This document shows positions 1 to 64,000 of a stretch of 64,000 nt of DNA, one piece after another. The stretch covers positions 106,237,698 through 106,301,697 of the forward strand of contig OV050030.1 in assembly GCA_920105625.2 (NCBI GenBank). Reading direction: 5' to 3'. Source of the DNA: Clusia tigrina. Taxonomy: Eukaryota > Arthropoda > Insecta > Diptera > Clusiidae. Under the pieces are notes generated by a model. It had not been told where the DNA came from, made no database searches, and saw nothing but the letters and a program-made list of their open reading frames with translations. Both the position numbers and the translations under genes were made by a program. Every line of letters begins with the position of its first letter. Within the stretch, counting starts at the first letter, position 1.

Positions 1-496
1 TTTTTAATTCAAAAAATTGTGGTAACTGGTCTTCGTTGTAGTCTGTCAAACCCTCACAAATTCTATTCAGAGACGCTATGCCTGCTGATTGCTTTCGTAT
101 AATTCCAGGAACGTTGACTAAATTGGATATTCCAGCGCCTTGATCAGTGGTTTTGGTTACTACACGTGGAGTGGCTTCTGGGACAAGAGGTACGAGAATT
201 TTTGAAAGAGTTAACTTCTGCTGTTCAAATTCTTACTTGAAGGAGTCCACCATGTTCAAGATTTTATTATAATAGTTGGTTGTGAAGTAATCATGGTCTA
301 ACTGTAATCCGGAACTGAGCTTGTTGTCTTGTTCTTCAAATCGTTCCCAGGCTTCGTCTAAGCGTCGAATGCGTTCATCAAAGTATGATAATGTCTGTTT
401 CCGATCGACTGAATCTTTTGAGTAGTTCCTGATGACAGCTTGTAATTCGCTGCTAGTCAGATTTTGGAGGTCTATCAATTCTTCAAAGGAAGTCAT
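1..496 (-). pseudogene. BEL/Pao gag fragment (left copy)
   Basis: This is the start of the gag gene of a BEL/Pao LTR retrotransposon; it would encode the structural protein of the virus-like particle. The ATG is at 496, and the 87-codon open stretch to 233 is nearly identical to the right-hand copy at 23573-23836. The frame then meets a TAA stop (233-235), followed by more gag-like sequence running off the window at position 1. The right copy carries the same stop at the same place, so it predates their separation. The gene is broken and incomplete here. The family is assigned through the right copy, which retains zinc knuckles, protease and a BEL-type reverse transcriptase. Confidence 0.75.
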
Positions 497-509
497 TGTT
501 GTCGTTTGC

Positions 510-670
510 CACAGACTGCTTCTCTTGTCCTGGTGGCTGCTTCTTTTGGCTGTTGGCTGCTTCTGTTGTCCTGACGGCTGCTTCTATTGGCCGAAGACTG
601 CCTCTGCTGACCTGACAGCTGCTTCTGTTGGCCGTAGACTGCTTCTGTTGTCCTGACGGCTGCTTCTTGT
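510..670 (-). repeat. Imperfect ~30-bp tandem repeats in the BEL leader
   Basis: Between the primer-binding site and gag, the leader consists of imperfect units of the type AACAGAAGCAGCC...CAGGACA (minus strand). The right copy has the same array at 23400-23570. Apparent proteins here are only translations of this array. Confidence 0.6.
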
Positions 671-685
671 TCGTGATCCTTGTTG

Positions 686-704
686 AATCACGTCGGAGTC
701 ACCA
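686..704 (-). promoter_or_regulatory. Primer-binding site (tRNA-Trp type) of left BEL copy
   Basis: On the minus strand the site reads TGGTGACTCCGACGTGATT, one mismatch from the right copy at 23365. The right copy is complementary to the 3' end of metazoan tRNA-Trp including CCA. It lies 3 bp after the LTR terminal CA. Confidence 0.65.
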
Positions 705-707
705 AAA

Positions 708-1974
708 TGTTCCTGCAATCCCAGTTGGCTCCACTTTGTTAAGGCCCAAGATCTTCAATAAGCATTTGAACCGATTGAAGATTGGATGCCTTGGAATTAG
801 TTACTACCAGCACCTTAACTGGTAGTAGCTGGCGTGGATTTCGTTGCCACCAGCACTTTAACTGGTTACAACTGGCTGAAACAAGAACGTTTTTAGAAAA
901 TCAATGATTTTTGAATCTTTTGGTGATTTCAGAATGACTGACTTGATTATAGATTTATACCTACTAATATATATTATAAATTGCTTAATTAACAATATAA
1001 ACAAAGCTAACTAAACAAAATTAGTAAACAACATACGAGTACTAGTGGAAATGCAGTCACTTACCGGCGCATATCCGTCGGTCAACGATCTCTCGTCAGA
1101 GCTTGTTGTTGCTTTCATTTGTCTTGGCTTGTTAAACCAAGGCCACACCATACTGACTTCGCTTTATTTTCGTAAAGTGCACCAACAAAGTGTGTATGCA
1201 AGCGGACTTCTTTAAATTTGTCACTTGCATTGCTTTACTTTTGTTTTCCACAAAACAAGTAGTGAAATATTTATGTTTGTCAGATGGTAAATCTTTTTAA
1301 TAGCTTTTGCTAGCGCGCTGCAAGAAGTGGTAGTACTGGGGTGGATGTGTAAATTGCATGTTGTTTCTGTTCTCTTTTACTAACAGCGGGCTGTAAAGTT
1401 TCATATTGTTTGTTAATGTGAAACTTTGCATTTACGGCAATTCCGTAAACAAATAAAATATTACACTCATACTTAATAAACTTACATACATATACACCCC
1501 CATGCCACTGTATCATTAAGCTTCTCATAAACTTTCACCAAACAAAAGTACCCATATACAAAAACTTGTAGTACTTGCTGCTCTGCAATGCTCTCAGAAG
1601 CTAGAGTCATTTTCACAATAGTCGACCAATACACAAAAATAAAAAAATTGCTCTCACCTTTGCAGCCAATCGTCAGGGTTCCAAAACAGCAGTAGCGCCA
1701 ATCCAAATGCAGTATTCGCAGCTCTTAGCAGCAACACGCCCACCGCAGTCGCCGTCGACGCAGTTATCAGCAGCAACACGCCAAAGTCGCAGTGATTGAG
1801 GTTATGAGTTTCCCTCTAACCTTATATACCTTCATCTTGGCAAATTTCGCAATTCGAGTAGCAGCCACAAGGAAATGTTCTGGGAGCATCACAGGAGTCA
1901 CCAAACGTTAGTTCCCGACTCTGCGTCAGAGAACTCAGTTACAATAGACTCCGCTGCCGGCCCTTAAATCAACA
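708..1974 (-). repeat. BEL/Pao 5' LTR (left copy)
   Basis: This LTR-sized block is followed on the minus strand by the primer-binding site. It begins TGTTGATTT at 1974 and ends in CA at 708. It is almost identical to 22086-23361 in inverted orientation; stretches of more than 70 codons translate identically in both. Similarity continues about 50 bp beyond 1974 (to about 2025, matching 22025), so the outer LTR edge is uncertain. Confidence 0.65.
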
Positions 1975-2299
1975 CGTGTGGTAACAATTCCAAATATAAA
2001 ATACAGCTTTACTCGTAATTTTTCTTCTTAAAAAACTGTCTATTTGCTCTAAAAAATTAAGTGAATCAAGTGATTAAGCAGAAGGCCAAAAAATATAATT
2101 TATAAAAAAAATTGTAGTTTTTTGCAAAAACTCACCACTTCCCACGCGCCCTTCATCTTGCTTAAACCCAATTGAAAGAAACTTGGTACAATGAAAAATG
2201 TCAAAGCAGGGTTGTAAAATTACCAAAAGAAAACCTAGCATATTTTCAACAGCATGGTTTAACTGCATATTTTGCCATTAAATGCTAGCTTCTCAACCA

Positions 2300-2745
2300 T
2301 CAAAATATTTGATGTAAATAATCAAAATGTTTGGGCAATGTCTCAATATCTTCACCATAGTGAATTTAATTGGGGTGATGATCTAGAAAATTTCAAAGTT
2401 GATATATCTGATGACTCGGATATAGGATATGTCCCTGAAATAGACTAAGAATATCCAAAGTATCTTCACGAAGAACATAATGATCTCCCATTATGTCCCG
2501 AGCATCCTACAACTCGAGGTTGGCAAAAGAGAAAATTAATGCTTTGTATAACAAAACAAAGTAAATAATCCATTACCGCAACTTTAAGCAGGCTTTAAAA
2601 TATGGTCTTAGATTGCCAAAATTCAAAAAATTCTTTTATTTAAGCAATGTCTTTGACTCAAATAATATTTTTAATTTAATACGATTTAAACACGAATCTT
2701 CGGAAATTCGCAAAGAATTAATTTGAAAATTATTAAAAAAGCAGG
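2300..2745 (+). pseudogene. Polinton/Maverick DNA polymerase B relic
   Basis: This is a decayed piece of the protein-primed family B DNA polymerase of a Polinton (Maverick) element. Read in pieces, it shows blocks such as the acidic SDIGYVPEID, then EYPKYLHEEHNDLPLCPEH, then the basic YRNFKQALKYGLRLPKF block typical of these polymerases. The frame is broken by a TAA after the EID block (about 2446) and by later stops. The region 2345-2625 matches 21781-22020 inverted, including the same TAA. About 300 bp of unassigned AT-rich DNA separate it from the BEL LTR on the left. The assignment is from motif recognition, without alignment. Confidence 0.65.
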
Positions 2746-4559
2746 CAGTTTCGATGTATCACAACGTCGTACGTTGAATAACGTTTTTTTGTTGTTGATA
2801 AAATAACTAATGCATGAGATAATTTATAAAAAAGAAAATAAATTTTGATATTTATTTAGTCAGAGACTTTGGCTATATTACAATTACATATTGGCAACAG
2901 ATAGCGCTAATAGTTTAATTTCATGTCTGAATTCGCATTTAAACAAAAATTACAAATTATAATTGGAACACTAATTTTTAATAAAATAAATAACGCTAGA
3001 AATCATTTAAAGCTTTAAAGAACATTAAATTTATAATTTTATTATTGTGAAATATTGTGACAACAAACATAGATATTATCAGCATGATTGCATTGGCATA
3101 GATTACCAATAGATCAGCAGCTTGCCAATCCAACAACAAAATCAATGCAAAATGGATTGCAATAGTTAGCGAGAATCTCATTTTTCACCGAGGTCTGTTA
3201 GCACAAGCGGGCCCGGTGAATAAACTACTTATACACCATTTTTACATCTATTACAAAAGAGTGTTACGGAAGTACATAATTTTGTAGTAGGTTGTATATT
3301 CATATTACTATCAATATACTGAAATATTAATGAAAAAATATAACATTAATTGAAGTCAGTACTACAATTCTGCTTATTATTTGTCTTTTCTAATCAATCA
3401 AAACTACTTTATGGTTGCGAAAAAACTTCCATGTATAGAAAAGAAAATTTTAAGAACCTTTTTTGTTATTGTTAATTTATAACTGTATTCAAGGTGTTTG
3501 TTTATATTGCGAAATATTAAAAAAATGTTGCAGTTATACTTTTATATCTAATTTAAATTAATTGTAAGAGAAGGATATGTGATTTTATCTCAAATTGACT
3601 TTACGTAGCTAAAATGCGTCTGTTTTTTTACTACCTCAGACAATAAATAGGAAGTGTTAAGGACGAGTGATAAAGAAACATTTTTTAAAATAAAAAAAAT
3701 TTTGTCTCACAGTCACGACCTCTTGCGAAATGCTTCTCTTTTAAATCTTTATCTCTTTGAGGAGAAGGCCTTAGTTGCTAGTCTTCTTTTAGCTTCATCT
3801 ATTGCAATATTATCTGAATCACTTTTGAATTCACGTAAATATAAATAACAGACCACACTATTTCACTAGTAATTTTCATTTTAGTTATATTTTATTTAAT
3901 TCGAAATATAAATACTCTAATAAAGTTTATTTAAAAAATAAATTTTATTTTTACACACAAGTTCATAGTTATACAAATTATATCATCCATTTTTTATTGA
4001 ATTTTCCAACGCTGAATAATTGTAAGTATTCACCACTAACATTGATTGGTTATAAATTACCGAATTTTAAAACACAAACGGGAATTTCCATATAAGCTGC
4101 CAAAGCCAAGACACACCAAGAGGGCAAAAACCAAGGTTGAATAAAAGAGCTACGTAATTTTTTCATTAAAATGGAAACTTTTTACTAAAGAAAAATTGTG
4201 AATCAAAAGGCTTTTCCCTTCTTGTGTGTTTCCTGGTCCAGTTCTATCTTATTGGTACTTCCAACGTTTTATTCTGAAAACAGTTGATTCTTAAGGGTTC
4301 AAAGTAGCAACATTTACAAGCCTTCAAATTACTTCGGATTTTCCAGCGACTTAAATGAACACTTAATAATAATATTTTTAATAGCAATAATTATATTTCC
4401 ATGTTTACTGGATCTTCGAATTAACAGGCGTTTTTGAAAGAGGTCGAATTTTTTTGAAGTCCATTACTATAAAAGATGTCAGGAATTATGATCTGACAAA
4501 GTCTTAATTTTGTGAATTGTGGCAGTTTTTGTCACAAAAAGGCTTTCCACACATAATGA
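2746..4559. other. AT-rich DNA without a recognised gene
   Basis: About 1.8 kb of strongly AT-rich sequence. An open frame at 3654-3848 (plus) resembles no family I know, and its composition gives no support for coding. No terminal repeats were recognised. Confidence 0.5.
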
Positions 4560-4905
4560 CTAGGAAACTTTATACAGATAGTACAAAAACTACCGACGCA
4601 AACTCTACACATCCAAACTATACCAATATATAAGACACACCCATCCGCTGCACTGCGACACTATGACACTTGGCATGTGCAACGTAATTAGAATCCTTGC
4701 GTGCAGTCATTGCTGAATCAGTTTGTTTTGTATTTTGAATGGAATTTGAGTTAGTCTTAAGCGAAAGGGATTAGACATAAACAAATTAGAATAATCGAGA
4801 ATTGTTATCGAATTTGTAACTCAAACAAATTATATAAAAAACCTGCTCGGGAATTAAACAAATCAGTTTCCAATTGGCAACTCAAACGAACAGCATTTGT
4901 CTTGC
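4560..4905 (-). repeat. Unclassified interspersed repeat, copy 1
   Basis: The reverse complement of this stretch aligns along most of its length with 26710-27065. Shared blocks include TTTGAGTTGCCA, AACTGATTTGT, CAGGTTTTTTATAT and ACTGCACGC-AGGATTCTA-type segments, with indels. It contains a TATA-like motif downstream of a conserved T-run. It abuts the truncated 3' side of the RTE-like LINE. It could be an LTR edge or a non-autonomous DNA element; no terminal repeats were identified. Confidence 0.5.
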
Positions 4906-4907
4906 AA

Positions 4908-6176
4908 TCAGCCTTTCTTCGCCTTTCTTTCACCATAAAGCAGGACGGGAAGGATGAGGACTTTGTAGAGCGTAATTTTTGTTCGTCGAGAGAGGGCTCT
5001 GCTTCTCAATTGCCTACTGAGCCCAAAGTAACACCTGTTGGCAAGAGTGATTCTTCGCTTGATCTCCTTGCTGACATCGTTCGTGGTGTTGATGCTGGTT
5101 CCCAGATAAACGAAATCCTTCACAACTTCAAAGTTGTAGTCGCCAACAGTGACGTGGTGTCCAAGACGCCGAGACTCTTTGTGTGTTGACACCAAGTACT
5201 TCGTTTTGTCCTCGTTCACCGCTAAACCCACTCGCCTCGCTTCACTCTCCAAGCTGGAAAATGCAGCACTCACGGCGCGGCTGTTATGGCCAATGATGTC
5301 AATATCATCAGCATACGCCAGTAACATGACACTCTTGTGGAAGATAGTGCCTGTGTGATTTAGACCTGCTGCACGTACGATTTTTTCCAACATTACATTG
5401 AAGAAAACACAGGATAAGGAGTCACCTTGTCTGAATCCTCGCTCAGTAACAAACGGCTCGGACAAGTCATTACCGATTTTAACTGAGCCAGTGGTGGTGC
5501 TTAGCGTCATTTTGCACAGCCGAATTAGCTTAGCAGGGACGCCAAATTCAGACATAGCGGCGTATAGTTGACTCCTTACGGTGCTGTCGAATGCGGCTTT
5601 GAAATCGACGAAAAGGTAGTGTATATCAATCTGCTTCTCTAGGGTTTTCTCCAGGATTTGGCGTAGTGTGAACATTTGGTCAATGGTGCCTTTACCAGGT
5701 CTGAAGCCACACTGATAAGGCCCAATCAGTTCATTGGCGATGGGCTTCAGCCTTTCACAGAGTACGCTCGACAGGACCTTATATGCGATGTTCAGAAGGC
5801 TGATCCCGCGGTAGTTGGCACAGATTGCCGGATCACCCTTGTTGTGGATTGGGCAGAGGACACTTAAGTTCCAGTTGCTAGGCATGCATTCCTCCGACCA
5901 TATTTTGCAGATGAGCTGGTGCATGCATTTCGTGAGCTCATCGCCGCCAGCCTTAAATAGCTCCGCTGGTATACCATCAGCTCCGGCGGCTGTGTTGTTT
6001 TTGACCCGCCTAATAACTAGCAAGACCTCGTCATGGTCGTGGGGCGCTACTTCATGTTCGTCGTCAGCAACTGTGGGGTCGGGTTCATCTTCATTGCTAT
6101 CATTAGCGCTGTCGCCATTCAGCAGCTTCGAGAAGTGTTCCCTCCATAACGTGAGTACGCTCTGGACATCCGTCAC
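4908..6176 (-). pseudogene. RTE-like LINE reverse transcriptase
   Basis: The RNA-directed DNA polymerase region copies element RNA at a nicked chromosomal target. Visible blocks in order are AAGADGIPAELFK, YRGISLLN, QCGFRPGKGTIDQ, the motif A block LFVDFKAAFDS, GFRQGDSLS, and the catalytic LAYADDIDI at about residues 262-270. A long frame of more than 400 codons is preserved. The original protein continued from the endonuclease frame; a frameshift near 6176-6200 separates them. The C-terminal thumb and tail are cut off at 4908. The clade label is moderate confidence; the enzyme identity is firm. Confidence 0.85.
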
Positions 6177-6913
6177 TAGATTTCCGTGTTCGTCTTTGCA
6201 GGAATTGGAATTGGCTCCGGTCTTAAAACCTTCCGTTGGCGCCTCTCACGTTCGTAGAATTTTCGAGCCGTATTCCTTCTGCCAAACATCTCGATTTCCT
6301 CGCATTCTCTCTTTTCGGCTTCTCGTTTCTTGCGCCTAAGAAGACGCTTCTCTTCCCTTCTCTTCTCTCGATATCGCTCCTTAGCAGCTCGCGTTGCAGC
6401 CGATCGCAGGATGAGTTGGTATGCTGCGTCTTTCTCTGCAGCTGCGTTGCGACACTCTTCGTCATACCAGCTGTTTTTCTTCGGGCGGTGATAGCCAATC
6501 ACCTCTTCAGCGGAGTGTTTTATAAGCGACCACTGCGCGCAAATATCGAGATCAGGGGGAGAATCCGTCAGCATATTCGAGAGCCGAGAAGCTAATGCGG
6601 TAGCTGTCTGTAGCGATTGTAGCTTTCCGACGTCAAGCTTCCTCTGCGAATTAAAGCGAACGTTTTTTGCCGCACTGAGGCGAGTGCGAACCTTAGCTAC
6701 AACAAGGTAGTGGTCCGAGTCAATGTTGGCACCTCGAATTGTACGTACGTCTAACACGCTTGATGCATGCCTGCCGTCGATCACAACGTGATCAATTTGG
6801 TTCCTGGTTTTATGATCAGGGGACAGCCAGGTGGCTTTATGAATTTCGGGATGCTGGAATCTAGTACTACTAACTACCATGTTCCGCGCTGCGGCGAAGT
6901 CGATCAGCCTCAA
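6176..6913 (-). pseudogene. LINE endonuclease C-terminal part and linker
   Basis: This continues the apurinic-type endonuclease. The block RNQIDHVVIDGRHASS and the catalytic SDHYLVVAKV (the SDH motif) are present, followed by a very basic, coiled-coil-like linker rich in R, K and E (about residues 160-230) typical of the region between endonuclease and polymerase. The frame is offset from the upstream half at about 6935 and from the polymerase at about 6180, so at least two single-base indels have broken one original protein. Confidence 0.8.
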
Positions 6914-7500
6914 ACCGTTTTCTGACGACTGCTCGTGGAGGCTAACCTACCGACGGTTGGTTCAAAAATGCCTTCTTTGCCCACCTTGGCGTTGAAGTCA
7001 CCTAACACAATTTTTACATCGTGGCGGGGGCATCGATCGAAGGTTTTTTCTAGTTGATCGTAGAAGGCATCCTTGGTGTTTTCGTCTTTCTCATCCGTCG
7101 GAGCATGTGCGCAGATTAGGCTGATGTTAAAGTATGTTGCCTTAATGCGGAGTGTCGCAAGCCTGTCGTCGACTGGGGTAAATCCCAGGACTTCATCTCG
7201 CAGTCGTTTGCTTCCTACAAAACCTACACCGAGTCTGCGCTTCGTCGCATGGCAGCTGTAGTAGATGTCACATGTAGCTTTTTTTGAGCGTCCATGTCCC
7301 GTCCATCGCATTTCCTGGAGTGCGGTGACGTCAGCTTTATATTTTTCGAGGACGTCAACCAGCTGTATAGAAGCACCTTCCCTATTAAGGGTCCGGACAT
7401 TCCAGGTGCATATCCTTAAATCGTGTTCCTTATAACGTTTGCGGGGGTTGTCGTCAACAGTTTTGGGGTATTTCATCTGAGGCTTCAATCTTATATTCAC
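6910..7500 (-). pseudogene. LINE endonuclease N-terminal part
   Basis: The N-terminal half of an endonuclease/exonuclease/phosphatase-fold domain nicks target DNA. Motifs seen are CTWNVRTLN (catalytic Asn), LQEMRWTGHG (catalytic Glu), YFNISLICAHAPT and VLGDFNAKVG. The first ATG in frame is at 7476. The frame runs out at 6910 after the GPTVGR-type block, and the continuation lies in the overlapping frame of the next piece. Confidence 0.82.
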
Positions 7501-7910
7501 TGGATAATTTGTTTTTTATGTGGCGGGTTCCAAGCCCAGCGCAAAACCCTAAGCTAGGAATTTTTTGTTTGGTAGTGGTAACCCACTTGGGGGGTATGGG
7601 CGCTGCCGTTGGTACCTATAGTACTCCTCCGCCACCGTTCCTACATGCGAGACCCCACCTGGCCTCGCACACTTTGATGAATCCTTAAACCGAATATGTC
7701 AGAGTGGCCTCACCAAAGCTCCCTCTCTCGTTGGCCCTGACCAAGGATCCCACATGGGTTGGTTACCACATCTTCACCTAGGTTGCTCAGGTTACCAGGG
7801 TGCACCACGTGGAGGTGAGAGTAGGAAGATTTAAGAGACATGAGCCGTTAGTAGCAGGAAACCCTAACGTGAACCTGCCCCCCTTGGCAACCCCTAGATT
7901 TTATCAGATT

Positions 7911-8759
7911 TACTAGGATGAGTAAAATTTGAAAAATATAAACAAATTGTTAAAAATGAAATAAAACAGAAAAATAGCAACGAAGTGAAATGATAGATAA
8001 AATGATACAAAAAAAATAATGAATAAACGATAAAAACAATATTGAAAATATTTAAAAACCAAAACAGAAAATAAAAAGTTTGCCTACTAAACGATTAGTT
8101 TTTCACACAAACCTTACCACTGAATATAAAAAAATGTCTGGGAAAACATTTTTATTTTATGACGACTTCCTTCTTGTTGATGGGATATCACTCAAGTCAC
8201 GGTAAATTAAATTAATAATAAATCAGTAAATTAACATATTTGATGCAACATATAATGGATATCAAAATGTATTTATTACTCTTCTTAAATATATATTATT
8301 AATGCTGCAATACCTAACACCATGGGTTTAAATTTTAGTTTGTGCCGGCCCCACTTTCATTATTATTCATTATGGAGAAGTGGGAGAAAGGGAAATATTT
8401 ACAGGACAGTTATTGAAATAGTATCTTATTTAAGTTAGGAGTGCAAGCTTTTTCAGAAGATTTTTACATCTTTCAAGAATTTAATTATTATTTTTCTTTC
8501 AGACACACTGTTGTAAGTCAAATTCAGAATGTCCTAAAACCCAAGGAGTGATTAGATTTTATTATTAATAAAATAATAGACGTGTATAACCATAAGGCGC
8601 ACTTATAATTTAATAAAAATTTAATTATTAAGTAAAAGTCGATTGCTTGCTTTTAGGTGCGCTCATTTGAAAATTTAACAACAATTAACTTTCACAATAA
8701 TGAATGGTCAGCACTTTCCAAAAGTGTTCAGGTCAATGGCTGCATTGGCAAACAATTGC
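7911..8759. other. AT-rich DNA without a recognised gene
   Basis: About 850 bp of AT-rich sequence between the LINE leader and the second Polinton relic. Nothing recognisable was seen. Confidence 0.5.
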
Positions 8760-9443
8760 AGAATGTAAATAATTCATTACCGCAACTTCAAACAGGCTTT
8801 CAATATGGTCTTAGAATGCCAAAATTCATAAAATTCTTCAATTTAAGCAATCTCTTTGACTCAAATCATATATTGATTTAAACACGAATCTGCGGAAATT
8901 CGCAAAAAAAAAATTTGAAAAAATCTTTTCAAGCTCACGATAAATGCAATCTTTGGCAAAACTATGGACAATATCCGGAAATTTTGTATTGTCAAAAGGG
9001 TTGCGTCGATATGGAGCGGAAGCTTTTATTTCCAAAACCGAAATTTACACCATATTCAATGAATATTTTGTAGCTATAAAGCTAAACAAGACAGAAGCTT
9101 TCCTTAATAAGCCCATATATGTAGGTATGTGTATCCTCGTCTTAACTAAAACAACTATTTACGATTTTCATTATGGTTATATAAGTCCTGAATTTGGATT
9201 GAATTGTACTGTTTGCTACACTGATCCAGATTCCTTCATATATGAAGTAATTTGCCCCAACTTGTATCAATTCATTTAGCGTGATTGTGCTGAATGCTTT
9301 GATACAATAGACTCCGCTATTGTAAACAGATGGGGTGTCCCTCCCTTGAATAAAAAAATTTTGGGTCCCATGAAAGATGAGAATAATAGTTGCATAATGA
9401 CTGAATTTATTGGTCTCAGATCAAATATGTATGCAATTCGGGT
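8760..9443 (+). pseudogene. Polinton/Maverick DNA polymerase B relic, second copy
   Basis: This fragment of the family B DNA polymerase covers the fingers-to-palm region. Pieces recognised across frames are HYRNFKQAF, then LFKLTINAIFGKTMDNIRKF, then the long frame 8944-9279 with LNKPIYVGMCILVLTK and the active-site block YTDPDSFIYEV, and after an in-frame TAG (9277-9279) [17 protein letters not shown] and [16 protein letters not shown]. The catalytic YTDTDS has become YTDPDS. The relic ends exactly where the TA microsatellite starts. It overlaps in content with the 2300-2745 fragment, so the two are separate copies. Confidence 0.75.

Positions 9444-9445
<2 letters not shown>

Positions 9446-9510
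<65 letters not shown>
9446..9510. repeat. (TA)n microsatellite
   Basis: About 65 bp of pure TA between the Polinton relic and the first base of the LOA/I-type LINE. Confidence 0.95.
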
Positions 9511-9513
<3 letters not shown>

Positions 9514-10007
9514 TAATGTAGATCGCCTCCTCGTGGTGCACTCTGGATAGCGCTAACTGGTCTATACCCCCCCCCCCCCCCGGCATCCGGTGCAACCTCC
9601 CTGTGGAGAGCATCTGATGTCAGACGGCACGACCCTATTCGTCCACGGACTACCCCCCAACAATCTTTTTATTTGATTGGGCTGGCGGGTGTGGCTTCTG
9701 GACCAATTACCACTGGGGTGAAACCCAGTGAGAACGGCTCCAGTTTAAGGTCACATCCGTCTCCGTCCCGTTAAAACCTTGGCAGGCCTCAAAGTACGTT
9801 CGATGTACGTCGTCATTTGGTTGACGATGTAGGTTTGGTTGAGACTAGCTCCCAATTAGCACTGGTCTGGCTCTGAGCACTCGCGCCCATAAAGACTTGT
9901 GCCAACCCTCGCATGGCCTCCCTGCATTTGCATAGATAACCATGGGACCAATAAGGTGACTACATATTCGTACTGAGATAGCGGCTTTGAGTGGGGACCC
10001 TTTTTGC

Positions 10008-11417
10008 ATGGACACCTTTTTAAAATCCAACAAAAAACCAGCGGCCAACCCACAAGGGGAGCCAAAACCAACAACGAGCTTAGTTAGGCAAAAGACAGCC
10101 TTAAGCGCAGCAACAACTTCGTCTTGGACATTTGTCGCAAGACCAAGGATGTCGTCGGGTGTTACGGCCAAAAGGCCAGCCCCGCTCCCAGCCACAAGCG
10201 CATCCTCACAGGGTCACAAATACCCCGCTTCGGGCCACCCCAGCACCAGGGCTGCTAGGCCGGGTGTTAGGGTCGCCCCTCCGTCCGCTCCTCGGACTGG
10301 TGCAGGGAGAGCTTCGGCAAATAAGCCGACCTCCTCCAGCACGGGCCCCAGCACCAATCTCCCTTCAGGTGCTCGCACGTATGTGAATGCGTCTACACGG
10401 GCGTACAGAACCCGGAGGTCCGCCTTCAGGATTCTGCAAAGGTTGGAGTCTGCCGACCCCGCTTCAATGTCTGATAAAGACAAGGGAGCGCTGGCATGGG
10501 CTCACCAAAATGTTGGTGCTCGTCCGCAGCCACCCCCTGAAGGTGCTCAGAAACGGCAACGGTCGGCTGAGCACCCCTCCCAATCAGTCGTGCGGCAAAC
10601 CAAGCGCCCACGACTGGCTTCCAGGCCGAGACTTACCCGGCCATTTAATGAGGTAGCCAAAGAGGGCCTCATCTGGGCTATCGTTGACACTGGAAACAGT
10701 GACGGTACCATTTCCCCAGCGAACTGGAAAATGGTGGAGAAGGCCCTTTTCAGGATCTACAGGGAGATCCTGAGGGCCAATCCTGGCCCATCACCTGTAT
10801 GTCGGGACGCGGGATGGTATCAGGGGCACGTGAAGCTCATCGCGTGCTCAGATGAGCGCTCGGCTGAGCTTTATAAGATGGCCATCTCAATGGTTGGCGA
10901 AATCTGGCCGGGGGCCAAGCTCTCAGCTGTTCCCAGAGACCAGATCCCGAACCGCCCGCGTTATAGGGCCTGGGTTCCGGCAGAGCACTCCTCGCCGGAA
11001 GAAATTCTGGAGTTGCTGAGGCTCAGCAATTACGACCTCCCCACGGATGACTGGAAGGTTGCTAAAATAAGCGAGCCCAAGGGTAACTCTCGAGAGATAA
11101 TCATTATTCTTAATGAGGACTCTCTAGCTCCTATTAATGCCAAAAAGGGAGAGATCAACTATGGTTTCAGTTCGATCTCGCTCAAGGTCTATAGGAGCGA
11201 CAACCAGGGTGCATACAAGCCCCCCATTCAGGCCGAACCGGATCTCACCTTCGATGATGGAGAGAGTTACGCTTCGGCCTCAGAATCGGTAGGCAGTTTC
11301 TGCGGACGTCCGATAACCAATATCGACGACGTTGGTGATTCTCCTCTGTCAGAAGAGGAGGCAGCCAACGTGACGATGATGGCCACCTCCGGGAATGGTG
11401 AGGGTATTACAGATTAA
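10008..11417 (+). CDS. LINE ORF1 (Gag-like, DUF4780-type domain)
   Basis: This ORF1 protein of about 469 residues should bind element RNA in the ribonucleoprotein. An in-frame open stretch begins at 9987, but the first ATG is at 10008. The N-terminal ~210 residues are low complexity, rich in P, A, S, T and R. From about residue 215 there is a globular domain containing WAIVDTGNSDGTISPANW, PVCRDAGWYQGHVKLIACSD and IPNRPRYRAWVP, which I recognise as the DUF4780-type domain of insect LINE ORF1 proteins. No zinc knuckles are visible. Its stop overlaps the ORF2 start by 23 bases. Confidence 0.8.
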   Translation: MDTFLKSNKKPAANPQGEPKPTTSLVRQKTALSAATTSSWTFVARPRMSSGVTAKRPAPLPATSASSQGHKYPASGHPSTRAARPGVRVAPPSAPRTGAGRASANKPTSSSTGPSTNLPSGARTYVNASTRAYRTRRSAFRILQRLESADPASMSDKDKGALAWAHQNVGARPQPPPEGAQKRQRSAEHPSQSVVRQTKRPRLASRPRLTRPFNEVAKEGLIWAIVDTGNSDGTISPANWKMVEKALFRIYREILRANPGPSPVCRDAGWYQGHVKLIACSDERSAELYKMAISMVGEIWPGAKLSAVPRDQIPNRPRYRAWVPAEHSSPEEILELLRLSNYDLPTDDWKVAKISEPKGNSREIIIILNEDSLAPINAKKGEINYGFSSISLKVYRSDNQGAYKPPIQAEPDLTFDDGESYASASESVGSFCGRPITNIDDVGDSPLSEEEAANVTMMATSGNGEGITD

Positions 11418-14400
11418 CCTTCACCATTCCATGGCTGCCTCAGCAGCCCTGATCCTCCACCTGACTCAAAAAGGAGAGGAACTCATACTGGTCCAAGAAC
11501 CTTGGGTCGTAAATGATCAGGTTCGCGGACTCACTACAAGCGGATACCGCACAGTATTCGTGCAGGATCGAGGTAAACCCAGAGCCTGTATTCTCGTTAA
11601 GAACAATATTAACGCTCTTCTTCTTCACAGGTTTAGCGACAAGGATAATGTAGCCATGGTTATTTCCACCAACACCATGGCTATATGGATCGTCAGCAGC
11701 TACATGGCGCATGACCACGGGCTGACGCCGCCTCCGGATGCTGTAAGGCTACTGGTAGAGGAGGCTAATAGAAAGCGCATCCCGGTAGTCATCGGGGCCG
11801 ATGCCAATGCCCATCACGAGGTGTGGGGCAGCACGGATACCAACGAGCGGGGTGAGTCACTCTTTGATTTTATTATTACTAACGACTTAGTAATTACTAA
11901 CAGGGGGAGAGAGCCAACCTTCATTGCATCAAATAGAAGGGAGGTTCTCGATCTAACTCTTGGTAATAATCACTCGTCTCACCTTATTTCGAGCTGGCGC
12001 GTTCTGCAGGAATGCTCCTTCTCGGACCACTGTTACATCTGTTTTAGAATTGCGATCTCAGATACGTTAGATACGGCTGAGCGCAAAAGACACACTAACA
12101 GGAAAAGAACTGACTGGACACGATTCCAGACCATTATGGAGTCGGGCCTGCAGTCGACTCCTCCCACGATCAATAATCACCTCGATATAGATCGAGCGGT
12201 TGAAACCATTACAGCACTATTTAACTCTGCTGCCAAATCAGCCTGCAACTTCCCGAAACCAAGAGGAAAACCAAAACCCCCTTGGTGGAATTCGGAAATT
12301 GCCGAGCTACGAAAAGTATGTCGCAAGCTCTTCAACAGAGCCAAAGCCACTAATGACTGGCTCCCTTTCAAAGACAAACAAAGGGAACTCAAGTATATGG
12401 TTAGGAGATCCAAACGAGCGTCTTGGCGTGACTTCTGTGGCAACATAGAAAGCTCGTCCGAGACAAGTAGACTCCGGAGGATTCTCAATACCACCCCTCG
12501 GGCTCTGGAATGCATTCAGAGATCGGATGGTACCTGGACCGACTCTGAAACCGACACTTTGGACGCCCTAATAGAAACACACTTCCCGGGGAATGAAATC
12601 TTTGTGGATTGCAGGTCTTTTAACACCAACCACTCTTTAAGTCACTCAACCCAATTTCAATTGACCAACACGCATATCCAGTGGGCCATCAACAGCTTTA
12701 AGCCTTTTAAATCTCCCGGGCCTGATGGTATCATTCCCGCGGACATTCAGCACACTGCAAGTGCGGTTGCGCCCTGGCTACTGCATATTTACAATGCATG
12801 CCTAAGATGGTCGCACATTCCCATAAGCTGGAGAGAAGCTCGAGTAGTTTTCATCCCTAAAGCGGGAAAGTCGACCCACACCAAGCCTAAGGACTATAGG
12901 CCAATTAGCCTGTCCTCCTTTCTTTTGAAAACACTGGAAAGAGTCCTTGATATACATATCAGGAGCTCTATCAATTCCACGTGCTTTTCCAAATCACAAC
13001 ATGCCTACACTAAAGGCAAGTCTGTGGAAACAGCGCTTCACGTGCTCATTGAGCAAGTAGAGAAATCTCTTGCCAACAAAGAATATACCCTTGCAGTATT
13101 TCTCGATATAGAAGTGGCATTCAACAATATTTGTCCCTCCGCCATCACGAAATCCTTGGTAAACCTGAACCTGGACCCCAGCTTGGTTAGGTTCATCGAA
13201 CAGCTACTGAAAACACGCGTCATTAGCTCCTCAATAGGAAACGTACATGCTAAAAGGACTGTCAAGAGAGGTACTCCACAAGGCGGTGTGCTCTCACCCC
13301 TCATATGGAACTTGACAGTGAACACACTACTTAGGAGATTAGATCAGACCGGCTGCAACACTATAGCTTATGCGGACGACATTGCTATCTCTGTTTCCGG
13401 TAAGTATCTGTCAACACTATCAGAAAAGCTAAACTACACTCTTAGCATTCTGTCCCAATGGTGTCTCGAAGTTGGCCTAGATGTCAACCCTTCCAAAACT
13501 GAGGTCATGCTCTTCACCAGGAAGCACAAAATACCAAGTTTTGACCTACCCAAACTTAATGGGAACACGCTTAGCCTAAGCAATAGCGTCAAGTATCTAG
13601 GTTTGATCCTGGACCCTAAGCTCTATTGGAAAGCAAATTTGGCGGAGAGGGTACGTAAAGCCACGTGTGCTCTGTACTGCTGCAAGAGGGCCGTGGGTAC
13701 AACATGGGGCGTCCATCCTCGAACCATGTTCTGGCTCTATGCGGCGGTGGTTGAGCCGTACTTTCTCTACGGCGCTGTCTTCTGGTGGCCCGCTACCGAC
13801 AAGGCGGCGAACCTAAAACCTCTTGACAAGGTTAGAAGAACAGCAGCGGTTATGAGTACCACCTCCACCAAAGCTCTATTTGCATTCCTACATTGGTTGC
13901 CCACTAGGCTTCTGGTTAGGCAACAAGCAAAATGCTCGGCAACCAGACTCAATTCAATATCGCGTTGGACTAGACTGAATCTGGGCCACGCCAATATTCT
14001 GATGCAGGACACGCCCGTACAGGCGGACGTTGAAGTATGCGATGTGTTGATACGCATATTCACGGACAGTCAGGCGGCAGTCAAGTCACTGGCTGGTGTT
14101 TTCACTACCTCTAAGCTTGTACTCGACTGCCGCTCCTCCCTGAACGTCGTTTCAGGTAACTCACAAGTTCACATATGCTGGGTGCCTGGACATAGCGACA
14201 TTCCAGGAAACTGCGAGGCCGATGAATTGGCCAAAATAGGTACGCTACTCCCTGACATCTCCCCCTCCTTTGATGTAGGTGTCCCACTGGCCACGGTCAA
14301 ATGGGCCATAAAACATGACTACCTTGAGGCAGCTAAAAAAGCCTGGGTAAATGAACATACCTGTAGTGTTGCCAGACAAACTTGGAGCACTATCGACATT

Positions 14401-14715
14401 AGGCGTACTAGTCAGCTACTCAATATCAGCAGGAACTCCATCGGCACTATAATAAATGTGCTCACGGGACACTGCCTGATCGGGAAACACGCTGAAAGAT
14501 TAGCACTGCCCCACAATGACTTCTGTCGCAGCTGTGGCTCTGAGGAGGAGGAAGAAACAGTACTTCATCTCATGTGTCAGTGCCCAGCTCTGGCCAGGCG
14601 TAGATTAAAATTCCTAGGCTCATCTTTCTTCACTTCCTTAACCGAACTATCTTCCATCAACATCAAGGACATAGCCAGGTTCATTTCGGAATCACTGTGG
14701 TTCCCAAAATTCTAG
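11395..14715 (+). CDS. LINE ORF2: endonuclease, reverse transcriptase, partial RNase H
   Basis: This is a 1106-residue retrotransposition enzyme. Endonuclease (1-230): [28 protein letters not shown] and [10 protein letters not shown]. Reverse transcriptase (about 430-760): [22 protein letters not shown], motif [27 protein letters not shown] and catalytic AYADDIAI. RNase H (about 880-950): [12 protein letters not shown] and [18 protein letters not shown]. The first half of RNase H, which should bring the first two acidic residues, is missing; the sequence jumps from EVCDVLIR to IFTDSQ, so this domain is probably dead. A C-terminal knuckle (C-x2-C-x9-H-x4-C) is near 1043-1061. The ATG overlaps the ORF1 end, suggesting translation by re-initiation. 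Confidence 0.88.
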
Positions 14716-14813
14716 ACGGGGGAGTCGCGTCGTCACAGTGTGGTACCACAACGAGGCATTCTATGTGCTTAAGTGTGCTTTTTGCGACAAAGGCTGCCAC
14801 TCCTACCTACCTA

Positions 14814-15227
<414 letters not shown>

Positions 15228-15228
<1 letters not shown>

Positions 15229-15240
15229 GGCGCCCAACGC
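15228..15240 (+). promoter_or_regulatory. Primer-binding site, tRNA-Lys
   Basis: TGGCGCCCAACG directly follows the 5' LTR and is complementary to the 3' end of insect tRNA-Lys(CTT) with CCA. This is the known primer of gypsy-type errantiviruses. Confidence 0.85.
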
Positions 15241-15572
15241 CCTTATATAAATACGTAGTAAAATATTATGTAAGTGAAGTGATCATTTTGCCTTTAAAAA
15301 TTGGTTATGCCTGTCCACAGTGAGTGTTAGCCGTTGAGTTTATTAGTTTTGTGAGATTTAAATAAATAAAATACAAACCAAAATTTGTATAAAAACCAAA
15401 AAAAAATTTTTTTCCTCTCAAATCCCGAAAAAATAATACGTTATATGTGTGTTTTTAGTTTTGTGAGATTTCAATAAAAAAATATAAATTAAAATTCGTA
15501 TATAATCCAAAAAATTTTTTTTTACAAATCCCAAAAAATAATACGTTATATTTATGTGTGTTTTGCAACTTG

Positions 15573-16844
15573 ATGTTTAAGTCACGAAAATTAACATACA
15601 GTAGTGACGAAGATTTGATTCCTTCGTACCGAGAAAATAAAATAAATAATAATATGAGTGAACAGGTAGCAAACCTGGAAGCCCAAATGCGTGCGTGCCT
15701 TGCACAACAAACGCAAATTTTCGAACAAAAATTAGCAGCGGTTACAGAACAGCTCAATAGTCTTAGGGGGGCTGCGCCAGAGGTGGAGGTATATATGGCG
15801 ACTGATATTATACCAAGCCAAAAATGCGAGGAGCCTCTAGACATTGTAAAGTCCATTCCCGAGTTTGATGGGAAACAAGAAAGTTACGTCTCATGGAGAC
15901 AAGCGGCAAACACAGCCTATAAAGTTTTCGAGCCCCACAACGGCAGCTCTAGGCATTATCAAGACATTGCTATTATTCGCAATAAAATAAGAGGACCGGC
16001 AGACGCAGTGCTTGCATCTTTTATTCCCTTCCTCAATTTTAATGCAATTATTGCAAGATTAGATTTCACATTTGCAGACAAAACACCGATCCATGTGATC
16101 CAACAGAATCTTAACACTTTAAGACAAGGTGATCTGACTATCTTAAAATATTATGACGAGGTAGAAAGGAATTTAACCTTATTGACAAATAAAACACTAA
16201 TGACCTATGACTCGGCCGCAGCGGCAGTTCTTAATGAAAAATATAGAACCGACGCGCTGCACACATTCGTCTCCGGATTAAAAAAATCGTTAAAGTGGTC
16301 TGTTTTCCCAGCTCTGCCGCGCGACTTGCCAACCGCCTTGGCACTAGCGCAGGAGGCAGAATCAAGTAATGATAGAGGTATTTTCATGGCAAATTATGCC
16401 AAGCACACTGAGGAAAAATTTCAAAATCAAAAATCCGGGGGTCAACGGTCTCAGGGTTGGCGTCCAAACAGACAACAAGAAAATGAAGGGAATTCCCAAC
16501 AAAAGAGTCCATTCTTTGAAAAAGGAAATCAGAGACAACCGGGAAGTTCAAAGGAACGCTTTCAAAAACCACAGTGGCAAGGTGCCGAGCCGATGGATGT
16601 AGATTCATCATCGCGCTTTAGACAGCCAACCCAGGCTCAAAACTTTAAAAAAAATCAAAACTATGGGGACCAATCAATGCGGAGTCGCCAAAAAGTAAAT
16701 CATCTGCCTCAAGAGCAAAGCGATGACAACTATGAAGCACAGTCACAGTCGGAAGCAACAGCTTTGGATGATGAGTTATCCGAAGCTGAAAGTTGTAATT
16801 TTTTAGGGGTAACTCCCTGCTTCCGTACATCACACGTACAGTAG
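15573..16844 (+). CDS. Errantivirus-like Gag
   Basis: A capsid-type protein of about 423 residues. The ATG at 15573 is the first in frame, and another at 15654 begins MSEQVANLEAQ. An early coiled-coil-like region (about 30-70) is followed by a Ty3/gypsy capsid core containing IPEFDGKQESYVSWR, LDFTFADKTPIHVIQQ and HTFVSGLKKSLKW, and then a Q/N/R-rich tail without CCHC knuckles, as is usual in errantiviruses. The frame is intact. Its last codons overlap the pol frame at a slippery heptamer. Confidence 0.85.
   Translation: MFKSRKLTYSSDEDLIPSYRENKINNNMSEQVANLEAQMRACLAQQTQIFEQKLAAVTEQLNSLRGAAPEVEVYMATDIIPSQKCEEPLDIVKSIPEFDGKQESYVSWRQAANTAYKVFEPHNGSSRHYQDIAIIRNKIRGPADAVLASFIPFLNFNAIIARLDFTFADKTPIHVIQQNLNTLRQGDLTILKYYDEVERNLTLLTNKTLMTYDSAAAAVLNEKYRTDALHTFVSGLKKSLKWSVFPALPRDLPTALALAQEAESSNDRGIFMANYAKHTEEKFQNQKSGGQRSQGWRPNRQQENEGNSQQKSPFFEKGNQRQPGSSKERFQKPQWQGAEPMDVDSSSRFRQPTQAQNFKKNQNYGDQSMRSRQKVNHLPQEQSDDNYEAQSQSEATALDDELSEAESCNFLGVTPCFRTSHVQ
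16799..16805 (+). promoter_or_regulatory. Candidate -1 ribosomal frameshift site (gag-pol)
   Basis: The heptamer T TTT TTA is in phase with gag codons AAT-TTT-TTA. The pol frame is -1 relative to gag and open immediately after, leading to the protease motif LIDTGAS. U UUU UUA is a canonical -1 slippery sequence. A downstream stem-loop was not evaluated. Confidence 0.7.
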
Positions 16845-19735
16845 CGGGACAAACCATTAGGCTCCTTATTGATACAGGAGCATCTAAAAATTATATAAAA
16901 CCACTTTCCGGACTGGCACACTTCGTGCCCGTCAACAAGACATTCCAAGTAAGATCACTCCATGGGCACACAAAAATTGAACAAAAGTGCCCCATTTTTT
17001 TATTTAACGTAAAATCATATTTTTTTATTTTGAAAAATCTTAACGAATTCGACGGCATAATTGGCCTAGATTTATTAAAACAAGTAAACGCCAAAATTGA
17101 CTTTACGAAAAATTGCATTAAGCACGATAACGGTTTAGAGCCGATCAAATTCATGAAATGTCAAAACGTGAATTTTATTAAAATTAATGACGACGATGTT
17201 CCCATCGCCGTCAGAAATTCATTTAATAAAATGATTGATCAAACGGTCAAAGCATTTGCGGACGTTAACGAGTCCCTCCCACACAACATAAACACTGTTG
17301 CCACCATACGGACAGACGGTGAACCAGTGTACTCCAAGTTGTACCCATACCCAATGGGAGTGTCTGAATTTGTCAACGCAGAAGTTAAACTACTTCTAGC
17401 GAATGACATTATAAGACCGTCCAAATCGCCTTATAACAATCCACTGTGGGTTGTCGACAAAAAGGGTGTCGACGAAATAGGCCATAAATTAAAGCGTTTT
17501 GTGATCGATTTTCGTAAGCTAAACCAAAAAACAACGGACGACAAATACCCTATCCCAACAATTTCGACAACACTGTTAAATATGGGCGAGGCACAATATT
17601 TTACAGCATTGGACCTCAAATCAGGTTTCCACCAAATTGAATTGGCTGAAAAAGACAGAAAAGACTGCATTCTCTGTCAACAACGGGAAGTACGAATTTT
17701 GCAGACTTCCCTTTGGGCTGAAAAACGCCCCAAGCATATTTCAGAGGGCAATAGATGATGTCCTCAGGGATCAAATCGGGAAAACATGTTACGTCTATGT
17801 GGATGATGTAATAATTTTCTCATTGAACAAAGAAGACCACGTCAAACATATCGAGTGGGTCTTGAAAAGCCTTCGAGACGCAGGCATGAGGGTCTCCCAA
17901 GAAAAGTCCAAGTTCTTCAAAAAGAGCGTAGAGTATTTGGGATTCAGTGTGCTCAGAGGCGGAATCCAAACATCACCTGCAAAAGTACAGGCCATAAAGG
18001 ATTTTCAGCCTCCAAAAACCTTGTTCGGTCTCAGATCATTTTTGGGGCTAGCAAGTTATTATAGGTGTTTTATAGTAGGATTTGCCGCTATCGCGAAACC
18101 CCTAACGGACGTCCTAAAAGGTGAAAACGGCAAAATAAGCGCCAATCATTCAAGAAAAATAAAACTTGAATTGACCCCAAACCAACTTGAAGCCTTTAAC
18201 AAGTTGAAAGAAACACTAGCATCCGAAGACGTGATACTAAAATATCCTGTCTACAAAAAACCATTTGATCTAACGACAGATGCGTCGGGTCATGGCCTTG
18301 GAGCTGCGTTGTCTCAGGGCGGACGCCCTATTACCATGATTTCACGAACATTACGCGATAATGAATTAAACTTCGCTACAAACGAGCGAGAAGTTCTCGC
18401 TATTGTATGGGCTCTAAAAAATCTCCGAAATTATTTATACGGAGTAAAAAATTGGAACATTTTCACAGACCACCAACCCCTGACATTTGCAGTGTCGGAT
18501 AAAAATCCGAACGCAAAAATAAAACGTTGGAAAGCTTTTATCGATGAGCACAATGCCAACATTATTTACAAACCTGGCAAAGAGAATTTCGTGGCAGACG
18601 CCTTGTCCCGCCAGAAGGTTAACGCCCTATACTCTGCAGATTCAGATGTTGCCACTGTGCACAGCGAAGAATCTCTCACGTACACTATAGAGACCACAGA
18701 AAAACCGGTTAACTGCTTCAGAAACCAAATAGTAATCGAGGAAGGTAACACCCTTTTAGTAAAAACGTTCATTTTTTTTAAAGAAAAAACCAGACGCGTT
18801 ATTCAGTTCACTGACCGAAACACTCTCTTACAATCCTTACATGATGTGGTAAAGGTGGACGTGGTTAACGCGATACATTGCGAATTGCCCATCTTAGCCT
18901 TTATCCAACACCAGTTAGTTGAAGCATTTCCCTCAACTACATTCAGATATACTAAAAGTATTGTAACAGATATAACTGACAGAACAGAACAGAGAGAAAT
19001 CGCCACGGCAGAGCATAACCGAGCTCATCGCGCAGCCCAAGAAAATGTGAAACAAATACTTCGCGACAATTTTTTCCCCAAAATGAGCCGGTTAGCAACA
19101 GAAATAGCCGCAAATTGTAAAATATGTGCCATGGGTAAATATAATCGACACCCTGTAAAACAATCAATGGGAAAAACTCCAATACCGTCTTACGCAGGGG
19201 AAATATTACATGTCGATATTTATTCCAGTGATCAGAAATATTTTCTGACTTGTATCGACAAATTCTCTAAGTTTGCATCTGTTCCAGCTATTCGTTCACG
19301 CGCAATCGTAGACATCAAAGCGCCCATCCTGCAGCTCATAAACTTGTTTCCCAAGACAAACATTATTTACTGTGACAACGAAAAATCCTTAAATTCGGAA
19401 ACCATTAGATCAATACTGAAAAATAATTTCGATATTTAGATTTCAAATGCACCACCTCTGCATAGTACTTCTAACGGACAAGTTGAACGATTTCATAGTA
19501 CCCTCGGAGATATAGGTGGTTGCTTAAGAATGGATAAACAATTAACCGATACCGTTGACACTGTTCTCCTCGCAACCATAAGATCCAATAGATCGATACA
19601 CTCTGTGACAGATAAAAAGCCAATAGAAACCATTCATTCGACGCCCATGGAACTTACAAATCAAATTAAGAACAGAATCACGTCGGCACAGGAAAAAAAA
19701 CTTGCAAAAACAAACAGAGACAGGGTTAATTAGAC
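16806..19735 (+). pseudogene. Errantivirus-like Pol (protease, RT, RNase H, integrase), broken
   Basis: The domains in order are: retropepsin (LIDTGASKNYI near 16870); reverse transcriptase (FTALDLKSGFHQ, catalytic YVYVDDVIIF near 17800); RNase H (DLTTDASGHGLGAAL, FTDHQPL); and integrase, with a zinc-binding H-x3-H...C-x2-C block near 19010-19130, catalytic Asp in LHVDIY and in YCDNEKS, and the Glu block NGQVERFHS beyond the stop. The gene is broken three times: a frameshift near 17665-17690 inside the RT, a TAG at 19437-19439 between the second and third integrase catalytic residues, and another TAG near 19731. Confidence 0.85.
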
Positions 19736-19757
19736 ATACCAAGTAGGGGAAAAAGTT

Positions 19758-20693
19758 TTGCTTAAATCAAACAAAAGATTAGGAAATAAACTATCACCTT
19801 TGCGCTCAGAAGAAATAATAGACACATTGAAAGTTCACCACAGACATGCCCGCAGCATAAACCTGCTGGGATCCGCACTAAAAGTAATTACCGGCACTCC
19901 GGATTTTGACGACTGGGAACAGATTAAGTTTCGACAAAGACAGTTAGTAGAATCAGAAAACAGGCAAGTTGAAATAAACACCAAGTTCCAAACACGGCTT
20001 AACGAAATTACAAGGTCCTTAAATATGATTCGAAAAACGGATGATACCGATACCGAGCATTTATATGAAATAATTTTAGCAAAAAACAGAATAATTATTA
20101 ATAATTTAGAAGACTTAATTTTCTCCATAACTTTGGCAAAGATAAACTTAATCAGCCCTCTTATTCTGGACAGCGTAGATATCAAGCAATTGGCAAATGA
20201 ACACCTCACAAATATCAGTATAGCAGACATTTTGGAAGTATCCAGCATTAAAGCTTTTCAAAATTCCGATATGTTACATTTCTTAATCAAATATCCTATA
20301 CCTAAATTAGTGTGTAAAAAAATTAACATTTATCCAATACAGCACAGAAGGGTAATTTTAGATCTAGGAAACAGTAGCACGGTGGCCGATTGTGGTGCGC
20401 AAACCTTCGCCGTTTCTGAATGTGACGCCGCTCTAAGCACCACCTTCTGCAAGAGACTGCAAACTCGAACTTGCGCTCAACAACTGGTATCTGGAACCGT
20501 CGCACATTGCGTCACTCGCCCTGGATATCTAGAACCGGTAACTCTGGTTGACGAAGGCCTTCTTATCATCAACGACGCAACTATCAAAGTTGAAGATTGC
20601 AATGGCATCAGTCAGCTGGTCACCGGAACGTATTTGGCGACCTACGACGACCGCATCTACTTGAACGGCACATTACGGCACATTATATGTTAA
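19758..20693 (+). pseudogene. Errantivirus-like Env remnant, fused to integrase end
   Basis: The first ~15 residues resemble the integrase C-terminus. A dibasic-type cleavage motif RHARS then leads into a hydrophobic fusion-peptide-like INLLGSALKVITG, a long helical region and a cysteine-rich ectodomain. The usual signal peptide and N-terminal subunit are absent, so an internal deletion appears to have joined pol to env. A stop ends the frame at 20693. A hydrophobic anchor and basic tail can be seen in another frame at about 20839-20995, running into the LTR. The copy is non-functional as it stands. The assignment to the insect errantivirus/baculovirus F-like group is by motif only. Confidence 0.72.
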
Positions 20694-20978
20694 CCATCGT
20701 GGCGTTCTGAAGAAAAAACCCGCCGTCTCCGCCTCGTCTCAAATAATCTAAGTCTACTCCTCCTTCCTCCACGACCTCAGCCTGAAAAATCTTCAACATG
20801 GTAGCAATCTACAAACTGAACTAACATCAAGACCAATACTGAGCAGCTGTCTGACTCTTGCCATTGCCCTACTCTGCTATGGTGGCATCTGTGCAGTCCG
20901 TCGATATCTAACTCGTAAACGCCGAATCGAACATACGGCGCCCTTACGGGAAACCGCGGACGGCTTCCACTTAACGCC

Positions 20979-20984
20979 GGGAGG

Positions 20985-20986
<2 letters not shown>
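20979..20986 (+). promoter_or_regulatory. Polypurine tract before 3' LTR
   Basis: A short purine run (GGGAGGAG) ends at the AGTTAAC start of the 3' LTR, as expected for plus-strand priming. It is weak by length. Confidence 0.5.
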
Positions 20987-21377
<391 letters not shown>

Positions 21378-21379
21378 AT

Positions 21380-21778
21380 CCTATCTTCGATTTTTTGTCT
21401 ATCTCGTGGCGTAGCGTATGGTAGCGTCGTCCTTTCATGGGCCTTTTCAGTTTCGGGAACAAGAAAAAGTCACAGGGGGCCAGGTCTGGGAAATACGGTG
21501 GCTGCGGCATTATTACAGTGTTATTTTTGGTCAAAAATTCGCGCACAAGTAATCATGTGTGAGCAGGGGCATTATCATGATGCAAAAGCCAATTTTTTTT
21601 CTTCCACAAATCCGGGCGTCTCTAGCGGATTGCTTCTCGCAAATTGCGCTTTACTTGAAGATAATATTCCTTATTGACCGCTCTACCCTGCGGCAAGATT
21701 TCATAATGCACTACACCCCTGCAATCATAGAAAACTGTCAACAAAACCTTCGACCGAAGTTGGCGTGCTTGGCAATCT
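21380..21778 (-). pseudogene. mariner transposase fragment
   Basis: This is the middle to C-terminal part of a mariner-type (DD34D) transposase, the enzyme that cuts and pastes elements at TA sites. On the minus strand the pieces are VFYDCRGVVHYEILPQG, NKEYYLQV, the catalytic WLLHHDNAPAHT, then NTVIMPQPPYFPDLAPCDFFLFPKLKRPMKG, which carries the last catalytic Asp. Two in-frame stops lie between these blocks. The N-terminal DNA-binding part is absent, and no terminal repeats are seen. It retains the catalytic core that the mariner at 47228-48170 has lost. Confidence 0.82.
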
Positions 21779-21780
21779 AA

Positions 21781-22020
21781 GATCATATTTTAAAGCCTGT
21801 TTAATGCGGTAATGGATTATTTACTTTATTTTGTTATACAAAGTACCCATTAATTTTCTCTTTTGTCAACCTCGAGGTGTAGGTTGCTCGGGACATAATG
21901 GGAGATCATAATGTTGTTCGTGAAAATACTTTGGATATTCTTAGTCTATTTTAGGGACATATCCTATATCCGATTCATCAGATATATCAACTTTGAAATT
22001 TTCTAAATCACTCCAATTAC
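21781..22020 (-). pseudogene. Polinton polymerase relic, inverted copy
   Basis: Reverse-complemented, this matches 2345-2625 along its length, including the acidic block ending EID/KID followed by the same TAA stop and the HNDLPLCPE block. It lies directly against the right-hand BEL element, mirroring the left arm minus about 300 bp. Confidence 0.65.
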
Positions 22021-22085
22021 GTGTATTACGAGTAAAGCTGTATTTTATATTTGGATATTTTACCACTGGAATAGGGCACCACACG

Positions 22086-23361
22086 TGTTGATTTAAGGGC
22101 CGGCAGCGAAGTCTATTGTAACTGAGTTCTCTGACGCAGAGTCGGGAACTAACGTTTGGTGACTCCTGTGATGACTTGATTGCTCCCAGAACATTTCCTT
22201 GTGGCTGCTACTCGAATTGCGAAATTTGCCAAGATGAAGGTATATAAGGTTAGAGGGAAACACATAACCCATATCAGTGCGACTTTGGCGTTTTGCTGCT
22301 GATAACTGCGTCGACGGCGACTGCGGTGGGCGTGTTGCTGCTAAGAGCTGCGAATACTGCATTTGGATTGGCGCTACTGCTGTTTTGGAACCCTGACGAT
22401 TGGCTGCAAAGGTGAGAGCAATTTTTTTATTTTTGTGTATTGGTCGACTATTGTGAAAATGACTCTAGCTTCTGAGAGCATTGCAGAGCAGCAAGTACTA
22501 CAAGTTTTTGTATATGGGTACTTTTGTTTGGTGAAAGTTTATGAGAAGCTTAATGATACAGTGGCATGGGGGTGTATATGTATGTAAGTTTATTAAGTAT
22601 GAGTGTAATATTTTATTTGTTTACGGAATTGCCGTAAATGCAAAGTTTCACATTAACAAACAATATGAAACTTTACAGCCCGCTGTTAGTAAAAGAGAAC
22701 AGAAACAACATGCAATTTACACATCCACCCCAGTACTACCACTTCTTGCAGCGCGCTAGCAAAAGCTATTAAAAAGATTTACCATCTGACAAACATAAAT
22801 ATTTCACTACTTGTTTTGTGGAAAACAAAAGTAAAGCAATGCAAGTGACAAATTTAAAGAAGTCCGCTTGCATACACACTTTGTTGGTGCACTTTACGAA
22901 AATAAAGCGAAGTCAGTATGGTGTGGCCTTGGTTTAACAAGCCAAGACAAATGAAAGCAACAACAAGCTCTGACGAGAGATCGTTGACCGACGGATATGC
23001 GCCGGTAAGTGACTGCATTTCCACTAGTACTCGTATGTTGTTTACTAATTTTGTTTAGTTAGCTTTGTTTATATTGTTAATTAAGCAATTTATAATATAT
23101 ATTAGTAGGTATAAATCTATAATCAAGTCAGTCATTCTGAAATCACCAAAAGATTCAAAAATCATTGATTTTCTAAAAACGTTCTTGTTTCAGCCAGTTG
23201 TAACCAGTTAAAGTGCTGGTGGCAACGAAATCCACGCCAGCTACTACCAGTTAAGGTGCTGGTAGTAACTAATTCCAAGGCATCCAATCTTCAATCGGTT
23301 CAAATGCTAATTGAAGATCTTGGGCCTTAACAAAGTGGAGCCAACTGGGATTGCACGAACA
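22086..23361 (+). repeat. BEL/Pao 5' LTR (right copy)
   Basis: It starts TGTTGATTT and ends CA three bases before the primer-binding site. Similarity with the left copy extends outwards to about 22025, so the true start may be slightly upstream. A third partial copy is at 44392-44670. Confidence 0.68.
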
Positions 23362-23364
23362 TTT

Positions 23365-23383
23365 TGGTGACCCCGACGTGATT
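23365..23383 (+). promoter_or_regulatory. Primer-binding site, tRNA-Trp
   Basis: TGGTGACCCCGACGTGATT is complementary to the 3' end of metazoan tRNA-Trp including CCA, with no mismatch that I can see. Confidence 0.78.
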
Positions 23384-23572
23384 CAACAAGGATCACGAAC
23401 AAGAAGCAGCCGTCAGGACACCAGAAGCAGTCTACGGCCAACAGAAGCAGCTGTCAGGTCAGCAGAGGCAGTCTTCGGCCAATAGAAGCAGCCGTCAGGA
23501 CAACAGAAGCAGCCAACAGCCAAAAGAAGCAGCCACCAGGACAAGAGAAGCAGTCTGTGGCAAACGACAACA

Positions 23573-24892
23573 ATGACTTCCTTTGAAGAATTGATAGACC
23601 TCCAAAATCTGACTAGCAGCGAATTACAAGCTGTCATCAGGACTTACACAAAAGATTCAGTCGATCGGAAACAGACATTATCATACTTTGATGAACGCAT
23701 TCGACGCTTAGACGAAGCCCGGGCACGATTTGAAGAACAAGACAACAAGCTCAGTTCCGGATTACAGTTAGACCATGATTACTTCACAACCAACTATTAT
23801 TATAAAATCATGAACATGGTGGACACCTTCAAGTAAGAATTTGAACAGCAGAAGTTAACTCTTTCAAAAATTCTCGTACCTCTTGTTCCAGAAGCCACTC
23901 CACGTGTAGCTACCAAAACCACTGATCAAGGCGCTGGAATATCCAATTTAGTCAACGTTCCTGGAATTATACGAAAGCAATCAACAGCCATAGCGTCTCT
24001 GAATAGAATTTGTGAGGGTTTGACAGACTACAATGAAGACCAGCTACCACAATTTTATGAATTGAAAATAAAAACTATCAATCGTTTATTGCCCCAAATC
24101 AAGACCCTTAATGCTACTATTTGGGTATATTGTGAAACTCCGGACTCTCATGGATATCAGGTGGATGATTATTACAACATGGAAGACACAGTACAGCAGG
24201 TGCTCGTTCAACTATCCATCAAATCGACAGCAGTATCAGCCAAACACAACCACAATTGCTGAAATGAGCATGAGTCCAGTTCAATTGCCAAAAATCACAA
24301 TGCCATAATTCAGCGGTGATTATCTGCAATGGACACAGTTTCAAGGTTTGTTCTCAGTAGATATTCAAAGCGGTACATACCATCATCGCAAAAAATGTGG
24401 TACCTCAAGGCAAGTGTCACCGGCGAAGCAGAGAATCTTATTCGGCAACTTTCACTGAGTAATGAAAACAGTGTTACAGCATGGAAATTACTGCAAGACC
24501 GATATAATAACAAAAGGGTCATTGTCTCAACAATTATTCAATAATTATTGAATTCAGCGGCAGATGTGAGGTCCTTACACGATACTACACATGAAGGACT
24601 TCTGGCTCTAAACAACATAGCAATTGAGACAAATTCATGGGGTCCATTGTTGCTTCACATTTTATTGGCGAAGCTCGAAAAACAAACCCGATTGTTATAT
24701 GAGCAGTCACTGGAAAACGCAAGAGAAATTCAACAAGTAAGACTCCTCCTGGAATTCCTGGAAAATAGATTCCAATCATTGGAGGCAGTGGGCAACAAAT
24801 CAAGCACAATTAGGACTGTAGCATCGAGTGTGTATTCTTTGCAACAAGGATTCACACCCGTTATATTAATGCAAGTCCTTTCTGCAATATAA
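23573..24892 (+). pseudogene. BEL/Pao gag, multiply broken
   Basis: The gag protein of the BEL element starts at ATG 23573 (MTSFEELIDLQNL), 190 bp after the primer-binding site. It is charged and helical over the first 87 codons, then meets a TAA at 23834-23836 that is shared with the left copy. Gag-like sequence continues (LPQFYELKIKTINRLLPQ, later WYLKASVTGEAENLIRQLSLSNENS, a typical capsid block) through further stops and frameshifts. The downstream zinc knuckles follow in the next open frame. Confidence 0.75.
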
Positions 24893-24914
24893 TATTGAAG
24901 ATCACATATGGACT

Positions 24915-25622
24915 GTGCAAAAACTAAAACGATGCATGAACTGTCTTCGGTCTGGACATATGGCTCAAGAATGCAGAAGTCGCCATTGCATCATATGCAA
25001 CAATAAACACAACTCGTTGCTTCACGAGACGAAACCATCAACTGCAGTCAATCCATCGCGCCGCAAGGAGCTACAAAACAGCCTTACACCGGCAGCAACC
25101 ACATCCAATCGAGCAGACCAAGCTTCACTAGTCACAACGTCAAACAATGGTTATGTTTTGCTTGGTACAGTAAAAATCAAAATAGCAGCCACAAATGGAC
25201 ATATCATCGTATGCAGAGCAATTCTCGATTCAGGTTCACAGGTAAACCTATTAACTGGAAAATTGGTGAAAAGGCTGAAATTGCAACAGGAACCAAAACG
25301 TATCTGGATAGAAGGAGTGTCAAGAGGAAAAAGGATTTCGCTACACAGTGTCAACACAGAAATCCAATCACGAATAAATGACTTTAGCATGACACTAAAG
25401 GCGTTTGTGGTTCCTACAATCATCTCAGCTCAACCCAGCATAATTTTGGATATGTCAAAGCGGCCCTTTCCACCAAATATACAGTTGGCAGATCCAGAAT
25501 TTAACATACCAGGAGAAATTGATCTACTGATTGGTGATGAATGTTACCATTCCCTCCTGTCCATTGGTCAAATCAAACTGGCACAGAACTTGCCAAGCCT
25601 TCAAAAAACTGTGCAACGGTAA
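24915..25622 (+). pseudogene. BEL/Pao nucleocapsid knuckles and protease
   Basis: A 235-codon open stretch begins with two zinc-binding motifs (CMNCLRSGHMAQEC, a C-x2-C-x4-H-x4-C, and CIICNNKHNSLLH), which bind element RNA. A retropepsin follows, with active-site AILDSGSQVNLLTG and the second hydrophobic block EIDLLIGDE. In BEL elements these are part of one Gag-Pol protein. The open frame ends at 25622, and Pol-like sequence resumes in another frame (25531-25857, with LSARFWQLDDAP). Confidence 0.78.
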
Positions 25623-25859
25623 GATCGGAAGTGGGTGTGACAATTTCCTGTCATGTAGAATACACACAACGGATGACGAGCTTAACAACCTTTCGGCAAG
25701 ATTTTGGCAACTCGATGATGCACCAGCCCCAGAAACTAACCTCACAGCATCAGGACAAAATTGCGAATCATCTTTCGTTCATCATACTCAGCGCGATAAG
25801 AATGGACGTTTTATTGTAAATATTCCATTCATTGTAAATATTCCGCATCAAGCCTAGGG

Positions 25860-26525
25860 GAATCAAAGCAGATGGCAATGAATCGGTTATTTTCTTTAGA
25901 ACGACGGTTGAACAAAAATTCCAACATCAAATCCTCATATATTAAATTCATGCAAGAGTATGAAGCACTTGGACACATGAAAAAGATAGATGAGGAGAAA
26001 ATTATATAATACTACATCACTGCGTCATCAAACCAGACAGCAGCACAACTAAGTTAAGAGTCGTGTTCGATTGTTCAGTTAAAACATCGAGTGGAGCTTC
26101 GCTCAACGATATAAGGCACAATGGTCCTGTGGTACAGAGTGATCTTGCATCCATATTGATGCGCTTTATATCTCCTCGCTTTGTTTTTACCACTGACATT
26201 GAGGAAATGTATCGCCAAATTCGCATAATTTGGAGAGAAAATCTCAGCGACAAGTTACAGTTCTATCAACTTAAGACCGTAACGTATCGTACAAGATCAG
26301 CTCCATACTTGGCCAAAAAATGTCTTCAAACGTTAGCAAAAACACATAAAGATCAAGTGGATCAAACAAATTAGCGGATGCCCTAGAGATGAAGCAACAA
26401 TTGATCAAAATGTTGGATTCTGCCGGTATGAAACTTCGAAAATGGTGTGCTAATCATACACAACTACTTCGGCAAGAAGCGATCGAGCAATTACTAGAGA
26501 TACCACAGAAACGCGACACTTAAAC
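25860..26525 (+). pseudogene. BEL/Pao reverse transcriptase fragments
   Basis: The RT blocks characteristic of BEL/Pao are present: RVVFDCSVKTSSGASLND, then VQSDLASILMRF, then the motif A block VFTTDIEEMYRQIRI at 26060-26230. After a deletion come DALEMKQQLIKMLDSAGMKLRKWC at 26380-26460. The catalytic YxDD region is missing in between. Multiple stops are present. Confidence 0.75.
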
Positions 26526-26709
26526 GTTCTCTCTCGTTTTGCGCTCACTTACTTATGGAAAAACTTTAGTAGTATGGATGATTTTCTACAGAAACAATGA
26601 TTATCAACCCTATACTGATTGCCAACTAATTGTGAACAAAGACATTATTTTTAAACGTTAGAAAATTTGACGCTTAAGTTTTGCTTCTCTGTCTTCGACG
26701 ATTACCATA

Positions 26710-27065
26710 GTTTGCTGAAGAAATGCTGTTTGCAAAAGAAAATGCGAGAGTTTGAGTTGCCAGTTGGTAACTGATTTGTATAATTCCCAAGCAGGTTTTT
26801 TATATCATTTTTGTTGAGTGACATTTTTGACTACAATTTCGATTATTCTAATCTGTTTAAATATAATCTCTTTCGCTGAAAATTGATTCACAAATGGCTG
26901 CACGCTAGGATTCTATTACATTAGGATTACACATTACACATGTCTAGTGTGGCATTGTCGGATTGTGTCTTATGCATTGATTTACTCTGGATGTGTATCG
27001 TTTCCGTAGATAGATTTTGTGCTACACTACGTTTGCGCGCAATAATGCACACGCATTACAATATA
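26710..27065 (+). repeat. Unclassified interspersed repeat, copy 2
   Basis: It aligns with the reverse complement of 4560-4905 over most of its length and shares a conserved CAGGTTTTTTATAT core. It lies between the truncated BEL element and a gypsy LTR. Its class is not determined. Confidence 0.5.
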
Positions 27066-27270
27066 CTATTTTTTAATCTATATTCATAATTCTAAAGTGA
27101 CCCACGCATCCGTGTTATTAGTACCCGACACTAAAAATCTTTTGTCATAATATGGGTTTAAAGCGATCTTAGTTTGAGTGATGCTGTTAACTTCATGTTT
27201 CTGCGATTGAATTAAATTTTGTTCAATTACTTCATTAATATTGAAACGTGATAGCACAGTGAAATGTGAT

Positions 27271-27889
27271 TGCATACTTTTAGGATCCCATCTGGAGATT
27301 GAGAATGACTGCACCACCCTGTGTGTCAATTAGTCAAGACACAATCTATTCGAATAAAAGCTTCTTTCGTTGTAGAGATTGTGGTGTAAAGAATTATTTC
27401 GAAAGTAATAACTTCCTGAGCTGTGCATAAAGTTCTAGAAACATCGAGAAACTTCTAGTGTATTGTAGAAGTTTCCTCCTCGACCATTCGAAACTATAAA
27501 AAGCACAAGCCTGTGCAAAGTCGAAGACATTCGAACAGAGATCGTAACAGTGTGTACATCGTGCATTATAAATCGAAGCAGCAGTAGTTGTAATTCTGAG
27601 TTGCAAAGTGATGAAATTCATTATTAAATAAAGTGATGAAATTACTTATTAAATAAGGTGATTCATGTATTGTTAAATAAAGTGCAAATTGTAACAAAGT
27701 AAACTTTAAGCCTAATATTTAGTTTGTAAATTTCAATAATTAAATAAAGTTAGTTATTTTAAATTAACCAACGATTTTTTAATTACTACACGATCCAGTG
27801 GTACGAATCCGAGTACAGAGAGTTAGAGTAAATTGTCAGGAGGGCAATTTCGTAACAGAATAAATTGTCAAGAGGGCAATTTCGTAACA
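27271..27889 (+). repeat. Ty3/gypsy family A 5' LTR (copy 1)
   Basis: This LTR of about 619 bp begins near TGCATACTTTTAGG and ends GTAACA two bases before the primer-binding site. It is followed by gag on the plus strand. Partial LTRs of the same family lie at 36206-36515, 41425-41600 and 43399-43860. The U3 start is inferred from where the copies begin to agree and may be off by several bases. A TATA-like CTATAAAAAG is near 27495. Confidence 0.75.
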
Positions 27890-27891
27890 AT

Positions 27892-27909
27892 TGGTGTCAG
27901 AAGTGAGAT
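27892..27909 (+). promoter_or_regulatory. Primer-binding site, tRNA-Leu (copy 1)
   Basis: TGGTGTCAGAAGTGAGAT has one mismatch to the complement of the insect tRNA-Leu 3' end (TGGTGTCAGAAGTGGGAT). Copy 4 at 43379-43396 keeps the perfect match. Confidence 0.82.
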
Positions 27910-27928
27910 CGTGTATCTGTAATAAACA

Positions 27929-29160
27929 ATGGTTACATTTGAAAAACTAAGATTGGAGCAGCTCAAGAAGGAGCTTGAGCGCTTAAATTTGCATACACAA
28001 GGGCTTAACGTGGAGCTGCAGGTGCGATTAAGAAGCGCTTTAGAGGAGCAGGGTATAGACGTCGATAAGCATGAATTCCAATGTGAAGAGGCAACGATAT
28101 CTCGACACGATAAAAAACCGCACGAAGCTAACACGGGTAACTTTGACATGAGCGCACTCATCGGGGTAATGCGATCCTTCAAACAGGATATGGAGCAGCG
28201 AGAGGACGTAGAAAAAAGTGTGGAATCGCTCAAACAAGCTGTCAAAGAGGATATCAAGGAACAGTTACAACAAAATGCTCAAGCTGTCAAAGAGGAAGTC
28301 AAAGAGCAATTACAGCAGAGTGAAATACGACTTACTCAACTAGTGCAAAATAACTCACAGCAGATGAAAGAAATGTCCGAAATGGTAGACAGGAAGGTTT
28401 GTGAAATGACACGGCAAGAATCGTTCGAAAAATCTGTAGTACAAAGGCAGAACGCAACAAATAGAGCAAAGAATTTACCTACTACAGGAATGTGCATTGC
28501 CTGTACCAGCTTTATCCTCAATAAAACTGAAGCCTCCTACCTATGATGGAACCACGACATTTAGCGTCTTCAGAATGCAGTTTGAGACTACCGCTAGCAC
28601 AAATGGTTGGAGTGCTCGCGAAAAAGTGGCTGCATTAACCGTTTCGTTGAAAGGTTCTGCCGCTGATGTGCTTCAAACTATCTCAGAAAGTGAGCGAGAC
28701 TGCCATGAAAGCTTGATGAACGCCGTCCAGCACAAGTATAGTAGTCAACACTGGAAGCAGATGTACCAAGTAGATCTACGAACACGGGTACAGAAGAGTG
28801 GTGAGTCTCTACAACAGTTTACGGCGGAAGTGGAACGGTTGGGTCAGCTTGCCTTCCCAGGAGAAATTACTGAGAGGTGTATGATAGACACCTTTGTTTA
28901 TGGCATTCGGGATGCAGAAACAAAGCGTTGAGCGATAACAAATCCGAAAGCTACATATATGGAGACAGTAGCTAGCGCTTTAACTTCAGAGACAGCAGCC
29001 TTGGTGTGCCAGCCAGTATAGAGAGCCCGTCAGGTACAAGTCGACAGCGGACAAAGTTTCACGGGCAAATGCTTTACCTGCGGAGAGGTCGGACTCATGG
29101 CTCGTAATTGTCAGTCAAGACGGAAACGTTCTAGGTCACGCTCACCGGTAAGACCGCCAA
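27929..29160 (+). pseudogene. Ty3/gypsy family A gag
   Basis: The gag starts at ATG 27929 (MVTFEKLRLEQLKKEL) and is strongly helical, with coiled-coil-like E/K/Q heptads to about residue 160. After a frameshift near 28470-28500 the capsid-like frame 28497-28931 follows, with TFSVFRMQFETTAS and LQQFTAEVERLGQLAFPGE. A stop at 28931 precedes the nucleocapsid knuckle CFTCGEVGLMARNC near 29072, whose expected His is Leu. Copy 4 keeps the His (CFTCGIVGHMARDC), so the loss is specific to this copy. Confidence 0.8.
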
Positions 29161-29287
29161 TGCAAGTCAGATTCCAAAATAGGGAATCAGAAAATGTTGA
29201 TAAGCCGTCGACAAACTAGATGGAGGCAGTCTCGAGGGGCATGATCTGACTCCCACAACACGTAGCCCCAGAATCTTCGTTTCTCAG

Positions 29288-29668
29288 ATGCCACGGAAAA
29301 TCAACAGCCTAACTGTCGACAGCGTAGTAAATGGTAGAAAAATCGTGGTAACATTGGATACGGGTGCATCACATTCCATAATTAGAAGGGATCTCGTTTG
29401 GGGAATCGAGCCGCTTCTGGGAATAAGATTGCCTACGGCAACTAGAGATGATGCACCGGTACTGGGAAAAGTTACACGGAAAATCACTATCGGCACCACA
29501 ACAGTGACGCACGAGTTTGTAGTTTCGGATATTGTGGACGAATTAATCTTAGGTGTGGATTTTATGATTCGGAATGGATTCACCCTAGATTTGAAAAGGC
29601 GAATGTTGAAATATGCGAACACCGAAATATCGTTATCCGTTGGTGAGGATAAGTATGGAGGTATCTGA
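29288..29668 (+). pseudogene. Ty3/gypsy family A protease
   Basis: This retropepsin region has INSLTVDSVVNGRKIVVTLD, active site LDTGASHSIIRRDLV and the flap and C-terminal block DELILGVDFM. It is followed by spacer sequence in shifted frames (29700-29930) leading to the reverse transcriptase. A second copy is in the minus-strand fragment at 37663-37762, where DTGAS is mutated to DTCAS. Confidence 0.8.
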
Positions 29669-30076
29669 CAAGCCATTGTATCGCGGCGGACAAAAATCAG
29701 AGCAAATTCAGAGGCAGTTATATGGGCCGAAACGGACGGAGATATTGATAAAAACAAGTTGTGGGTTGTGGAGACATGAAAAATTTGCACTGGATGACAT
29801 CATAATTGAAAAAACCCCCCAGCAGAACAGAATGGTGCCAGTAAGAGTGGTCAATCTTGCAAATTCCGCTAGAACCATAGAGAAAGGATAGATAATTGGG
29901 AATTTGCCAGGCAATTTCGGCAATTGTAAACTGTGAGAGCCAGCCGCGAGACACAAAAAGTAAGATGCCAGCTGATAAAAAGGTACTGGACGATTTAACG
30001 AAAGAATGGAGTAAGGACTTATCCACAGAGCAGAGGAAGACTGCCAGCCAACTTTTGGCAAGACATTGGTCAGTAT

Positions 30077-30414
30077 TTGCTGAAAAGGGTAAAACGAAGG
30101 CAAACAAAGATGGTGAAACACACAATCAACACTGGTGATGCCAAACCCATTCGTCAAGCGTCAAGAAGAGTACCTCTGGCAAAGAGAGAAGAGGTGAATG
30201 TATTGCTGAAGGAAATGCATCAGAACAACGTCATTGGGCCATCAGCGAGCCCCTGGAGTTCTCCAGTGCCTTTAATCAAGAAGAAGGGCGGCTCCACATG
30301 TTTCTGTGTAGACTATCGAAAACTAAATGAGGTAACGAAAAAAGATAGTTACCGTTACCTCGCATCGATGATACCTTGGACACACATTCTGGTTCAAATT
30401 GGTTCTCAACGCTG
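30077..30414 (+). pseudogene. Ty3/gypsy family A reverse transcriptase, left half
   Basis: The fingers region of the reverse transcriptase is seen: IRQASRRVPLAKREEV, NNVIGPSASPWSSPVPLIKKKGG and FCVDYRKLNEVTKKDSY. The gene is interrupted at the 5-bp target (30410-30414) of a Transib insertion. The right half resumes at 33197. Confidence 0.82.
30410..30414. repeat. Transib target-site duplication, left
   Basis: CGCTG directly precedes the terminal CACAGAG. The same 5 bp are at 33197-33201. Confidence 0.88.
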
Positions 30415-30453
30415 CACAGAGGAGTATATCTAATATAAAGTCGATCAAAAGTC
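30415..30453 (+). repeat. Transib left terminal repeat (RSS-like)
   Basis: Heptamer CACAGAG is at 30415-30421, a 23-bp spacer at 30422-30444, and nonamer TCAAAAGTC at 30445-30453. The canonical RSS heptamer is CACAGTG and the nonamer is ACAAAAACC. Confidence 0.85.
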
Positions 30454-30689
30454 GATTTAAGAAATTTTTCCAAAGTCTCATTTTATATGTATGTTGTTAA
30501 AGTTTAATAAAGGCTACATCAGTAAACCATGACTTTCATGTCGTCATGTGCTTTTATCCAATCAAAACCACAGCCAGAACCTAGCTGCCACGTGCATCAT
30601 TTGTATTTGTTTATCCCTCCAAGTGAAACGGCATATTTCAAACGGTGTTTTTTTTTGTTTGCTTTTAGTGAAATCTTATAAAAGTTCAA

Positions 30690-33043
30690 ATGGAATCTGA
30701 AGAGGAAGGTATGTATTTTATTAAGTAATATTAATTTTATGTATTGCACTTTAGAAAATATCATTTTTCATCGAAAACATTCGAGACTAAAAGTGTTATG
30801 TTTTTTCTTTGAAACTCTATATTCAAAAGCGTTTTTGTGTATCACTTAAGTTCAATTAAGTTATGATTGTGTGTGTAACGTAAAACTTAGCTATTTTTGT
30901 TAATGTTCTTGAAAACAAAGTTCCCGCAAGTAATTGCCTTTTTTTATTTATCCAATATGACAAAAAAATTTTTTTCCAGAAAATAATTTTTTTCGTATTT
31001 TCATTTCAGAATTTCAAACAACGGTGAAATATATGACCAGAAAATCACTCTACGAAGTCTTGAAACAATGTTCGAAGAAGAAACTTGATGACAAATTTGT
31101 GTTCCTAGAAGACCATCTTAAAAATATTACCAAATGCCCTGAAAACCAGCAAGGTTCACTAAAACTTGTCTTAAATATCTTCAAGTTTCAATTTAAACAC
31201 AAATGGATGGCCGCAAATAACAAGATCGGTTTTTCAAGAAAAATGAACACTGGCTCAATACCAGCGTGAAAATACAGACCTGGACTGTAAAAAGGCCCGG
31301 CCGGCCACCAAAAAATTTTAAATACTCGAGTTCGCCAACGAAGAGGCGTAAAACAAAGGCTTTAAGAGAACAAATACCTTGCGATCAGTTAACATATGCT
31401 GCCCAAATGAGTCTGCGTGCTGAAGGACATAGTGACGCATCTAAAGTCTTCAAAAATATTCTTGATATGCCAGAAAAGTATAATAAGCTGAAACATATAG
31501 AAAAAGTGATACTCCAAAAAAGAACATTATCAAAAAGCATACTCCATCAGAAGCATTGTCATTTTTTGTGGAAGCTGAAATGACGAGAAATCAATACGAG
31601 GTAATTCAACAAGCGAACAAGAATATTTATCCTTGTTATTCACTTTTAAAGAAAGCAAAACTGGAGTGTTATCCACGAAAAGAGTCGATCAAATTCACAG
31701 AAACGTGTTCTGAAATTAACCTTCAAGATCTTCTTGATCACACGTCTATGCGGTTGTGTGAGTATTTAAATGAAGTCTTTGAAACCTTAAATGAAAACCA
31801 AAGAGACAATTTAGAGCTCATTTCAAAATGGGGATGTGATGGATCGCAACAACAAACATTCAAACAAAAATTCGAAAACAGTACAGATAGTGACGCAAAC
31901 ATTTTCCAGAGTTCATTTGTGCCCTTACGTCTCATATGCCATATTGATGACCAAAAGAAGATTATTTGGGAAAATCCAGTACCATCTTCTACACGATATT
32001 GCCGGCCAATACGTATCCGCTTTATTCGCGAAACTAAAGACATCACAAATGAAGAAATTCGCTATGTAAAAGATCAAATAAAGAACTTAAGAATGACTGA
32101 AATACCGAAAGCTTCAGGTGGTATACTTCAAATAAAGCACACATTGGCGCTTACAATGATCGATGCAAAGGTTTGCAATGCGGCGACAAACACGGCATCG
32201 ACTATGAGATGCTACATTTGCGGGAAAACGTCTAAAGATTTCAACAATCCAAATATAGAAACTATAGAAAACCCCGATGCTCTAAAATTTGGACTATCAG
32301 TATTGCACGCAAGGATAAGATTTTTTGAATCCTTACTTCATTTATCCTATAAATTACCCATCAAGAAATGGCAGGCGAGGACGCTAGAAGATAAAAAAAT
32401 TATGGCTGAAACAAAGCAGAAAATACAAAACGCATTCTAAGAGGAAATGGGACTGTTGGTAGATATTCCCAAAGCTGGTTTTGGAAATACTAATGACGGG
32501 AATACGTCAAGAAGATTTTTCTCAAATACTCAAACTTCGTCATCCATCACAGGAGTAGACATCAATCTTATTGAAAAATGTAATATCATTTTAGAGGCTT
32601 TGTCTAGTGGACACAAAATTGATACAAGAAAATTTGAAAACTTTGCAAAAGAAACAGCAACACTTTACATCGAAAGGTATGGGTGGTATCCAATGACGCC
32701 CACTATGCATAAAGTTTTGAGACATGGTGCCACAATAATCGACCATGCTATACTACCTATTGGTCAACTATCAGAAGAGGCAGCTGAGGCCCGAAATAAA
32801 CACTTCCGCACTTATCGCCAGAATTATGCAAGAAAGTTTTCCCGAGAAAGCTGTAACAGAGACGTTTTGAACAGACTTCTGCTCAGTTCTGATCCTTTGT
32901 TGAGCAGTATAAGAAAAAGGTTCAAAAAAAAAAGGAAGCCTTTCTCTAGCGAGACACTAAAACTCTTGTTATCGGAAGAAATTGACTTTAGAAATACTAA
33001 CAGTGAAGACGAGGATGAATGCAACGAAAATTTATTTAAATAA
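30690..33043 (+). pseudogene. Transib transposase (RAG1 core-like)
   Basis: The enzyme would nick and hairpin DNA at the element ends. A short first exon (30690-30708, MESEEE) is joined by a GT-AG intron (30709-31009) to an in-phase continuation. The segments are 31010-31269; 31266-31583, with GRPPKNFKYSSSPTKRR resembling the RAG1 nonamer-binding region; and 31556-32440. This last segment carries the first catalytic Asp in KWGCDGSQ (codon 31838), PSSTRYCRPIRIRF, the second Asp in LTMIDAKV (codon 32162) and a C-x2-C. The segment 32447-33043 has MHKVLRHGATII and the Glu block GQLSEEAAEARNKHFR (about 32774). Two frameshifts (near 31267 and 31550) and one in-frame TAA (32438-32440) disable it. 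AATAAA follows at 33098. Confidence 0.85.
30709..31009 (+). other. Putative intron in the Transib transposase gene
   Basis: The donor GTATGTAT follows GAAGAGGAAG, and the acceptor is a pyrimidine-rich TTTCATTTCAG. Joining keeps the phase with the downstream coding frame. The interior is AT-rich with stops in all frames. Confidence 0.6.
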
Positions 33044-33157
33044 TTCAACTGTATGTTCTTTTGTATTGTTCTTCTTTCCTATTTCTAGTGTTTTAAATAA
33101 AATATAAAGATCCTAAACTGCTTTTTATTATATTTTAAATCGATAAAAACAATAAAA

Positions 33158-33196
33158 TAATTTTGAGCAACTTTTATGATGAAATACTCCTCTGTG
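33158..33196 (-). repeat. Transib right terminal repeat (RSS-like)
   Basis: Read on the minus strand: heptamer CACAGAG (33190-33196), 23-bp spacer (33167-33189), nonamer TCAAAATTA (33158-33166). It shares GAGTAT at the start of the spacer and TCAAAA in the nonamer with the left end. Confidence 0.85.
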
Positions 33197-33556
33197 CGCT
33201 GGATATACAAAACGGATATTGGCAAGGAAAAGACAGCATTCAGTGCCGGTGATGGACTATGGCAATTTTTGGTGATGCCATTCGGACTGTGTAATCCACC
33301 AGCTACATTTGAACGCTTAATGGAACATGTGCTAAAGGGTCTCCACTGGAAAACGTGTGTTTTGTACCTAGATGACATCATCGTTATGGGAAAGGACTTC
33401 GAGGACCACTTGAAGAATTTGGAAGAAGTATTGATGCGATTAGGAGCTTCAGGGTTGAAGCTGAGCGCAATGAAATGCTCGTTCTTCAAGAAAGAAGTCA
33501 AGTACCATGGACATAAAGTCACAATGAAGGAGTACACACAGATACAGATAAGATAG
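33197..33556 (+). pseudogene. Ty3/gypsy family A reverse transcriptase, right half
   Basis: The palm of the reverse transcriptase resumes after the second CGCTG: LWQFLVMPFGLCNPPATFERLMEHVL, catalytic VLYLDDIIVMG and CSFFKKEVKYHGHKV. A small deletion or frameshift near 33215-33230 remains even when the Transib is disregarded. The gypsy sequence ends at about 33550, where an unrelated gypsy fragment in opposite orientation begins. Confidence 0.82.
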
Positions 33557-33559
33557 ACT

Positions 33560-34235
33560 CCGCTCCCAGTATAGCTGTTTGTACGTCCGCCACGATGAAG
33601 GACGCAGGGCAAGGTTGAATTTCATCATGAACTGTCCGTATGTGGCGATCGGCGATGAGTTGGCAGCGTACAGCGTGAGGTCGTTCCGCTGCAACTTACG
33701 GCCAACTGTTCTCCTCGGGAGTAAGGAAACCACTGAACCCGAATCTACGAGGAATCGCGTCGACGCCGGCTGGTCGATTATGTGGAGGCGTGTCCCGGTT
33801 GGTGGTACACCGGCGTCGCTTACCCAGGTCGGCGTCGGCAGCGTTAGTTTCCCAACGGAATCGAGGTTGCGGCGGTAGGACGTCGAATCACTTAACGCGG
33901 ATGACGTCATTCACGCGCGGTCTCCCGCTAGAATCCGCATCTGTCGAAGGAGCTGAGATGGCTTTTTGTCCCCCAACTCGAGCTGAGTGAGCAGCTTGTG
34001 CATCTGTCGGTCTGCAGAATCGGTCAGGCGGTGGAGGATAGTCGCCTTTACGGCGTCGTTCTTACCCACCACAGACACCGTACTGAGTACATCGGCGACC
34101 TCAGATATGGTCTCCTAATCGAGTGCGGAAACCACCAGGATACAACGGCTGTTGTCATTTCTGACATTATGCACCTGGGAGGCCGCATCGATTTGGAAGA
34201 ACCAAAGCTGTGGATTACTCCGCCAAAAGGGCGGT
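33560..34235 (-). pseudogene. CsRn1-like Ty3/gypsy gag-protease fragment
   Basis: On the minus strand the gag piece reads PPFWRSNPQLWFFQIDA, LTDSADRQMHKLLTQLELGDKKPSQLLRQMR, the typical capsid of CsRn1-type gypsy elements. It is followed after about 60 codons by a retropepsin STRFLVDSGSVVSLLPRR with LYAANSSPIATYG. The two are in different frames. The catalytic motif is D-S-G rather than D-T-G, which is common in this group. The fragment is cut at both ends. It belongs to another family than the surrounding gypsy copies. Confidence 0.75.
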
Positions 34236-34290
34236 AGCCAGCAGATATCCACCACTTCGATGGGTGTGAGAACGTAAATTCTCAGACCGC

Positions 34291-34780
34291 TCATATTTAC
34301 GCTCCCACATTAACTGCGTCGCCAACAGCAGCCAAAATCGTACATACACACGCACCGCAAACAAGTAAATCCCAAATCGATGCATACCTACGCTCCCACA
34401 CTGACTGCGCCGCCAACAGCAGCCAATAGCATACACACACACACACTGTTAGAACGTAAATAAATTTACATTATTTGCATGCACGCACCTATGCAGAAGA
34501 TCAAGTATAAGCAGATGAAAGGCACTAAGCAGGAATCATATTTACGCTCCCACATTGACTGCGTCGCCAACAGCAGCCAAAATCGTACATACACACACAC
34601 CGCAAACAGGTAAATCCCAAATCAATGCATACCTACGCTCCCAAACTGACTGCGCCGCCAACAACAGCCAATAGCATACACACACACACACTGTTACAAC
34701 GTAAATAAATTTACATTATTTGCATGCACGCACCTATGCAGAAGATCAAGTATGAGCAGATGAAAGGCACTAAGCAGCAA
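34291..34780. repeat. Two tandem 245-bp units
   Basis: TCATATTTACGCTCCCACATT starts each unit (34291 and 34536). The units agree almost throughout, including an ACAC run and AACGTAAATAAATTTACATT. Smaller internal repeats of the GCCAACAGCAGCCAA type occur within each unit. Confidence 0.88.
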
Positions 34781-35184
34781 TAATATACCAACAAAATAAT
34801 GCAGTGTGCCACGATCCCAAACATCCCATAGATTTGGTAACCAATGTAAATGGCACAAACAACAAGAGCGACGGCCATCAGAGCATCACAGCGTGCACTC
34901 CACCAATCACAGCGTTCGACTTTCCAACTGGAAGCTCAGTTGATCAGAGCGTTGTTCAAAACTTACAGTCCGATCACACCAACAACTATACAAGCGGCAA
35001 AGTACAACAACACACACTAGCGCAACGAACAATAGAACGCATGAATTGGACAAATGCTACACTAACAAGACGCAGAAACGACATTGTAGCACAAAGGGAC
35101 CACGACAGAACAATCGCTACGAGTGTCGCCAATACGGATAAAGCACAAGGAGGAATACAGAAGAAAATGTATTATTAAAACATT

Positions 35185-35275
35185 TCAAACGTGACAACAA
35201 CAACACAGCAGTGAAGGTCGCCCAAGGACAAAACGCGATAACAACAACGCAACGGTGGAGGTCGCCCAAGGACAA
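35185..35275. repeat. Two imperfect ~45-bp tandem units
   Basis: GGTCGCCCAAGGACAA occurs at about 35217 and 35262, each preceded by a CAACAAC...GCA-type stretch. Confidence 0.65.
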
Positions 35276-35415
35276 CTGTTACCACAACAATAAGAGGAAA
35301 ACAACAAGGTGTTGAAGTTGACACAAGGAGAAGCAAAACCAACAACAACAACTAACAGTTGTCTTAGATACAGTAAAACGGCCATTCCTAGAAAAATACA
35401 GTGGCAGTTGGGGAC

Positions 35416-35422
35416 TATAAAA
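35416..35422 (+). promoter_or_regulatory. TATA box of the LTR-like module
   Basis: TATAAAA in a GGGAC-TATAAAA-GCACC context; an initiator-like region (GAGTCTCTCTC) follows about 25-30 bp downstream. This is suggestive of an RNA polymerase II promoter on the plus strand. Confidence 0.5.
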
Positions 35423-35520
35423 GCACCAGCGGCCCAAAAATGAGTCTCTCTCTTCCATACCGACATCTCCAGACAACACCAGCGAAGACCTTAGCTCCTG
35501 AGAACACTTAGGGAACTCAA

Positions 35521-35688
35521 CGCAGACAGAACTGTGGTTTAAGGTTTTCACCGATTCCACTGTGACACTCGAGTACAAAGACAGAACAGTGGTTTAAGGT
35601 TTTTACCGACTCCACTAGGACATTAACTTACGCAGACAGAGCAAGTGGTCTAAGGTTTTCACTGACTCCACTGGCACATATTGACACG
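35521..35688. repeat. Three imperfect ~55-bp tandem units
   Basis: The core GACAGA...GTGGTTTAAGGTTTTCACCGA-type sequence recurs at about 35525, 35580 and 35634 with a few substitutions each. Confidence 0.8.
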
Positions 35689-36060
35689 GCTAGATACTAC
35701 GTGAGCTAGCAACCTACAATATAATTAAATTACTGTAGGAAATTTAATGTTAGTTATTTAAGTAGAATATAATTTTCAATAAATAAAAACTATTAAATAT
35801 TCAAAATTCACTCGTAAGAATAAATTTCTGTTCACGAATCCTGGACACCGCGTATACCCCAGCGTAAGTAAGTTCGTTACAATGGTATGCGGCGGTGGGA
35901 CCACGATTCCACACCCCGTTGCAGCAACTGTGGCGTGGGTTGCGGTGGTGACGCAGGCAGTGCTTGCTGTGGCTGTTGTGGATGCCATTGCTGGCGCTCC
36001 AGCGATGTAGGCGACACAGGCCTGGATCCCGGTGCCGAGTGTAGCATCTTACACCTCGTG

Positions 36061-36205
<145 letters not shown>

Positions 36206-36515
36206 CTTCGATTAAAATGCCCGATGTACACACTGTTACGATCTCTGCTCAACTGTGTTCGACTTTGAATAGTGTGGTGGCTTTTATAACTTTCGAATAG
36301 TTTAAGTAGAAAATTCTACGCTATTTAAAAAGTTTCTGGATTATTCTAGAATCTTATATTCACCTCGATGGAAGTTTTTATTTTCGAGCATTATCCACCA
36401 TTGACAGGGTATTCTTGAGAAGTATTTTATTCGAATAGATAGTGTCTTTACTTATATACACACAGGGTGGCGCACTCATTCGCAAACTCCAGATGAGATC
36501 CTAAAAGTATGTGTT
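36206..36515 (-). repeat. Ty3/gypsy family A partial LTR (copy 2)
   Basis: This matches 43620-43860 and the U3 part of 27271-27889 on the minus strand. The end next to the TA repeat is lost. Confidence 0.78.
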
Positions 36516-36604
36516 TATGCTCTGGTCGAATTACGTGGACTGTAGATTTATCTTTTTCCCCTTTTTTTATTATCACATTAATTAATTTTTAACTTATATT
36601 AGAA

Positions 36605-37249
36605 CTATAGTAATCTTGGATGTTTGACAAAAAGACAATAAAGATGGTGGTTGAATTTTGTTCTCCTCCGAATTTCAGATCTGGTATCACAAAATCTTAT
36701 ATCACAACCGAAAATAGCCGTAGTTGGTGTTGTAGATGTTGTATCATGAGTTGCCGATCGGTTTGCCATTAGGAAGAGGGGTATGTGTTGGTCCCAATAT
36801 TTCTGGTTTCTTTCCACGACTTTCCTTAGGTGTTCCTCAAGCGTACGATTAAATCTTTCAACCATTCTACCGGATTGCTGGTGTAAAGGGGTTGTACAAG
36901 TTTTGCGTATGCCCATCAATTCACTAATTTCCCCGAATATCGCCGACTCCAAATTTCTGCCTTGATCCGAGTGTAACCAAAGGGAAGCTCCAAATCTGCG
37001 GACCCAATTATTGATAAATGCATCTGCAACGGTCTTGGCTTATTGATCAGGGCTGGGATATACTGCTGGCCATTTACTAAAATAGTCGATAATGACGAGA
37101 ACATATTTGTTGCCAGAATCACTCATTGGAAACGGAGCTGCGATGTCCATTGCAATACGATCAAATGGTGTTCCAATGCATTTTCCTCGGACCGCGACGG
37201 CTCGGTCCCCTAGCAGCTGTACATTTAGCACAAGCACTGATCCAGTCAA
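36605..37249 (-). pseudogene. Ty3/gypsy family A integrase (copy 2)
   Basis: This is integrase catalytic-core sequence in pieces. DRIAMDIAAPFPMSDSGNKY with the first catalytic Asp, then VIIDYFSKWPAVYP, lie at 37040-37249. After a frameshift, the ESAIFGEISELMGIRKT, PLHQQSGRMVERFNRTL block (with the catalytic Glu) is at 36605-36952. The second-Asp region lies in the shifted interval between. The copy is defective. Confidence 0.8.
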
Positions 37250-37462
37250 CTTCTGATTTCTGGCAACGAACCCATTAAAACCGTGTGTTAATTTTCTCGA
37301 CTGTTTTTGTTATTCCCAAATGTCCTCCGCTTGGCCCACTATGGTATTCCTTGAGAATGTCGCTTATTCTTGCCTTGGGTACCACAATCAAGTTATTCGT
37401 GTTTTTCCATCTTCGCTCTCCCATAGGCGGAAAATGCATCCATCTTGCAACTTTAAGCTATT

Positions 37463-37762
37463 TCATTGAGCCCAATATTCTTTAGTTACGGGACTTTCAA
37501 TCGAGATTTCATTCCAATCTGGTCGTTTTCCTTCTTCCGTACTTGGCACGATTTTTGCCAATTCTGGGTCATTTTGTTGTTCTTCTTTTATCTTCTCTGC
37601 AGTCCATTCTTCGTCTGGTAAAACAGCCATTAAGCGCCCATCGACTCCCCGAACGAGATCCCTTCTAATTATGGAATGTGATGCACACGTATCCAATGTT
37701 ACCACGATTTTTCTTCCATTTATTACGCTGTCGACAGTTAGGCTGTTGATTTTCTGAGCCAT
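37463..37762 (-). pseudogene. Protease joined to pre-integrase linker by deletion (copy 2)
   Basis: The open frame begins like the protease of copy 1 (INSLTVDSVINGRKIVVTLD) but breaks off after RRDLVRGVDG. It continues as the linker WTAEKIKEEQQNDPELAKIV, which in copy 3 lies between RNase H and integrase (about 40155-40320). All of RT and RNase H is therefore deleted in this copy, and DTGAS is DTCAS. The flank 37763-37850 is the end of gag. Confidence 0.75.
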
Positions 37763-37850
37763 CTAAGAAACAAAGATTCTGGGGCTACATGTTGTGGGAG
37801 TCAGATCAAGCCCCTCGTGACTGGCTCCATCTAGTTTGTCGACGGCTGAT

Positions 37851-37925
37851 GAAAAATTTGCATTATAATTGGAAAAACCCTCGAACAGAATACAGCCAGT
37901 AAGAGTGGTAATCTTGCAATCTTGC
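37851..37925 (+). pseudogene. Short gypsy family A fragment, plus orientation
   Basis: This matches the protease-RT spacer of copy 1 (about 29778-29860) on the plus strand, immediately beside the minus-strand copy 2. It marks an inversion breakpoint. Confidence 0.6.
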
Positions 37926-39507
37926 AAGACTGGTATTGCCCTCTTTACCAGAAGGAGAAAGCTTGATGGACTTATTCTGCCTACACTAAGAGGAGTCACT
38001 ATCCAGCTATCCAAGGAAATCAAATATCTTGGAGTCATCCTTGATAACAAACTTCTTTGGAAAACACATGTCGAACTGAAGACATCCAAAGCACTGTCAG
38101 TTTTCTGGCAGTGTAAGGGTGTTTTTGGTAAGACATGAGGTCTTTCCCCTAGTAAGGTCCTATGGATCTATATAGCTATGGTAAGACCTATTATCACCTA
38201 TACATCGATAGTTTGGATGAGCAGACTCTCTCTTGTAGGGGTCAAAAAAGCTCTATCAAAACTGCAACGTGCTGTGGCCATATGTTGTACCGGAGCATTT
38301 CCGACTAGCCCCGGCACTTGATGCTTTGGTGAATCTCCCGCCACTAAATGTCTTCATCCGTGGAGAGGCCGTTACGCTGCAGAGTGAAACATAGTGGCCA
38401 CTGGTACGGGGTTTACTCGATATTGGACGTCGGCGCCGGCACTAACATCAATTCTGCAATCCTGTCTATGCCGCCCCCGGACTCCATGTCGTCAACCGTC
38501 ATACTAGAAAAGCGGTACAATGTGTTGCTGCTAGAGGCTCGTTCCTGGTTAGATCCCGAGAACGAGCCCGGCAATCACTGCTGCCGTATTTTCACTGATG
38601 GCTCCACGACTGAAGACGGTTCAGGCTCTGGTGTCTTCGTGGAATCTTGTGGGACCCGTCGGTTCTTTGCCCTTGGTCTCCATGCGTCTGTGTTTCAGGC
38701 GGAGGTGTATGCGATACTTGAGGCAATGGACTTTATGTGGAAAACAGGTGGAAAGGCAAATCTATTTGTGTCTGCAGTGACAGCCAAGATGCACTCATGG
38801 CCTTGGATAGTCCTACCACCACTTCCACGAGTCAGGTCCTGCAAATCCAGGCTAAATTATGTTGGAAAACATAATAGTCTGACGCTGACTTGGGTACAGG
38901 GACACGCTGGCATTGCGGGTAACGAGACTTCTGTCTCTTTGGCCAGGATGGGCTCTGAGGCTGTTTGTATTGGCCCTGAGCCTGTTCTGCCACTCCCTTC
39001 TGCTGTCATCAAAGCCAATGCAAACAAGTGGGTTGTTTCGACCCACAAGTGAGCATGGCGGGCAGAGAGAGGCTGGGGATGGACGAAAATTATGCTACCT
39101 GTTATCTCTGACCAATGGTCGCGGTTCCTTCTATCTTTAGGCTGCAGGCTGTTGGTTGGCGTGATGACGGGGCACTTTCTATGGGGTAGGCACATGGAAA
39201 AGATTGGCATATCAGACAGTGCGCTGTGCCCAACCTGTGGAGAAGACGAGACGGCGGACCATTTCTTTTGCGTCTCTTTTGCTCGAATCAGGTTTGGGAT
39301 ATTTGGCACTGATGTGCTGAGGAGTGACCAACTTGGCTCCTTGGCACCATAGGATCTACTTCTATTTCTTCGGAGATCGGGTAGATTTAAAACAGAGTAA
39401 AATGGAACCTTAAGTGCAATACAATGGATATATCCGTAAGCGCAGCACTCTGTCTGAGTGCTGCGCATACTAGATTGTTCCGACAAAAAAAAAAAAAAAA
39501 AAAAAAA
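37926..39507 (+). mobile_element. 5'-truncated LINE copy with poly(A) tail
   Basis: This is the 3' part of the same LINE family as 58229-63489: the end of RT (GIALFTRRRKLDGLILPTL, EIKYLGVILDNKLLWK), RNase H (IFTDGSTTEDGSGSGVFVE, WVQGHAGIAGNETSVSLA) and a C-terminal cysteine motif. A run of 23 A at 39485-39507 ends it. Several frameshifts and stops are present. It is flanked by gypsy sequence on both sides, so it inserted there or was carried along. No clear target-site duplication was found. Confidence 0.85.
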
Positions 39508-39508
39508 G

Positions 39509-40127
39509 GGAGTTGGCAAGTTCATGAGCTACGCAGCTTCTTGGGTATTTGCAACTGTTACAAACGCTTTATTCCAAGCTTGGCAGACGTGGCTGGTAGT
39601 CTACATGCATTAATGAGGAAAAATTGTCCTTTTGAGTGGAAGAGCGAACAGGAGAAGGCATTCAACAGATTGAAAGAGCTATTGTGTACAGCTCCGATCC
39701 TTACGTATCCAATTCCTGGCGAAAAATTTATTTTGGATACAGATGCAAGTGGCTTCGGGATTGGAGGTATCCTGTCGCAAGTTATTGACGGACATGAAAG
39801 AGCAATAGCCTACTTCAGCAAGATCTTATTAAGCCAGAGCGAAATTACTGTGTAACACGGAGAGAACTTTTGGCGGTTATGCAGCACTTTAACAAGTACT
39901 TGTATGGACAAAAGTGCTTGTTGAGAAAGGATCACGCTGCTCTGCGCTGGCTATTACTATTCAAAAATCCCGAAGGTCAGGTTGGGAGATGGATTGAGAG
40001 ACTCGAAAGCTACGATTTCACAATAGAACATCGCAGAGGTGGAAGCCACGGGAATGCTGATGCATTATCACGACGCCCTTGCAGTATGGAATATAAGCAC
40101 TGTTCTAAAGCTGAAGAGAAAGAATGA
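39509..40127 (+). pseudogene. Ty3/gypsy family A RT end and RNase H (copy 3)
   Basis: HELRSFLGICNCYKRFIPSLADVA is the RT connection region. RNase H follows with FILDTDASGFGIGGILSQV and, after a stop at 39855, MAVMQHFNKYLYGQ, then WIERLESYDFTIEHRRGGSHGNADALSRRP, the end of RNase H. Expected next to the RT end of copy 1 at 33556, so copies 1 and 3 may once have been one element. Confidence 0.8.
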
Positions 40128-40154
40128 GTAGTCGATGTGCGCTTAATGGCTGTT

Positions 40155-41412
40155 TTACCAGACGACAGATGGGCAGATGGACAGCAGAGAAGATAAAAGA
40201 AGAGCAACAAAATGACCCAGAATTGGCAAAAACCGTGACAAGTAAGAAAGAAGGAAAACGACCTACCTGGAATGAAATCTCGACTGAAAGTCCCATAACT
40301 AAAGCATATTGGGATCAATGAAATAGCTTAAAGTTGCAAAATGGATGCATTTTCCGCCTGTGGGAGAAGATGGAAAAACACGAAAAACTTAATTGTGGTA
40401 CCCAAGGCAAGAATAAGCGACATTCTCAAGGAATACCATAGAGGGCCAAGCGGAGGTCATTTGGGAATAACAAAAACAGTCGAGAAAATTAAAGCACGGT
40501 TTTAATGAGTTGGTTGCCAGAAATAAGTAGTTGACTGGATCAGTACTTGTGCTAAATGTACAGCTGCCAGGGGACCGAGCCGTCGCAGTCAGGGGAAGAT
40601 GCATTTATACCACTTGGAAGCAATTGCAATGGACATGGCAGGTCCGTTTCCAATTAGTGATTCCGGCAACAAATATGTTCTTTTCGTAATCGACTATTTT
40701 AGTAAATGGCCAGAAGTATATCCCATCCCCGATCAAGAAGCTAAGACCGTTTCAGATGCATTTATCAATAATTGGGTCTGCAGATTCAGAGCTTCCCTTG
40801 GATTACACTCGGATCAAGGCAGAAATTTGGAGTCGGCGATATTCGGGGAAATTAGTGAATAGATGGGCATACGCAAAACTCACACAACCCCTTTACACCC
40901 GCAATCCGGTGGAATGGTGGAAAGATTTAATGGTTAATGGTACACTTGAGGAACACCTAAGGAAAGTCGTGGACAGAAACCAGAAATATTGGGACTAACA
41001 CATACCCCTGTTCTTAATGGCGTACCGATCGGCAACTCACGATACAACACCCACAACACCAGCTAAGGCTTTTTTCGGTTCTGATATAAGATTACCTCCA
41101 GATCTGAAATTCGGAGCCTACTCATCTATGGAAGTTTCATGTAGCAGTTATGTAGCTGACAAACAAAGACAGTTTAATGAAATTCATGGAAACATCAGAA
41201 AGCGCACACAACTGATGAGTGACAAAATGAAAGCCAGATATGATGTACGAGCAAACTCTAAGGGATTTCAGGAAGGGCAGCAAAGGAGAAAGGGATTATC
41301 GCCACAACTGCAAAGAAAATGGGAAGATCCTTATAAGGTGATAAAGCGGATCAACGATATACCGCATCCAGTTTGCGAGAAATGTCAGGAGCAAATTGAA
41401 AGTCGTTCATAA
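40155..41412 (+). pseudogene. Ty3/gypsy family A integrase (copy 3)
   Basis: The linker WTAEKIKEEQQNDPELAK at about 40175 precedes the integrase core (AIAMDMAGPFPISDSGNKY, VIDYFSKWPEVYPIPDQEAK, SLGLHSDQGRN) at 40599-40862. The C-terminal part 41017-41412 has YRSATHDTTPTTPAKAFFGSDIRLP and the basic RKRTQLMSDKMKARYDVRAN. Frameshifts and stops separate the pieces, and the Glu block is out of frame near 40900. Confidence 0.8.
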
Positions 41413-41424
41413 GGAGACGCTATC

Positions 41425-41600
41425 CCCTTATAAAGGTTACAGTTCATTTTCGAGAACATTCTTTACACCACTATCTCTACAACGAAAGAAGCTTTTATTC
41501 GAATAGATCGTGCCTTGACTAATAAACATACAGGGTGATGCACACAACCTCAAACTCCAGATGGGATCCTAAAAGTATACAATCACATTTCAGTATGCAA
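41425..41600 (-). repeat. Ty3/gypsy family A partial LTR, U3 part
   Basis: The reverse complement matches the first ~175 bp of the copy 1 LTR (CTTTTAGGATCCCATCTGGAG ... TCGAATAAAAGCTTCTTTCG, with substitutions). As the 3' LTR it belongs to copy 4 on its right. Confidence 0.72.
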
Positions 41601-43281
41601 TCACGTTTCACTGCCCTCCGCTTTATCTTGTTCGTCCCGAACAAAGACAGTACTGCAACCTTTAAAAGGGGATAGCCTCTCCAAATGAACGACTTTCATT
41701 TTGCTCCTATCACCTTCCCAGTGTGTTTGCAGTTTTGGCGATAATCCCTTTTTCCTTTGCGGATTATGAAGCATATCTAGCTGCCCTTTCTGAAATCCCT
41801 TAGAGTTTGCTCGTACATCATATCTGGCTTTCATTTTATCACTCATCAGTTGTGTACGATTTCTGCTGTTTCCATAAAGTTCAATAAATTGTTCTCGTTT
41901 TCCACCTAAACAACTGTTGCATGAAAGTTCTGTAGACAACTCTTTAGTCCATTCTTTCGCCAGATGGTCGGGTACTTTTTTTTAGCTCGAATCTTCCTTT
42001 TCTTTTTTACAATTGCTGAGATTGCCTGGCAATTTCCGCAATAGTTTTAGTGGTATTTTGAAATATTATGTTGATTCCCATGCCATCTAAGAAACGAAGA
42101 TTCTTGGGCCATCTGTTGTGGGAGTCCGATCATTTGCCGGCCTGACAATCTTTTCCGATCCCCTATTTCGGACTTTCTTTCACTTTGCCAATCTTAATAG
42201 AGGGTGTGTTGCATAACGTTTCCGTGTCAACTGACAATCACGAGCCATGTGCCCCACAATACCGCAGGTAAAGCATTTCGCCGTGAAACTTTCTCCGCTT
42301 TCGACTCTTACCTGACGGGCACTGCATTCTGGCCGACACACCAATGCTGCTGTCTCTGAAGTTAAAGCGCTAGCTACTGTCTCCATATATGTATCTTTCG
42401 GATTTGTTATCGCTGAACGCTTTATTTGTGCATCCCGAATGCCATAAACAAAGGTGCCTATCATACACCTCTCAGTAATTTCTCCTGGGAACGCAAGCTG
42501 ACCCAACCATTCCACTTCCGCCGTAAACTATTGTAGAGACTCACCACTCTTCTGTACCCGTGTTCGTAGCTCTACTTGGTACATCTGCTTGCGATGTTCA
42601 CTACCATACTTGCGCTGAACAGCATTCATCAAGCTTTCATAATAGTCTCGCTCATTTTCTGAGATAGTGTGAAGTACATCAGCAGCAGGCACATTTCAAC
42701 AAAACGGTTAATGCAGGCTCTTTTTTACGAGTACTCCAAATATTTGTGCTAGCGGTAGTCTCAAACTGCATTCTGAAGACGTTAAATGTCGTGGTTCCAT
42801 CATTGGTAGGAGGCTTCATTTTTATTGAAGATAAACCTGGCATAGGCAATGAGCCTTCCTACAGTAGGTGAACTCTTTGCAATAATTCGTTCTGCTTTAG
42901 CTCGTTCACAATGAATTTTTGTTCTACAAATTTTTTGAACGAATCCTGCCGCGCCTCAATTTCAAAAACCTTCCTGTCTACCATCTCGGACATTTCTTTC
43001 ATCTGCTGTGAGTTCTTTTCCACTAGTTGAGTAAGTCGTGCTTCCCTCTGCTCTAACCTCTGCTGCATCTTCTCATCGGCTGCTTGAGCATTTTGTAGGA
43101 ACTGCATCTGTATTTCACCAATAAGTGCACTCATGTCAAAGCTACCAGTATTAGATTCTTGCGGAGTTACTTCTTGTCGAGATGTCGTTGGCTCTTCACA
43201 TTGGAATTCATGCTCATCAACGTTTATACCCTGCACCTCTAAAGCGATTCTTAATCGCAGCTGCAGCTTCGCTTTAAGCAA
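41601..43281 (-). pseudogene. Ty3/gypsy family A copy 4: gag plus integrase end, pol deleted
   Basis: On the minus strand the gag N-terminus (43281-42859, E/Q-rich helices) leads through capsid fragments to 42515-42180, with EWLGQLAFPGEITERC and an intact knuckle CFTCGIVGHMARDC. Sequence then jumps, with short gag-protease boundary pieces near 42060-42120, to the integrase C-terminus (41939-41601: RNRTQLMSDKMKARYDVRAN, GLSPKLQTHWEGD). Protease, RT, RNase H and most of integrase are missing. Confidence 0.78.
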
Positions 43282-43378
43282 TTGTGTTTACAAATTTAAG
43301 CGCTCAATTTAAGCGCTCCTTCTTGAGCTGCTTCAATCTCAATTTTTCAAATTTAGCCATTCTTTATAAGAATACACA

Positions 43379-43396
43379 ATCCCACTTCTGACACCA
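43379..43396 (-). promoter_or_regulatory. Primer-binding site, tRNA-Leu (copy 4)
   Basis: On the minus strand TGGTGTCAGAAGTGGGAT is a perfect complement of the insect tRNA-Leu 3' end with CCA. It lies two bases inside the LTR edge. Confidence 0.85.
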
Positions 43397-43398
43397 AT

Positions 43399-43859
43399 TG
43401 TTACGAAATTGTCCTCTTGACAATTTATTCTGTTACGAAATTGCCCTCCTGACAATTTATTCTAACTCTCTGTACTCGGATTCGTACCACTGGATCGTGT
43501 AGTAATAAAATAATCACTGGTTAAATAAAAATAACTTAATATTAGGCTTAAAGTTTATTACAATTTGCACTTGATTTAATAATTAATTTCATCACTTTCC
43601 AAATCACGTTTTCAAATACTGCTGCTTCGATTAAAAGGCCTGATGTACACACTGTTACGATCTCTGCTTAACTGTGTTCGACTTTGAATAGTGTAGTGGC
43701 TTTTATAGCTTTCGAATGGTTGAAGTAGAAAACTCTACGCTATTCGAGAAGTTTCTGGATTATTCTAGAATCTTATATTCACCTCGACTAGAGCATTATC
43801 CACCATCCACAGGGTGTTGTTGAGTAAGCTTTGATTCGAATAGATAGTGTCTTTACTTC

Positions 43860-43860
<1 letters not shown>
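43399..43860 (-). repeat. Ty3/gypsy family A 5' LTR, truncated (copy 4)
   Basis: This matches the copy 1 LTR on the minus strand, including a duplicated TGTTACGAAATTG-type motif at its end. The U3 start is replaced by a TA microsatellite at 43860. Confidence 0.78.
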
Positions 43861-44118
<258 letters not shown>

Positions 44119-44391
44119 TAGTCTTGTTCATGATACGTGCACTGCAATATGTAAATTGAAAATAAAAACAATTAATTATATGGTATACCTCATTAGATTA
44201 ATGGTGGAGCTATCCAGGTGGAATCATGGTTTCCCATATCCTTTGAAGATGGGCATGCAATCATGCTCATGGATATATCTTTGGCTAATAATACTGTGGA
44301 TATATCAAACATTTTAAATTTGTTTAAAAAAATATATATATATAATAAGTTTTCAAGTGTTTCTATTTAAACATCAAATTTAATAAGTTAT
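44119..44391. other. Unassigned segment with a short stop-free stretch
   Basis: The plus-strand frame at about 44198-44335 reads INGGAIQVESWFPISFEDG and continues without a stop until AT repeats. I do not recognise it, and it is too short to call. Confidence 0.3.
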
Positions 44392-44670
44392 ACTAGCGCG
44401 CTGCAAGAGATGGTGGTACTGGGGTGGATGTATAAATTGCATGATGTTTATGTTCGCTTTTACCAACAACGCGCTGCATCATAAAGCTGCATATTGTTTG
44501 TTAATGTGAAGCTTTGCATTTACGGCAATTGCATAAACAAATAAAAGATTATGCTCATACTTAATAAACTTACATACATATTCACCTTCATGCCACTGCA
44601 TCATTAAGCTTATCATAAACTCACCAAACAAAAATTCGCATATACAAAAACTTTTTACATTTAGCAAAGA
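44392..44670 (-). repeat. BEL/Pao LTR fragment (third copy)
   Basis: This aligns with 1310-1575 in the same orientation (shared blocks TAGCGCGCTGCAAGA, TACTGGGGTGGATGT, TACTTAATAAACTTACATACAT) but is clearly more diverged than the left and right copies are from each other. It is an older, partial LTR. Confidence 0.75.
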
Positions 44671-47220
44671 CAATGTGGCCGACCAAAAATTAATTCTTAT
44701 GCAAGTTAGTTAACAATCTGTCCCCGCATCCAACTCCAAGCGTTCAAACATAGTAGGTCTTACAGCACTCAACTACTTAACTGATAAAAGATACCAACAA
44801 ATAGACACAGCGCATTACACTAACCAATCCCCCGACACCCCTCCGTCACAGGCTTTGTTTTTTTTCATTTTAATTAAATGCCCCACCCCGGCACGCCCGC
44901 CCGTAAAGCTTGCAATCTAAATCTTTGCTATTTAACAAAGACACAAACCAAAAGAAATATTTTTAGCAAAGACAGAAACCAAAGCAAAGCTTTTTAGCAG
45001 ACACAAACAAAAGCTTTCAACATAAAACACCAAGCGTGACGACGTCACTGAAAGGTTTCGAAAAAAACATGACGATCTTCGGTGAATTTGGATCTCCATA
45101 AGAAAATACATGTAAATTTGGTCCAGAACAGACATAGCATAACTACTATTGCCTACAATGCTCTCTCATTTATATACTGGATTCGGCTTTCCCTCTAAAC
45201 TTGAACACGGTTCTGACACTAGTACATGGCATTCTTATTCTACCTTCCTGTTCTGCTATAGCTTCTATTTGTTATCTCTACTTCTCTCGTGCATCATTTT
45301 ACGGTATACCTCCAAACAAAACATATATAATAAATAATAAATATATAAACCAAAGACACTCTCAGGACTGTTCTGAAAAACGATTTGTTTCGTTTTCGAT
45401 TTTGGGGCTGAAATCGAATTCGATTTCGCGTTGTGTTCTGTAAATTGATCGGAATGGGTATATGGAACCGAAATTGAAATCGAGTGAGACTTAAGTTCCA
45501 CACAGATGTGTTTGCTTTTAGCCTCAAATAAATCTGAAGTTATTTATAAGAAATTTGCAATCACAAAGAGAAATCATGAGTTCGGTGGTAATTATTAATA
45601 GACCAGAATAAAAAAAGGAGGAAAAAGTAAAGCGAAAGGTTCTTTGATACTATAGCACCCCCATTGGAAATGCCAGAAACAGCTTTCGGTTTTCAGAACA
45701 GGCCGGACTATCTATTAAAATATTTAATCTCGTTTTTATAGAACCGTACTTTAATACTTCTTTCACACTAAGTTTTTATTTTTACTTCCTTTTAGATTTG
45801 GTGGGGTGGGCTCCCTCGACTAGATGTCTTTGGCTCTTTAAAAGGACGGTTTTTTCATGGCGGTAAGTTATTATTAGCCCTGCTGGCTGTTTATCCGCAG
45901 CCAATTTCACACCAAATATGTTTTGCAAGTTCCGATTTGTAAATTACGCCCGCACTCACGCGTGGCTTAAACTTAACCTCCTTCTATCCCAAAAAAATTG
46001 TCGTTTTTTCTCCAATTCTACATTCTATTCTCACCACCTCATCGCCTAACCGTACACAAAGTTGCCTTCTCCAGCATACTCGGCCCACTCACACTCCACC
46101 CGGACACCAACAGTACATGATTGTCTGACCCACTCAGCAGCAGCCCTAGCAACAGCCATGCTAAGTAGATTAATAACCTCTTTCAACTTTGGCTTTGACC
46201 AACTTTCGCATAAATTCGTCAAAACTTTGTCCCATAGTTTCGAATGGGCATACACATTAGCAATAACCGACAGATTGGCTGAACTTCAACAGGCCTCAAT
46301 ACAAAAACAAATGCAAAATTACAGAAAAATTAAAAGCTGCATGCAACAATATTAAATTTTAATGGTTATAGTATGGATCACAAACACATTCAAATCATTA
46401 TACCCTAGACACCCAAATGAAGTCAAATTTCATTCATTGATTTCATATTCAATTTGTACTAATTCATTCCAGAGTACAAATCTATTATTTTTGAACGCTC
46501 CTGTGAATAATATTTATTAATGACATTAACAATATCAAAAATTGTGAAATTTTACTATTGGTTTAAAACATTCTGGTTCAAATATCCATTTATTGATGCA
46601 GATGAGAATGCATTTATGGCGAGATACCGAAGGAGGCAATTTGTAGGATTGCAGCTCATTTCGGCACACCGTAAAAGTAAGCGTAGTAGCTATATATGGC
46701 AAAATGTCGTGGCTTCATATTCATCCATATTTTAAGTATCTGAACGGAATTTTGTCTACATCTATGGAGCTTATCGATATAAAAACACAGTTCTCATATT
46801 TAAATTTATTTAATATATATTACTCTGTATAAATAAAAATTAAACACTATCGTTGGTGACCGCATCGCTTGAGATCCGATTTGACTATTTTTAAATGTTT
46901 GTAATAGTCCGAATAAGGTCAATTTAGGGAAAGAAAAATTGGTAAATTACCAGGAAAATTCGAAAATTCGTGGAAAAAAGAAACTGCTTTTTTCTACAGA
47001 ATTTTTTTATGAACTCAAGATTCGAATGATGGATATGCGCAGTTTTTTTGTTTTGTTCGTTATGATGAAAGGTATGAAAAACGAACCAAATTCGGGCAAA
47101 CTGCAAAATTCATCATTTTGTTATGCATCTCGATCATAACTCTTTTGTTTTGTTCGTAATAGGAAATACCTCCATTAAATGTTTTAAATTTTTTTGGTAT
47201 TACTTATTTCAACATAATAT
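44671..47220. other. AT-rich DNA without a recognised gene
   Basis: About 2.5 kb. It contains three imperfect ~40-bp tandem units of an AGCAAAGACAGAAACCAAA type near 44935-45010. An open frame at 46062-46355 (plus, 97 codons, with SHKFVKTLSHSFEWAYTLAITDRL) is not recognised. A possible small inverted-repeat element at 45363-45710 is listed separately. Confidence 0.45.
45363..45710. repeat. Possible MITE-like inverted-repeat element
   Basis: CTGTTCTGAAAAACGA near 45367 is matched inversely by the reverse complement of TCGGTTTTCAGAACAG near 45687-45705. The 350-bp interior includes the perfect 18-bp palindrome GAAATCGAATTCGATTTC at 45410-45427. No target-site duplication was found, so the class is open. 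Confidence 0.35.
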
Positions 47221-47227
47221 CTACATA

Positions 47228-48170
47228 CGAGGTGTGATCAAAAACCCGTTATTTTCAAATTTCGTGAGTTACGTATGTTCGATGTTCGCAATTTTTTTCT
47301 GTTATGTTGGTACACATGTCTGTTATATATGTTGGCAATACCAACCATTTTGGATTGTCAGTTTGTTTTTGACAGATAAAAAGGTTAGTCGTGTTTTGGT
47401 GTGCTCTTCGATTTTGTACTATTCGAAAAAATGAATCAAAGAAACTGTATTCAGTTTTGTGTAAAAAATGAAATTAAATGCGCAAGGATATTTGAAATGT
47501 TGACTGTGGCCTTTGGCGAGTCTACTATGAGCAGAACACAAGTTCAATTGTGGTATAACCGGTTTAAGGAAGGCCGAGAAGATGTCAATGACGATGCTCG
47601 TCCTGGTCGCCCGAGCACGTCAACAACCGATGAAAACATTGACGCAGTGAAGAAAATGATTTTGGATAATCATCGAATCACTATCAGAGAGGTTGCTGAT
47701 GATGTTGGCATATCGTTCGGCTCATGCCAAGCAATTTTTACGGATGTTTTAGGCATGAAACGTGCGGCAGCGAAGATTGTTCCAAAATTGCTAAATTTTG
47801 AGCAAAAACAACGTCGCATGGACATCGCTCAGGAGCTGTTTTTGGCCAAAAACAAAACCGTTATCATGCCTCAACCACCGTATTCACCGGACTTGGCCCC
47901 CGCTGACTTTTTCCTCTTTCCAAAACTGAAGACACCGATGAAAGGAAAGCATTTTGCTACGATTGAGGAGATAAAAGAAAAATCGAAACAAGACTGTTGG
48001 CGATACCAAAAAAAGCGTTTCAGAAGTGTTTCGAGGATTGGAAAAAACGCTGGCATAAGTGTATTATATCTGAGGGGAATTTCTTTGAAGGGGACAAGAT
48101 AGTTGCTGATGAATAAATAAATACTTTTTGAAAAAATTGAAAATAACGGTTATTTTTTTATCAAACCTCG
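47228..48170 (+). mobile_element. Internally deleted mariner element
   Basis: A 943-bp element lies between TA dinucleotides (47226-47227 and 48171-48172). Inverted termini start CGAGGT(G/T)TGAT and continue into a shared CCGTTATTTTCAA block. A full-length mariner is about 1.3 kb; the missing part falls inside the transposase gene. With both ends present it could be mobilised only by a transposase supplied from elsewhere. Confidence 0.9.
47431..48102 (+). pseudogene. mariner transposase, catalytic core deleted
   Basis: The ATG at 47431 opens MNQRNCIQFCVKNEIK, the first helix-turn-helix. REDVNDDARPGRPSTS is the GRPS linker, and REVADDVGISFGSCQAI is the second helix-turn-helix. After MDIAQELF the sequence jumps to LAKNKTVIMPQPPYSPDLAPADFF, so the segment with the first two catalytic Asp residues (about 120 residues) is missing; only the last Asp remains. 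A frameshift near 47995 scrambles the C-terminus. The product, 223 residues instead of about 345, would keep the DNA-binding domain. Confidence 0.88.
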
Positions 48171-48174
48171 TATA

Positions 48175-49075
48175 CACATATAGTGTTTACTGTCACGAGG
48201 AATGTTGAGGTTACGAGCTTACAACGGAGCATTGACAAAACCTCTGAAGACTTTATTTTGAAATCGTTGGATTATTTTAACATTACTTTGGCTGGCGCAG
48301 CCCCATATTTGTGCACTATAAGACCACACTGGTTTTAAAATTTGTTTGTGCTCTTCGTCCAACGAGCCAGTCCATTTTTATTAATTTTAAATTGAATTCC
48401 TACGATTTTTTTTTATATTTTCCTTCCAGTGTAGCTTAGAATTGAGAGTTATGCTATGGTATTTTGCAGTGCTTTGGTATAGGATTGGAGAGCCTAGTAG
48501 TATTATTGGGTGATAGTTAACTTTTTTGTTGGTGAAATTCAAATGGATTGATTTGTGGTTGTTTAGTTTTATTCTCCAAGTTTTCGTCCATTTTTCCACT
48601 GCTTATGCTGCTTAGAATAAGCTTTTCCAATAATTTTGAGATTTGTGGCAGAAGAGAGATTGGCCTGTATGAAGAGACAGAGCGTGGGTCTTTTTCTAGG
48701 TTGTCAATCATAATCATCTGATCAACTTTCCACAGGGTTGGGATATATTGGATACGGATCGATGAATTAAATAGTTTAGCTAATTAAACAAGACTTTTGC
48801 TGGGTAATTGTTTTAATACTTTCCCAGTGATTAAATCAAAGCCAGGACTTTTCTTATCTTTCAGTTGTTTTATTTATTTTTTTAAGTTCGCTTATAGTTA
48901 TTTGCGTGATGCGTGCGCTATTCCGGTGTAATGAAAAGTACAAGTTGTTGCATTGATTCTGATTTTGTTGGAAGGTGTTAGCCAGATGCTTTCCGAATGC
49001 TATAGTTCTATCTTTATCGCTTCTCGCCCACGTGTTTTCAATTGAAAATAAATCTAGAAAAACGCATTCCAACTA
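48175..49075 (-). pseudogene. jockey-clade LINE reverse transcriptase fragments
   Basis: Minus-strand pieces in order: ENTWARSDKDRTIAFGKHLANTF; SPGFDLITGKVLKQLP; the RT block VSSYRPISLLPQISKLLEKLI (48517-48717); then, after a deletion of the palm (no YADD block), WRIKLNNHKSIHLNFTNKKVNYHP, the thumb; and IVHKYGAAPAK near 48310, from the C-terminal tail. These are hallmarks of jockey/F-type LINEs. Stops and the deletion show decay. It directly adjoins the mariner element. Confidence 0.75.
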
Positions 49076-49499
49076 AAATTACAAAAAAATTACATTTGTG
49101 TTTACTTTTGTGCTGTTCGGTGATCTATCTAATAAATGTAGATATTTTATTTCTTTTCCAATTTATTTCGCCACGTTTGCAAATATCGTTTGACAGCTGA
49201 TTGTCAAATTTTGAATCAAGCCAATCGGTTATATAGGACGAACAATTCATTCAATTCTTTATTGAATTGTGATTCTTTTGTAAGTTCATTGTAATCGTTT
49301 CATGAAAGTAATTAAGTTTCGTCGTTTTATTTCAAACAAAATTACAGATTTATCTACGAAATACGGTGAGTTTTGAAGTGACAAACGGTTATACAGTATC
49401 TAAGTGAATCAATTGTCCATTTTCAATTGGATTGTGATCTTCGCATCGCACATTGCATCGCAATCAACAAATTTGAATTAAAAATACACAATTTTATCA
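49076..49499. other. Unassigned AT-rich segment, possibly Helitron leader
   Basis: No gene was seen. A TCTATCTAATAAATGTAG at 49124 could be a Helitron 5' terminus (these begin TC), but this cannot be confirmed. Confidence 0.3.
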
Positions 49500-49502
49500 A
49501 AA

Positions 49503-50215
49503 ATGCCGCCACTAAGACGAAGCACAACTCGCATTGCTACAAACCAAATGAATTTTCGATTTAATCGAACTACAGAACAACGCTAAGAGCAAAATTAAAT
49601 TGAACAGAATCGATTATCACTAACACTTTCTGTAATAAAAGAATAAATGTAAACGAAGATGATATGTACCAATCGCACGACAATGAATTTATATTATATT
49701 GCAAGAAGGCAAACAAATGTTCCGTTGGATATATATCGATCTGTATTCCGTTAAAACGTGACAATTTATTACAATGCAATCCATTCCTGTTGGATCGATG
49801 AGCGTTGTTTTTCCGAATTGTAAGGCATTGAAGATCCAGGCTTGCATGAGGTTCTTACTAATAACATGATTCATGGCCCCTGTGGAACATTAAATATCTA
49901 TTGTCCGTGCATGGTCGATGGAAAATGTTCGAAGCATTTTCCACGGACATTAGTAGCAGAAACAATTACCGAAAATGACGGCTATCCATGGACGGATAAT
50001 GGAAAATCAACAATTGCAAAGTGAATCCACAATACATTGAAGTTGATAATCGGTGGATTGCTTATTATTCGCCATTACTCTGGAAAACATTCAAAGCGCA
50101 TATCAACATAAAAGTATGCCATTCCGTGATATCCATCAAATACATCTACAAGCATATAACCAAAGGAAGAGACATGGCTGCGATTATAGTTGGTGCGGAG
50201 AATTCCAATTAGCGA
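49503..50215 (+). pseudogene. Helitron Rep/helicase fragments
   Basis: The ATG at 49503 opens MPPLRRSTTRIATNQ, like the start of insect Helitron proteins, and soon stops. After a deleted stretch, 49842-50212 reads MIHGPCGTLNIYCPCMVDGKCSKHFPR, ENDGYPWTDN, YIEVDNRWIAYYSPLLWKTFKAHINI and SIKYIYKHITKGRDMA. These blocks surround the rolling-circle Rep region of Helitron proteins. Two frames are needed. The helicase half and 3' terminus are absent; Tc1 sequence follows at about 50260. Confidence 0.78.
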
Positions 50216-50279
50216 TGGCCAAACTTTTGCAGCAAAGCTAATTAATCGTTTAGAATGAATGTACGACGTGAACAAAACA

Positions 50280-50485
50280 AAGCGTGTAGATTTTACCAAG
50301 AACTGTATAGACAAGGATGATAATTTTTGGGCCACTGTTATGTTCAGCGACGAGAACAAGTTTAATTTGTTCGAATGTGATGGGAAACAAAGGGTGTAGC
50401 GCAAGAACAATCAAGAATTATTGCCACAAAATTTGCTTCCAACGATCAAACATGGCGGTGGTAATGTCATGGTCTGGGGTTGCAT
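50280..50485 (+). pseudogene. Tc1 transposase catalytic part, inverted
   Basis: DFTKNCIDKDDNFWATVMFSDENKFNLF contains the first catalytic Asp region of the DDE domain. After a stop come [21 protein letters not shown]. This is the plus-strand half of the scrambled gene. It ends at the same bases where the minus-strand half ends. Confidence 0.8.
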
Positions 50486-50856
50486 GTCGGCTTTTTTCTG
50501 GGCACACGGCTATGAAAATTCGCATCTCTCAGCACACTTCGGACTGTTTCTGAATGAATTGAGTCAATGGCACTCAATTCCAGGCTTTTAGCTATTTCCA
50601 CGGCGGTGGTCCTCGGATTTTTTTTCACTTCTCCCATAATCAGGCGTTTAACGCGTGGCGTTACTTTCAATGGACGACCGTTCCTTGCCTTGCTTTGCAA
50701 GCATTTTGTGTGGTTGTAGTTTTTTATAACTGTTTGCACACTCGCCTTTGAACGCCCAACCAATTCTCCGATTTCTCGAAGAGATTTTCCACCGGTGCGA
50801 TACTTCATAATGAGTTGGCGCACTTCTATGCAGATTTCCTTACCCGTTTGGTTCAT
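50467..50856 (-). pseudogene. Tc1 transposase DNA-binding part
   Basis: The ATG at 50856 opens MNQTGKEICIEVRQLIM. The paired-type helix-turn-helix region includes SLREIGELVGRSKASVQTVIKNY, the GRPLKVTPRVKRLIM linker and [13 protein letters not shown] of the second helix-turn-helix. [14 protein letters not shown] ends the homologous part, beyond which the frame enters the inverted segment. The frame is otherwise uninterrupted. Confidence 0.82.
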
Positions 50857-51150
50857 TTTTGCCAATTTACGCGCTTTTGTTACAAAAAAATTTATGTATC
50901 TCAACTTTTCCCATGTAACGGTATATTTTTAAAAACGCTCACTATAATTTGTAGCACTGTTTCGATTTCAAGAATTTAGAAATTGACCGTATATAGACTT
51001 TTCTGTGCATTAAAAATGGGTTTTGCTAATTTTTATTACAAAATCCTTTGTAAAACATAATTATTGCTTAATTTTTATTAATTATTTTCTGTTTGAATTA
51101 ATTTCATGTACATTTTATTCCGATAGCATGTATATATTGTCCAGAACTAG

Positions 51151-51188
51151 CTTTGATCAGGGGGTATGTAGACTTTTCTGCGCCACTG
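51151..51188 (-). repeat. Tc1-like terminal inverted repeat
   Basis: On the minus strand it begins CAGTGGCGCAGAAAAGTC and is flanked by TA. CAGTGGCG-type starts are common in Tc1-family elements. Confidence 0.7.
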
Positions 51189-51190
51189 TA

Positions 51191-53569
51191 CATATAATCT
51201 TAATATTTTTAATAAATCAAAGATCTTCCTCTTTTCCAACAAAATGCTTAATGGAATAATATCGTTGAAAGCCTGTCAATCCTTGCGTATTTCCACATAA
51301 CTGTAAATTACATACGAATGTAGCAAATTAGTATCATATACCAATTTCCACCAAATAACAGCAACAGATCACAAGAAATAAGAAAGGGTAAATATGCCAA
51401 ATTTTAGAATATTATTTCAAACTGCCATATTTTGTTTTTAGAATCACTCACAATATCTTCCGGGCTTTGTCCACTGCCGCTCTCAATGAATTATAAGCTA
51501 TACTTTGCTACCACGCCATTGTCTCTTATTTATCTCAGACGAACATCGATTGTTGGAAATACAGCAGATAACACTGACTCCCAATTTTCTGAAATCAAAC
51601 GACGAATTCGTAAGACAAATAGACATTAAACACGTTTCATACCATATCATCAGAAAAAAAGAACATGTCTACACTGCTGCTTTTGTACTTTCATGTTAAT
51701 GTTTCGTTTCCATCTTAAAAAATCAGATAAAAATACGTCCGTAAACAAAATGTAATAATATAAATATGAATATATAAAACTGTGGACAACGAAGACTAAA
51801 TTTAAGTTAAATACAAATTGCTAATATATTGTCAAATTTTTATTTCGAACCAATGAATAAACTAATTTTTTTTAATCTTTCTTGCTACCGCATATTTACA
51901 AATTCAAACAATAGAAACAGGGAATTCAAGAAAACATGCGAACAAAATATTACTGTATTATACAAAACTACTTATTTCTTGAACTGTTTTGTATAAAAAT
52001 CATTCTTCTCTTAACAAAATATTTATTTGAGTAAATTTACTTATTACAAATTTAATAAATAAAAATTATTGGAGTTTTTATTATCTTTAATAATTTCTTA
52101 ACAACTTCTATGTATATTTTATATGTATAAATATTTACATTCAACTAATTTAAGTTAAATAAAATTATGTATGCTATATATTAAAAAATATATAAATATG
52201 TAAATAATCTCCATTATTACAATGTACTCCGTTTTTGAACATTATTTATAACTATATGCATAGATATAATTTATTAATTTACATTTTCTACAATTAAATT
52301 ATTAACTGGAGTAAAATATATTTATCATTAAATAAGGGCAAGATTTTAAGAAACTTAAAAAACAGTTTGCATTAATTTTGTATGGTTATAAAAAACATAC
52401 AATTATCAATCTAAAATCAAAAAGATATGAGTTTCAATTTGCATATGTTTATGTACCTATATATATATATATATATATATAAGAATATATTCAAGTCTTT
52501 TTTTATTGCACATTCGAAATACAATAATTGCAGTTAGCAGCAAAACTTCATTGAATTCATATATTTTCCCAATTTTTAAACACCCGTCATCAGCAATCCG
52601 TCTTATTGTTGGTTATTTTAACTCTTAAATCTTTTAATATTCAAACTAAAACTATGCCAATTACTGATTACTATTTATTTTTTAGTTTAATCACTATATG
52701 TAATTAACGAATTGCAACCTTTTAACTTAATTTAAAAATGCGAAAATATAAGAATTTTGCCTGTCATATATGATGTTTTAAATTATATAATATATTCCTG
52801 AGCTTCAATTAATCTACACAACATACCGATATCAATATATCATCAGAATACAATTGCAAAGGTCATTATTATTAGTACACATTTAAAATTTACGTTGACA
52901 AAATGCTTCAAAAGGTAGACATTAGATAGTTTTTAATGCACTGATCTGAAATGTGTTCTTACTTTCATATACATTTTTCTTAACTTCATATATACATATA
53001 CTTGTAAATACAATTTTCTTTCCAAATGAGAGGAAAAAATTCATTACGAATGCAAAGGATAATAAAAAAGTTTGTATCTTGTTGTTTGAATAAAAATACT
53101 CAAACGAAACCAGAATCTAAACAAAAAAAGTTTTGAAAAGCAAAAGAAAAAAGAATGAAAAATATTTGTAGAATTGAAAGCGTTATACAGCAAATATGGT
53201 GTACACACGTTGAACATGTGCACTTAGGCTCTACAATATTCAATCAACAAAACTTAAAATTCCAGTTATAATTGCAAATTATTCTCTGAGGGTTTTCTAA
53301 TATCGAAAAATAAATTTCAGAACCTAAAAAAGTTGGATTTTTAATTTAGTTTATAAGTTCAAGAAGATTAGTTGGAATAGTTTATAGTATATGTGTTTGG
53401 TTAACACATTTTCGGATATTTGTTGCTAACATAATTTTTCGAATTTGCAGTGGTTTTAGTTTTATAGAAAAGAGTCAAGACATATTATTTAAAACTTAGG
53501 TGTAATATAAAATTACTGCAATGGAAAAGCAATTGCACTGCTCTAAAATTTTCTAAGCAAGTATACAAC
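51191..53569. other. AT-rich DNA, including the probable lin 3' UTR
   Basis: There is no recognised transposon. A stop-free stretch at 51441-51629 (plus), preceded by TTTTGTTTTTAG, could be a splice acceptor and exon (ESLTISSGLCPLPLS...), and an overlapping frame runs 51505-51699; neither is recognised. The part nearest 53569 presumably holds the 3' UTR of lin, but no single polyadenylation site stands out among many TTTATT motifs. A (TA)11 tract is at 52459-52482. Confidence 0.45.
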
Positions 53570-56359
53570 CTAACTTAACTCATTACCTTCGTAAAGACTC
53601 TCACAGCTTTCCAACAAACGCAGCACTGGTGAGATGTCATACGGATATAGTTGCCTTGACACCAAGCGCGAAATTTGTAGTCTCAATCTGATTAGCACAC
53701 TCATTGCTTCATCTAACATACTGATACCAATGCCGAAGTCATGACAACTCTGAACGAAAATGGTCCAATTCAAGCGAATGTATTTTAGAAAACGGAGCAA
53801 GTATAGCAGAAAGCAGGTCTCGTTGCTCACAAGAAGATCTAGCAATAGGTCCGAACTATTTGAAATCATTTTAAGAAATTCAAGGAACGTGTATATAGGA
53901 TTCAACATTGATACAAGCTCTGGAAATGCGTTCTTTCGAAATGAGATACCCGCACTAACGTCTAAAGTACACACCATTGCTTCGATAAGGTGATCATCTT
54001 GGTCATCAAATAAATGTATAAGTATTTTACTAAAGTGACATTCCGGATGAAACTCTAAAGTAAGTTTGATGAATGTTTCCAGCTTGTAAAGAACATCGCG
54101 AATCGAACGTTCAATTAGAACCATATCCTGAAAGGCATCGTAGTCTGCAGAGTCAACCGACGAGTCTGATGTGTCACTACGTATCTCTTTAACAGTCACA
54201 GCAATAGACTTCAGTACAAGCAAAACCATTTTCTGGAGAATAGTTTTATCCATTTCGATGGCATCACCTCCAACTAGAGAGCTAGATGTGTGCGTTGTAC
54301 AGTGTGAATGGAATGTTCCATCCTCATAGATAACAGGTTTTTTCTTAAAACCAATCATGCTAACAATATTTTCTGGCTGGCGACGTGGCAGTGATTCCAG
54401 AATTCGAAAGTCTTTTACATGTCGGACAATTTGATGCGCCAACTGGCATGTTTCGTCGGGCAGCATGTCTTGCAGTGCAAGTGTTGACCCGTAGCAGAGT
54501 GCTTCGTTAAACAGAGACAACATCTGTTTGTAGATGGTGCATGAAAGATTTTGATTAAGCAAGATTTCAAACTTATCCAGCTGTGCATAAAACGGAAGCG
54601 TTTCCACTATAGACAGATTTGCCTTGACCGAAATAATATTCTCCCACAGTTGCAAAAAATTTATAATACAATTTTCTGCGTTCTCAACATCAATATGGTT
54701 AGCTATTAATGCTGACATGTTTTTTACCAATGCAGGCCATTTGTTCTCAAGTATTTTAATAGTGATGCATTTAAGGTGCGTCGTATCGAAACTGTCTGAA
54801 TCCGTTAATGTCACAATACGGCAGGCTGACATAAAAGAAGTAGAGCTATAAACATTTGCAGCGCCATTATAAACGTATGCGGTTAGCTCAGGATTATTAG
54901 GTAAAAAATTGCTATGAACATCGGACCTGTGCGAGCGCAAAGTTTCAGGCAAATCCGGTATGGTCAAATGCGGTATTTCCGACAAGTTATAACGATTATT
55001 ATGTGCCTGTCCATTTTCTGCGTCTAAATGATATAAATTTTCTTCACTTGGCGGTGTAACACCATCATTTTGAAAACGCACTGCAAAATAATTAGTCTCT
55101 AAAGTATGTTGCTGTGTTTGGAAATGCAAGTATGTATGACGTTCTGGACCAACACTAATTGCAACAGCACTTGCTGCCCTTTCTGCTGCATCTGAATTGG
55201 CAGTATTTTCTCGCATATCTTCAATTTCATCCTCAAGAGGATGTAAATCCATGTCTTTCCATTCTACAATACGCTTTATGATCTCTAGACTGAAATGCAT
55301 TTTTTGTACAGCTACCTGGTCAAGGCGAACAAAATTGAAGAAGTTCTCCACCAACTTTTTTAGCCAATCATCGTTCATCTCCTGTTTCGCGATAACCAAG
55401 AAGGATGCTAGCACGCGACCAGCCAAAAACTGCACATACGCATTATTACATGCAGCGAGCACTATAATCTCGTCAATTAGATTGTGATCATTTCTAATTA
55501 GTGCATCACATACGTCCATTATTCTACCACAAATAAATCCTTTCGAGTTTTGCTTTAAATAAATATTGAAAAGAAGCTGCAGATTCGACAGGAATTGCAA
55601 GAGTTTATTTGTAGGCCATTCATTAAGATTTGCTATTCTCTTTTGTCCGGTTGAATCCAACGAGTAGTGCGACTGAAAGGATTTTCGCAAAGTATGCTCT
55701 GTTACACCACATAGGCACTGGTTTGTTAATGATTCTTCAAATTCCCGCATGTCTTGTGAGGCATTTGATTCACCTTCTGCACCAAATAGTTGCTTTAATT
55801 TCAATTTATTGGTCTTCGCATTAGTATTTACTGACAATAAGTTTGGCAATATAATCCGATCCACTTCATCGGCAGTATGTTCGCCGGAGCTACCTACACT
55901 ACAATCAACTCCAATTTCCACATCCCCTGCGGCGGAGAAGGTAGCGACAGCTGGAACGACGGATGGTAAGACATTAATAATGTTTTGTTCGTGTAGCAAC
56001 TGAGAAAGGGAAGTGGCACGTGAACGGGATGGTGTAGATGTTTCTGAATTATTGGTAAAACTGGGCGGTGATATGGAGTGAGATGAAGAACAAAGTGAAC
56101 TGAGAAGTTTGCCGTTAATTCTGTTTACAAGTTCGGCAGGGTCGATAACATCAGGTGGATGTGATTTTCTTGATGTTGTTGTTGTTGATTTTACAGCTTT
56201 TGTATTTTTATAATTTGGTATAATTTTCTCAATTTTTTGTCGCTTTGTTTGTGGCTGTTCAGTATTCGTGTTATTATTACTGCCGCTTGAAGACATTGTT
56301 AGTAATGAAGTATTTGTAGTAGCTAATTCATTTCCCTCTGTTTTGACATGTGTAGACAT
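53570..56359 (-). CDS. lin: Protein lines (Lines/LINS1 family)
   Basis: This is a 929-residue intronless coding region. I place the start at ATG 56359 (MSTHVKTEGNE); the frame is open upstream to 56407 but has no further ATG there. The N-terminal ~230 residues are low complexity (S, T, N) with a basic KRQK motif near 39-42 that could be a nuclear localisation signal. The remainder is helical, armadillo-like: LFNIYLKQNSKGFICGRIMDVCDALIRND and ACNNAYVQFLAGRVLASFLV belong to the Lines N-domain, and NETCFLLYLLRFLKYIRLNW plus the last ~45 residues to the Lines C-domain. In Drosophila, Lines is a nuclear patterning regulator that antagonises Bowl in Wingless-dependent epidermis and gut. The family is recognised by motif, not alignment. 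Drosophila Lines is slightly shorter. Confidence 0.85.
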   Translation of the reverse strand: MSTHVKTEGNELATTNTSLLTMSSSGSNNNTNTEQPQTKRQKIEKIIPNYKNTKAVKSTTTTSRKSHPPDVIDPAELVNRINGKLLSSLCSSSHSISPPSFTNNSETSTPSRSRATSLSQLLHEQNIINVLPSVVPAVATFSAAGDVEIGVDCSVGSSGEHTADEVDRIILPNLLSVNTNAKTNKLKLKQLFGAEGESNASQDMREFEESLTNQCLCGVTEHTLRKSFQSHYSLDSTGQKRIANLNEWPTNKLLQFLSNLQLLFNIYLKQNSKGFICGRIMDVCDALIRNDHNLIDEIIVLAACNNAYVQFLAGRVLASFLVIAKQEMNDDWLKKLVENFFNFVRLDQVAVQKMHFSLEIIKRIVEWKDMDLHPLEDEIEDMRENTANSDAAERAASAVAISVGPERHTYLHFQTQQHTLETNYFAVRFQNDGVTPPSEENLYHLDAENGQAHNNRYNLSEIPHLTIPDLPETLRSHRSDVHSNFLPNNPELTAYVYNGAANVYSSTSFMSACRIVTLTDSDSFDTTHLKCITIKILENKWPALVKNMSALIANHIDVENAENCIINFLQLWENIISVKANLSIVETLPFYAQLDKFEILLNQNLSCTIYKQMLSLFNEALCYGSTLALQDMLPDETCQLAHQIVRHVKDFRILESLPRRQPENIVSMIGFKKKPVIYEDGTFHSHCTTHTSSSLVGGDAIEMDKTILQKMVLLVLKSIAVTVKEIRSDTSDSSVDSADYDAFQDMVLIERSIRDVLYKLETFIKLTLEFHPECHFSKILIHLFDDQDDHLIEAMVCTLDVSAGISFRKNAFPELVSMLNPIYTFLEFLKMISNSSDLLLDLLVSNETCFLLYLLRFLKYIRLNWTIFVQSCHDFGIGISMLDEAMSVLIRLRLQISRLVSRQLYPYDISPVLRLLESCESLYEGNELS

Positions 56360-56470
56360 TGTGCAGCTTACGTTCACGTACCCTCCGTCCGAGCCACAAT
56401 AATTCAAAAACGAAAACTAATACTTAAATTAAGTTTCTTTTATCATTAAGAATACATGGAACAGTGTTAC
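56360..56470 (-). other. lin 5' UTR segment with splice acceptor
   Basis: On the minus strand a T13-AG acceptor (AG at 56471-56472) precedes GTAACACTGTTCC, suggesting a non-coding upstream exon and an intron. A short upstream ATG (56456, ATG-TAT-TCT-TAA) lies in this leader. Confidence 0.5.
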
Positions 56471-56472
56471 CT

Positions 56473-58218
56473 AAAAAAAAAAAACAATACACAGTAAATT
56501 TCAGTTCCTTACGCTTTTTACGTCAATATAGGATAGGATAGCATGCATTTAAAATAATAATTTACATCAATAAATTACAAAGCTAATAATAAAATTGTCG
56601 TAAGATGATGGTGCAATTCAGAGAAAGGTTTTGATCCCGCTAGTTTAAAGAGAAATGTCTGGTTAAGAGAAATAAAGTTATTGGAAGCGTACCCCGCAGA
56701 CCAACTTGACTTTAGGGGAAATAGTAGTAATTCGCATATTTGTGGAAATTATTACATCACCAAGTGTTTAAATAAATTTAGAGTACAAGTAATTAGTTAA
56801 TAATTGTTATACCAACTAATTAATCATGCAAAGAAAGCAATTGAATGAAAAATAAAATATGTATGTAGATACAAAAAATCTCATGTGGGACCTACTGGAA
56901 TCCGCATCCTGTAAAAACTATAAAATACTATACTATTATTTGTAATTTGAATTCCTTGTTTAACTATATAGAATAATTACAAGTTGCTACCTCACTACGC
57001 ATTCACAAGGTTACGTATGCACTAATCTTGTTGATGTCCTTGTCTTTATGTTATACTTTTAACCCAAAATCTAAACCATGTTAAAAAAACATTTCAATTT
57101 GAAATCAACGCATAGCATAAAATCAATTTCCATTTTTTACTATTTTCCAACGCACCTTTTCATGTAATAACCAAGTGTCACTTCCTTGACACTTTGTTTA
57201 ATATATTATTTTAAATCCCCGTATTTGTAAACGTTCATTTTTTCATATTATCCACATTTAATTAATATAACTCCATTTTTATTAATAAAATAAAATTAAA
57301 AACGTGTTGTTGTAATATATTACTATGTTATACATTTTGTGGGGGACTTGCTGCTTAATTACACACACAACATACGTATATTCTTGCCACAAACAGCTTC
57401 GCCATCTTAATGTTAAGCACTGGTAGGTTATTCAATATATATGTTCTCAACCAGGGCACACCTATTAGGTAGTCGCAATCGAAAAAGTGCAGTTACCCAA
57501 ACATAAAATAACATAGCATAGCAAAGTTGAATGATACATTGATTACCGAAATATGACAATACACAATAAATCTGCTGTTTTCTTTATTCGCTCATGAATA
57601 TGTCTGCATTGAAATTGTGCAAAATTTACAACCGAATGTAATTAAATATATTTTAATATAATTAATTTAAATGAAGATTATTTCTCAATGAATTTATTGA
57701 CAAGACAAGTTGCATAGAGTAGTTGCAATTGTATATGCGTGTTTATGCCACCGTAATATTTTTCAGAAGGAGAATTATTGAAACATTTTGGCAGATATTA
57801 TACCCATTTCGGACACGCCACTTGTCCTCAGCAGAGATTTTTCAATAAAAGGCAATTTTTTCCACAAGCATTTCTTATTATGTCTCAGAAATCAACAGCA
57901 AAGCAACTAGGAACCCGCCCTGAAATGGATACTGGGCCGTCAGCGGTTGTAATCTGTCCATCTAGACAACTAGGCTAACTGCAGGTGGTGAACTGACTGA
58001 TCAAATTCTGTCCATGTACTGTCTCATTCCACCTACTCTAATCAACTCTGTCTCATTATTATCCCTCATTTGTTCCGTTAGGTCTCTCTTTCTATTTTAT
58101 TACAATTCAGTGGTGTCATAGTACATTACTTTTTTAGTGGACAGGCTAATTAAGCCTGATCAACACTAACTTTTTAGGATATATTCTATAAAGTTTACAA
58201 TTTCTTGTGAAGATTCGT
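56473..58218. other. Upstream region of lin, no gene recognised
   Basis: AT-rich. It probably contains the lin promoter and first exon, but neither can be placed. A half-palindrome at about 57670-57715 is related to the foldback at 63860-63955. The open frame at 57778-57978 (plus) is not recognised. Confidence 0.45.
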
Positions 58219-58228
58219 TAGTAGACAT
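58219..58228. repeat. Target-site duplication of LINE, 3' side
   Basis: TAGTAGACAT beside the poly(A)/poly(T) tail; the identical 10 bp lie at 63490-63499. Confidence 0.75.
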
Positions 58229-58371
58229 GTTTGTTTGTTTTTTTTTTTTTTTGTCGGAAGAATCTAGTAAGCGCAGCACTCAGACAGAGTATATATCCAT
58301 TGTACTGCACTTAAGGTTCCCTTTTACTCTGTTTTAAATCTACCCGACTACCAAAGAAGTAGAAGTAGATC

Positions 58372-60684
58372 CTATGGTGCCAAGGAGCCAAGTTGGTTAC
58401 TCCTTAGCACATCAGTGCCAAAAATCCGGAACCTGATTCGAGCAAAGGCAGGGCAGACGCAAAGAAAATGGTCCGCCGTCTCGTCTTCTTCTCCACAGGC
58501 TGGGCACAGCGCACTGTCTGATATGCCAATCCTTTCCATGTGCCTAGCCCATAGAAAGTGCCCTGTCATCACGCCAACCAACAGCCTGCAGTTCCTCCTA
58601 CCTAAAGATAGAAGGAACCGTGACCATCGGTCAGAGATAGCAGGTAGCATAATTTTCGTCCATCCGCAGCCTCTCTCAGCCCGCCATGCTCGCTTGTGGG
58701 TCGAAACAACCCACTTGTTTGCAGTGGCTTTGATGGGAGCGGAAGGGAGTGGCAGAACAGGCTCAGGGCCAATAAAAACAGCCTCGGAGCCCATCCTGGC
58801 CAAGGAGTCAGAGGTCTCGTTACCCGCAATGCCAGCGTGTCCCGGGACCCAAGTCAACGTCAGACTATTATGTTTTCCAGCACAATTTAGCCTGGATTTG
58901 CAGGACCTGACTATCGTGGTAGTGGTGGTCGGACTATCCAAGGCCATGAGAGCAGCTTCGCTGTCACTGCAGACACAAATAGATTTGCCTTTCCACCTGT
59001 TTTCCACAACAAAGTCCATCGCCTCAAGTATCGCATACACCTCCGCCTGAAACACAGACGCATGCAGACGAAGGGCAAAGAACCGACGGGTCCCACAAGA
59101 TTCCACGAAGACACCAGAACCTGAACCTTCTTCAGTCCTGGAGCCATCAGTGAAAATACGGCAGCAGTGTTTGCCGGGCTCGTTCTCGGGATCTAACCAT
59201 GAACGAGCCTCTGGCAGCAACACATTGTACCGCTTTTCTAGTATGACGGTTGACGACATGGAGTCCGGGGGCATAGACAGGATTGCAGAATCGATGTCAG
59301 TGCCTGCGCCGTCGTCCAACATCGAGCACACCCCATACCAGTGGCCACTATGTTTCACTCTGCAGATGGCCTTAACGGCCTCTCCGCGGATGAAGACATC
59401 TAGTGGCGGGAGATTCACCAAAGCATCAAGTGCCGGGCCTGGAGTAGTCGGAAATGCTCCGGTACAACATATGGCCACAGCACGTTGTAGTTTTGATAGA
59501 GGTTTTTTGACCCCTACAAGAGAGAGTCTGCTCATCCAAACCATCGATGCATAGGTGATAATAGGTCTTACCATAGCTGTATAGATCCATAGGACCTTAC
59601 TAGGGGAAAGACCCCATGTCTTACCAAAAACACCCTTACACTGCCAGAAAACTGACAGTGCTTTGGATGTCTTCAGTTCGACATGTGTTTTCCAAAGAAG
59701 TTTGTTATCAAGGATGACTCCAAGATATTTGATTTCCTTGGATAGCTGGATAGTGACTCCTCTTAGTGTAGGCAGAATAAGTCCATCAAGCTTTCTCCTT
59801 CTGGTAAAGAAGGCAATACCAGTCTTGGCAGGATTAGCCGATAGCCCATTCGCACTGCACCAAGTGTCAATCATATCCAGAGTTCTCTGCACCCTTCTGC
59901 AGACAATCATAAGGGATGGACCTGTCACAAGAGAGTCAACATCATCCGAATATGCCTGACCGTAGACATCCGAGTCATTAATGGCGTTAAGCAGGGGAAC
60001 GATTACCATGCACCAGAGCAACGGAGACAGTACGCCACCTTGGGGACAGCCTCTATTAACCCCAGACGACACCAGCAAATCTTCCTCCGCCCGCACCGTT
60101 ATGATTCTCTGGGCCAGCATTGAACGTATCCAGTTTACTAGGATCCGGTCTACGCCATGCCGCCTAGCAGAGCCGCACATACTGTCGAAAGTAGCATTGT
60201 CAAGCGCACCCTCTATGTCCACAAAGATGCCTATTGCGTATTCTTTCCTGTCGATGGCCCGCTCTATCCTTCCAACAAGGTTTTGCAGAGCCGTCTCACA
60301 GGATTTTCCGCTTTGATAAGCATGCTGAAATGGAGAGAGTGGATGCGTCTTCAGAGACTCCCTACGCATGCGAAGCTCCACCATCCGTTCTAAACTTTTT
60401 AGCATGAACGAGGTCATACTAATAGGTCTGAAGCTCTTGGGATTGGTGTAGTCGTCTCTCCAAATCTTAGGAATGAAAGCAACCCTCACCATCCTCCAAG
60501 AGCGTGGTACATAGGCCAGTGCGAGACATGCAGTGAAGATCTTCTTCAGTGCTGCCATCACTAACTCAATGCCTTCCTTCAACACAATCGGATATATGCC
60601 ATCCAGTCCGGGCGACTTGAAGCTGTCAAAGGATTTGATAGCAAATCCAATAGCAGCCTCATTCGCCACAGTTCTGGCGACATA
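58372..60684 (-). pseudogene. LINE ORF2: reverse transcriptase and RNase H
   Basis: This in-frame continuation of the endonuclease follows a TAG at 60685-60687. RT blocks are SPGLDGIYPIVLKEG, FRPISMTSFMLKSLER, motif [26 protein letters not shown] and the catalytic AYSDDVDSLV (Ser in place of the usual Ala). RNase H appears complete: FTDGSRTEEGSGSGVF (Asp), VFQAEVYAILEAM (Glu), VCSDSEAALMAL (Asp) and WVPGHAGIAGNETSDSLA (His, Asp). A C-terminal CPACGEEDETADHFLCVC knuckle ends the protein. It complements the neighbouring LINE at 11395, which lacks half of this RNase H. Confidence 0.87.
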
Positions 60685-62012
60685 CTAATCATGTCGAGAG
60701 GGCGCAGCTGCCCTGACAACATTTCCGACCAAAGGTGGTTGTTGACGGGCTACGCTTACCTGATTTCCTGGAAAGTGTGACTCCAACAGCAAGCTGAGTG
60801 TCTCACTTTGCCTCTCCGTATAGGAGCCATCAGGTTTCCTGAGCGACCCCAGCTTAGCGGTTTCGTCCTTTTTCAGGACTTTCACCAGTTTTGCCGTGTC
60901 ACTCAGGGATTCGATATCACTGCAGAAGTCTCTAAAATAAGTCCTTTTCGAGTCCCGAATTAGCTTCTTGTAGTCCTTCTGAACACGTCGATATCGTTCC
61001 CAGGCCTCGTCAAGATTCGTCTTGAGGGCCCGGTAGAGGAGTTTTCTAGACTCACGCCTCAGCACCTGAAGCTCTCGGTTCAACCATGGAACAGGAGTCC
61101 GGCTAAGAGGAGGTCTAGTTGGGCAGGCTAGCTCGAAGCTGTTTGTTAGAGCGGTGTTGAGATGTTCAACAGCCGCCTCAATGTTCTGCTCCTTGCGAAG
61201 TTTCAGTGGCGTCGCGTGATTGCTACGCAGTGCCTCCCTGAACTTTGGCCAGTCTGTTTTTCTTGGGTTTCTGGTGGGCAATGGCATCTGCGCCCGCTCG
61301 CCACACTGAAACTCAGTGTATCTGTGTTCCGAGCACGAATCTTCGGCGAGGACCCTCCAGTTGTTGATCGACCACCCCAGTATTGGATTTGACAGGGTGA
61401 CGTCAATTACCTCTTGCCTTCTCGTAGTCACAAAAGTAGGCTGCTGCCTACATTGTGGATGTTCAGGCTGGAGGAGGCAATATACTCGAAAAGTCGAGAG
61501 CCCCGCTCATTGCACTTGCTGCTGCCCCAGATCGTATGCTGGGCATTAGCATCGCAGCAAAGAACCAGACCAAGACTGCGCCGCTCTCAGAACCCTACGA
61601 GAGTAGCGACCTTCCCAGGTGGTGGCGCCTCCAAAGCATCGGAAGGAAAGTAAGCAGATGCAATCACAAACCTCGACCATCCGTGCATACTCTTAAAACT
61701 AATCTCTGCCGCAACCAGATCCTGACAACAGAATGCGTCAAGGCAGGTCGCTGCGAGATGGGATGATATTATAAGACCGGCTCTAGGTCTAATCGAGTTT
61801 CTGTCATATAATATCGTGGCCCCTTTCAACAAGCCAAGGCCACAGAGGCGACCCCTAAAGACCCAGGGCTCTTGTACTGTTGTTATGTGGGGTGATGTGT
61901 GCAGCAGGGTGAGTCGTCTACTTAGGAGTACAGTAGCGGCTTTAGAATGCTGCAAGTTGATCTGCGTTACCGTCAGAGGACGATAGCTACGAGAATCGTC
62001 CGAGCCACTCAT
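60685..62012 (-). pseudogene. LINE ORF2: endonuclease, frameshifted
   Basis: The ATG at 62012 opens MSGSDDSRSYRPLTVTQINLQHSKAA. TTVQEPWVFRG and ASAYFPSD follow, with a TAG at 61587. A continuation, CCDANAQHTIWGSSKCNERG, is visible before a frameshift at about 61435-61445 leads to TTRRQEVIDVTLSNPIL and a long basic linker (RRESRKLLYRALKTNLDEAW). The expected SDH motif appears as SEH (DSCSEHRY). A TAG at 60685-60687 separates it from the RT. These are at least three lesions in one original protein. Confidence 0.82.
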
Positions 62013-62167
62013 CTGGGAAAGACATGAAAGGTTACAGTCCCAAAGAAGAGACTCAGACGACTCCGGTACCGAGAAACCATGACATCAACAGTGGCCTCAT
62101 CCACTCGCACCACAAGACTAGCACCTTCTTTACCATCCCGGTTGCTATCCCTGGTGTGCGAAAGAAC

Positions 62168-63268
62168 TCACCAAAGCCTTGTGTTGATGCCAGGGTTCTT
62201 AGCACGCAGACAAGAAAGGGCATCTGTGGTCGTCAGATCGGGATCCGGAATCCAGCAGATGGCCTTCCTGAGGGACACGCCTGCTTCGCTATAGACCGCG
62301 AAGCGAGTGGTCCCCATGGGGGGCACGTCATTGACTGCACCCCTGAGCCAATCAAAGTTGGCCTGAGACGCGCACGACACCTGTAGAGTGCCGTCCTTTG
62401 TCTCATAGCCCCTCGCATTAGCTTCAGGACCGGAGGCAATGACGCGACGCATCAGATGACCTTTGCAGTGTTTTATTTCTGCATCAGTTAGCTGATGTTC
62501 AGGCCCCAGCTTCCCAATGACCGCCATTGGTTGCGGGCCGTTAGCTTTCTCGCTGTACGATGGCTTGGCTGCACCTTTGGAAGTGCTTGGGCGAAAGTCC
62601 AGCTCACCACCCGCCACTGGCAGAGATTTCGCCGGGCAGATGGTTTTGCTGAATACGAGGGGCTGGGCAAGGTTCAGCTTATTGGCAACATTCTTTCCCG
62701 CCACATTAACCGACACCGAGGTTTCGCTCGTACCCTTTGGGGTCGTGGCGCCACCAGCAGTAACAGCTGCAGGGCAGGTGGGAATGCTGTTTTCAGCAAC
62801 AATCTTCCACCGCTTACCTCGCGAAAGATCTTTCGGAGCGGTCAATCCCTCCGCAGGCTCGGTGGCTTCCGTGGGTGTCACTTCCGCCGACCTGGGCCTT
62901 TTGAAGGGAGTCGACGCAGAAGTGCCGGCAGAGCCACGTGAGGATTTCTCCTGCACGAGCCTATCAAGCCGCTTCTCTCTCTGTCTCCTCGTTTGAGTTC
63001 GCGTTGCCCTAGAACCACTGGTCGGTCGTTCCGCCACTGTGGTGACTTCCCGACGCAGGCCCTCTGGATCCAGGGTACGTTCCTCCGTCTCTGAAGAAGA
63101 AGAGATTGCGGTAACAATCCCCGTCTCCTCCAGGATGCGCTCTCGCTGATAAAGGCGAGAGACTTTAGCGATGGTTGGGACCTCCAGAATCCGTGCCCCT
63201 GTCGCCGAAGCGGGTGGATTTCCACATGCGTGGGTTCCACCTGGAGTAATTAACCTATTGTTGTCCAT
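62168..63268 (-). CDS. LINE ORF1 (Gag-like)
   Basis: This 366-residue ORF1 protein starts at ATG 63268 (MDNNRLITPGG) and is open to 62168. The N-terminal half is low complexity and basic, with RRQREKRLDRLVQEKSSRG. The C-terminal domain contains LTDAEIKHCKGHLMRRVIAS, LQVSCASQANFDWLRGAV and TRFAVYSEAGVSLRKAICWIPDP, similar in plan to the ORF1 domain at 10650-11200. No zinc knuckle is visible. ORF2 begins 155 bp downstream. Its open frame contrasts with the broken ORF2. Confidence 0.75.
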   Translation of the reverse strand: MDNNRLITPGGTHACGNPPASATGARILEVPTIAKVSRLYQRERILEETGIVTAISSSSETEERTLDPEGLRREVTTVAERPTSGSRATRTQTRRQREKRLDRLVQEKSSRGSAGTSASTPFKRPRSAEVTPTEATEPAEGLTAPKDLSRGKRWKIVAENSIPTCPAAVTAGGATTPKGTSETSVSVNVAGKNVANKLNLAQPLVFSKTICPAKSLPVAGGELDFRPSTSKGAAKPSYSEKANGPQPMAVIGKLGPEHQLTDAEIKHCKGHLMRRVIASGPEANARGYETKDGTLQVSCASQANFDWLRGAVNDVPPMGTTRFAVYSEAGVSLRKAICWIPDPDLTTTDALSCLRAKNPGINTRLW

Positions 63269-63489
63269 CGCCAGACAGTGGTTTTTGTTCGGGACTCCTC
63301 CCTAGCCAGTTTGGTCCGCGGATGGTACCCATTCTCTATACCATCATTGTGATAGGCAGACAGCCATAACTCCCGCCCCTCCTAAGAGGTTCAGAAGTAA
63401 TGTAATTTGCCTACCAAGGGTCCCCCTATCCGCCACCTAGGGACGCGTCCGATGGGATGTCAGGCAAATCCAGCACGGACACAACATTG

Positions 63490-63499
63490 TAGTAGACAT
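63490..63499. repeat. Target-site duplication of LINE, 5' side
   Basis: TAGTAGACAT, identical to 58219-58228, at the 5' boundary of the element. Confidence 0.75.
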
Positions 63500-63859
63500 T
63501 GTGTAGAGTTAGAATTGAGAGTCGTCGCGGTGAATTACCTTCGGTTGTATAGAATAATAAAACTTAAAATAAAAACGTATAATAAAAAGAATAACTAAAC
63601 AATGAACTTAATATGAAATTAAACACATTGATATCACTTTTTAGCCGTATTCCGTATGCAAATGTGAGTAAGTCAGTAGTCGTCAATTCAGTGAAAAAGA
63701 AAATGATTATATAAATATACTGAATATAAATAAAAACCAATTTATTGTGTTTTAAATTTATAAAACACAAATGTACAAATTTTTATTTACATACATAAAT
63801 AGTTCAATAGGCAAAACCTATTTTAATAATTTGCACAATTGGCGTCGTCAATTCTGTGA
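63500..63859. other. AT-rich flank, no gene recognised
   Basis: About 360 bp of AT-rich sequence following the LINE insertion; nothing recognised. Confidence 0.45.
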
Positions 63860-63955
63860 AAATGAAGATTATTTCTCAACGAATTTATTACATACGCAAT
63901 TAAAACTACTGTGTGCAACTTGTCTTGTCAATAAATTCGTTGAGAAACAATTTTC
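63860..63955. repeat. Foldback (MITE-like) inverted repeat
   Basis: GATTATTTCTCAACGAATTTATT near 63870 is mirrored by AATAAATTCGTTGAGAAAC near 63929-63948, separated by about 37 bp, forming a hairpin. Part of the same sequence, with ACAAGACAAGTTGCA, is present once at about 57670-57715. Confidence 0.6.
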
Positions 63956-64000
63956 ATTTCTATGTATTTTTATTAGATGAATCGACGAAAGCCCGTAAGC

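Follow-up and report, generated by a model that had tools for sequence, protein, structure and literature searches.

A decayed, exactly bounded Transib transposon in Clusia tigrina and its relatives in the same genome

What kind of element occupies positions 30415-33196 of this stretch of Clusia tigrina DNA (64 kb, hereafter the window), and what can it add to the Transib transposons already described? In excerpts of PMC4411706, PMC8355894 and PMC7204232, Transibs are one-gene elements whose RSS-like ends start with CAC; they are flanked by 5-bp duplications, and their transposase is related to RAG1. RSS-like ends, 5-bp target-site duplications and kinship to RAG1 are already published for these elements, and the novelty here is a new copy only. 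We regard it as practically certain that this element is full-length but inactive and belongs to a Transib family of low copy number, inserted at CGCTG in what seems to be the reverse-transcriptase gene of a retrotransposon.

Ends, boundaries and siblings of the element

The Transib insertion is single and 2,782 bp long, with termini that are identical over 13 bp (CACAGAGGAGTAT), and the letters directly outside the left end (30410-30414) and the right end (33197-33201) are CGCTG in both cases. Read inwards, the left TIR (30415-30453, plus strand) runs CACAGAG-GAGTATATCTAATATAAAGTCGA-TCAAAAGTC, and the right TIR (33158-33196, minus strand) CACAGAG-GAGTATTTCATCATAAAAGTTGC-TCAAAATTA, each with a 23-bp spacer and each with the same layout in siblings. 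The heptamer, spacer, nonamer block and duplication that an earlier note on this DNA had described can thus be read directly in the sequence. An exact CACAGAGGAGTAT occurs at only two sites in the window, both of them termini of the element, and allowing two mismatches adds a single match, which is the chance level. Inverted 12-bp pairs with equal 5-bp flanks were absent from five of five windows shuffled in 3-base blocks, a control limited by the fact that such shuffling destroys AT runs; in the unshuffled window 116 pairs pass, and among the 12 listed, the other 11 are AT runs.

How closely do these ends resemble those of the RAG system? Left and right ends agree at all of the first 13 bases and at 28 of the first 39, and share a second block at positions 23-36 (12 of 14 bases equal), a level of agreement reached by chance in 0.055% of shuffled ends and 0.035% of interior segment pairs (20,000 trials each). 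The bipartite structure of the ends is well supported, and their resemblance to the vertebrate nonamer is modest: against the consensus letters of the RSS, the heptamer scores 6/7 at each end and the nonamer, at spacer 23, 6/9 on the left and 5/9 on the right. In shuffled ends, the chance of such scores is 0.00035 if exactly 23/23 is demanded, and 0.016 if 12 or 23 (±1) is accepted on either side. The 23/23 register depends on where the nonamer is placed, and lies just outside the symmetric spacers of 20-22 bp which an excerpt of PMC8355894 gives for Transibs, alongside asymmetric 12/23 ones. Of the proposal that the termini are 23-RSS-like, the layout stands, but the weight placed on the likeness does not, with a moderate nonamer here and, by eye, no good nonamer at 23 bp in a second Transib family of the same genome.

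The exact boundaries are borne out by other copies. A search of the assembled host genome (1.21 Gb in 666 contigs) with the core piece of the transposase returned at least 125 scored matches from 1778 first-look candidates, and, leaving aside the window copy, the four most similar (L021-L024, 95-98% protein identity) were fetched with their flanks. Each of these siblings starts with CACAGAGGAGTA and ends in the inverted repeat of it, with a single mismatch in one sibling, within perfect target-site duplications (CACCG, CGGCG, CGGAG and CATCG); they measure 2,764-2,778 bp, and the window copy and the four siblings are 97.7-98.8% identical in all 10 pairs, gaps excluded. A query with the leftmost 300 bases of the element found 16 matches in the assembly, 15 from base 1 and one from base 2; when the two lists are compared by eye, 11 of these 16 ends stand far from any core match listed, and are probably internally deleted or truncated copies. 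The search for siblings that had been suggested earlier was hence fruitful, and with equivalent end bases in all four siblings and 15 of 16 left ends beginning at base 1, positions 30415 and 33196 hold as the boundaries, with no differing boundary among the four copies fetched. As to whether the ends are functional, past function is the better supported part of that claim, because several copies carry the same ends in different targets; present function may be surmised.

The transposase gene and its kinship

The interior encodes a transposase in pieces, all on the plus strand, and for both core pieces the top match is HzTransib, the Transib transposase solved from Helicoverpa zea (PDB 6pqn, with five more entries). 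The core piece (31487-32437) matches it with an E-value of 2.7e-52 and the C-terminal piece (32441-33043) with 8.6e-53 (182.3 bits), together covering residues 9-301 and 304-483 of 497, and so upholding the kinship claimed for the frames at 31-33 kb. The aligned pieces contain the Asp, Asp and Glu blocks that had been noted, with Asp codons at 31838 and 32162, a CxxC from 32210, an HxxxxH from 32708 and a Glu codon at 32786; we take these two Asp and the Glu to be the catalytic residues.

Upstream, a first coding exon is predicted at 30690-30708, with start and donor letters that recur unchanged in three of four siblings, followed by a predicted GT...AG intron of 301 bp (30709-31009) whose donor and acceptor letters preserve the frame at the junction; alternatively, translation could start at a downstream in-frame ATG. 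The N-terminal coding piece (31010-31266), for which Pfam matches are at chance level only, gives way within 31221-31266 to a second frame (31221-31580), and this in turn changes within 31487-31580 to that of the core piece. A premature TAA (32438-32440) separates the two core pieces, the last of which ends at a TAA and is followed by an AATAAA polyadenylation-like signal (33096-33101).

The second-frame piece contains RPGRPP from 31293, and according to excerpts of PMC9435367 the nonamer-binding region has a GRP motif in each of the two Transib subgroups. The motif is conserved in four of four siblings (L002-L005), and is found in the longest frame at 11 of 19 loci (L002-L020) when the plus strand is scanned; six of the eight loci lacking it (L009, L010, L011, L015, L016 and L020) match on the contig minus strand, and were probably unfairly tested. 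Taken together, the motif, its position, that report and its recurrence suggest that this piece may correspond to the nonamer-binding domain of RAG1. Comparison with solved structures gave chance-level matches (best E 0.017, a ribosomal protein), and the RAG1 domain is absent among the eight matches listed. Predicted structures have a mean pLDDT of 57.4 for the GRP-bearing piece and 35.6 for the two core pieces, a quality too low for them to be of use.

Two frame changes and one stop make the gene broken, as the earlier note had it. Two siblings read through all three places in single open frames (660 and 664 codons), so the three breaks are lesions of the window copy rather than introns; the longest frames of all four siblings (L021-L024) continue past the position equivalent to the TAA at 32438. 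The two long frames stop about 20-30 codons short of the end of the last piece of the window copy, and look intact, without being proven so. Could the breaks instead be errors of assembly, and the window copy be intact? This would be compatible with our explanation of the element, and the good preservation of the remaining protein speaks for it. However, the other two siblings, L023 and L024, have breaks as well, at positions of their own (their longest frames have 503 and 575 codons), and in the second family of this assembly all 12 copies measured have an open frame of 714 codons, from which we gather that this assembly rarely breaks frames at random; we consider such errors a very improbable source of the breaks. 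A crude ratio of nonsynonymous to synonymous change ranges from 0.47 to 1.82 in the 10 pairs (core, 499 codons), with only 4-6 synonymous codons behind each value, a number too small for a verdict on selection.

The other question of identity is whether this might be a RAG-like transposon, comprising a RAG1L and a since lost RAG2L, instead of a Transib. RAG-like transposons are alike in CAC ends, 5-bp duplications and a distantly homologous transposase, and in excerpts of PMC7204232 are set apart by a RAG1L-RAG2L pair, where the window element has one gene. The C-terminal piece does also match lancelet RAG1L (E 8.4e-06), but with 29.1 bits, against 182.3 for HzTransib, and with RAG1 chains it finds no significant match (E 0.74 or worse). 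The siblings are of about equal size, and neither their length nor the frames and Pfam matches of the window element point to a RAG1L-RAG2L pair. Frames of at least 150 aa inside the element are the two core pieces only, whilst one further such frame, on the minus strand, straddles its right end; no Pfam match above chance was obtained for this frame and smaller ones, seven further frames of 61-178 aa in or across the element having been compared. All this leaves the RAG-like alternative with a negligible probability. A host gene domesticated from a Transib, for which the retained catalytic and zinc-site residues might speak, is just as hard to credit, given three breaks in the gene, intact ends and duplication, and siblings dispersed at other sites.

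The Transib reading is thereby confirmed: with a homologous transposase in a single gene, a DDE triad, a 5-bp duplication, inverted ends starting with CAC and repetition in the genome, the element is an exactly bounded, decayed member of the known Transib superfamily, and was correctly identified at the outset. The comparison with HzTransib bears this out, and that with the Pfam profile of RAG1 (PF12940) stays at 17.9 bits, below the cut-off of 25, as expected for a Transib. As was also expected, no relative was found in prokaryote, virus and phage collections. HzTransib itself, which has TIRs and a 5-bp duplication according to an excerpt of PMC1852546, measures 3518 bp against the 2,782 bp of the broken window copy, and the latter has about 180 extra upstream codons and the predicted intron relative to the solved chain. 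Both would belong to Transib Subgroup II, in which symmetric as well as asymmetric ends occur (PMC9435367, in part). Compared with vertebrate RAG1 and its RSS, the window copy has in common the CAC heptamer, an A-rich second block, the DDE core, CxxC and HxxxxH; it differs in its 23/23 register (12/23 in vertebrates) and in having no RAG2.

The insertion site

The element plus one CGCTG amounts to 2,787 bp, a multiple of three, and excision in silico yields SNWFSTLDIQNGYWQ in one frame. Across the restored junction there is a weak match to RVT_1 (profile positions 58-81, E 0.044, below the cut-off), which adjoins the RVT_1 match of the 3' flank (profile positions 95-205, E 2e-20). The 5' flank alone has no Pfam match, and stops and frame changes interrupt the flanking gene near the insertion; for these reasons the empty-site argument is a modest one, backing the total length of the insert and not its exact phase, for which the evidence is in the CAC ends and the siblings. 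The restored motif is weakly like that of another retroelement in the window (5/12, E 0.22). From these matches, there is modest support for the interrupted gene being the reverse-transcriptase gene of a retrotransposon, presumably of gypsy type. Self-comparison of the flanks near the site gave 7 and 12 matches elsewhere (12-23 bases long, E up to 10) and no second copy of the flank.

How might the element have arrived here? A transposase supplied by an intact relative would bind both RSS-like ends, nick at CAC, form hairpins on the flanks and excise the element; strand transfer would follow at a 5-bp staggered CGCTG within the reverse-transcriptase gene, and gap repair would leave the CGCTG duplication. 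Nicking, hairpin formation and strand transfer are known from HzTransib and RAG biochemistry, and we infer the same steps for this copy. The gene may have decayed after insertion, or may have been damaged earlier and the element moved in trans, an order of events likewise open to inference.

Other Transib families and neighbouring features

The window copy itself confirms known features of Transib, and the genome is more useful than the copy, since it brings together several Transib families that differ in age. Frames of 714 codons, at 48% identity, occur at 14 places among the core matches listed; 13 were fetched, of which 12 proved to be complete elements by the end search (L027-L032, L041-L044, L046 and L047) and one (L045) gave none. 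All 12 are 3,182 bp long with matching 5-bp flanks, and differ from one another by 0-3 mismatches in 66 pairs. Near-identity of copies at different targets suggests that this family transposed very recently, and a recently mobile sister family is the more interesting point than the window copy. The ends start with CACAGTG, the textbook RSS heptamer, and by eye 32 of the first 33 bases are equal on left and right. The 714-codon frame lacks the GRP motif. In one copy (L029) it aligns with residues 2-480 of the HzTransib chain (E 3.8e-126) from its own residue 182, so this family and that of the window copy share about 180 residues that extend the protein at its N-terminus. All five duplications in the window's family have C as first and G as last letter; in the second family the first letter is C in 10 of 12 and the last is G in all 12, in line with the preference of Transib for CG-rich targets. 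A near-uniform family with open frames and an RSS heptamer offers natural material on the end features that a RAG1-like transposase needs.

A third type is represented by L026 (2,824 bp, CACAGTGGTCGA ends, CGACG duplication), and the same end search found no ends for L025. On contig C1 (348.82-348.84 Mb; L033-L035), 11 core matches about 2.05 kb apart form a tandem array of 383-386-codon frames, the units being 97.8-99.8% alike among the self-matches listed. The 386-codon frame of a unit contains both Asp blocks and the CxxC, stops before the HxxxxH and Glu block, and has an acidic tail; single copies related to it are found at L037-L040. Neither in L033-L035 nor in L037-L040 did the search find CAC ends flanked by a 5-bp duplication. 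Shortened transposases act as regulators in some other transposon systems, and it is conceivable, if unlikely, that this host holds a still mobile CACAGTG family, with its intact 714-codon transposase, beside amplified truncated proteins that may regulate it. If true, truncated Transib proteins without the catalytic Glu, 11 copies neighbouring in an array and others dispersed, could regulate a mobile family.

A separate group lies on contig C4 (51.01-51.04 Mb, in part L036), where five core matches with 364-codon frames are spaced about 7.2 kb apart; the unit copies of L036 are 99.7% alike, and it contains one CAC-ended pair (2,823 bp, CGTCA duplication).

The window is rich in other repeats. 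The 5' flank of the element (27000-30414) has eight more matches in the window, seven inverted and one direct (68-92% alike), and 27242-30029 and 36198-43857 form a nest of retroelements. Positions 37918-39507 and 58230-59835, the latter overlapping a reverse-transcriptase frame, make up a 1.6-kb inverted repeat (92% identity), and two tandem arrays of 41-bp units stand at 513-668 and 23401-23556, their units seeming by eye to be mutual reverse complements. On the plus strand, overlapping frames of 485 and 1111 codons (9960-14715) make up a non-LTR retrotransposon that is possibly intact; the longer frame matches endonuclease and reverse transcriptase, and RNase H below the threshold. Transposase pieces of mariner-like (47389-48102, plus strand; HTH_48) and Tc-like type (50467-50928, minus strand; HTH_Tnp_Tc3_2) are also present. 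A long open frame on the minus strand (53570-56416), which together with the retroelements would fit an insect and probably a fly, matches the N-terminal (PF14694, E 9.8e-91) and C-terminal (PF14695, E 4.6e-17) domains of Lines.
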